DNA from: Paludibacter sp. | Lineage (GTDB): Bacteria > Bacteroidota > Bacteroidia > Bacteroidales > Paludibacteraceae | Assembly (NCBI GenBank): GCA_020049335.1 | Contig: JAIFKX010000076.1 | Span: 1 to 42,979 of the forward strand | Reading direction: 5' to 3' | Length of the DNA: 42,979 nt | Shown: positions 1 to 42,979 of the stretch, piece after piece | Numbering within the stretch: position 1 is the stretch's first letter | Layout of the letters: each line of letters begins with the position of its first letter | Notes under the pieces: model-generated | What the model was told of the DNA's origin: nothing | Databases searched by the model: none | The model's input: the letters and a program-made list of their open reading frames with translations, nothing else | Program-made: the position numbers and the translations under genes

Positions 1-2
1 AT

Positions 3-3000
3 TATTCTGCAGGCAGTAGTCGTGGAGGGCTAGTAATAAGAGCTCAAGCCTCAGGTAATATAGAAGATGTAGAAGATGCAGCACCAGGAAGTACTTTTAA
101 CAGAGAAGGAATTGCTTTCTATCCTACTGATGATGGCACCAATATGATTGTTCAGTTTACAGGAGCTATCAATGAATCGTCAACTCCAGTTACAAGAATT
201 CAAGTTCCTAAACCTGATGGAATAACAAACCTACGAGCTGTTGGTGGTGGAACTTTAAGAATATACGATTTAGGAAAATCTATCTATGTATATTATAATG
301 GAGCACCTTATATCAGAATTGACCTTGGCGAAAAAACCGGAAGCATATATACATCCGGTACAGTTTACAACTCCAATATGCAAGTTATGGGTACTTTCAC
401 GGGCATGGAAGTGGAAGAGTTAGGTAAAGTTGCTGTTGCGCAAAGAGATGCAGCACTCAGACTTTATAATGTAACTATAAAAGCAAAAACAACATCATTA
501 TGGGTTGATCCACCTACAACAACTTACAATTCAGAGTATAACCAATCGTTTAATACAATTTGGGATGGCGTAAAGTTCAATAATCAATGGGATGCTCTTG
601 GACCATTTGACGCAACTGATGCTACAGCTGGTTATTTGCAATTTGTATGGATTCCAAAACGTATTCTTCGCTCAAAGACTCCTTATGTTACTCCGTATAG
701 TTTTTCAGCATTAATAGATTTTTCAGGAGGGTCTAATAGGGGTGGTATAGTAATAAGAACTGAAGATGGAGGAGACATTGAGGATTTACAGGTTTCTGCT
801 TCAGGAGACCCTGGATTCAATAGAGATGGAATTGCTTTTTATCCTACTAATGACGGCTCTAATATGATTGTTCAATTTACAGGTATATTAAACGGATATA
901 ACACACCTGTAACAAGAATTCAAGTTCCTAAACCTACCGGGATATCAAGTCTTAGAACAGTTGGAGGAGGCACTTTAAGAATCGAAGATTTTGGTTCATC
1001 CATATATGTATATTATAATGATGCTCCATATATAAGAATAGATTTAAGTGGTAAAACAGGAAACCTCTATACTTCGGGCACCGTTTACACTTCTGATATG
1101 AAAGTTGCAGGAACTTTTTCAGGGATGGAAGTAGTTGTTTTGGGTAAAGTTGGAATTGCACAAAGAGATGCAGCACTTAGGTTATATAATGTAGTTATCA
1201 AATGTAACGATCTTGAAAGACAAGCCATTACTTTTGATAAAATTGAGAAAAAGAAATTTACTGACACTCCTTTTGTTATATCTGCTTCTGCAACATCGGG
1301 ATTACCTGTCGAATTTAAACTAATTTCAGGTCCTGCAACCTTAAGTGGAAATACTGTTACTTTAACTGGCGAAATAGGCATTGTTACAATATCGGCAAAT
1401 CAAAGTGGTAATGCAATTTATTATCCTGCTCCTGAAGTTCTTCAGTTATTATATGTTGGTGATATTGCTACACCTAACTTACAAGGTCAGGATTATGTTG
1501 ATAATTGGGTGGCTACCGATGCCTTAGGACGAAAGTTACCATTTTCGGATGAAGTTCGTTCAAAACAAAACGATAAATATGTTGGTGTATTTTACTATAC
1601 ATGGCATGGATTTCATGGACAAGTAGTGAAAGACATAACAAAAATAATTAACAGTTACCCCTCAGATCCATTAAGTAATAGTAATCCTAATTGGGGTAGT
1701 ATTGGAGCTGATCACTTTTGGGGTGAGCCTGAAACAAGTTATCAGAGAGCAGAAGACCCGTGGGTGCTCCGACGCGATTTGCAAATGCTTAGCAATGCTC
1801 AGGTCGATTTTCTATTCATTGATTGTACTAATGCATTTACTTATCTTGAAACTGTCAAAGTCCTTTGTCAGGTTTCTATGCAAATGCGCAAAGAAGGTAT
1901 TAATACGCCACAGATTGTATTTACAACAAATGCATATAGTGGCAAAACTATGAACAAACTTTACGATGAGTTTTATACATTTTCATTGTTCGATGATCTT
2001 TGGTTTAAATGGGAAGGAAAACCATTGATTTTAGGTATTGCCGATGATCCTGATTTACGTGTAGAAGTAAAGAACTTTTTTACAATTAAATACTGCTGGG
2101 CGTGGACTGACGCCAAAAATAAACCTAATCATTGGCAGTGGTTAGATTCTTATCCACAAGATTATGGTTGGAATACCGACCCTGCTGTACCCGAACAAAT
2201 ACCTATTTCTGTTGCTTCACACCCTTCATTAACAATGGGAAGTAGCTACCAAAACAAACTTCAACCTACTGTTAATGAGCGGTATCTTACTGATTTTACT
2301 GGGCAAGGATTCTATTTTGCCGAACAATGGAAAAGAGCGTTAGAAGTTGATCCGAAAGTAATTATGGTTACACAATGGAATGAAGGCTTTGCGGGAAGGT
2401 TTATTTGGGATCAAGGTGATGCAATTTATGCAGGCAGACCAATCAAAAATGGGGATTCATATTTTGTAGATGCATTTACAGAAGAGTTCAACCGAGATAT
2501 AGTACCCATGAAAGGTGGACATACAGATAATTATTATTATCAACTCATAGCTAATATTCGCAAATTTAAGGGTATGACTGCTCCTCAATCACTCTCAACT
2601 CCGACTACAATTAATATTGATGGTGATTTTTCACAATGGACGAATATCAGTCCGGTATTCAAAGATCCGTTAGGTGATACAATGCATCGTAATTTTAGAG
2701 GATATGACCCTTCAGTTACTTTTGTAAACAATTCAGGAAGAAATGATATCATTGAATCAAGAGCTACTTACGATAATAGTAATATCTACTTCTATGTAAA
2801 AACGGCACAAGATCTTACTCCTTATAGCGACCCCAATTGGATGTTACTTTATATTGATGCTGACAGAAACAAAGGAACCGGATGGGAAGGTTATGATTAT
2901 GTTGTAAATTTAGGAGTAAAATCCGAAACAGAGACTACATTAAAAAGATGGGATGGCAGTGCATGGACAGACGAAGTTACTGTTCCATTTAAATTAATTG

Positions 3001-4376
3001 GTAATGAAATGGAGCTAAGCTTACCAAGAGCTGCCATATTGTTGGACAATAAAACTCCTGAATTTTATTTTCATTGGGCAGATAATATTCAAAAATTGAA
3101 TGATATTTCGAGTTTCTTCACCGATGGAGAATCCGCTCCCGATCGTCGTTTTAATTTTAATTTCAGTGCGTCAAAGCCATTAGTTGGTATCGAAACGGCT
3201 TATAAGACTCTCGCTATTCCTGGTACTATTGAATTTGAAGACTTTAACAATGGAGGTGCAGGTGTAGCTTATGCCGATGCAACAATTGGTAATATAGGTA
3301 GCGCATATCGCCCAACTGAGTCGGTAGATATTGAATCAAAAACCGATGACGGGTACAATATACATTGGATTAATTCTGGTGAATGGCTTGCCTTTACTGT
3401 CGATATTAAAGCAACCGGTAAATTCACAGCAAGCATTGATTATGCTGCCGAAGGAAATGGGAAAGAAGCCATTATATATGTTGATGGAGTTGATAAATCG
3501 GGAATTATCACTTTCCCTTCTTCTGGCAATCTTACGACCTGGGCAAGCAAAAGTTTCGATATGCAACTAGCAACAGGGAAACACACACTTAAATTCTTCA
3601 TTAAAAATGCTTCGAATGATTTTAAACTAGATAGAATAATTTTTACGGAGAAAGATGTGATTTATCCTGGAAATGGAATCGGTTTGAATAGAAGTATATG
3701 GTCAGCTCCGGTGGGTGGAAGAACTTGGTTCAAAGACTCAATTTGTTCCGAAATTGATCCGGTAATAAATCATAACTGGGCAGATGTAAGTCCTGGCTGT
3801 AGTGTTAGCAAAGATTTTTGGAATATGCGTTGGCAGGGACAAATTCAATCGCTTTATACTGAAACCTATACTTTTTACCTGACAATGAATGACTTGGGTA
3901 GAGTTTGGATTGGTAATCAGTTGCTATTAGATGGATGGAATTCATCAAGTACCGGAACTACCCTTACCGGAACAGTAGCTATGACAGCAGGTCAGAAAGT
4001 GCCAATAAAGGTTGATTTTGCCGAAAAATCAGGCGATGCTTATATTAAACTCGAGTGGAGTTCTGCTTCAAACACAAAAGAAGTGGTGCCTCAAAGTCAG
4101 CTATTTCCTGATGATACTTTCAATAGTATTGCAAATACAACAGCGACATTTTTTAGTGTTTATCCAAATCCGGCAAATGACAAATTGACTATTTTAAGTA
4201 ATAACCATGGCGTTGAATCCGTGAAAATAACAGATTTACAAGGAAGAGTTGTTTATACACACAATTTAAGATTTATTGGAAAGAAAACAATTGATTTGAA
4301 TCTTCAAAAGGGTATATATTTTATTAAATTAATGGGTAATACGCCTTTCAAAACTCAAAAATTAATTATAGAATAA
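3..4376 (+). CDS. 5'-truncated secreted multidomain putative glycosidase: tandem N-terminal beta-sandwich-like repeats, Ig-like linker, GH71/GH99-like TIM barrel, CBM9/DOMON-like, CBM6-like, PA14-like and T9SS type A C-terminal domains
   Basis: The frame of ORF 144..4376 is open to the window edge; bases 3-143 translate as YSAGSSRGGLVIRAQASGNIEDVEDAAPGSTFNREGIAFYPTDDGTN, matching the internal repeat. Barrel-like motifs KYVGVFYYTWHG, VDFLFIDCTN and VTQWNEGFAGRF. C-terminus VYPNPANDKLTI...GIYFIKLMG...QKLIIE is T9SS-like. Confidence 0.8.
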   Translation, partial: YSAGSSRGGLVIRAQASGNIEDVEDAAPGSTFNREGIAFYPTDDGTNMIVQFTGAINESSTPVTRIQVPKPDGITNLRAVGGGTLRIYDLGKSIYVYYNGAPYIRIDLGEKTGSIYTSGTVYNSNMQVMGTFTGMEVEELGKVAVAQRDAALRLYNVTIKAKTTSLWVDPPTTTYNSEYNQSFNTIWDGVKFNNQWDALGPFDATDATAGYLQFVWIPKRILRSKTPYVTPYSFSALIDFSGGSNRGGIVIRTEDGGDIEDLQVSASGDPGFNRDGIAFYPTNDGSNMIVQFTGILNGYNTPVTRIQVPKPTGISSLRTVGGGTLRIEDFGSSIYVYYNDAPYIRIDLSGKTGNLYTSGTVYTSDMKVAGTFSGMEVVVLGKVGIAQRDAALRLYNVVIKCNDLERQAITFDKIEKKKFTDTPFVISASATSGLPVEFKLISGPATLSGNTVTLTGEIGIVTISANQSGNAIYYPAPEVLQLLYVGDIATPNLQGQDYVDNWVATDALGRKLPFSDEVRSKQNDKYVGVFYYTWHGFHGQVVKDITKIINSYPSDPLSNSNPNWGSIGADHFWGEPETSYQRAEDPWVLRRDLQMLSNAQVDFLFIDCTNAFTYLETVKVLCQVSMQMRKEGINTPQIVFTTNAYSGKTMNKLYDEFYTFSLFDDLWFKWEGKPLILGIADDPDLRVEVKNFFTIKYCWAWTDAKNKPNHWQWLDSYPQDYGWNTDPAVPEQIPISVASHPSLTMGSSYQNKLQPTVNERYLTDFTGQGFYFAEQWKRALEVDPKVIMVTQWNEGFAGRFIWDQGDAIYAGRPIKNGDSYFVDAFTEEFNRDIVPMKGGHTDNYYYQLIANIRKFKGMTAPQSLSTPTTINIDGDFSQWTNISPVFKDPLGDTMHRNFRGYDPSVTFVNNSGRNDIIESRATYDNSNIYFYVKTAQDLTPYSDPNWMLLYIDADRNKGTGWEGYDYVVNLGVKSETETTLKRWDGSAWTDEVTVPFKLIGNEMELSLPRAAILLDNKTPEFYFHWADNIQKLNDISSFFTDGESAPDRRFNFNFSASKPLVGIETAYKTLAIPGTIEFEDFNNGGAGVAYADATIGNIGSAYRPTESVDIESKTDDGYNIHWINSGEWLAFTVDIKATGKFTASIDYAAEGNGKEAIIYVDGVDKSGIITFPSSGNLTTWASKSFDMQLATGKHTLKFFIKNASNDFKLDRIIFTEKDVIYPGNGIGLNRSIWSAPVGGRTWFKDSICSEIDPVINHNWADVSPGCSVSKDFWNMRWQGQIQSLYTETYTFYLTMNDLGRVWIGNQLLLDGWNSSSTGTTLTGTVAMTAGQKVPIKVDFAEKSGDAYIKLEWSSASNTKEVVPQSQLFPDDTFNSIANTTATFFSVYPNPANDKLTILSNNHGVESVKITDLQGRVVYTHNLRFIGKKTIDLNLQKGIYFIKLMGNTPFKTQKLIIE
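3195..4109 (+). repeat. Copy A of duplicated CBM6-like + PA14-like cassette (915 bp)
   Basis: Translates to TAYKTLAIPGTIEFEDFNNGG...VVPQSQLFP, aligning without gaps to copy B at 5422-6336. Confidence 0.85.
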
Positions 4377-4465
4377 GTTGTATTAAAAAATATCCGAGAA
4401 TAAAAAGAGTAAAAAATGAATTGTTTAATAGTGTGTAAGAATAAATACGAAGAAACTAAAATAAT

Positions 4466-6616
4466 ATGAGCGTATCAATAAAAATATTTATATCAATCTT
4501 TCTATTTTTGTTTTATTCTTTATCAATTATCAAGAGTCAGTCTCTTGTTACATGCGGAACATTTTCGAAGATATATGATCCGAGTATTGGTGAGAGTTCA
4601 GCATGGTACATCAACGATCACGCAGTTGTATGTGGACCAGATGGTTGGCATTTGTTCGGAATAACACATGCAGAACCTGCAAATCCGATAGATGAAAAAA
4701 ATTTTGCCCATGCAACTGCAAGTGCTTTTACCCAACAACCATGGATAAAAAAAACATACGCGTTGAGTTATTCACCCGCAGATAATGAAGTGCTACTTTG
4801 GGCACCCCATGTAATCTATTCCAATGGTCTTTATTATATGTATTATTGTGTTGGAGCTAAAAATATCGACCACACCAAATTTCGGATGCATCTTGCAACT
4901 TCTCCCGATTTGTGGAACTGGACTCGACATACAGAAAATCCTATGGTAGTTGATGGATTCGATGGTCGTGACCCTATGGTTATTAAACTTGATAGCTGCT
5001 GGGCAATGTACTATTGTGCAACAAGTGGTCCGAATGGAGGTAACCATGTTGTTTATATGGTTCAAAGTACCGATCTTGTACATTGGGGTAATAGAATTAC
5101 AGTATTTACCGACACATTAACGGGAACTGCCGGAGGACCAACCGAGAGCCCTTTTGTCGTTCGTAGGGGTTCAAAATATTATCTCTTTACTTGTACAAAT
5201 GCTCCCTATAATAACTCAAGAGTGATGGTAAGTTCATCTCCTTACCATTGGAGTGCCGATAGTGTTGTTGGCGATTTTCCTGCTCATGCTGCCGAAATAG
5301 CAAGAGATTTGGATGGAAAATGGTATATTACAAGAGCTGGTTGGGGCGAAGGTGGTGTCTATATAGCTCCACTTATATGGAATGATGGGCTTGATTCAGA
5401 AGTAAGTTCTATGCCAGTTCCAACAGCATATAAAACACAGAAAATTCCGGGTGTTGTTGAATTTGAGGATTTTGACAATGGTGGTGCAGGTGTTGCTTAT
5501 TCGGATTTAACTATTGGAAATGCTGGTGGAGCATATCGTCCAACCGAATCGGTAGATATTGAATCAAAGGCCGCTGGAGGATACAACATTAATTGGATTG
5601 ATTCTGGCGAATGGTTTGCTTATACCGTTGATATTAAAGCAAGAGGAAAATTCACAGTAAATATTAATTATGCTGCCGAAGGAAATGGAAATGAAGCCAT
5701 TATTTACGTTGATGGAGCTGATAAATCGGGAATTATCACTTTCCCTTCTTCGGGAAATCTCACTACATGGGCAAACAAAAGTTTAGATATGCAACTTGTA
5801 ACAGGAAGACATATACTTAAATTCTTCGTCAAAAGCACATCTGGCTATTTCAAATTAGATAAAATTACTTTTACCGAAAAAGATGTACTCTATCCCGGAA
5901 ATGGAACAGGCTTGAATAAAAGTATATGGTCAGCACCGGTCGGTGGGAGAACTTGGTTCAAAGACTCTATTTGTTCCGAAATTGATCCTGTAATAAATCA
6001 TACATGGTCAGATGTAAGTCCGGGATGTAGTGTTAGCAAAGATTTTTGGAATATTCGTTGGCAGGGACAAATTCAATCGCTTTACACTGAAACCTACACT
6101 TTTTACCTCACAATGAATGACTTGGGCAGAGTTTGGATAGACAATCAATTGCTGTTGGATGGATGGAATTCATCAAGTACCGGAACTAGCCTTACTGGAA
6201 CAGTAGCTATGACAGCTGGACAAAAAGTACCAATTAAGGTTGATCTTGCCGAAAAATCAGGTGATGCTTATATAAAACTCGAATGGGGCTCGGCTTCAAA
6301 CGCCAAAGAAGTGATACCTCAAAGTCAGCTTTACCCTCTCTTAAATCCGAATGGAATTAAAAATATCAAGGCAAAGCATTTTAGTTTTTATCCAAATCCG
6401 GCAAACGACAAGTTGACCATTAATAGTGAGAACTATACTATAAAATCAATAAAAATAACAAATTTACAAGGAAATATTGTTCACTCAGATAATAAACAAT
6501 TTGTAGGAGAGAAAACGATTGAATTAAATCTACAAAAAGGAATATACTTTATTAGCCTAACAGGGAATTTGCCTTTCTCAACTCAAAAGCTAATCGTACA
6601 AAAGCAAACTATATAA
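4466..6616 (+). CDS. Five-bladed beta-propeller glycosidase-like protein (GH43/GH117-like) with CBM6-like, PA14-like and T9SS C-terminal domains
   Basis: Signal peptide; WAPHVIYSNGLYYMYYC, DGRDPMVIK and PTESPFVVRRGSKYYLFTC propeller motifs; EFEDFDNGGAGVAY (CBM6-like); WQGQIQSLYTETYTFYLTMNDLGRVWIDNQLLLDGW (PA14-like); FYPNPANDKLTI...GIYFISLTG (T9SS). Confidence 0.75.
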   Translation: MSVSIKIFISIFLFLFYSLSIIKSQSLVTCGTFSKIYDPSIGESSAWYINDHAVVCGPDGWHLFGITHAEPANPIDEKNFAHATASAFTQQPWIKKTYALSYSPADNEVLLWAPHVIYSNGLYYMYYCVGAKNIDHTKFRMHLATSPDLWNWTRHTENPMVVDGFDGRDPMVIKLDSCWAMYYCATSGPNGGNHVVYMVQSTDLVHWGNRITVFTDTLTGTAGGPTESPFVVRRGSKYYLFTCTNAPYNNSRVMVSSSPYHWSADSVVGDFPAHAAEIARDLDGKWYITRAGWGEGGVYIAPLIWNDGLDSEVSSMPVPTAYKTQKIPGVVEFEDFDNGGAGVAYSDLTIGNAGGAYRPTESVDIESKAAGGYNINWIDSGEWFAYTVDIKARGKFTVNINYAAEGNGNEAIIYVDGADKSGIITFPSSGNLTTWANKSLDMQLVTGRHILKFFVKSTSGYFKLDKITFTEKDVLYPGNGTGLNKSIWSAPVGGRTWFKDSICSEIDPVINHTWSDVSPGCSVSKDFWNIRWQGQIQSLYTETYTFYLTMNDLGRVWIDNQLLLDGWNSSSTGTSLTGTVAMTAGQKVPIKVDLAEKSGDAYIKLEWGSASNAKEVIPQSQLYPLLNPNGIKNIKAKHFSFYPNPANDKLTINSENYTIKSIKITNLQGNIVHSDNKQFVGEKTIELNLQKGIYFISLTGNLPFSTQKLIVQKQTI
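5422..6336 (+). repeat. Copy B of duplicated CBM6-like + PA14-like cassette (915 bp)
   Basis: Translates to TAYKTQKIPGVVEFEDFDNGG...VIPQSQLYP, equal in length to copy A, with long identical nucleotide stretches such as tggaattcatcaagtaccggaac. Confidence 0.85.
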
Positions 6617-6630
6617 ACGTAAAATCAGAA

Positions 6631-9600
6631 ATGAAAAAAAATAAAATTCTAACCATCTGGTCCGTAATAATTTACTATTCATTTATGGGTTTGTCGGCAG
6701 AAATCAAACATAATCAGACAGTAAGCAAGCTCAATCAATATAAAGATAATTTTCTGAATCCACCTGACTCATCTCGTCCCGGTGTTTATTGGTATTTTAT
6801 GGATGGGAACATGTCAAAAGAAGCAATTACTGCCGACTTGGAATCGATGAAAAAAGCAGGTATTGGTCATGTGCTTTTTTTAGAAGTTAATGTTGGTATT
6901 CCAAGAGGAAAAGTGAATTTTTTAAGCGAAGAATGGCAAAGTATTTTCGAACATACTGTTCGGGAAGCCGAACGTTTGGGAATAGTAATTTCGCTCGGAA
7001 CAGGTCCGGGCTGGACAGGGAGCGGTGGACCTTGGGTGTCGGGATCTGAGTCGATGAAGCATCTGGTATTTAGTTCAATTCAGGTTTCAGAAAAAGATAC
7101 AAGTGAGATTAATCTTCCTAAACCTGCACCTATGAATCCCTATTTTGGAGAGGCTCCTTTTACGGCAGAACTCAAACAAAAATGGATGGATTATTACGAA
7201 GATGTTGTAACTCTTGCTTTCCCAACTCCAACAGGAAATTTCAAAGTGAGTGAGATTACAAATAAAGCATTGTATTATAGAGATCCTTACACTTCAAAAC
7301 CAGGTGTAAAACCTTTTATTCCAACTTTTGCAATCTATAATGAACCATCAAAAGAGGGAATTATTGCTCCGAAAGGAATCGTTGATGTTAGCCAATTTCT
7401 GAAAGCAGATGGCACATTGGAATGGAAAATTCCTAAAGGCAATTGGACAATTATGCGTTTTGGAAGTAGAAATAACGGTGCCGTTACTCGTCCTGCTCCA
7501 TTGCCTGGTGTTGGATTTGAAACCGATAAGTTTGATACCACCGCTTTAAATGCACACTTGGCAAATTTTATTGGCAAATTACTTAAAAAAGTGGGTACTC
7601 CTGATAAGAAACTACTGGGCGGATTAAAAATGCTCCACATGGATAGTTGGGAAATGGGAGCGCAAAACTGGACTTCGAAATTCAGAGAAGAATTTGAAAA
7701 ACGAAGGGGGTACGACCCACTTCCATTTTATCCCGTTTATGCAGGATTAGTCGTTGAAAGTATGGAAAAGAGTGAACGTTTCCTATGGGATTTAAGGCAA
7801 ACATCGCAAGAACTGATTGTAGAGAATCATGCGCTTCATTTGAAAAAATATGCAAAAAAATATAATATGGGTCTGTCCATTCAACCATACGATATGAATC
7901 CAACTGCTGACATGGAATTGGGAGCTGTAGCCGATGTTCCAAGTTGTGAATTCTGGAGCCTGGATTACGGATTTAATTCTGTATTTAGTTGTATTCAAGC
8001 GGCTTCAATTGCTCATGTTGAAGGAAAAAAAATTGTTCAGAGCGAAGCTTACACTGCTTATTTAGACGCATGGAAGCAATATCCGGGTTCGATGAAAAAT
8101 CAGGGTGATTGGGCATTCGCTACGGGCGTTAACAAATTCATGTATCATACTTATCAACATCAGTCACTGCCCGACAGCCTCAGACCAGGAATGACCATGG
8201 GTCCTTATGGTGTACATCACGACCGTAGTCAAACATGGTGGCCTATGGCGGATGGATATCACAAATACGTTTCACGTTGTCAGTATATTTTGCAACAAGG
8301 ACAAACTGTTGCCGATATACTTTATCTAACTCCTGAGGGAGCGCCACAGGTATTCCGTGCGCCAACTTCTGCATTAACCTCTGTGGATATTCCGGATAAA
8401 ACATTAATTTTTACTGATAAGGAAGAAATGTTGCCGGGTGAGTCACAAGATGCATTTCTACCTGACCGGAAAGAATTTAACTTCGATGGATGCTCTCCTA
8501 CTCAATTATTAAAAGCATCAGTAACTAATGGAAAAATTATATTTCCATCAGGTGCTACATACAGTGTACTTGTATTGCCAAAGACAGAAACAATGACTCC
8601 TGCATTATTAAACAAAATTGAATTGTTGGTAAAAGCAGGTGCAGTTGTTATTGGTAATCCACCCCGTAAATCGCCTAGCTTAATGAATTATCCTGCATGT
8701 GATAATCAAATTAGTAAAAAAGCAACATCGATGTGGGGAGAATCAATTGCTCCGGATGATATTTCTTATCGAATGTTAGGTAAAGGAAAAATTTATTGGG
8801 GAGGAACTTTTACTCAAATGACTCAATCTGAACTTTATCCAAATTATTACAGTACAGCTTCATTACTTCGGGGAATGGGAGTTAAGGAAGATTTTATGTC
8901 AACAGGTCTGGTACGATATACTCACAAGGTAATTGAAACCAGTGACATATATTTCGTTTCAAACAAAACCAACCACAGTATTAACTCAAACTGTTTATTC
9001 AGGGTTAAAAAAGGTACGCCGGAATTATGGAATCCAATGACCGGTGAAATTCGTCCACTTACCGATTATATAATACTAGATGGTCAGATTCAAATTCAAT
9101 TGCAATTTGAACCTTACGAAAGCTATTTTATTGTATTCGATAAAAATGACAAATCAAAAACAGATAAGAATCACATATTTTCAAATTTCTCAGACCCTCT
9201 TATTTTATCAGAGTTGAGCAAACCCTGGAAATTATCTTTCGACACTAAATTAGGCGGTCCTAAAACCATCACTTTCGATAAACTGGTAGATTGGACAACA
9301 AGACCTGAGGACGGTATAAAGTATTATTCAGGAATTGTAAATTATCAAAACACATTCAATATTCCCAAAGAACTTATTGATAATAAAAACTCAGATGTAT
9401 ATATTGATTTAGGTGAAGTAAATAATATGGCTAGAGTGCGGATTAACGGCAAAGATATGGGGGTGGTTTGGGCGTCTCCTTTCCGTTTGAAAATTTCGGA
9501 TGCTGTAATTGTTGGCGAAAACAAAATTGACATTGAAGTGGTAAACTTATGGCCAAATCGCTTGATTGGTGACGAGCAAAAACCGGATGATGGAATTGTG

Positions 9601-9750
9601 GGTGGTCAATGGCCTGAATGGTTAAAAAATGGTACTGCGCGAATATCAGATAGGTTTACGTTTACAACCTTTAAACATTACAACAAAGATTCAAAGTTAT
9701 TGAAGTCAGGCCTAATTGGTCCGGTAAAAGTTTTAATAGTAAAAAAATGA
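6631..9750 (+). CDS. Alpha-L-rhamnosidase, GH106-like
   Basis: GVYWYFMDGNMSKEAITADLESMKKAGIGHVLFLEVNVGIPRG, LGTGPGWTGSGGPW and a C-terminal GH2-like sandwich (VYIDLGEVNNMARVRINGKDMGVVWASPFRLKI), as in GH106. Confidence 0.85.
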   Translation: MKKNKILTIWSVIIYYSFMGLSAEIKHNQTVSKLNQYKDNFLNPPDSSRPGVYWYFMDGNMSKEAITADLESMKKAGIGHVLFLEVNVGIPRGKVNFLSEEWQSIFEHTVREAERLGIVISLGTGPGWTGSGGPWVSGSESMKHLVFSSIQVSEKDTSEINLPKPAPMNPYFGEAPFTAELKQKWMDYYEDVVTLAFPTPTGNFKVSEITNKALYYRDPYTSKPGVKPFIPTFAIYNEPSKEGIIAPKGIVDVSQFLKADGTLEWKIPKGNWTIMRFGSRNNGAVTRPAPLPGVGFETDKFDTTALNAHLANFIGKLLKKVGTPDKKLLGGLKMLHMDSWEMGAQNWTSKFREEFEKRRGYDPLPFYPVYAGLVVESMEKSERFLWDLRQTSQELIVENHALHLKKYAKKYNMGLSIQPYDMNPTADMELGAVADVPSCEFWSLDYGFNSVFSCIQAASIAHVEGKKIVQSEAYTAYLDAWKQYPGSMKNQGDWAFATGVNKFMYHTYQHQSLPDSLRPGMTMGPYGVHHDRSQTWWPMADGYHKYVSRCQYILQQGQTVADILYLTPEGAPQVFRAPTSALTSVDIPDKTLIFTDKEEMLPGESQDAFLPDRKEFNFDGCSPTQLLKASVTNGKIIFPSGATYSVLVLPKTETMTPALLNKIELLVKAGAVVIGNPPRKSPSLMNYPACDNQISKKATSMWGESIAPDDISYRMLGKGKIYWGGTFTQMTQSELYPNYYSTASLLRGMGVKEDFMSTGLVRYTHKVIETSDIYFVSNKTNHSINSNCLFRVKKGTPELWNPMTGEIRPLTDYIILDGQIQIQLQFEPYESYFIVFDKNDKSKTDKNHIFSNFSDPLILSELSKPWKLSFDTKLGGPKTITFDKLVDWTTRPEDGIKYYSGIVNYQNTFNIPKELIDNKNSDVYIDLGEVNNMARVRINGKDMGVVWASPFRLKISDAVIVGENKIDIEVVNLWPNRLIGDEQKPDDGIVGGQWPEWLKNGTARISDRFTFTTFKHYNKDSKLLKSGLIGPVKVLIVKK

Positions 9751-11171
9751 CTACAATGAAAATAAAAGTTGGATTATTCGGAATCGGACTTGATACCTAT
9801 TGGGCTCAGTTTGATGGATTATTATCCAATCTGGTAGCATATCAGAACCAAATTAAAGATAGAATAAACACGTTTGGAGTTGAGGTAGTTGATGCCGGAA
9901 TGGTTGATAACCCTGTAAAGGCACGCAAAGCAGCTGATTTTCTTAAATCGAAAGATATAGAAATTATTTTTCTTTACGTTTCGACTTATGCCTTGTCATC
10001 CACAGTTTTACCTATAGCACAAAAGCTTAAAGTGCCTGTCATTATTCTCAATCTTCAACCTGTAGCTAAACTGGATTATACCGCATTTAATAAGTTAAAT
10101 GACAGAGGTAAAATGACCGGAATTTGGTTAGAACATTGTCAGGCCTGTTCTGTTCCCGAAATAGCCAGTGTGTTTAATCGCTCAGGCATTCAGTATGAAT
10201 TTGTGACCGGATATTTACAGGATAAAGAGGCTTGGTCAGAAATTGAAGCATGGTCAGATGCAGCTCGTGTGGCTGCTTCTATGAAAAGCAACCGAATGGG
10301 TGTGCTTGGTCATTATTATGGTGGAATGTTAGATGTTTATACTGATATTACCAAACAATCAGCAGTATTTGGAACACATTTCGAACTACTTGAAATGTGT
10401 GAACTTAAAAAATACAGAGATGAAGCAACTGAAGTTCAGGTTTGTGCTAAAATTGAAGAATTTAATCGCACTTTTGAAGTTACTCCCGAATGTGAACAAT
10501 TTGAAATTGAACGTGCTGCAAAAACGTCAGTGGCATTAGACAAATTGATAGAAAGACACAATCTTGGTTCATTGGCTTATTATTACGAAGGTGAAGCTGG
10601 AAACGATTACGAAGATATTGTTACTTCAATAATTGCCGGAAATACTTTGCTGACAGGTAAAAATATACCTGTAGCAGGTGAATGCGAGGTGAAAAATGCC
10701 CAGGCAATGAAAATCATGGCTGAATTTGGCGCCGGAGGGTCTTTCTCTGAATTTTACCTGATGGATTTTGACGATGATATAGTCATGCTTGGACACGATG
10801 GACCGGCTCACTTTGCTATTGCTGAAGGTCGGGTAAAATTAGTGCCACTACCCATTTATCATGGAAAGCCAGGAAAAGGATTATCTATCCAAATGTCCGT
10901 AAAACACGGAGCGGTAACCTTGCTTTCGGTAGTTGAAGGCAAAGATGGTATATTTTTGCTTGTTGCCGAAGGTGAATCGGTTGAAGGTCCAGTTCTCGAA
11001 ATTGGAAATACAAATAGTCGATACCGTTTTCCGATTGGTGCAAAAAGATTTCTGAATGAATGGTCGAAACAAGGACCTGCTCACCATTGTACTATCGGAA
11101 TAGGACATATAGCATGTAAAATTGAAAAATTAGCAAAATTATTAGAAATAAAAGTTGTAATAGTAGCTTAG
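9747..11171 (+). CDS. L-arabinose/L-fucose isomerase-like family protein
   Basis: Overlaps the upstream stop by 4 nt (ATGA). N-terminal isomerase-type fold (KVGLFGIGLDTYWAQFDGL), GEAGNDYEDIVTSIIAGNTLLTGKNIPVAGECEVKNAQAMKIMAEFGAGGSFSEFYLMDFDDDIVMLGHDGP. Confidence 0.7.
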   Translation: MTTMKIKVGLFGIGLDTYWAQFDGLLSNLVAYQNQIKDRINTFGVEVVDAGMVDNPVKARKAADFLKSKDIEIIFLYVSTYALSSTVLPIAQKLKVPVIILNLQPVAKLDYTAFNKLNDRGKMTGIWLEHCQACSVPEIASVFNRSGIQYEFVTGYLQDKEAWSEIEAWSDAARVAASMKSNRMGVLGHYYGGMLDVYTDITKQSAVFGTHFELLEMCELKKYRDEATEVQVCAKIEEFNRTFEVTPECEQFEIERAAKTSVALDKLIERHNLGSLAYYYEGEAGNDYEDIVTSIIAGNTLLTGKNIPVAGECEVKNAQAMKIMAEFGAGGSFSEFYLMDFDDDIVMLGHDGPAHFAIAEGRVKLVPLPIYHGKPGKGLSIQMSVKHGAVTLLSVVEGKDGIFLLVAEGESVEGPVLEIGNTNSRYRFPIGAKRFLNEWSKQGPAHHCTIGIGHIACKIEKLAKLLEIKVVIVA

Positions 11172-11210
11172 TTTTTCTGTCAGATAGAATTAAATACTTG
11201 ATAAAATCTT

Positions 11211-12638
11211 TTGAAAATACGAATGAAAAATAAGATTCTCCTATATAGTTGTCTTCCACTGACATTGATGAGTGTCAATGCACAAAAAACGGCTTCCAAA
11301 CCCAATATAGTATTTATTCTTGTAGATGATATGGGTTGGAAAGATTTGGATTGCTATGGTAATACTTTCAATGAAACCCCTCATATCGATTCATTGTCAA
11401 ATTCTGGCATTCGTTTTTCACAAGCGTATTCAGCGGCACCAATAAGCTCGCCAACACGCGCTTCTATTCTTACTGGTAAACATCCGGCTACACTGAAATT
11501 AACCAACTTTATAGGAGGTAATCGCATTGATCCGAACTCCACTATCTTACCTGCAATCAGCAAACAGTATTTGGAATCAAAAGAAACAACTTTAGCTGAA
11601 GTCATGAAAGAAAATGGATATGTTACAGGTATGGTGGGAAAATGGCATTTAGGATATGGCGATTCTGTTGCACCTTGGGGACAAGGTTTTGATTATACAC
11701 GAATGATTGTAAAAAAAGAATTGGATTACTACAATTATTCTATCGCTATTGATACTTACGAAAATGAATTTATTGATCATGGAACCAACTATTTAACGGA
11801 TAAATTGACAGAATATGGTGTCAACTTTATTCAAAAGAATAGTGAAAAACCCTTTTTTCTGTATTTAGCCTATTCAGCACCGCATGTTATGATAGTTCCA
11901 AAGGCAGAAAAAAATAGCAAATACCTGTTAAAGTACGAATACAATAAAAATAGTAAGGCTGGAGCTGGAAATCCTTATTATGCAGCAATGATTGAAAGTT
12001 TGGATGATGGTGTGGGAAAAATTATACAATCGATACGTGATGCCAGTATTCTCGAAAATACAATAATTGTTTTTGCATCCGACAATGGAGGACTTGGAAC
12101 AGACGAATTAGGTCCCACACCAACATCAAATTCACCATTAAGGAAATGGAAAGGACACCTTTATGAAGGAGGAATCCGTGTACCAACCATTATTTCGTGG
12201 AAGTCACACATTGATGCCGGAATTACTTCCGATTACTACTTTTCAAGTATCGATTATTTACCTACTTTGTGTGAGTTAGCAAGCATTAAAGAGTTGCCTT
12301 ATTCAGTTTCAGGAAAAAGTATTGTGCCAGTTCTTTTAAATCCACAAAAAACTACATTTAAGCAAGATACTCTTTTTTGGCATTATCCTCATTTCTCAAA
12401 TCAAGGAGGAAGACCATCGGCAGCCATACGTTATGGTGATTATAAATTAGTAGAAAACTTCGAAACCAATAAGTATGAACTATATAATCTAAAAAATGAT
12501 ATTGCAGAAAAGCATAATATAGCTGAAAAGCAAAAGGCTAAATCAATTGAATTATACAATATGCTTACTGCCTGGAAGGAAAAAAACAAGGTTGAAATGC
12601 CTATTAAGATCGCAAAATTAGCAAAAAAACAAAATTAG
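11211..12638 (+). CDS. S1-family sulfatase, Ser-type active-site motif
   Basis: KPNIVFILVDDMGWKDLDCYGN, APISSPTRASILTGKHP (S-x-P-x-R motif), GKWHLG, SDNGG, KWKGHLYEGGIRVPTIISW. Confidence 0.92.
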   Translation: MKIRMKNKILLYSCLPLTLMSVNAQKTASKPNIVFILVDDMGWKDLDCYGNTFNETPHIDSLSNSGIRFSQAYSAAPISSPTRASILTGKHPATLKLTNFIGGNRIDPNSTILPAISKQYLESKETTLAEVMKENGYVTGMVGKWHLGYGDSVAPWGQGFDYTRMIVKKELDYYNYSIAIDTYENEFIDHGTNYLTDKLTEYGVNFIQKNSEKPFFLYLAYSAPHVMIVPKAEKNSKYLLKYEYNKNSKAGAGNPYYAAMIESLDDGVGKIIQSIRDASILENTIIVFASDNGGLGTDELGPTPTSNSPLRKWKGHLYEGGIRVPTIISWKSHIDAGITSDYYFSSIDYLPTLCELASIKELPYSVSGKSIVPVLLNPQKTTFKQDTLFWHYPHFSNQGGRPSAAIRYGDYKLVENFETNKYELYNLKNDIAEKHNIAEKQKAKSIELYNMLTAWKEKNKVEMPIKIAKLAKKQN

Positions 12639-12642
12639 CAAT

Positions 12643-13722
12643 ATGAATCACAGAGATAGATTTATCAACACGCTTCAGGGTAAACCAACCGATCGGCCAC
12701 CACTTTATGTAAGTATGGTTCCTCAATTAGCAAAAAAACTGAGTAATCATTTAGGTGTACCTTACGAAGAACCAATATCTTCTCTTTTAGGGAGTAGAAT
12801 TTCATTTAATGGGATGTTAACTGGTTTGGGAGTCGATGCAATAGGTGTTGCAGCTTGCTTCCCTGATAATTTTCAGCCCAAACTTCGCGAAGATGGAATT
12901 ACAATCAATGAATGGGGAATTGGAACAAAACCTCATGGGTTATACGATGATTTTGCAATTCACCCACTAGCTCACGCACAAACCATCAAAGATATTGAGA
13001 GTTATCCTTTCCCCGAAGTTGGTGCCCCCGGACGTTTTAGGTTTGCAGAAGAAACAATCGCTAAATATGGTAAAGATTTTGGTGTTATTGGTGATTTGGA
13101 ATGCGCTATCTACGAAATTTCGTGGTATATGGTAGGGCTCGAAAAGCTACTTATGGACATGATGTTGGAGGAACCTTATGTGGATGTACTATTAGATAAA
13201 GTAACAGATATTGCTACAAAAACAGGACTTCGGTTGATAGAATGTGGCGTGGATATGATTTGGGCAGGCGATGATTTTGGTTCACAAAACAGTTTAATAA
13301 TGAGTCCCGAAATGTTTGATCGTTATTTTGCTCCACGGATAAAAAAAATGTTTGCTGCATTTAAAGCTGCAAACCCTCAAATTAAAATTGCCTGGCATAC
13401 CTGCGGGTCGGTAATCCCACTAATTCCAAAATTTATTGAATTAGGATTGGATTACTTAAACCCGCTACAACCACTGGCAAAAGATATGGATGCTGAAAAT
13501 ATTAGCAACTTATTTGGTGGTAAAATAAATTTTTTCGGTGCTATTTGTGTACAGGATTTATTACCCAACGGTACGCCCGAAAAAATAAAATCGGAAGTTA
13601 AACGCATTGCAGGATTATTATCCAAAGATAGCAGTTATATTATTGCACCTGCTCACAATATTCAAGACGACACTCCAATTGAAAACGTACTTGCTCTTTT
13701 TGAAGCTGTTAAAGAATTATAG
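12643..13722 (+). CDS. Uroporphyrinogen decarboxylase-superfamily (MtaA/CmuA-like) protein
   Basis: MNHRDRFINTLQGKPTDRPPLYV start, GVDMIWAGDDFGSQNSLIMSPEMFDRYFAPRIKKMF, KIAWHTCGSV, LNPLQPLAKDMDAENI, GAICVQDLLPNGTPEKIKSEV, IIAPAHNIQDDTPIENVLALFEA. Confidence 0.85.
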   Translation: MNHRDRFINTLQGKPTDRPPLYVSMVPQLAKKLSNHLGVPYEEPISSLLGSRISFNGMLTGLGVDAIGVAACFPDNFQPKLREDGITINEWGIGTKPHGLYDDFAIHPLAHAQTIKDIESYPFPEVGAPGRFRFAEETIAKYGKDFGVIGDLECAIYEISWYMVGLEKLLMDMMLEEPYVDVLLDKVTDIATKTGLRLIECGVDMIWAGDDFGSQNSLIMSPEMFDRYFAPRIKKMFAAFKAANPQIKIAWHTCGSVIPLIPKFIELGLDYLNPLQPLAKDMDAENISNLFGGKINFFGAICVQDLLPNGTPEKIKSEVKRIAGLLSKDSSYIIAPAHNIQDDTPIENVLALFEAVKEL

Positions 13723-13925
13723 TTGGAAAACATCAATAAATAATGGCATAAGTTCGTCATAAAGAGCTTGCTTATACCAGAAACATATCAGTAATCCCTG
13801 CAAGGTATCAACCATAGGATTAATTCTTATAAGTAATTAGCTGGTATGTCGATATTTTCAAACAAATTGAACAATAATACATAAAATTCAACTTTTTTTC
13901 CAACGTATTTTTTTTATCAATTAGA

Positions 13926-13933
13926 TATCTTTG
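13926..13933 (+). promoter_or_regulatory. Candidate Bacteroidetes -7 element (TATCTTTG) upstream of orphan TonB receptor
   Basis: Exact match to the TAnnTTTG consensus, 69 to 76 bp upstream of the annotated ATG at 14002; no exact -33 partner seen. Confidence 0.4.
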
Positions 13934-14001
13934 TGCCAAAAATAGTATAACTTTTTTTGTGGCTAAAACAGAAAAGTTAACAATAAATATTTTTATACTT
14001 T

Positions 14002-17000
14002 ATGAAAAAACACACAAATGTCAAATTAAGCCTCACATTGCTGAACTTTTTATCAACAATCAGAATATTGAAGTTGCTATTTATTAACACAACCATGTTT
14101 AGAATTGGGTTACTCGGTGTGTTTATATTGATAGCTAGTATGGGTTTTGCACAAAATACAAATCAAAAAAATGCCGAACCGCAAACAACTACTAAAACCA
14201 AAATAGTTTCGGGTGTGGTTCTCGACGAAAAAGGACAAGCTGTTATTGGAGCAAGCGTAATCATTCCCGGCACATCAATTGGTGTAGCCACGGACCTAAA
14301 CGGACGCTTTACACTGGAAGCACCATCGAATGCCAGACTGCGGATTAGTTATATAGGTTACGATGTAAAGGAAGAATTAGTAAACGCAGCTTCGGAGTTG
14401 AAAATCATGTTAGAACCTATACCTCAGGCGTTGAAAGAATTGGTAATTACAGCACAAGCTATTGGTCAAAAAAATGCTATCCGTCAACAAATAAACTCCA
14501 ACACAATAAAAAATGTAGTCGCTGCCGACCGTTTACAGGAGAATCCGGATGCCAATACAGTAGAAGCTTTAGGACGTCTGCCGGGGGTGTCAGTTTTAAG
14601 AAATGGCGGTGAAGGTACAGGTTTGCAAATACGAGGTATGGATGCCAGGTATTTGAATATTACCGTCAATGGTATGCAAATTGGAGGATTAGGAATTTCT
14701 CAGTTTGCTTTACAGGGAGCTGAAGTTTATAAAAGTCTTACTGCAGATATGGATGCAAATTCTACTGCAGGAACAATAAACTTACTTTTTCGAGAAGCTC
14801 CAACAAAATTTCATGGAAATTTAATGGCGCAAGGTGGATATAATGATATGAATAACTACTTTGGGAATTATAAATTTTTGGCAGAAATGAGCAATCGTTT
14901 TTTTAACAATAAATTAGGATTTTTATTCAATACAACTCTGGAAAGAGTAAATAGAAGTACACAAACTATGAGTGCAGGGTATAATCCTATCGACGATATA
15001 AACTCGCTTTATGCTAACAGTTTAAACTTTAATTTAACCGAAAGGTTTAATTATAAAAAATCAGCCATGTTGAATTTGGATTATAAGCCTTTTAAAAATA
15101 CAAGTTTATTTTTAATTAATACAATAACTCAAAATGGAACAACTATAAATACACAGTCGAAAAGTTTTAATTTGCAAGGAGTCGGGTCAGTAGCCTATAA
15201 TTTCAATACTACTCCCGATAGAAATGAAATAACAATTTCATCAGGGCTTACCGGAAAAACGGATTTCAGCTTTCTTAAACTCGATTATGGAGTTTCATAT
15301 AATAATTACAGCAGAAATGATGACAAACAAAAGAGCTGGAACTGGGTTTTTTATGGCAATCAGATAACCATACCACTATCTGAAAATTTAAAGGATCCAC
15401 TTGATTTAGTTCCACTTTTCAGTAAATCTGATAGCATAAAAAATAATCGATTATCTGGTTTAGGATTGACAAATGATAATCATACGCAAAACAAATTAGA
15501 ATCGTTTTTAAATTTCACTGTGCCATTTAAGATTGGAAATGTAATAAATGGAAGTATTAAATTTGGAGGAAAAATAAGAAATACGTCAGATAAAAGAGTT
15601 GTACAATCCGGAAATTCTGGAGTCATGGCGGGGACTAACCCAGTTTTTCGTGATTTTATGAATAAAGAATTAAGTGGACTGACGTGGGATAACAATGGAA
15701 ATTTATCGGGTATAGGAATGGAAGACAAACGACTTGACAATTTCTTAGGCAAATATAATTTTGGCTATACCTATAACATGAATCGATTAAATCAGATTTT
15801 CGACACATGGTATAATATAACTGCTAGGTTTAGCCAAATGACTGATAAGCAAATACAGGATGCCGGAGCATTTGATAGAAAAAATGTAACTTTTGCACAA
15901 AATATTCCTTTAGAGACACGATTAGGTTTAAATGCTGCTCAAAGATTAGGAGCGGCCTATATAATGCCTGAAATTAATTTTGGAAAACTTGTAACTTTAA
16001 TACCGGGTGTCAGATACGAAAAAACGGTAACTCAAATGACAGGGTTTTATGCTATCCCTCCCGTTCTTTCTCCTGAAATGCAAGCATCAATACCAGGTCG
16101 TGATTCTTCAGCGACCAGAACTGATGAGTTTATTTTGCCTATGATACATTTGCGCTTAAGACCAAGTAATTATTTCTATACTCACTTGTCATATACTCAA
16201 ACTTTAAGTCGACCTGATTTGCAAAGTATAATGCCAAATTATTATGTAAATTCAGGTTGGGCACCCTTGTCTTATACAGCAGGCAATCCAAATTTGTTAT
16301 CGGAATTGTGGACAAACTACGATGTACAATTTGTATATCACAACGATAAAATAGGATTAATATCTGTAACTGGTTTCTACAAAGTAGCAAAAAATAAATT
16401 CTGGCAGAGAGGATTCAAACGTATAAAGGGAGATCCTATCCCTGATCCTACATTTAAAAACACAGATGTGGTAGTAATGGATATTTGGGAGAATAATAAA
16501 TATAAATCTGAGGTGAGTGGTGTTGAATTTGAATGGCAAACTAATTTTTCATATTTACAAAACTTCCTTCGATATATTACCATTTCAGCTAACCTGACAG
16601 TACAGAGTTCAAAAGCATTTTATCCATATTATACGCTTCGATCTGTTGTTCCTCCTGAGGGTGGACGTCCACAAACTGTACGTGTTGATTCAGTAATTAC
16701 AGGTAAAGCTGTAGGAGCACCTGATCAAATGGCTAATGTTTCCATTGGATTCAATAAAGGGGGATTTAATGCTTGGTTATCCTATCAGCATACAGGTTCT
16801 ATTCTACAAAGCATAAATAATTTACCCCAATTGAATGTGATAAAAGATACTTATGATCGTTTAGATCTTCAACTAACCCAAAAATTAACCATTGCAGGAA
16901 TTTGTGGCTTCGAGATTCTGCTTAATGTTGCAAACATAACAAATTCAACTGAAACACAGCACCATGCAAGTGATAATCGTTTCACATTTATTGAAAAATA

Positions 17001-17040
17001 TGGATTATCGATTGATACCGGATTTAGATGGAAATTTTAA
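14002..17040 (+). CDS. TonB-dependent receptor with carboxypeptidase-regulatory-like N-terminal domain (not part of a SusC/D pair)
   Basis: SGVVLDEKGQAVIGASVIIPGTSIGVATDLNGRFTLEAP; plug LPGVSVLRNGGEGTGLQIRGMDARYLNITVNGMQIGG; beta-barrel ending in RWKF. An internal start at 14095 (MFRIGLLGVFILIASMGFAQ) fits a signal peptide better. Confidence 0.85.
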   Translation: MKKHTNVKLSLTLLNFLSTIRILKLLFINTTMFRIGLLGVFILIASMGFAQNTNQKNAEPQTTTKTKIVSGVVLDEKGQAVIGASVIIPGTSIGVATDLNGRFTLEAPSNARLRISYIGYDVKEELVNAASELKIMLEPIPQALKELVITAQAIGQKNAIRQQINSNTIKNVVAADRLQENPDANTVEALGRLPGVSVLRNGGEGTGLQIRGMDARYLNITVNGMQIGGLGISQFALQGAEVYKSLTADMDANSTAGTINLLFREAPTKFHGNLMAQGGYNDMNNYFGNYKFLAEMSNRFFNNKLGFLFNTTLERVNRSTQTMSAGYNPIDDINSLYANSLNFNLTERFNYKKSAMLNLDYKPFKNTSLFLINTITQNGTTINTQSKSFNLQGVGSVAYNFNTTPDRNEITISSGLTGKTDFSFLKLDYGVSYNNYSRNDDKQKSWNWVFYGNQITIPLSENLKDPLDLVPLFSKSDSIKNNRLSGLGLTNDNHTQNKLESFLNFTVPFKIGNVINGSIKFGGKIRNTSDKRVVQSGNSGVMAGTNPVFRDFMNKELSGLTWDNNGNLSGIGMEDKRLDNFLGKYNFGYTYNMNRLNQIFDTWYNITARFSQMTDKQIQDAGAFDRKNVTFAQNIPLETRLGLNAAQRLGAAYIMPEINFGKLVTLIPGVRYEKTVTQMTGFYAIPPVLSPEMQASIPGRDSSATRTDEFILPMIHLRLRPSNYFYTHLSYTQTLSRPDLQSIMPNYYVNSGWAPLSYTAGNPNLLSELWTNYDVQFVYHNDKIGLISVTGFYKVAKNKFWQRGFKRIKGDPIPDPTFKNTDVVVMDIWENNKYKSEVSGVEFEWQTNFSYLQNFLRYITISANLTVQSSKAFYPYYTLRSVVPPEGGRPQTVRVDSVITGKAVGAPDQMANVSIGFNKGGFNAWLSYQHTGSILQSINNLPQLNVIKDTYDRLDLQLTQKLTIAGICGFEILLNVANITNSTETQHHASDNRFTFIEKYGLSIDTGFRWKF

Positions 17041-17146
17041 TTTTAATCCTTTTCTATCTACAAATAAATTTTATGTATTAAACAATAGATTATTATAAGA
17101 TTATAAGAAAAACATTCAAGTTGTAACTTTATAAAAATTCATAAAA

Positions 17147-18892
17147 ATGAGAACAAATGCGTTGTTTCTTACAACCTTAGTTATTAACAATTTAATATCA
17201 AAAATAATGAAAAAAATTACTTTATCTTTAGTCGCAGCAATTTTGAGTATTATGTGTGGTTTTACTTATGCGCAACAAGTTCTAATTGTCAATCCGGGTA
17301 TCGGAACATTAAACACAGTTATTGATCAATATAAAGGTACGAGAATCTACCAGTTAAAAGCAGGAGAATGGTATCAATTGTCTAAACCTATAGAAAATGT
17401 AGGTTTCGATTTGCAAATTATTGGAGAAGTTCCTGCAAATAATGAAATACCTGCTACACTTCAAACAAACTATGATGTTACCAATGCAACATTCAATAAC
17501 ATGTTTTCAGCAAAAGGTAATTTAACGCTTAAAAATATTTATTTCGTAAATTGCGATTTAAATTCATCTGTTGCTAATGAATTTATAGTATCTCAAATAA
17601 CTGGAAATAGAATTACCATTGACAAATGTGTACTTCATCCCAGTGGAGTAGCAACTACAATTCATGATGTAGCTGGGAATTCAAAAACCTATTTTACAAA
17701 CAACTTAGCAGTTGATTTTGGTCACCAATCAAGCCCTAATGATGGACACTTTTTTGTATATGGTGGAGCCGGATTGGTAGGATTAGACAGTTTACTTGTT
17801 GAAAATAACACATTTGTATGTATGGGTATGGATATGTTCTCAGGAAGTTTTGCCGATTCTAAACATAATTACGTTAACTTTAATCATAATACTTTTTGTA
17901 TGACTAAGTCGCAAATAGATTGGGCTGTCTTGAAAAATGAGGAATATTGGACAAACAATTTGTTTTGGAATGCTCAAACTCAACCTTATATGAATAACTG
18001 GCAACCTATGCCCGGGGGAGATGCAGCTAGACCAAAACCAAATTTGATTTTTGCCGATACTTTACCTGGTGAAATTTTGCCAAGCATACGCCCTTGTTTT
18101 GTCGAATACAATTCTTTTGGACGTCAGCAGGGTTTTTATAATTTATTAACAGAGATGAATACATGGGGTAAAGCAAATGCTAAGCCACTGGGTTATCTTT
18201 ATGATTTAACATGGCATAATGATTCTGTCAATTGTCGTGAGGCTCAAATGTTTAATTCCACAGGTTTCCCTAAGTTTAAATATGGTAATACCCTAAAAGA
18301 TATTGATCCACAATGGGTAGATTCAAAAATATATGATCATGGTACTAAGTTCATAGCTTGGTCACGTCCTGCAAGTTTTATTCACGGTTATGGCAGAGCA
18401 GCTACTGATTTTCCCCCAACAAGTCAATGGACTCAATATTGGTGGATTCCAAGTGGAGATCTGTCTAACAACAGCGTATGGCCATTATTTAATGGCGTAT
18501 ATTCAAATCCGCAAACGCTCACAGGATCCATCGAAAATTTGCCATTAGGTGATTTAAACTGGTTCCCGACACAGAAGGCCCTATGGTTATCAAAAAAACC
18601 ACAAATCGAGGCACATATTAAGGCTGGTAATACTGATAAAATCAGTCTGACAGCTATATCTGAAATAATACAACAGTCCACAATGGTTTATCCAAATCCT
18701 GCAAAAAATGAAATTCAGGTTAAAGGAACAATAAACCCGACAATAAAAATATATTCAATTGACAGTCGATTACTGCTCAATATAAACGGAACAAATAAAG
18801 TAAATGTTTCAACCTTGAAAAATGGCACTTATATTATTAGTATTGAAACAAATACTCATTCTTTCGTTCAAAAATTTATTATCCAAAAATAA
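17147..18892 (+). CDS. Secreted right-handed beta-helix-like protein with T9SS C-terminal domain (possible lyase or glycan-binding protein)
   Basis: A start at 17207 (MKKITLSLVAAILSIMCGFTYAQ) is more likely. Helix-like rungs LTLKNIYFVNCDL, ITIDKCVLHP, LVENNTFVCMG, VNFNHNTFCM. T9SS tail VYPNPAKNEIQVKG...NGTYIISIETNTHSFVQKFIIQK. Confidence 0.6.
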   Translation: MRTNALFLTTLVINNLISKIMKKITLSLVAAILSIMCGFTYAQQVLIVNPGIGTLNTVIDQYKGTRIYQLKAGEWYQLSKPIENVGFDLQIIGEVPANNEIPATLQTNYDVTNATFNNMFSAKGNLTLKNIYFVNCDLNSSVANEFIVSQITGNRITIDKCVLHPSGVATTIHDVAGNSKTYFTNNLAVDFGHQSSPNDGHFFVYGGAGLVGLDSLLVENNTFVCMGMDMFSGSFADSKHNYVNFNHNTFCMTKSQIDWAVLKNEEYWTNNLFWNAQTQPYMNNWQPMPGGDAARPKPNLIFADTLPGEILPSIRPCFVEYNSFGRQQGFYNLLTEMNTWGKANAKPLGYLYDLTWHNDSVNCREAQMFNSTGFPKFKYGNTLKDIDPQWVDSKIYDHGTKFIAWSRPASFIHGYGRAATDFPPTSQWTQYWWIPSGDLSNNSVWPLFNGVYSNPQTLTGSIENLPLGDLNWFPTQKALWLSKKPQIEAHIKAGNTDKISLTAISEIIQQSTMVYPNPAKNEIQVKGTINPTIKIYSIDSRLLLNINGTNKVNVSTLKNGTYIISIETNTHSFVQKFIIQK

Positions 18893-18904
18893 ATCAACTT
18901 TTTT

Positions 18905-18957
18905 AATCTACTTGTTTTAATGATGGAAATTAATTCCTTAAATAAAACAAGTAGATT
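18905..18957 (+). terminator. Hairpin, likely intrinsic terminator after the beta-helix-like gene
   Basis: 15-bp perfect inverted repeat AATCTACTTGTTTTA (18905-18919) / TAAAACAAGTAGATT (18943-18957) with a 23-nt loop, starting 13 nt after the stop and followed by a short T run. Confidence 0.6.
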
Positions 18958-19097
18958 TTCAGTCCGATATAGACAATTTCGGATATTTCATGAAACAAAA
19001 CACAATAACATAATTTGATGCACAGGCTATGTTACTGTGTGAGCTCTCTTGCGGTAGAAAGTTTCCATCTGACAAATAAAAAATATATTAAAAACAA

Positions 19098-22000
19098 ATG
19101 AAATTACAAATTAGTTTAATTCAGAGACTCAGACAATCATTCTTGACTCTATTCTTGTTTTCAGCATTATTTACTGTTCATGCTACAACCTTTGATGCGG
19201 ATAAACCTATGATAGTATTTAATTCTGAGTATGTTCAGAGTTTCGAAACAAATACCTGGGATGATAACGCTTTTTACAATCAGTGGATTACTGTTGGTGA
19301 TAGATGTTTTTCGGCATCGGATATAACCAATGGTTACCTTCAATTTGTTTGGGTGCCAAAACGATTTATGATATCGAAATCGGCTTATAGTAAACCATAC
19401 ATTGTGAAATCTAAAATCTCTTATGGAAATCCTTCAAATCGTGGAGGTCTTGTAATTCGTCTGAGCGAACTTTCCGACAATATCCAAGAGCCACCTGCCG
19501 ACCCAGGCTTTAACCGTATGGGAGTTGCTTTTTATCCCGCCGATGCCAATAATTATTGTGTTCAATTTTCGGGCATTGAAAATAACAGAACTAATACACC
19601 CCAAAAAAAGATATTGATTCCAAAACCAACTAATATTAGCGATTTAATGTCGGGTGCTCATACTCTACAAGTCGAAGATTTTGGCGAAATTATTTATGTT
19701 TATATTGATAATGTTCCATTTTTCAGAATTGATTTCGGAGTCCGTTCAGCTGGTGTTTATACATCAGGAACTGTATATAATGCCGAAATGACTCAAATTG
19801 ATACTTTCACGGGAATGCTTATACCTGCATTGGGTAAAGTGGCTGTGGCACAACGCGATGCTGAGCTTCGTTTACATGAAATATCAATTAAAACCTTAAC
19901 TAAAGATATTACTTTTGATAAGCTAACTCCAACTTTGACTCCGCTTTATCAAGTTGATTGCTCTCAAGCATTTAATCAAGCCAACTTCGATGCTAATTGG
20001 GATGTTATCAGCTCGTTTAGCTCCACAAATACTACTTCTAGTTATTGGAAAATGGGCTGGATTAATCCACGAGTTTTACGAACAAAGAGTAATTTCAATA
20101 TCCCGTACGTATATGAAGTTGATTATTCATTAGCTACCGGCACAGTTCGGGGTGGTGTAATTATCAGAGCACCAAAAAATGGTTCAGCTGAAGATTTACA
20201 AGAAACCGGACAGAATGTTGTTGTTCCAATGTTTAATAGAGCAGGTATTGCTTTGTTTGCTAATGCTGACGGTTCACAAATGTATGTTCAATTTTCGGGA
20301 GTTGTTAATGGTTACACCACTCCCTATATTCGAATTAGTGTGCCTGCACCAGTGGGGGAGAATTTACGAAACAGAGCTTTGTTGAAAATTGAGGATTATG
20401 GTAATTCAATTTATGTTTTCTATAATTCAAAAAGCCTATGTAGAATTGATTTTGACCAAACATCTACCGAAAATAATGCATCAGGAGTGGTATATAATGG
20501 CTCTATGGTAATTCAGGGTTATTTTGAGAACATGGTGGTTCCAGTTACTGATTTTAAATTGGCTATTGCAGCTCGTGATGATGTTAGCTCTACTGATGAC
20601 CTCAGAATTTATAGCATTAAAATAAGCTCTGCTACGATGCTTCCAGAACCCCCATTTAACGTAACTGCCAAAGCTGGTGACAGCAAAGCAACAGTTTCAT
20701 TTTCAAAATCAGAAAATTTAGCTATTCCTGTATCGAAATATGTGGTGAAGTCTTATCCCGGAAATATCATAATTGATGGTACATCAAGTCCAATTACTAT
20801 CTTGGGACTTACTAATGGTGTAGAATACACTTTTACTGTTACTGCTGTTAATAGCATGGGCTCAAGTGCCGAAAGTGTTGCTTCGGCAGGTGTAACCCCT
20901 ACTAAAGCAATTTTGCAGCTAAGTTCGAATCAGAATCAATGGACAGGAACTGATGCTTTAGGACGTAAATTATCTGACGGATTAACATTGGATACACCAA
21001 AGAAAAACAAATATGTTGGTATTTTTTATTGGACATGGCATACCGATAATATTGCCGATTATTCGCCAGTGATGAATATCACGGAAATACGCAAGCAATA
21101 TCCTGAAGCAATGTCGGATTTTAATCACCCTGCCTGGAACAATAAGCCCGAAGGGGGAGTGTTTTGGTGGGATGAACCTTTGTTTGGTTATTATCGTACT
21201 ACCGATGAGTGGGTATTGCGCCGTCATGCCGAGATGCTTGCCGATGCGGGAGTTGACGTGGTATTTTTCGATTGTACGAATGGAAGTCAAACCTGGAAAA
21301 CATCGTACACAAAATTACTCGAAACATGGTCGAAAGCCAGAGAAGAAGGAGTAAAGACACCACAAGTGGCATTTATGTTACCTTTTGGTGCTACCGATGA
21401 TGCTGCATTATCAATGAGTGAACTTTATACCGATCTTTATGAGCCAGGGTTATATAAAGACTTATGGTTTATGTGGAAGGACAAACCACTAATTATGGCA
21501 TATCCCGAAATAAAAGCTCAAGCCGGTAATACTGCAGGAATGAAATTTACATCATCATCTACTTTTAATGCTGTAAATGTAACCTGCCCAAGCTGGACAA
21601 ATAGTATTGGAAATCTGACACTTAAGTTATATAATTGGAACACAAATTATAATACAAGTATATCTGGTAGTCCTATAGCTTCTAAAACATTTGAAAACTA
21701 CGATGATAATTCAAAACTTACACTAAACTTTGATGCACAGGTACAAGGAGATTATGTTTGGGAGTTAAGTGGTGCATCCGAAGTGGTTGGCGTTTGGAAA
21801 TGGACTGAAAGCAACAGTTCTTCTGTACAGAGTTATTTTGATGGCAAATCAGTGAGTGGAAACTATGAATCAGAAATTTTTTACGTCCAGAACAATTCCT
21901 ACACAGCTTTAGCCACTGGAACAAATCACATTCCATTACAGTTATTAGTATCGGTTCCACAATCAAGAGTAACAGCCATGCAATCGTTTTTCACTTTTCG

Positions 22001-24440
22001 TCCGGGTCAAGCCGACATGGTAAATGGACCAACGCGCAACGATCATTGGGGCTGGTTAGAGGTTGCACCTCAACATGCCTATATTCCTAAACCGGATGGT
22101 GGTTATGAACAAGCTACTGTTGGAGTAGCCCAAAATGCTTCTGATGCAAGTGGCGGACATGCTTCTGCATTTAATTCAGAGCTAACATACGGGAGAAGTT
22201 ATACCCACATGAATGGTCATGACAAAAGCGAAGATGCCTACCTGAAAGGGTTAAATTTTCAGGAACAATGGAATAATGCCTTTGCAATAGACCCCGATTT
22301 AATATTTGTAACGGGATGGAATGAATGGATAGGTGGACGTTGGTTGAGTTGGGATGTTAAACCATTTTCGTTTGTCGATACATATAGCGCTGAAAAAAGT
22401 AGGGATACAGAACCAGTTAAATCATGGGGAAATAAAGGCGATGTGTATTATTTACAATTAATTGAAAATATCCGAAAGTTTAAAGGGATTGATGCCATAG
22501 ATTCAACTTCAAACCTAAAAACGATAGATATTAGCCGCTTGTCCGACTGGAATGATGTTTATCCAAGCTATGTTTCGCACAAAGGAAACACCATTCACCG
22601 CAATCATAAAGGGGCTGGTAATACGCTTATTTATCAAAACATTACAGGTAGAAACGATATTGTTTCAGCAAAAGTAGCCCGAGATGCTCAATATATTTAT
22701 TTCTATGTTGAGACTGATGAAGCATTAAGTCCAAAAACCGACAATGGCTGGATGCGATTATTTATTGATATTGATAGAAATAAAAATACAGGTTGGGAAG
22801 GGTACAATTTTGTTTTAAACAGAACATCGCCTGGAAGTAAAGCTAGTTTAGAGTCCAATGTAAATAACGAATGGCAATGGCAGAGTGTGGGACTGTGTGA
22901 TTATTCTATCAATAATAATACTCTAACCGTTAAAATTGAACGCTCGAAACTAGGATTAACAGACCTGTCCGATTTGAATTTTGAATTTAAATGGAGTGAT
23001 AATATGCAAGAACAGGGCAATTTGATGGATTTTTATGTGAATGGGGATGTTGCTCCTGCTGGTAGGTTCAACTATATTTACAATCCACAAAAAAACGACG
23101 AAGGTTATTTAAAATCTTGTATGCCATTGGGTATAAATCAGGGACTTAAAGAAGAGGTTTTTGAAGGTGATTTCGACACAATACCAGACTTTAGTTCATT
23201 AAAAGTGTCAAAAACAAACTACCCGTTGGAGATAAATAATGTTTCGGACTATCCAAAATTTGGAAGTAACTTTAGTGGATTTATTGAAGCACCTCTCAAA
23301 GAAAGTTATAAGTTTACGCTTAGTTGCGATGCCGACACTAGATTGTATATCGATAATTTTTTAGTTACAGAATATGAAAATGGGCAGTTAAAATCGAATA
23401 ATATAATTAAATTAATGCCCGGTATGCATCAATTCAGATTGGAACATACTACGAAAGATACTAGCAAACCATTGGAGTGCTTTGTAGAGTCAAACTCTTT
23501 CAGTTCGACAAAATTGCCCGGTTCAGTATTGTACAAATACAACATAAAACCAGATGCAAGTATTAATTTCACTCAACCTCAGAAATATTATTCGTCAATT
23601 GATAGTGTGTTTTCAGTTAAAATTCAGGACAAAGATGGAACAATAGCTAAAGTTGAAATGTATGATAACAATCAATTATTAAAAACCGATACTTCTTTGC
23701 CGTTGAACACATACAATTTTGAAGTTGGCAATCACAAAGTACAATTAAAAATTACGGACAATGATGGAGGTGAAGTTGTGACAAATCAATTATCGTTTAT
23801 AGTTGAACCAGCTTTTGAAATACCGTGTCAGATTCTTCCCGATAAATTCTGTCAGTCATATAGTGTTTCCTTAATCAATTCTACTCATCCTCAGGGAGGT
23901 GTAGATATAAGAGCAGTATATGGATGGTCTGATTATTATATAAATGCACCTGAAAATGGATCCTACAAAGTTACATTTACGGTACCTGCTTCGGTTTCGG
24001 GCACAAAAAAAATAAGCGTAAAAAACAAAGGAGACGAAATTGCATTGGTAAATGTTGCCAATGTAGGTAATGCGCAGGCATGGTACGATGTAACAACTAC
24101 TGTAAACTTAACAGCAGGTATACATAAATTACATCTTGATTTTACAGGGAGTATTATTCTACATAAAATATCATTCGATTTTACGAATGCGTTAAATACC
24201 ACAAGCACTTTACGTTCTAAAATATCACCAAATCCATCGAAAGGTGAGTTTTTACTTCAAACAGATGAAAATATAGCTATGCTTGTAGTAACAAACTTAG
24301 TTGGTGAAGAACTTGAACGTTATCAAGGGTTCAATTCAAATAATTTTAGTTTTGGTCAAAACCTGAACTCAGGAGTTTATTTGGTAAGAGTTATGGGTAA
24401 AAGCGGTAAACAGAAAGTGCTGAAAATTGTAAAACAATAG
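19098..24440 (+). CDS. 1780-aa multidomain putative glycosidase: tandem N-terminal repeats, Fn3-like, GH71/GH99-like TIM barrel with inserted beta domain, CBM9-like, PA14-like, Ig-like, CBM6-like and T9SS domains
   Basis: Signal peptide. KNKYVGIFYWTWHTDNIADYSPVMNITEI, GVFWWDEPLFGYYRTTDEWVLRRHAEMLADAGVDVVFFDCTNGS, LIFVTGWNEWIGGRWL. TNLVGEELERYQG...GVYLVRVMGKSGKQKVLKIVKQ tail. Confidence 0.8.
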   Translation: MKLQISLIQRLRQSFLTLFLFSALFTVHATTFDADKPMIVFNSEYVQSFETNTWDDNAFYNQWITVGDRCFSASDITNGYLQFVWVPKRFMISKSAYSKPYIVKSKISYGNPSNRGGLVIRLSELSDNIQEPPADPGFNRMGVAFYPADANNYCVQFSGIENNRTNTPQKKILIPKPTNISDLMSGAHTLQVEDFGEIIYVYIDNVPFFRIDFGVRSAGVYTSGTVYNAEMTQIDTFTGMLIPALGKVAVAQRDAELRLHEISIKTLTKDITFDKLTPTLTPLYQVDCSQAFNQANFDANWDVISSFSSTNTTSSYWKMGWINPRVLRTKSNFNIPYVYEVDYSLATGTVRGGVIIRAPKNGSAEDLQETGQNVVVPMFNRAGIALFANADGSQMYVQFSGVVNGYTTPYIRISVPAPVGENLRNRALLKIEDYGNSIYVFYNSKSLCRIDFDQTSTENNASGVVYNGSMVIQGYFENMVVPVTDFKLAIAARDDVSSTDDLRIYSIKISSATMLPEPPFNVTAKAGDSKATVSFSKSENLAIPVSKYVVKSYPGNIIIDGTSSPITILGLTNGVEYTFTVTAVNSMGSSAESVASAGVTPTKAILQLSSNQNQWTGTDALGRKLSDGLTLDTPKKNKYVGIFYWTWHTDNIADYSPVMNITEIRKQYPEAMSDFNHPAWNNKPEGGVFWWDEPLFGYYRTTDEWVLRRHAEMLADAGVDVVFFDCTNGSQTWKTSYTKLLETWSKAREEGVKTPQVAFMLPFGATDDAALSMSELYTDLYEPGLYKDLWFMWKDKPLIMAYPEIKAQAGNTAGMKFTSSSTFNAVNVTCPSWTNSIGNLTLKLYNWNTNYNTSISGSPIASKTFENYDDNSKLTLNFDAQVQGDYVWELSGASEVVGVWKWTESNSSSVQSYFDGKSVSGNYESEIFYVQNNSYTALATGTNHIPLQLLVSVPQSRVTAMQSFFTFRPGQADMVNGPTRNDHWGWLEVAPQHAYIPKPDGGYEQATVGVAQNASDASGGHASAFNSELTYGRSYTHMNGHDKSEDAYLKGLNFQEQWNNAFAIDPDLIFVTGWNEWIGGRWLSWDVKPFSFVDTYSAEKSRDTEPVKSWGNKGDVYYLQLIENIRKFKGIDAIDSTSNLKTIDISRLSDWNDVYPSYVSHKGNTIHRNHKGAGNTLIYQNITGRNDIVSAKVARDAQYIYFYVETDEALSPKTDNGWMRLFIDIDRNKNTGWEGYNFVLNRTSPGSKASLESNVNNEWQWQSVGLCDYSINNNTLTVKIERSKLGLTDLSDLNFEFKWSDNMQEQGNLMDFYVNGDVAPAGRFNYIYNPQKNDEGYLKSCMPLGINQGLKEEVFEGDFDTIPDFSSLKVSKTNYPLEINNVSDYPKFGSNFSGFIEAPLKESYKFTLSCDADTRLYIDNFLVTEYENGQLKSNNIIKLMPGMHQFRLEHTTKDTSKPLECFVESNSFSSTKLPGSVLYKYNIKPDASINFTQPQKYYSSIDSVFSVKIQDKDGTIAKVEMYDNNQLLKTDTSLPLNTYNFEVGNHKVQLKITDNDGGEVVTNQLSFIVEPAFEIPCQILPDKFCQSYSVSLINSTHPQGGVDIRAVYGWSDYYINAPENGSYKVTFTVPASVSGTKKISVKNKGDEIALVNVANVGNAQAWYDVTTTVNLTAGIHKLHLDFTGSIILHKISFDFTNALNTTSTLRSKISPNPSKGEFLLQTDENIAMLVVTNLVGEELERYQGFNSNNFSFGQNLNSGVYLVRVMGKSGKQKVLKIVKQ
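20937..23092 (+). repeat. Paralogous glycosidase core, copy 1
   Basis: QWTGTDALGRKLSDG...APAGRFNYIYNPQK aligns through its whole length with 24561-26717. Confidence 0.8.
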
Positions 24441-24443
24441 AGA

Positions 24444-26720
24444 ATGTGTTGGGTTAGAGGAGTTCATAGTGGTTATATCAGGTTGTTTATTTTTATTGAG
24501 TTACTAGTAGGTGGAGCATTTCCTGTAGCAAATTCTCAAGTAATACCTGCATATAACCAACAATGGACTGCTACGGATGGACTTGGGCGCAAATTAGCTG
24601 ATTCTGAAACTTGTGGTCAGCCTCGAGAAAAAAAACATATTGGCATGTTTTATTGGACATGGCATACTGATGATTTGGCTGATTTTTCGCCCGTAATGAA
24701 CATAACAAAAATACGGAAGGAGCAACCGGGTGCAATGTCGGATTTTCATCATCCTGCTTGGCTAAATAAACCCGAAGGCGGTGTGTTTTGGTGGGATGAA
24801 CCTTTATTTGGTTACTACCGAACAACTGATGAATGGGTGTTGCGAAAACATGCCGAAATGCTTGCTGATGCTAGTGTCGATGTGGTTTTTTTTGATTGTA
24901 CAAATGGAAGTATCACCTGGAAATCTTCTTATATTAAATTACTCGAAGTGTGGTCGAAGGCTCGAAAAGATGGAGTTAATACTCCCGGAGTCGCTTTCGT
25001 GTTACCTTTCGCTAATACACCCGAAGCTACTTCAACACTGAATGAACTGTACACCGAATTGTATAAACCCGGATTGTATAAAGACTTATGGTTTTATTGG
25101 AATGGCAAACCGCTTATTATGGCATATCCCGAAGCTTCAGCGACAAAAAAAAGCTCAGCAGCCATGAAATTTACTGCTAATTCAACATTCAATAATATTG
25201 CTATTCAGTGCGGATCAATAGGAGAAAATGCAGAACTAACACTAAAATTATTCAAGTGGAAAGAGAGCTATTCTGAGAGTATTCAATCCAAACCAATAGC
25301 AGAGAAACAATTCAGCAATATAAAGGCAGATGACGTGCTTAATCTTTCTGTGGAGAACTTATCAAAAGGCGATTACCTCTGGGAGTTGAGTAACCCAATA
25401 AATACGGTAGGAGTTTGGAAATGGGATAACACAATTGATAGTTCCGGGGTTTTTCAAAGTTTTTACAATGGACTTTGTTGTACGGGGAGTTATTGTTTTA
25501 GTATTAACTATATAAATTCACCACTTCAAAGTAAATTTACAGAAAACAATTGTTTGCGAAAAGCAATTCAGTTGAATTCAACAGAAGTAACTCAACAAAG
25601 AATAGCCGAAATACAGGAGTTTTTTACTTTTCGCCCCGGTCAGCCCGATTATGTGTATGGTCCAACCCGAAATGATCACTGGGGATGGCTCGAAATAGCT
25701 CCTCAACATGGATTTGGAGCAAAACCCGATGGAGGTTTTGAGCAAACTACAGTAGGTGTAGCTCAAAATGCATCTGTTGCAAGTGACGGACATGCTTGCG
25801 CATTTAATTCAGAACTAACATACGGAAGAAGTTATACCCATAAAAACGGACAGGACACAGCCAGTATGGCATACCTAAAAGGATTAAATTTTCAAGAACA
25901 ATGGAATAATGCCATTGCAATAAACCCCGATTTGATATTTGTAACAGGATGGAATGAGTGGATTGGCGGAAGGTGGTTGAATTGGGATGTTAAACCTTTT
26001 GCCTTTGTTGACACTTACAGCGCTGAAAAAAGCCGCGACATTGAACCTGTCAAATCGTGGGGAAATAAAGGCGATGTATATTATATTCAACTTATTAATA
26101 ATATTCGAAAGTTTAAGGGATTAAAAGAACCTGACTCTGTTTCTCCACCTAAAACTATACGTTTAAAGAATCTAGATGATTGGCGTGATGTTCGTCCCAT
26201 TTATGCATCGTACATAGGAAATACAATGCATCGAAATCATCCAGGGCAAGGAAAAACGCTGATATATACAAACAAAACAGGACGAAATGACATAGTTGAA
26301 GCTAAAGTGGCTCAAGATAAACATTATCTTTATTTTTATGTAAAAACCGCGGATGTTTTAAGTGCTAAAACTGACGAAAATTGGATGCGACTGTTCATTG
26401 ATATTGATAGGGATAAGGCTACAGGCTGGGAAGGCTACGACTATATAATAAACCGATTATCGCCAACTGAATCTGCTGTTGTCGAAAAAAACATCCAAAA
26501 TTCGTGGAAGTGGAAAAAATCGGGTATAGCACAGTACAGTATTGAAGGTAATTGCTTAGTTATAAAGGTGAAGCGCTCCGATTTAAATATTGAAGAATAC
26601 CTGAATTTTGAGTTTAAGTGGAGCGATAACATGCAAGAAAATGGAAATGTTATGGACTTTTATGTAAACGGTGACGTGGCTCCGGGAGGAAGATTTAATT
26701 ATATTTATAAGCAAAAATAA
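24444..26720 (+). CDS. Putative glycosidase paralogous to the core of the preceding protein (GH71/GH99-like barrel with insert plus CBM9-like domain), no T9SS tail
   Basis: Signal-peptide-like N-terminus; HIGMFYWTWHTDDLADFSPVMNITKI, GVFWWDEPLFGYYRTTDEWVLRKHAEMLADASVDVVFFDCTNGS, LIFVTGWNEWIGGRWL; ends at GRFNYIYKQK. Confidence 0.8.
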   Translation: MCWVRGVHSGYIRLFIFIELLVGGAFPVANSQVIPAYNQQWTATDGLGRKLADSETCGQPREKKHIGMFYWTWHTDDLADFSPVMNITKIRKEQPGAMSDFHHPAWLNKPEGGVFWWDEPLFGYYRTTDEWVLRKHAEMLADASVDVVFFDCTNGSITWKSSYIKLLEVWSKARKDGVNTPGVAFVLPFANTPEATSTLNELYTELYKPGLYKDLWFYWNGKPLIMAYPEASATKKSSAAMKFTANSTFNNIAIQCGSIGENAELTLKLFKWKESYSESIQSKPIAEKQFSNIKADDVLNLSVENLSKGDYLWELSNPINTVGVWKWDNTIDSSGVFQSFYNGLCCTGSYCFSINYINSPLQSKFTENNCLRKAIQLNSTEVTQQRIAEIQEFFTFRPGQPDYVYGPTRNDHWGWLEIAPQHGFGAKPDGGFEQTTVGVAQNASVASDGHACAFNSELTYGRSYTHKNGQDTASMAYLKGLNFQEQWNNAIAINPDLIFVTGWNEWIGGRWLNWDVKPFAFVDTYSAEKSRDIEPVKSWGNKGDVYYIQLINNIRKFKGLKEPDSVSPPKTIRLKNLDDWRDVRPIYASYIGNTMHRNHPGQGKTLIYTNKTGRNDIVEAKVAQDKHYLYFYVKTADVLSAKTDENWMRLFIDIDRDKATGWEGYDYIINRLSPTESAVVEKNIQNSWKWKKSGIAQYSIEGNCLVIKVKRSDLNIEEYLNFEFKWSDNMQENGNVMDFYVNGDVAPGGRFNYIYKQK
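24561..26717 (+). repeat. Paralogous glycosidase core, copy 2
   Basis: QWTATDGLGRKLADS...APGGRFNYIYKQK aligns with 20937-23092. Confidence 0.8.
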
Positions 26721-26754
26721 ATCAGCTTTTATATAAAAACAAAAAATAACACCA

Positions 26755-29544
26755 ATGAAAATGAAAAACAAAAAACTAACTTTGATTATTGTGTTGATAA
26801 TTTCATTTTATCAATACAATTTTGCAGGCATTATAGCCAAAGTTGTAAATTTAAGAATCGAAACCAAAGAAAATCCGATAGGGATTGATATGTTTCAACC
26901 ACGTTTTTCGTGGCAGCTGAGTAGCGAATTGCTCAATATCTCACAACAAGCTTACCAGATAATGGTTGCTAGCACAGCAGCCAATCTGAAAGCCGAAAAG
27001 AACTTGGTGTGGAACACGGGCAAAGTAAGTGATAGTAAATCAATTTTTATTCCTTACACAGGAAGTAAGCTTAATGCCAAACAGTATTATTACTGGAAAG
27101 TAAAAGTATGGACAAATAAAGGTGAAACTGCATGGTCGGATGTAGCAAATTGGAGCATGTCATTTACCGAAAATCCACTTTCGAAAGCAAAATGGATAGG
27201 AATGGACAGCACACTAAATTCAGGAAATCTTACCACAAAAACACGCCTTTCAGCACGTTACTTACGCAAGGAATTTAGGCTAAAAAAGTCGCTTAAATCA
27301 GCACACTTGTACATTTCGGGATTAGGTATGTACGAATGTTATATCAACGGAAAGAAAATTAGCAACGATATTTTTGCACCCACATTATCGGACTACACAA
27401 AAAGAGTATACTATAATGTGTATGATGTGAAAAGTTTCTTAGCTAAAAACCAGAATGCTATTGGTGTTATTTTAGGTAATGGACGGTTTTTTTCCATGCG
27501 AATGGACGGCTTACCAAATGCAGAAAGTTTAGATATTCCTGCAATAACAAATTATGGGTTCCCTAAACTGCTTTTACAGCTCGAACTTGAATATAAAAAT
27601 GGGCAAAAAGAATTAATTGTTAGTGATGAGTCGTGGAAAATTAACACAAACGGTCCAATTATTGCCAACAACGAGTTTGATGGTGAAGAATATGATGCTC
27701 GTTTAGAGCTTACAGGATGGGAGAAAATAGGTTATAGTGAAACTAACTGGAAAAAAGCACAGCATGTGAATGCACCAGAAGGAAAATTGGTAGCACAGTT
27801 CAATCCCAACATTCTAACCATGAAAACAATAAAACCAATTTCGATTAACAAAATAGAAGATAAAAAATATGTAGTAGATATGGGTCAAAACATGGTTGGT
27901 TGGATTAAGGTTAATTTAAAAGCTACTGCTGGAAAACCGATACGTTTTCACTTTGCCGAGTTTCTAAATTCTGATGGTAGTTTATACGTAGCCAATCTTC
28001 GTGGCTCGAAATCAACAAACATATATACTCCATTAAACGACAGTTCATTTTCGTGGAAACCACGTTTTGTTTATCATGGTTTTCGGTATGTCGAGATTTC
28101 CGGTATCGATTATTCTCCCAGTTTGTCAGATATTACGGGCGAAGTGAACTACGATCAGATGAGCCAGTCTGGAACTTTTGAATCTTCTGACTCTACATTA
28201 AACCATATTTATCGGAATGCTAATTGGGGGATTTTGGGAAATTACCGTGGTATGCCTACCGATTGTCCTCAACGCGACGAACGAATGGGATGGTTGGGCG
28301 ATAGAGCTACCGGATGTTTTGGCGAAAGTTTTATGTTCGATAATCAATTACTATATCGGAAATGGGTACAGGACATTAATGATTCTCAATTAGAAACAGG
28401 TAGTATTCCCGATGTTGTGCCAACTTATTGGAAGTTTTACTCTGACAATATTACCTGGCCTGCAGCTTACATAAGCATTGTGGAAATGCTTTATCAACAG
28501 TTTGGTGACACTAAACCGATACAACTTCATTACGAATCGATGAAAAAATGGATGAATTATATGCGTTTGAATTATATGAAGGATTATATAATCACTAAAG
28601 ATACTTATGGTGACTGGTGTATGCCTCCAGAGGATTTGAAATTGATACATTCCATTGATCCTAAAAGAAAAACAAATGGAGAGTTGCTTTCGACCAGTTT
28701 TTACTACCGGTTGTTACATACAATGGCTATTTTCGCAACAACACAAGGAAAAACACAAGATGCCGATGAGTTCAAGTTGCTTGCAGCTAAAGTAAAAGAT
28801 GCATATAACGCAAAATTTTTTCAACCAAATACAGCCCAATACGATAACAATACAGTAACTGCAAATTTAATCTCATTAATGCAAGGACTTGTTCCTGCAG
28901 GCTACGAGCAGGCTGTATTCGAAAATAGCTATAAAACCATCGAAAACGAATATAACTCACATGTAAGCGTTGGATTGATTGGAATTCAGTTTTTAATGCG
29001 AGGACTTACTAAATATGGTAGGGCTGATTTGGCATACAAAATTGCCACCAACAGAACCTATCCGAGCTGGGGATATATGATTGACAATGGCGCTACTACA
29101 ATTTGGGAACTTTGGAACGGAAATACCGCCGACCCTTCGATGAATTCAGGAAATCATGTTATGCTTCTTGGCGATTTGATGAGCTGGTATTACGAAGATT
29201 TGGCAGGAATCAGTACAGAGAAAAGCGAACCCGGATTTAAAAAAATAGTAATGAAACCTAATTTTGTGAAAGGGTTAAACTTTGTAAAGGCATCGCACAA
29301 TTCTCCTTATGGCGTAATAAAAAGTGAATGGAAAAGAGAAGATAACAAACTGACATGGGATATTATTATCCCTGCTAATACTTCAGCAATTGTTCAGTTT
29401 CCAGCAACATCAATATCACAAATTAAGCATTTCAATACAGATATTCATTCGCTCGAAGGTGTAAAAATCATAAAACAAACTCGCCAACACCTACAAATCG
29501 AAATACCATCAGGCAATTACCATTTCATTTTATCCGAACAATAA
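26755..29544 (+). CDS. Alpha-L-rhamnosidase, GH78
   Basis: RIETKENPIGIDMFQPRFSWQL N-terminus, MPTDCPQRDERMGWLGDRATGCFGESFMFDNQLLYRKWVQDINDSQ catalytic-region signature, WGYMIDNGATTIWELWNG. Confidence 0.93.
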   Translation: MKMKNKKLTLIIVLIISFYQYNFAGIIAKVVNLRIETKENPIGIDMFQPRFSWQLSSELLNISQQAYQIMVASTAANLKAEKNLVWNTGKVSDSKSIFIPYTGSKLNAKQYYYWKVKVWTNKGETAWSDVANWSMSFTENPLSKAKWIGMDSTLNSGNLTTKTRLSARYLRKEFRLKKSLKSAHLYISGLGMYECYINGKKISNDIFAPTLSDYTKRVYYNVYDVKSFLAKNQNAIGVILGNGRFFSMRMDGLPNAESLDIPAITNYGFPKLLLQLELEYKNGQKELIVSDESWKINTNGPIIANNEFDGEEYDARLELTGWEKIGYSETNWKKAQHVNAPEGKLVAQFNPNILTMKTIKPISINKIEDKKYVVDMGQNMVGWIKVNLKATAGKPIRFHFAEFLNSDGSLYVANLRGSKSTNIYTPLNDSSFSWKPRFVYHGFRYVEISGIDYSPSLSDITGEVNYDQMSQSGTFESSDSTLNHIYRNANWGILGNYRGMPTDCPQRDERMGWLGDRATGCFGESFMFDNQLLYRKWVQDINDSQLETGSIPDVVPTYWKFYSDNITWPAAYISIVEMLYQQFGDTKPIQLHYESMKKWMNYMRLNYMKDYIITKDTYGDWCMPPEDLKLIHSIDPKRKTNGELLSTSFYYRLLHTMAIFATTQGKTQDADEFKLLAAKVKDAYNAKFFQPNTAQYDNNTVTANLISLMQGLVPAGYEQAVFENSYKTIENEYNSHVSVGLIGIQFLMRGLTKYGRADLAYKIATNRTYPSWGYMIDNGATTIWELWNGNTADPSMNSGNHVMLLGDLMSWYYEDLAGISTEKSEPGFKKIVMKPNFVKGLNFVKASHNSPYGVIKSEWKREDNKLTWDIIIPANTSAIVQFPATSISQIKHFNTDIHSLEGVKIIKQTRQHLQIEIPSGNYHFILSEQ

Positions 29545-29573
29545 ATTTATCCGAACAAAATGCCGATATTGTT

Positions 29574-29625
29574 AAACTCCGGGAATTATTTATGATAGTC
29601 ATTTAAATAATCACCCGGAGTTTTT
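29574..29625 (+). terminator. Hairpin terminator between convergent GH78 and HTCS genes
   Basis: AAACTCCGGG (29574-29583) pairs with CCCGGAGTTT (29614-29623), with inner ATTATTTA (29585-29592) / TAAATAAT (29604-29611); plus-strand T run 29621-29625. Confidence 0.75.
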
Positions 29626-32600
29626 CCTGTAATTTTTTTAAAAGTCCGATTAAAATACGAAACATCACTAAATCCAACACGATATGCGATTTGTGAAAAG
29701 TTTAATTCTTTGATTAAAATCAATTCTTTGGCTTTATTAATTCGTATGGTATTAATAAATTCGGTAGTATTAACCTGAAGTGTTTGCTTTAATTTGTTAT
29801 GCAAATTTGTTCTGCTTATATTTAACAGGTTTGCAAGAAATTGAACATTCAGTTCGCTATTTTCAATATTATTCAAAATCAGATCATATAGCTTTTCAAT
29901 AAATGCTAACTCATGATTGGTAGACGGTATTATTAATCCCTCGAAATGAGCAAGGTCTTTTAATTTGTTTTTTAAAAAACGTCGATTGTTTAAAATATTA
30001 TTTATCTGAATATCAAGCTCATTCATTGAGAATGGCTTAGTCATATAGATATCAGCGCCAATTTGAAGCCCTTCAATTTTTGCTTCAGGAGTAGTTTTGG
30101 CAGTAAGCATAACCACAGGGATGTGACATAGGTTGATGTCAGTTTTTATTTTTGAGCATAGTTCTGTACCGCTCATCATCGGCATCATTATGTCTGTTAT
30201 TACAACATCTGGTATATTATTAGCAATATGCTCCCAAGCATTTTTACCGTTTTCAAAGCATTTTACTTTATATTTATACTTGAAATGTTTATTTAGCAAA
30301 AGCAATAAATCTTTATTGTCTTCGGCAATTACTATACTAAATTCCTTATGAACAGTTAGGACTTCACTGCTTTGGTGTATTTCTGTTTCGGTTGTATTAA
30401 TTATCTCTTTTAGGTTATTGTTAATGACATGATTTTCCACCTCATTAAAAGTTGTTCTTTCGGTAGTAATTGGTAAATTTACAATAAACTTACATCCATT
30501 CCCAGATTCACTCTCCACTGTGATTTCTCCCTTAAGTAATTTTACAAGACTTGCAGTTAATGCTAATCCTATACCGCTGCTTTCCACAAGTTCATTTGAG
30601 ATATCATCACTATAAAACACTTCAAATATTTTTTCTTTCTGTAGTTCGTCAAGTCCTTTACCACTATCTTTTACTGAAAATTCGATGGCATTGGGATTAA
30701 TATTTAATGAAAAACTGATTTGTCCATACTGAGGTGTGAATTTAACGGCATTTGTGAGTAAATTAGTAAGTATTTTTTCAAATTTATCAAAATCGAAAAG
30801 CAATTCAATTTCAGTATAATACATTTGAACTTTTAGGTCGATATTTTTTTTTGAAAGTAATGGTCGATAAACGCCAATGATTTGATTTGTAAAATCGACA
30901 ATATTCGCTTTTGTAATGTTTAGCACAGCATGGTCAGTTTCAATTTTTCTAAATTCCATTAATTGATTTACTAAAAACAATAGTCTTGTAGCACTGCGTT
31001 TTATTAAATTTTGCATCTCTAGTGTTTCAGCACCTTGCTTGTCATTACTTTTAAAAAGCATTTCAACAGACGCAATTATGATGCTAAGCGGGGTTTTAAA
31101 TTCGTGCGAGATGTATGTGAAGAAGTTCATCTTGTGCTGATGGAGTATATTAAGATTCTCCCTTTCGATTTTTTCAATAGTTAGCGCAACTTTTTCTGCT
31201 TGTCGATTTTGGTAATTACGATAAAGCAGAAAAGAGACTGCTCCAACAAAAACTAAATAAAGGAAATAAGCGAGTTTGGATGCCCAAAATGGAGGAGCAA
31301 TTTCAATTATTAAGGTACGTTCATCTCCGGTAATGTTAGAAATCCGATTGTTTGCCCGAATATGAAAAACATACTTTCCTGGTGAAATATTAGTGTAATT
31401 TGCCTGCATCTTTTCGGTCAAAGGAGACCATTTTTCATCGAATCCTTCAAGAAAATACTCATAAGCTATATCTCCTTCAAAATAGTTTATACTTGCAAAT
31501 TCAAATGCAAACGAGTTTTGGTTGTATTTTAGATTTATTTTATCACAAAAATCAATTTGCTTATCGATAATTTTTCCATCGGGCAAGATTATTTCATTGA
31601 AAATTTTAAAATTACTAAAATAGGTAGTTGGCCTGACTTTGGGAGTTAATATCTCTTCGGGTCTAAATTTTGTCAAACCATTTACACTTCCAAAGTACAT
31701 TGTCCCATCAGTATCTTTGAAATAGGATTTATAATTGTACTGATTGCCGGCAATACCATGTTTAAAATTGAAGTGAGTAGCTGTAGAATCTCTAAAGTTT
31801 AATCGGCTTATTCCTTTATTGGTGCTAATCCATAACAATCCTTTATTATCTTCAAGAATGCCGTAAACAACATTATCAATCAGCATCTCTTTTTTTTGTA
31901 TGGTTTCGAAAATATTTTTTTTCGAATCGAAACGACAAAGCCCATTTCCTCGAGTACCAATCCATATTTGTTTTTTTGAGTCAATGCAATGACTGATTAT
32001 TGAGTTGCTGGTAAGGTGTGAATTATCACCTGCTTTAAAATGAGACATTAAACCTCGACGATTTTTTTCTAAAATAAAGATGCCTTTATTATAGGTACAA
32101 ATCCAAACTTTTCCATCTGGGGCAGTGAACATATCGTAAACAAAACAATCGTTCAATTCATTTTCTCTAAATCGAGTGAATTTTTCGGTATTTTTATCAA
32201 ATAATTCTATCCCTGCAATAGTGCCAACCAAAATGGAATCGTTAAATAAATTCAGTAATGAAAAAACAAAATTATTATTCAACGAAAAAGGAATATTGAC
32301 ATTGCCAATAAATCGTTTAACATGACCGGTTTTAATATTTACTTTGGACAATCCGCCCATAAAATGACCAACCCAACAATCATCTTTATCCATTAGTAAC
32401 GCATGTATATTATTGGCTGGCTGTGTGATTTTGATTTCTTGAGAGGAAAACAGATGTCTAAAGGTTTGATCCTTTGTATTTAATATAGCAATTCCTGCAT
32501 CTTCGGTAGCTATCCAAATTTTGCCATCTGGTGCTTTTGCAATAGAACTCAACGCTTTTCCTTGAAGTGAATTTGGCTTTTCGTTTGGAAAAATAGCCTC

Positions 32601-33629
32601 AAATCCCAAATTTCTTGTTTTCGAAATATTTACTCCTCCAAAATATGTTCCTATAAAAATAACTTTTTGTTTGTTTTTGAAAATTTTATAAATAGCATTG
32701 TCGTTCAGTGTTTTACGTGATTTATCTATTGATTGAACAAAATGTTGAATATATCCGGTTTTTATATTAAAAATAAACAGACCCTTTTCAGTTCCCACCC
32801 AATACTCATCGGCGCTGTTGCCTTCTTCAATAGTTCGAATATAGTACATTTCAGTACCATTAGTAAATGTTACTGGACTGAATTTATTGTTGTTAAAATT
32901 ATAGGTAAACAATCCTTTCTCAAAAGTTCCCACCCATAATATCCCTTTTGAATCGCTCATTATATGCGAAATTGCCGAATTAAATAAAGTTGAATTTACA
33001 AAATAATTATTGGATATTTTATTGAATTTATTGAATCGATAGAGTGAAAATCTTGAAAACGCCCAATAATATCCTTCTTTATCCGCAGTCATACCAAATA
33101 TTCGATCTTTTAAAAAGGTTAATGGAGTGAATAGATTCTTTTTATAATTATAAATAAATGCTCCCGCATTTTCGGTTGAGATAAGCAACTCAGAACCAAT
33201 ACCTTGTTTGATAGCAATAATATCGCCAATTGGCTCGCCTTTAAATAATAATTGTTTGAAATTATCTTTTTCGGGAACATACCGTGCTAAGCCATTTGAG
33301 GTACCTACAAAAAGCTGGAAATCGGTGGTATAGATAATGCATGGTACAGAGTTGGATGGAAGCAAATTATTGTTTTTTAGAGCGTAGTATTGTTTAATAT
33401 TTCTACCATCGAAACGGTTAAGTCCTCCATCAGTTGCAAACCACATAAATCCCAAACTGTCTTGACAAATATCAAAAACAGTATTATGAGTCAAACCCTT
33501 GTCGTTTGTTATCGCATCAAAGAAATAGCTACTTTTTACCGCGCTTATACTTTGAGAGCCAAAACATAAAATCGCACAAAAAATTTTGAATTTAATTTGA
33601 ATGGTACAAATTGTAATTTTAGAAAGCAT
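29586..33629 (-). CDS. Hybrid two-component system regulator (HTCS): two-component-regulator propeller repeats, Y_Y_Y, HisKA, HATPase, receiver and AraC-type HTH
   Basis: Propeller repeats (GLTHNTVFDICQDSLGFMWFATDGGLNRFDG), FFTYISHEFKTPLSIIIASVEML, GSGIGLALTASLVKLLKGEI..., PDVVITDIMMPMMSGTELC, C-terminal NFSQIAYRVGFSDVSYFNRTFKKITGKTPGDYL. Confidence 0.97.
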   Translation of the reverse strand: MLSKITICTIQIKFKIFCAILCFGSQSISAVKSSYFFDAITNDKGLTHNTVFDICQDSLGFMWFATDGGLNRFDGRNIKQYYALKNNNLLPSNSVPCIIYTTDFQLFVGTSNGLARYVPEKDNFKQLLFKGEPIGDIIAIKQGIGSELLISTENAGAFIYNYKKNLFTPLTFLKDRIFGMTADKEGYYWAFSRFSLYRFNKFNKISNNYFVNSTLFNSAISHIMSDSKGILWVGTFEKGLFTYNFNNNKFSPVTFTNGTEMYYIRTIEEGNSADEYWVGTEKGLFIFNIKTGYIQHFVQSIDKSRKTLNDNAIYKIFKNKQKVIFIGTYFGGVNISKTRNLGFEAIFPNEKPNSLQGKALSSIAKAPDGKIWIATEDAGIAILNTKDQTFRHLFSSQEIKITQPANNIHALLMDKDDCWVGHFMGGLSKVNIKTGHVKRFIGNVNIPFSLNNNFVFSLLNLFNDSILVGTIAGIELFDKNTEKFTRFRENELNDCFVYDMFTAPDGKVWICTYNKGIFILEKNRRGLMSHFKAGDNSHLTSNSIISHCIDSKKQIWIGTRGNGLCRFDSKKNIFETIQKKEMLIDNVVYGILEDNKGLLWISTNKGISRLNFRDSTATHFNFKHGIAGNQYNYKSYFKDTDGTMYFGSVNGLTKFRPEEILTPKVRPTTYFSNFKIFNEIILPDGKIIDKQIDFCDKINLKYNQNSFAFEFASINYFEGDIAYEYFLEGFDEKWSPLTEKMQANYTNISPGKYVFHIRANNRISNITGDERTLIIEIAPPFWASKLAYFLYLVFVGAVSFLLYRNYQNRQAEKVALTIEKIERENLNILHQHKMNFFTYISHEFKTPLSIIIASVEMLFKSNDKQGAETLEMQNLIKRSATRLLFLVNQLMEFRKIETDHAVLNITKANIVDFTNQIIGVYRPLLSKKNIDLKVQMYYTEIELLFDFDKFEKILTNLLTNAVKFTPQYGQISFSLNINPNAIEFSVKDSGKGLDELQKEKIFEVFYSDDISNELVESSGIGLALTASLVKLLKGEITVESESGNGCKFIVNLPITTERTTFNEVENHVINNNLKEIINTTETEIHQSSEVLTVHKEFSIVIAEDNKDLLLLLNKHFKYKYKVKCFENGKNAWEHIANNIPDVVITDIMMPMMSGTELCSKIKTDINLCHIPVVMLTAKTTPEAKIEGLQIGADIYMTKPFSMNELDIQINNILNNRRFLKNKLKDLAHFEGLIIPSTNHELAFIEKLYDLILNNIENSELNVQFLANLLNISRTNLHNKLKQTLQVNTTEFINTIRINKAKELILIKELNFSQIAYRVGFSDVSYFNRTFKKITGKTPGDYLNDYHK

Positions 33630-33678
33630 GCTTAGTAGTTTTTTAATAGAGATTTTAGAACAATTTATAACAGAACTA

Positions 33679-33712
33679 CAAATATAAGCTATTTTGACAG
33701 AAAAATATCAAA
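33679..33712 (-). promoter_or_regulatory. Candidate HTCS promoter (minus strand): TTTG ... TATATTTG
   Basis: Plus strand CAAATATA at 33679-33686 reads TATATTTG on the minus strand (TAnnTTTG). CAAA at 33709-33712 gives an upstream TTTG with a 22-nt spacer; about 50 nt upstream of the HTCS ATG. Confidence 0.45.
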
Positions 33713-33866
33713 TATGAATCTCATTTACTGCCTGAAAGCTTGTATTTTTTGTATAAACATTTGTATTTATGTTCAGAGGAATAGATTAGAGCTTTATTAA
33801 ATATGTTTTTGTACATTACTGCTACAAAAAACCATTTTTGTACAAATAAATATAAGTATATTCAAT

Positions 33867-33874
33867 TACTTTTG
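33867..33874 (+). promoter_or_regulatory. Candidate -7 element (TACTTTTG) upstream of susC-like gene
   Basis: Exact TAnnTTTG match about 83 bp upstream of ATG 33957. A TTTG lies at 33837-33840, but the 26-nt spacing is longer than expected. Confidence 0.4.
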
Positions 33875-33956
33875 TTAATCGATTTTAAAGGCACAATATA
33901 ATAATGTGTACGATTTAAAATTACAGCAACAATAAGAAATCACAAACAGAATAAAT

Positions 33957-36900
33957 ATGTTACATAGTAAAAACTTTTTTCCCTTAAATCGAATAGTTAT
34001 AAAGTTATTCGTTTTTTTCATGTTATTATTTACTTCTTTCGAAATGTTTGCTCAAACATCTCGATCTATTCAAGGTGTAGTTTTCGATAATCAAGGTGAA
34101 CCATTAATTGGAGTTAGTATTTCCATAATTGGAACAACAAAGGGTACAATAACAGATATTGATGGCAAATTCAATATTGAAGTCGATGCTATTAGTACGA
34201 AACTGACTTTTATGTATCTAGGTTATTTATCACAAACTGTTGAAGTTAATACCTCAAAATCACTAAAGGTGGTTATGCTTGAAGATACAAAGCAACTCGA
34301 TGAAGTAGTTGTGGTTGGTTATGGTACACAACGAAAAAAAGATTTGACGGGTGCCGTGGGCGTAGTTGATACCAAGGAAATGAAAAAAATTCAATCGTCA
34401 AACATAGGCCAGGCATTGCAAGGTCAGGTTTCCGGTGTTTCGGTAAGCACATCGGGCGAACCTGGATCAGGGGCTGATATTCGCATACGAGGCATCGGCA
34501 GTTTCTCTAACGTAGGGCCATTGTATGTAGTTGATGGAATGATTCTTAACGGTGGACAGCGCGAATTTAATGTAAACGACATTGAGTCGATGCAGGTATT
34601 GAAAGATGCTTCGGCCACAGCGCTTTATGGAGCCCGTGGTGCAAACGGAGTAATTGTTATTACCACAAAAAAAGGAAAAGATGGAGTTCCTAAAATAGAT
34701 CTTTCGGTTAACTATGGCAGTCAGCAAATTGTCAAGCGTATTGAGATGATGAACAGTTTGGAATTCTTACGAGTTAATCGTCAAGCTTACGAAAATGCCA
34801 GCATGTTGTGGCCGGGCGAACCCGCTCAGGGACAAGTATTGATAAACACCGACTGGCAGAATGAGTTTTTTCAACCAGGAAACACGCAGGATTATAACCT
34901 GACAGTTTCGGGAGGAAACAAGGATGGAAATTATCTTATTTCTGGAAATGTATTTTCGCAAGATGCTGTTGTAAAAGGACCATATCACGACCGCTACACT
35001 TTCCGTATTAATACTGAAATCAGAAAAGGTATTTTAACGATAGGGGAAAATATGCTTTACTCACGCACCCAAACAAAACCAATGATAGGTTCACCATTTA
35101 TCGATTTGTGTCGCCTCCCTCCTATTATACCTGTAAAAAACGAAGACGGAAGTTGGGGAACAGGGAGTACATCGTATCAAACTTACGGCACCAACCCAAT
35201 TGGTATGCAAGAAACCCGCGATTATCTACAAACATCGAATCGTTTGATAGGTAACATATTTGCAGAAATTGAGATTTTAAAAAACCTGAAATTCAAATCA
35301 AATCTTGGAATTGAATACCATGGTTGGAACGACCGTGAAAAAACAACTTTCGATCAAATTCGCTATCTCGAAGTATCCAATTACGAAAACAGCCTAACCG
35401 AGCGTAGAGGCGACTTCACAACACTTATGCTCGAAAACACACTGACATACAATAAAAAAATTGGCAAACATGCCTTTGATGTATTGGCTGGTTATACTGC
35501 TCAGGAAACAAAATGGAAACAACTAACTTCAACTGTAAACGATTTAGTTCCCGGATTTTGGGTAATAAGTGCCGGAAAAGAAGATATGTTGACAGACGGT
35601 AATGACTCAGAGTACGCTATGCTATCGTTGTTGGGACGTATAAATTATTCATTCGATGATAAATACCTGGTTCAGGCCAATGTTCGTCGCGATGGATCTT
35701 CACGATTTGGGGTGAATTATCGTTATGGTGTATTTCCATCAGCTTCGCTCGGATGGCGTATCAGTCAAGAAAAATTCTTTGAAGGAGCTAAAAAATACAT
35801 TGATGATTTGAAATTGCGTGCAAGTTACGGTATCATTGGCGATCAACAATCCATTGGCGATTACGATTACTCTGCTTATGTATTTGTTGGCGAAGGTGGT
35901 GTTTTTGGGTCGGATCAAGCACTTAATGTGGGCTCAATTCAAAAAGGAACTGCCAATCCGAATCTTCGATGGGAATCGAAAACTACATTCAACGCAGGAT
36001 TAGATTTTACTGCACTTCAGAATAAGTTATACGGTTCGATAGAGTATTTCTCGTCGGATTCAAAAGACATTCTCGTTAAGCTTCCTATGGCCTGGGCGTA
36101 TGGATCAGATTATATTCCGTGGACAAATTTCGGACGTATGATTAACAACGGAGTTGAACTTACACTCGGATTCAGAGAACAAAAGAACGAATTTAAGTAC
36201 AACGTAGGATTAAATTTGACCAAAGTAAAAAACACAATATTATCGTTGGGAGAAAGCTATCGCGAAGGTGGTAACAACGGAGTGAATCGTTCGGAAGAAG
36301 GACGGTCGGTCGGTGATTTTTATGTTATTCGTACCGATGGTATATTCCAAAGTTGGGACGAAGTGTATGCATACACCTTTACCAGTACCGATCCAGTAAC
36401 CAATGTGGAAACTACCTCCATGATTCAGCCCAATGCCAAGCCGGGAGATATTCGATACAAAGACAGTAATGACGATGGACAGATTGATAGTGATGACAGA
36501 GAATACGTTGGCAGTCCACTTCCTGATTATGAACTGGGATTACAGTTTTCGTGCGAATACAAGAATTTCGACTTATCTATGTTTATGACAGGGGTTTTCG
36601 GAAATCAAATATATAACAACACTAAGTATTGGCTCGAACGCATGGATGAAACAGCTAATTTACCATCGAGCCTAGTTCCATGGACAGAGGAAAATCATTC
36701 AACAACAACGCCTCGCGCAGTAATGGGACCAAATGAAAACACACGAGCAAATTCTGATCGCTGGATTGAAAATGGTGATTATTTACGCCTTAAAAATTTG
36801 CAAGTAGGCTACAATTTTACAAAAAAACTATTGCAACCTACCAAAATAATCCAAAGTTGCAGGTTATTTGCAGGAGTGCAAAACCTATTCACCATAACAA

Positions 36901-37016
36901 AATACTCCGGATACGACCCTGAAATTTCAGGAGGAGATGTTTTTGGAAAAGGAAATGACAACGGACATTTTCCACCGGTTAGAAGTTTTAATGCCGGAGT
37001 ACAAATTTCATTTTAA
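33957..37016 (+). CDS. SusC-like TonB-linked outer membrane transporter
   Basis: IQGVVFDNQGEPLIGVSISIIGTTKGTITDIDGKFNI, LDEVVVVGYGTQRKKDLTGAVGVVD, GADIRIRGIGSFSNVGPLYVVDGMIL, SMQVLKDASATALYGARGANGVIVITTKKGK. Confidence 0.97.
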   Translation: MLHSKNFFPLNRIVIKLFVFFMLLFTSFEMFAQTSRSIQGVVFDNQGEPLIGVSISIIGTTKGTITDIDGKFNIEVDAISTKLTFMYLGYLSQTVEVNTSKSLKVVMLEDTKQLDEVVVVGYGTQRKKDLTGAVGVVDTKEMKKIQSSNIGQALQGQVSGVSVSTSGEPGSGADIRIRGIGSFSNVGPLYVVDGMILNGGQREFNVNDIESMQVLKDASATALYGARGANGVIVITTKKGKDGVPKIDLSVNYGSQQIVKRIEMMNSLEFLRVNRQAYENASMLWPGEPAQGQVLINTDWQNEFFQPGNTQDYNLTVSGGNKDGNYLISGNVFSQDAVVKGPYHDRYTFRINTEIRKGILTIGENMLYSRTQTKPMIGSPFIDLCRLPPIIPVKNEDGSWGTGSTSYQTYGTNPIGMQETRDYLQTSNRLIGNIFAEIEILKNLKFKSNLGIEYHGWNDREKTTFDQIRYLEVSNYENSLTERRGDFTTLMLENTLTYNKKIGKHAFDVLAGYTAQETKWKQLTSTVNDLVPGFWVISAGKEDMLTDGNDSEYAMLSLLGRINYSFDDKYLVQANVRRDGSSRFGVNYRYGVFPSASLGWRISQEKFFEGAKKYIDDLKLRASYGIIGDQQSIGDYDYSAYVFVGEGGVFGSDQALNVGSIQKGTANPNLRWESKTTFNAGLDFTALQNKLYGSIEYFSSDSKDILVKLPMAWAYGSDYIPWTNFGRMINNGVELTLGFREQKNEFKYNVGLNLTKVKNTILSLGESYREGGNNGVNRSEEGRSVGDFYVIRTDGIFQSWDEVYAYTFTSTDPVTNVETTSMIQPNAKPGDIRYKDSNDDGQIDSDDREYVGSPLPDYELGLQFSCEYKNFDLSMFMTGVFGNQIYNNTKYWLERMDETANLPSSLVPWTEENHSTTTPRAVMGPNENTRANSDRWIENGDYLRLKNLQVGYNFTKKLLQPTKIIQSCRLFAGVQNLFTITKYSGYDPEISGGDVFGKGNDNGHFPPVRSFNAGVQISF

Positions 37017-37048
37017 ACATATTACCCAACGAAACAAAAAGTTATATT

Positions 37049-38590
37049 ATGAAACACTTACATATAATCGCTGCAATTTTTGCAGTTATAAGTCTGACGG
37101 CATGTTCCAAGGATTTTCTGGATAGAAAAAATCCAAACGAAATGACTACCACCGACTTTTGGAAAACAGGCGACGATCTCCAAAAAGGAATTGACGCTGC
37201 TTACCGTCCATTGCGTTTTAACGGCGCATATTCCCGATGGCTACATATTCTTTACGTGTCGCGTTCCGACGAGGGTTACAGCGAATCGCCAAACCCTTAT
37301 TTTCAGTCATACTCAAATTTTCTCACAAAAAGCTACAACGATGATTCAGCAGAGGCAATAAAATTTACCTGGATTGATTTATACAAAGGTATTTTCTGGG
37401 CTAATCAGGTTATATACAACAGTACGAATATCAAAATGGATGAGGCATTGAAGACCAGAATTCTTGGTGAAGCGTATTTCTTACGTGGGATGCATTATTT
37501 CAACATTGCTGCTGTATATGGTCGTGGACCATTAATGTTAAATCCGTTTGCAGGTGGCGAAGCACCAGAAGTTGCAGAACAATTGGGTTTGTACGAACAG
37601 GCACGCAAAGATTTCGACGAAGCCATCAAAAGGCTTCCTGCTTACTACAGCGAACTTAAAAATTTGGGGCGTACAACCGAAGGAGCTGCACGTGGAATGC
37701 GTATAAAAGTACTTATGCAAGAACATAACTGGGCTGAAGCAGAAGCAGAATGCCGTACAATTTTTGCCTTGAAAAACAGTGGAGGACAACCACTTTATTC
37801 ATTAGTAACCAATTATAAAGATAATTTTTCGCAAGCAGGCGAGAATAATGCTGAATCAATCTTTGAAGTTCAGTATGCTCCTGGATTGCAATCAGGTGCG
37901 GAAGTCGGATGTAACCGTGCAAAATTTATGGGTATTGCAGCCGATGGATTATCATGGGCAGATGCTTATCCACGCAAATCGCTTTATAATGAGTTTTTAT
38001 TGGAAAAAACAACTGCCAATAAACCCGACCCTCGTATAAAACATACTTTGGCATATTACGATCCGGCAAATCCTACCGAAACATTTTATGGTAAAACATG
38101 GGATGAAATGAGTTTGAACCACGACATGGTTTATTGGAAAAAATACACCAATTACGAAACTGCAACTGTTGAAGATTATAATTCAGGAATCAATTTCAGA
38201 GTTGTTCGCCTCGCCGATATATATTTGTTGTACGCCGAAGCGCTCAACGAACTGAACCGAACTTCCGAAGCCTACGAATACATCAATAAAGTTCGTCGAC
38301 GTGTAGGAATGCCTGATCTTGAGAACTCAACCGTTTTTACTGGCATTGGAATCGACAAAGAGAAAATGCGTACACAAATTAGGCACGAACGTAGCTGCGA
38401 ATTAGGTGGAGAATCAACTCGCTGGTTCGACTTGGAACGTTGGGGTATGTTTGAAATTGCTACTAATGTAGCATGGCTCAAAAATCGCGATGCCGATTTT
38501 AACAATTTTATCATTGGTGTAAATAATCGCTTCCCGATACCATACCACGAGATTGCATTAGTTCCAATTACTCAAAACCCAGGATATTAA
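37049..38590 (+). CDS. SusD-like glycan-binding lipoprotein
   Basis: Lipobox SLTACSKDFLD, FWKTGDDLQKGIDAAYRPL, ILGEAYFLRGMHYFNIAAVYG, RLADIYLLYAEALNELN, RHERSCELGGESTRWFDLERWG, C-terminal ALVPITQNPGY. Confidence 0.96.
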   Translation: MKHLHIIAAIFAVISLTACSKDFLDRKNPNEMTTTDFWKTGDDLQKGIDAAYRPLRFNGAYSRWLHILYVSRSDEGYSESPNPYFQSYSNFLTKSYNDDSAEAIKFTWIDLYKGIFWANQVIYNSTNIKMDEALKTRILGEAYFLRGMHYFNIAAVYGRGPLMLNPFAGGEAPEVAEQLGLYEQARKDFDEAIKRLPAYYSELKNLGRTTEGAARGMRIKVLMQEHNWAEAEAECRTIFALKNSGGQPLYSLVTNYKDNFSQAGENNAESIFEVQYAPGLQSGAEVGCNRAKFMGIAADGLSWADAYPRKSLYNEFLLEKTTANKPDPRIKHTLAYYDPANPTETFYGKTWDEMSLNHDMVYWKKYTNYETATVEDYNSGINFRVVRLADIYLLYAEALNELNRTSEAYEYINKVRRRVGMPDLENSTVFTGIGIDKEKMRTQIRHERSCELGGESTRWFDLERWGMFEIATNVAWLKNRDADFNNFIIGVNNRFPIPYHEIALVPITQNPGY

Positions 38591-38654
38591 TCTTCTAACA
38601 ATAACACTTTTACTTTAGAAATTATCACAATCAAATAATTATCAAATATTTAAA

Positions 38655-39737
38655 ATGAAAAAAACATTAATGAATATAACATTTATACTTCTGAACACAT
38701 TGTTATTCTGGTCGTCTTGTGTTGAAAAAACGGAAGAAATTCTTATTTGGAACGACCCTCCAACTTCGGCTGATACACTTTACCAAAATCCTGTATTTGA
38801 ACCTGACTTAGCTGACCCATCTGTAGTTAAAGCAGCAGATGGTTGGTTTTATGCTTATGGTACTGAAAATAATTGGAGTAACGGTATTCACCGAATGGTA
38901 CCTATTATTAAATCTAAGAATCTTACCAAATGGGAATATGTAGCGGATGCATTTATTGCAAGACCAACATGGAAAACAGATGGCGGAATTTGGGCTGTGG
39001 ATGTAACGTTTGTAAATAGCAAATACTATATGTATTACAGCGTTTCCACCTGGGGGGATTCAAATCCGGGAATCGGTTTAGCTATTGCTGATTTACCTTA
39101 TGGGCCTTTTGTTGATCAGGGAAAGGTTTTTGATTCTCAGTCGATTGGCGTAGCTAACAGTATTGACCCATGTTTTATTCAAACCGGAAGCGGGCGGAAT
39201 AAAAAGTCTTATTTGTTTTGGGGAAGTTTTCAAGGTATTTTTGGAACTGAGTTAAGTGCTGACCTGAAAACTGCTGTAGGTGCAAAATTCAAAATAGCAA
39301 ATGCTAATTTTGAAGGGACTTACATTTTGGAACGCAATGGCAAATTTTACTTCTTTGGTTCATTGGGTACATGTTGCGAAGGTATAGACAGCAAATACCA
39401 TGTTGCAGTAGCATGTGCAACCAATATTACTGGTCCCTATCTTGATAAATCCGGAAATTCAATTGCTGATTTTGGACAGGAAGGAACTCTTTTTATTAGC
39501 GGAGATCGTGAATGGGGTTGGGTTGGCCCGGGTCACAATGCCGAAATAATGACTGATGACAGAGGCAATGACTTCTTCTTATATCATGCCATTGATGTAA
39601 AAAATCCATATTTAGCTGGTGGGGCTACACGTCGCCCGTTGATGATGGACAAAATAACATGGGTTGATGGTTGGCCTCAAATAAAAAATGGATTACCAAG
39701 TAAAACCTTGCAAGCAGCCCCATATTTCGAAAAATAA
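38655..39737 (+). CDS. GH43 (arabinanase-type) glycosidase, putative lipoprotein
   Basis: Lipobox-like LFWSSC; YQNPVFEPDLADPSVVKAADGWFYAYGTEN, SIDPCFIQ, FEGTYILERNGKFYFFGSLGTCCEGIDSKYH, GWVGPGHNAEIMTDD. Confidence 0.85.
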   Translation: MKKTLMNITFILLNTLLFWSSCVEKTEEILIWNDPPTSADTLYQNPVFEPDLADPSVVKAADGWFYAYGTENNWSNGIHRMVPIIKSKNLTKWEYVADAFIARPTWKTDGGIWAVDVTFVNSKYYMYYSVSTWGDSNPGIGLAIADLPYGPFVDQGKVFDSQSIGVANSIDPCFIQTGSGRNKKSYLFWGSFQGIFGTELSADLKTAVGAKFKIANANFEGTYILERNGKFYFFGSLGTCCEGIDSKYHVAVACATNITGPYLDKSGNSIADFGQEGTLFISGDREWGWVGPGHNAEIMTDDRGNDFFLYHAIDVKNPYLAGGATRRPLMMDKITWVDGWPQIKNGLPSKTLQAAPYFEK

Positions 39738-39769
39738 TAATTTAAAAACTATCTTTATTAATTGTCATA

Positions 39770-40978
39770 ATGAAAATACAAATCATCATATCACTTTTAC
39801 TTCTTACGTTTAATGCTTCATTATCAGCTCAATTTGTTCCGTTTAATACAGTTTATGGGATGCAACATGCCGATATAGTAGCAGTAGATATTGATAATGA
39901 TGGTGATATGGATGTTGTTGTAAGTGGGGTTACAACTGAAAATAGTTTGCAAGTTCCCAAAAGTATGATTTATATTAATAACAATGGTGTTTTCACCCCT
40001 CAATTTTCTGAAAATCCTTCTACTTATCAGAATCCTGTTTTTACACCAGATTTTGCAGATCCTACGGTGATAAAAGCTGTAGATGGCTGGTATTATGCTT
40101 ATGGCACAGAAAACACTTGGACTGATGGGCATCATATAGTTCCGATTATAAAATCTAAAAATCTCGTTCAATGGCAATTTGTGTCCAATGCATTTAATGT
40201 GCGTCCAAGTTGGAAAACCGATGGTGGGATTTGGGCACCCGATGTCACTTATATAAATGGCAAATACTATATGTATTACAGTCTTTCTACATGGGGCGAC
40301 AGTAATCCTGGAATTGGGCTAGCAATTGCAGACTTGCCTCAGGGACCGTTTGTAGATCAAGGCAAGCTCTTCGATTCAAATTCCATTGGAGTTGCTAATA
40401 GTATAGACCCATTCTTTATTCAAACAGGCTCAGGAGCTACACTTAAGTCATATCTCTTTTGGGGAAGTTTTAATGGTATATACGGTATTCAATTAAGTGC
40501 CGACTTAAAAAGCACATCAGGATTAAAATTTAAAATTGCAGGGGATGCATTTGAAGCTCCTTATATCAAAGAAAAAGATGGCAAGTTTTACTTTTTCGGT
40601 TCAATTGGGAGTTGTTGCGAAGGGGCAGATAGTCAATATCATTTAGGCGTAGCAGTTGCTGATAACATTATAGGTCCTTATAAGAATAAAAATAATACAA
40701 GCATACTTATAAGTGGCCAAGAAGGCACATTATTTCTTAGTGGAAATTCTACACTTGGATGGGTGGGACCAGGTCATAATTCAAAAATCATTACAGACGA
40801 TGCAGGAAATGATTATCTTTTTTATCATGCAATTGATGTATCAAACTCCACGCTACCTAGTGGGGCAACCCGACGACCATTAATGCTCGACAAAATAAAC
40901 TGGATAGGTGGTTGGCCTTCAATAACGGGTGGATTTCCAAATGCTAATATACAAATTAGTCCTGTCGTTACTCAATAA
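39770..40978 (+). CDS. Chimeric protein: VCBS/FG-GAP-like N-terminal segment fused to a GH43 (arabinanase-type) domain
   Basis: Residues about 21-78 (FVPFNTVYGMQHADIVAVDIDNDGDMDVVVSG) resemble the N-terminus of the 41026 ORF. From about residue 85 on (YQNPVFTPDFADPTVIKAVDGWYYAYGTEN...) it resembles the 38655 ORF. Confidence 0.85.
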   Translation: MKIQIIISLLLLTFNASLSAQFVPFNTVYGMQHADIVAVDIDNDGDMDVVVSGVTTENSLQVPKSMIYINNNGVFTPQFSENPSTYQNPVFTPDFADPTVIKAVDGWYYAYGTENTWTDGHHIVPIIKSKNLVQWQFVSNAFNVRPSWKTDGGIWAPDVTYINGKYYMYYSLSTWGDSNPGIGLAIADLPQGPFVDQGKLFDSNSIGVANSIDPFFIQTGSGATLKSYLFWGSFNGIYGIQLSADLKSTSGLKFKIAGDAFEAPYIKEKDGKFYFFGSIGSCCEGADSQYHLGVAVADNIIGPYKNKNNTSILISGQEGTLFLSGNSTLGWVGPGHNSKIITDDAGNDYLFYHAIDVSNSTLPSGATRRPLMLDKINWIGGWPSITGGFPNANIQISPVVTQ

Positions 40979-41025
40979 TAAATAAATATAAACTCAATTA
41001 TTAATCTTTTAAATCAATTTACAAA

Positions 41026-42831
41026 ATGAGAAACTTTACTTTAATTTTAATGTTTTTCGCAATATCAGTTGCGAATGCACAATTTGCACAATTCGATGCA
41101 ACTTTTGACATGCAACACGGTGATGTTGTGGCTGCCGACATAGACAATGATGGAGACTTTGATATTATAGTTAGTGGAGAGACAGGAGGAAATCCAAAGA
41201 CTGTAAAAAATGCAATTTTCATCAACAATGCAGGTACTTATACTTTGCAGGGAACTGATAATGTAATTACTCCGGGACATTTTGCCGACATCAAAATAGG
41301 CGATTTTGATGGTGATGGTGACTTGGATGTAATATTTAATGGGAATAGCAATAACGAAATGGGAAAAGGCATTGCGCTTAATGATGGAAATGGAATCTTT
41401 TCACGTTCAGCATTAGATGTTACTTCGGCCACTATCTCGTGTGGATTTGCCGATTTTAACAATGATGGATTGCTCGATTATTTTGTTATAGGAAATGGTA
41501 CTGCAAACACGGGTACTATGTTTTTTCAGAATGGCGATGGAACATTTACCAAAGACCAAAGTTCATTTAGAAATCTAAACCTAGTAGATCCTGATATTTC
41601 AATTGTCGACTTTAATAACGATGGTTATATTGATATGTTTATAAGCGCATGGGATGATACTGCAAAATCGCGCTATTCCTCTTTATTAATTAATGATGGG
41701 TTTGGAAAGTTTGTTGCATTGCTTCAACCAAATCTTATCCGAAAAGGTTTCGGCTCATCAGTCTGGGGCGATGTAGATGGTGATGGTTGGATGGATTTAT
41801 TACTTAATGGTGATGGTGGTGCAGATGGCGAAGGTAGCTCGGATGTTTATCGCCTATATAAAAATAATGGGGGAAATCTTGAACCTAAAGCTACTTTCAA
41901 CGATTATCGTCAAATAAGCGTGGGAGATGGAGCACGCATGGTAGATTGGGATAATGATGGAGATTTAGATATTATTTTAACTGGTTGGAGTGGAACAAAA
42001 GGCCGACAGGCTACTATGCTTTTTGAATGTACCAATGCCACCAACTTCACTTATACCGAAAATGCATTGAGCAATACTGATTTTCCCGGAGTATCTGAAA
42101 GTAGTATTGAAACAGCCGATTTGAATAATGATGGCAAGATTGACCTTCTGATTACCGGATATAATGGAAATCAGGCAACACAAGTAGGTAAATTCGACAA
42201 GAATATCTGCGGATATTATCTTAATCAATCATCAAAAGTTAATATAAAACCTACAATACCAAGTGCCTTAAATCACCAAATTGTGAAGTCGGGTGAAGAA
42301 ACCTTAGTCACTTTAAGTTGGAATGCTGCAAGTGACATCGAAACTCCACAAAAATCTTTGACTTACAACGTATTGCTTAAAAATACAACTACAGGTAAAT
42401 GGCTATACAATCCAATGGCAGTAATTGGAGGTGAAAAAGATGGCTGGAGAAAAGTGAGTCAACATGGCAATGTATTTACAAATAAACGTTGGGAACTTTA
42501 CAATTTGCCTGCAGGTAATTACGAATGGAGCGTACAAGCCATTGATGCAAATTTTGTTGGTGGACCATATGCAGTATTAAAGACTTTTAGCATTACAGCT
42601 ACCGCTTTAAAACAAGTTATTGAAGGAGTAAACATCTCAAATTCCGATGGGAAATTAATGATAAATAATAATACAGGAAATAATATAAATATTCAAATAT
42701 ATGGTACAACCGGAAGTCTAGTAAAGCAAATTTCTGTAAACCATACAGTTTCTTTATCCTTAAATCGAGGAGTTTACTTTATAAAAGTTATGACTACGAA
42801 TAAAACTATGACTAAAAAAATAGTTTTATAG
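41026..42831 (+). CDS. VCBS/FG-GAP repeat secreted protein with T9SS C-terminal domain
   Basis: Repeated Asp-rich Ca-binding-like blades DIDNDGDFDIIVSG, DFDGDGDLDVIFNG, DFNNDGLLDYFVIG, DVDGDGWMDLLLNG, DWDNDGDLDIILTG, DLNNDGKIDLLITG; GVYFIKVMTTNKTMTKKIVL tail. Confidence 0.9.
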   Translation: MRNFTLILMFFAISVANAQFAQFDATFDMQHGDVVAADIDNDGDFDIIVSGETGGNPKTVKNAIFINNAGTYTLQGTDNVITPGHFADIKIGDFDGDGDLDVIFNGNSNNEMGKGIALNDGNGIFSRSALDVTSATISCGFADFNNDGLLDYFVIGNGTANTGTMFFQNGDGTFTKDQSSFRNLNLVDPDISIVDFNNDGYIDMFISAWDDTAKSRYSSLLINDGFGKFVALLQPNLIRKGFGSSVWGDVDGDGWMDLLLNGDGGADGEGSSDVYRLYKNNGGNLEPKATFNDYRQISVGDGARMVDWDNDGDLDIILTGWSGTKGRQATMLFECTNATNFTYTENALSNTDFPGVSESSIETADLNNDGKIDLLITGYNGNQATQVGKFDKNICGYYLNQSSKVNIKPTIPSALNHQIVKSGEETLVTLSWNAASDIETPQKSLTYNVLLKNTTTGKWLYNPMAVIGGEKDGWRKVSQHGNVFTNKRWELYNLPAGNYEWSVQAIDANFVGGPYAVLKTFSITATALKQVIEGVNISNSDGKLMINNNTGNNINIQIYGTTGSLVKQISVNHTVSLSLNRGVYFIKVMTTNKTMTKKIVL

Positions 42832-42892
42832 AAAATTCACTTAATAAATTAAAAATCAATTGAGACTACTCAACTAACTAAAAAATTCAATC

Positions 42893-42979
42893 ATGAAAAA
42901 ACAAACTTTCATTGGAGTTTTTGCACTCCTATCTTTAGCGATCAATGCTCAGTATGCTCATTTGCCAGCACCTTTCGAC
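42893..42979 (+). CDS. 3'-truncated start of another secreted protein, possibly VCBS-like
   Basis: The window's end translates as MKKQTFIGVFALLSLAINAQYAHLPAPFD: signal peptide followed by a mature N-terminus resembling QFAQFDATFD and QFVPFNTVYG of the two upstream genes. Confidence 0.5.
   Translation, partial: MKKQTFIGVFALLSLAINAQYAHLPAPFD

Follow-up and report, generated by a model that had tools for sequence, protein, structure and literature searches.

At the end of a contig from Paludibacter sp., an open reading frame begins like the gene on its 3′ side and continues like the gene on its 5′ side, which raises the question of whether it is a genuine gene, how it was formed and what the change means for the enzyme it encodes. 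The window, that is, the whole stretch of DNA analysed here (42,979 nt), ends with three head-to-tail genes encoding a GH43 lipoprotein, the fusion and a VCBS protein; 5′ of these lie the SusC and SusD genes and a divergently transcribed hybrid regulator, which is probably the regulator of the PUL (Table 1). We found that the ORF is a genuine chimeric enzyme gene and that it is conserved; its architecture is new, the event behind it is of a known kind and its catalytic family is ordinary.

Table 1 Features of the fusion gene and its neighbours in the window.
Feature	Coordinates	Strand	Basis or remark
Fusion ORF	39770-40978	+	ATG start, 402 aa, no internal stops
Fusion signal peptide, residues 1-20, without lipobox	39770-39829	+	sequence
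Fusion FG-GAP/VCBS blade 1 segment, residues 21-78	39830-40003	+	alignment to VCBS residues 19-75; Pfam FG-GAP_3
Fusion calcium-loop motif DIDNDGDMD, residues 40-48	39887-39913	+	
Fusion junction linker, residues 79-84	40004-40021	+	matches neither donor
Fusion GH43 catalytic domain	40022-40978	+	Pfam 2.7e-54; motifs; 1uv4 alignment; Foldseek to arabinanases
Upstream GH43 lipoprotein, 360 aa, lipobox WSSC then CVEKTEE	38655-39737	+	Pfam PF04616 2.4e-51
VCBS protein, 601 aa: signal peptide, seven FG-GAP blades, T9SS sorting domain	41026-42831	+	
VCBS blade 1, homologous to fusion N-terminal segment	41080-41250	+	alignment
SusD-like lipoprotein, same PUL	37049-38590	+	directly 5′ of GH43, conserved in relatives
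SusC-like TonB-dependent transporter, same PUL	33957-37016	+	SusC tree
Hybrid two-component regulator (HTCS)	29586-33629	-	Pfam Reg_prop, HisKA, HATPase_c, Response_reg, HTH_18

The initial annotation read this ORF as a VCBS-type N-terminus fused to a GH43; the alignments bear this out, and its coordinates are correct to within a few bases. Residues 8-78 align with positions 5-75 of the FG-GAP/VCBS protein encoded downstream, which has seven blades, and the N-terminus of the mature fusion reaches a score of 167 against it, where 1000 shuffles peak at 56. The score against the later VCBS blades is only 64; therefore, the N-terminal segment corresponds to blade 1 specifically and not to FG-GAP repeats in general. 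The signal-peptide DNA resembles that of the VCBS protein only weakly, no better than it resembles that of the GH43. From residue 85 to residue 398, the fusion aligns with residues 43-356 of the upstream GH43 (68% at the amino-acid level), and Pfam GH43 (PF04616) matches residues 86-383 over its complete profile (1-288 of 288) with 184.9 bits against a cut-off of 32.2. The FG-GAP_3 match (PF13517, residues 40-97) reaches 26.1 bits, slightly below the cut-off of 26.9, and the two other fusions described below also score under this cut-off (25.0 bits for L040, 20.1 bits for L121); despite these scores, the blade homology is clear from direct sequence alignment. The gene order agrees with the claim that the chimera sits between relatives of both donors. 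Judging from the tree and AU test given below, the upstream GH43 is a relative of the GH43 donor, and by its sequence the VCBS protein is a relative of the other donor.

In terms of the propeller, the fusion point falls between blades 1 and 2. The model of the VCBS protein (mean pLDDT 84) is a propeller, and the protein has seven DxDxDG calcium loops (residues 38, 93, 143, 195, 249, 307 and 365) and a C-terminal T9SS sorting domain (TIGR04183 / PF18962; 30.2 vs 23 bits). In this model, the last residues of blade 1 are 72-74 and the following strand begins at 88, while the homology of the fusion ends at 75-77, indicating an interblade join. Integrin-type FG-GAP/VCBS seven-bladed propellers (CRTAC1 9etn, integrin alpha) match the VCBS protein by sequence and fold and are its best structural matches. 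In contrast, the fusion has one blade only rather than a closed seven-blade propeller, and a lone blade is unable to close a propeller. A limited literature search (titles and hit lists), which included GH43 with VCBS or FG-GAP in PULs, returned no description of a GH43 fused to a VCBS/FG-GAP blade.

The same fusion, sought in relatives as the initial annotation had proposed, was found in two further genomes. An independent MAG (JAURYB010000065.1, L040), which came from a separate pattern-based scan of genome contigs, has the same five genes in the same order with a 403-aa fusion. A genome of the same genus as the window (G033) has a 405-aa fusion at the locus L121, adjoining a second VCBS gene and away from the orthologous locus. 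All three fusions share the same junction. In genome searches covering 48 genomes of the genus, 358 of the family, 393 sampled from the order and 395 sampled from the class, only the window genome and G033 gave a single match spanning the signal peptide through the GH43. We also screened 77 distinct GH43-like ORFs from the fetched loci for an upstream calcium loop; none outside the window, L040 and G033 has the single-blade architecture, and three long clostridial proteins carry an unrelated motif far upstream. Thus, against the suggestion that the architecture might be ancient and widespread, the fusion goes back further than one species but is lineage-restricted, with three genomes found.

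Most relatives keep the two-gene arrangement SusC-SusD-GH43-VCBS without a middle gene, which is the ancestral state. It is present in Coprobacter secundus (L041), G007 (L122, where the VCBS gene extends past the contig end), G046 (L123), G052 (L124) and G282 (L173), as well as in three genomes of another genus of the family (L192-L194). In the C. secundus locus (1206-4285), the SusC homologue is split into two overlapping ORFs in a frameshift-like manner, either real or from sequencing. The orthologous locus of G033 (L120) has three genes, and its middle GH43 (L120mid; 4281-5366, minus strand, G033:C37) is unfused and carries an ordinary signal peptide of its own, followed by a short linker. 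This gene belongs to the GH43 clade of the fusions, and a comparison with shuffles detected no blade remnant in it above the shuffled level.

In the GH43 tree, the three fusions and L120mid form one clade (support 100/99), and the AU test rejected the pairing of the window fusion with its neighbour GH43 (p 1.2e-5), which also rejects a recent local duplication. Since the fusion GH43s cluster together and the neighbour pairing is rejected, the event is older than the separation of the window, L040 and G033 species. Of the tandem duplication and recombination proposed by the initial annotation, the duplication-type origin is thus retained, but the present neighbours are not the immediate parents. 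In the VCBS tree, the VCBS gene beside the L121 fusion branches as sister to the remaining three (90/95), congruent with the order in the GH43 tree. Both trees are in line with an old pair of fusion and VCBS gene, from which the blade was later lost in L120mid.

The explanation that we favour as a whole, and consider somewhat better than an even bet, is that the gene is a fixed chimeric paralogue from one tandem duplication in a SusC-SusD-GH43-VCBS polysaccharide locus, which yielded a soluble periplasmic GH43 whose blade is mainly passenger or stabilising. The duplication would have occurred in the ancestor of the window species, L040 and G033, starting inside the GH43 gene just past the lipobox linker and ending inside the VCBS gene just past blade 1. 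Such a single event would leave both genes intact and place between them a gene that begins as VCBS and continues as GH43. This layout, intact GH43, VCBS'-'GH43 and intact VCBS, is present in the window and L040. In S. aureus, short-junction tandem duplications were shown to yield the chimeras nusG'-'sigH and rplK'-'sigH between intact genes, driven by the promoter and start of the downstream gene (PMC3486894). As in the window, the chimera is in frame, with its beginning taken from the downstream gene and the remainder from the upstream gene; in contrast, the S. aureus chimeras arose recently and reversibly in the laboratory and their junction repeats are visible, while the window fusion is an old, fixed one that several species share, and its repeat is no longer readable. 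From the layout and this proven precedent, we infer a one-step origin. One-step formation predicts a duplicated intergenic stretch and a short repeat at the breakpoints, and no similarity above shuffles was seen (intergenic stretch: window, p 0.83; L040, p 0.56); because synonymous sites are near saturation (0.6-0.8 differences per site), these values are uninformative rather than contrary. Both the intergenic copy and the repeat would by now have decayed.

A two-step origin, in which a whole additional GH43 copy arose first and became non-lipidated and its 5′ end was later swapped for that of VCBS by recombination between adjacent genes, is the strongest competitor, although we regard it as rather unlikely. 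The unfused, non-lipidated and bladeless L120mid at the orthologous locus of G033 is the kind of second GH43 that such a route would pass through, and a clade restricted to the fusions was not rejected by the AU test (p 0.41). The best GH43 tree, however, nests L120mid among the fusions, albeit weakly (87/58), the VCBS partners show the matching order, and the one-step layout accounts for all of this with one event. That an assembly artefact joined two adjacent genes, a concern of the initial annotation, is next to impossible: the window genome is a draft (332 contigs, 83% complete), but the segments differ from the neighbours in 30-40% of bases (DNA identity of 60% over the N-terminal portion and 69% over the GH43 portion), and two other, divergent assemblies, L040 and G033, contain this join as well. 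With one tandem duplication as the preferred origin, the locus would offer a clean natural bacterial case of a tandem-duplication-type chimeric gene that was fixed and kept across species, in which the two-gene state, the unfused paralogue and the fusion are all still observable.

The N-terminus also changed in the manner that the initial annotation described, from a lipoprotein to an ordinary signal peptide. The upstream GH43s of the window (WSSC), L040 and L120 have a lipobox, and it is absent in all four genes of the derived clade, the three fusions and L120mid. Because all four lack the lipobox and one lacks the blade, the constant change is the loss of the lipid anchor, and the blade is non-essential. 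The main effect of the fusion is, therefore, probably that the enzyme was freed from its anchor, as far as sequence can tell. A T9SS sorting domain (TIGR04183 / PF18962) was sought in the window fusion and gave no hit. Because its signal peptide is ordinary and both a lipobox and a T9SS tail are missing, the fusion product is probably soluble in the periplasm, which is most simply the predicted new address of all four derived proteins. There, the enzyme would trim arabino-oligosaccharides imported by SusCD. The older GH43 copy would remain a surface lipoprotein. In the window, L040 and L120, the upstream GH43s have charged, acidic-rich residues after the lipobox that are reminiscent of the lipoprotein export signal of Bacteroidota, whose Capnocytophaga form is C-X-K-(D/E)2 (PMC5080379), although the match is inexact. 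For a polysaccharide locus in Bacteroidota, a fusion of this kind would be a simple way to acquire a second, differently targeted enzyme.

The GH43 domain of the fusion has intact catalytic Asp/Asp/Glu motifs, with ADP (ADPTVI) at 96, IDP at 212 (NSIDP at 210) and FE (FEAP) at 261, and they align with the corresponding motifs of 1uv4. AlphaFold predicts the GH43 domain with a pLDDT of about 96 and the single blade with 54-67, and Foldseek matches the GH43 domain to arabinanases. The closest solved relatives by sequence and structure are the GH43 endo-1,5-alpha-L-arabinanases 1uv4, 1gyd and 6b7k, which share the fold and catalytic motifs with the fusion; they differ in having ~30% identity to it and no additional FG-GAP blade. 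Against the AbnA equivalog (NF053747, arabinan endo-1,5-alpha-L-arabinosidase), the fusion reaches 130.4 bits, well below the cut-off of 480. The fusion is, thus, a predicted arabinanase-like GH43 and not a member of AbnA.

The captured blade is under weaker constraint than the rest of the protein. Its pN/pS is 0.44-0.48 with bootstrap intervals below 1, as compared with 0.20-0.26 in the GH43 domain of the fusions and 0.06-0.19 in the intact VCBS blade 1, all rough values owing to near-saturated synonymous sites. Within the blade, the calcium loop stands out: 8 of its 9 columns are invariant in the three fusions vs 17 of 53 in the remaining blade (Fisher p 0.002). We consider the blade a tolerated, partly constrained extension that would be mainly passenger or stabilising.

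It is doubtful that the blade has a function of its own, docking the enzyme onto the VCBS propeller by blade insertion or swapping or otherwise linking the two proteins. The calcium loop is conserved in all three fusions, independent VCBS/GH43 fusions at blade boundaries occur in G490 and G006, and VCBS-type propellers have been tied to sugar recognition and protein contacts (PMC9218822). Moreover, the VCBS paralogue beside the G033 fusion (L121 4695-6473, minus strand, G033:C33) has lost calcium loop 1 (EINAVGDVN) alone of its seven, where the fusion keeps its own loop; pN/pS of this paralogue is 0.5-0.66 in the lost-loop region vs 0.2-0.25 in blades 2-4. However, L120mid does without the blade, constraint on the blade is relaxed, its predicted structure is of low confidence, and the VCBS proteins of the window and L040 retain their own blade 1. 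The VCBS protein also has a T9SS tail that the fusion lacks, and the two may never share a compartment for long. An even more specific idea, to which we give very little weight, is blade complementation, where the GH43 is a clip-on subunit that completes or swaps into the VCBS propeller at blade 1 and its partner could afterwards dispense with blade 1, as in G033 with its degenerate calcium loop 1. The hint is one observation among three genomes, and the compartment logic is against it; if true, the complementation would be between two gene products born of a tandem duplication.

Two other proteins of the family combine the same two protein kinds, joined between blades as in the window fusion. 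In G490, a 962-aa VCBS protein (L175 13834-16722, minus strand, G490:C109) contains a complete GH43 at residues about 262-590, set in frame between the fourth and fifth blades, and no such GH43 was seen at the corresponding position in G1095. In G006, a 912-aa protein (L176 5465-8203, plus strand, G006:C88) has a different GH43 at the front of a VCBS part, which contains FG-GAP repeats and ends in a tail with a weak T9SS-like match. The G490 GH43 groups with those of L123 and L124, and the G006 GH43 is different and distant; the two fusions are apparently events independent of the window fusion. A common origin with the G490 protein was considered and rejected: the tree is against it and the VCBS part groups within its own genus, although the AU test (p 0.11) alone would be insufficient. 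When neighbouring genes fuse repeatedly, this is a classic indirect sign that their products act jointly. The two independent fusions elsewhere in the family, thus, suggest that GH43 and VCBS proteins work together, and the repeated, apparently independent GH43 and FG-GAP/VCBS T9SS fusions hint that the poorly understood VCBS proteins beside SusCD are working partners of the enzymes.

We also noted further content of the wider locus. A 758-aa protein (24444-26720) gave no hit to Pfam or NCBIfam at E 0.01. The region 4466-29544 encodes rhamnosidases (GH106, GH78), a sulfatase, isomerase-like and uroporphyrinogen decarboxylase-like genes, and CBM6/PA14 T9SS proteins; beside the arabinan-type GH43s, this content suggests a rhamnose-rich substrate, perhaps sulfated or pectic.
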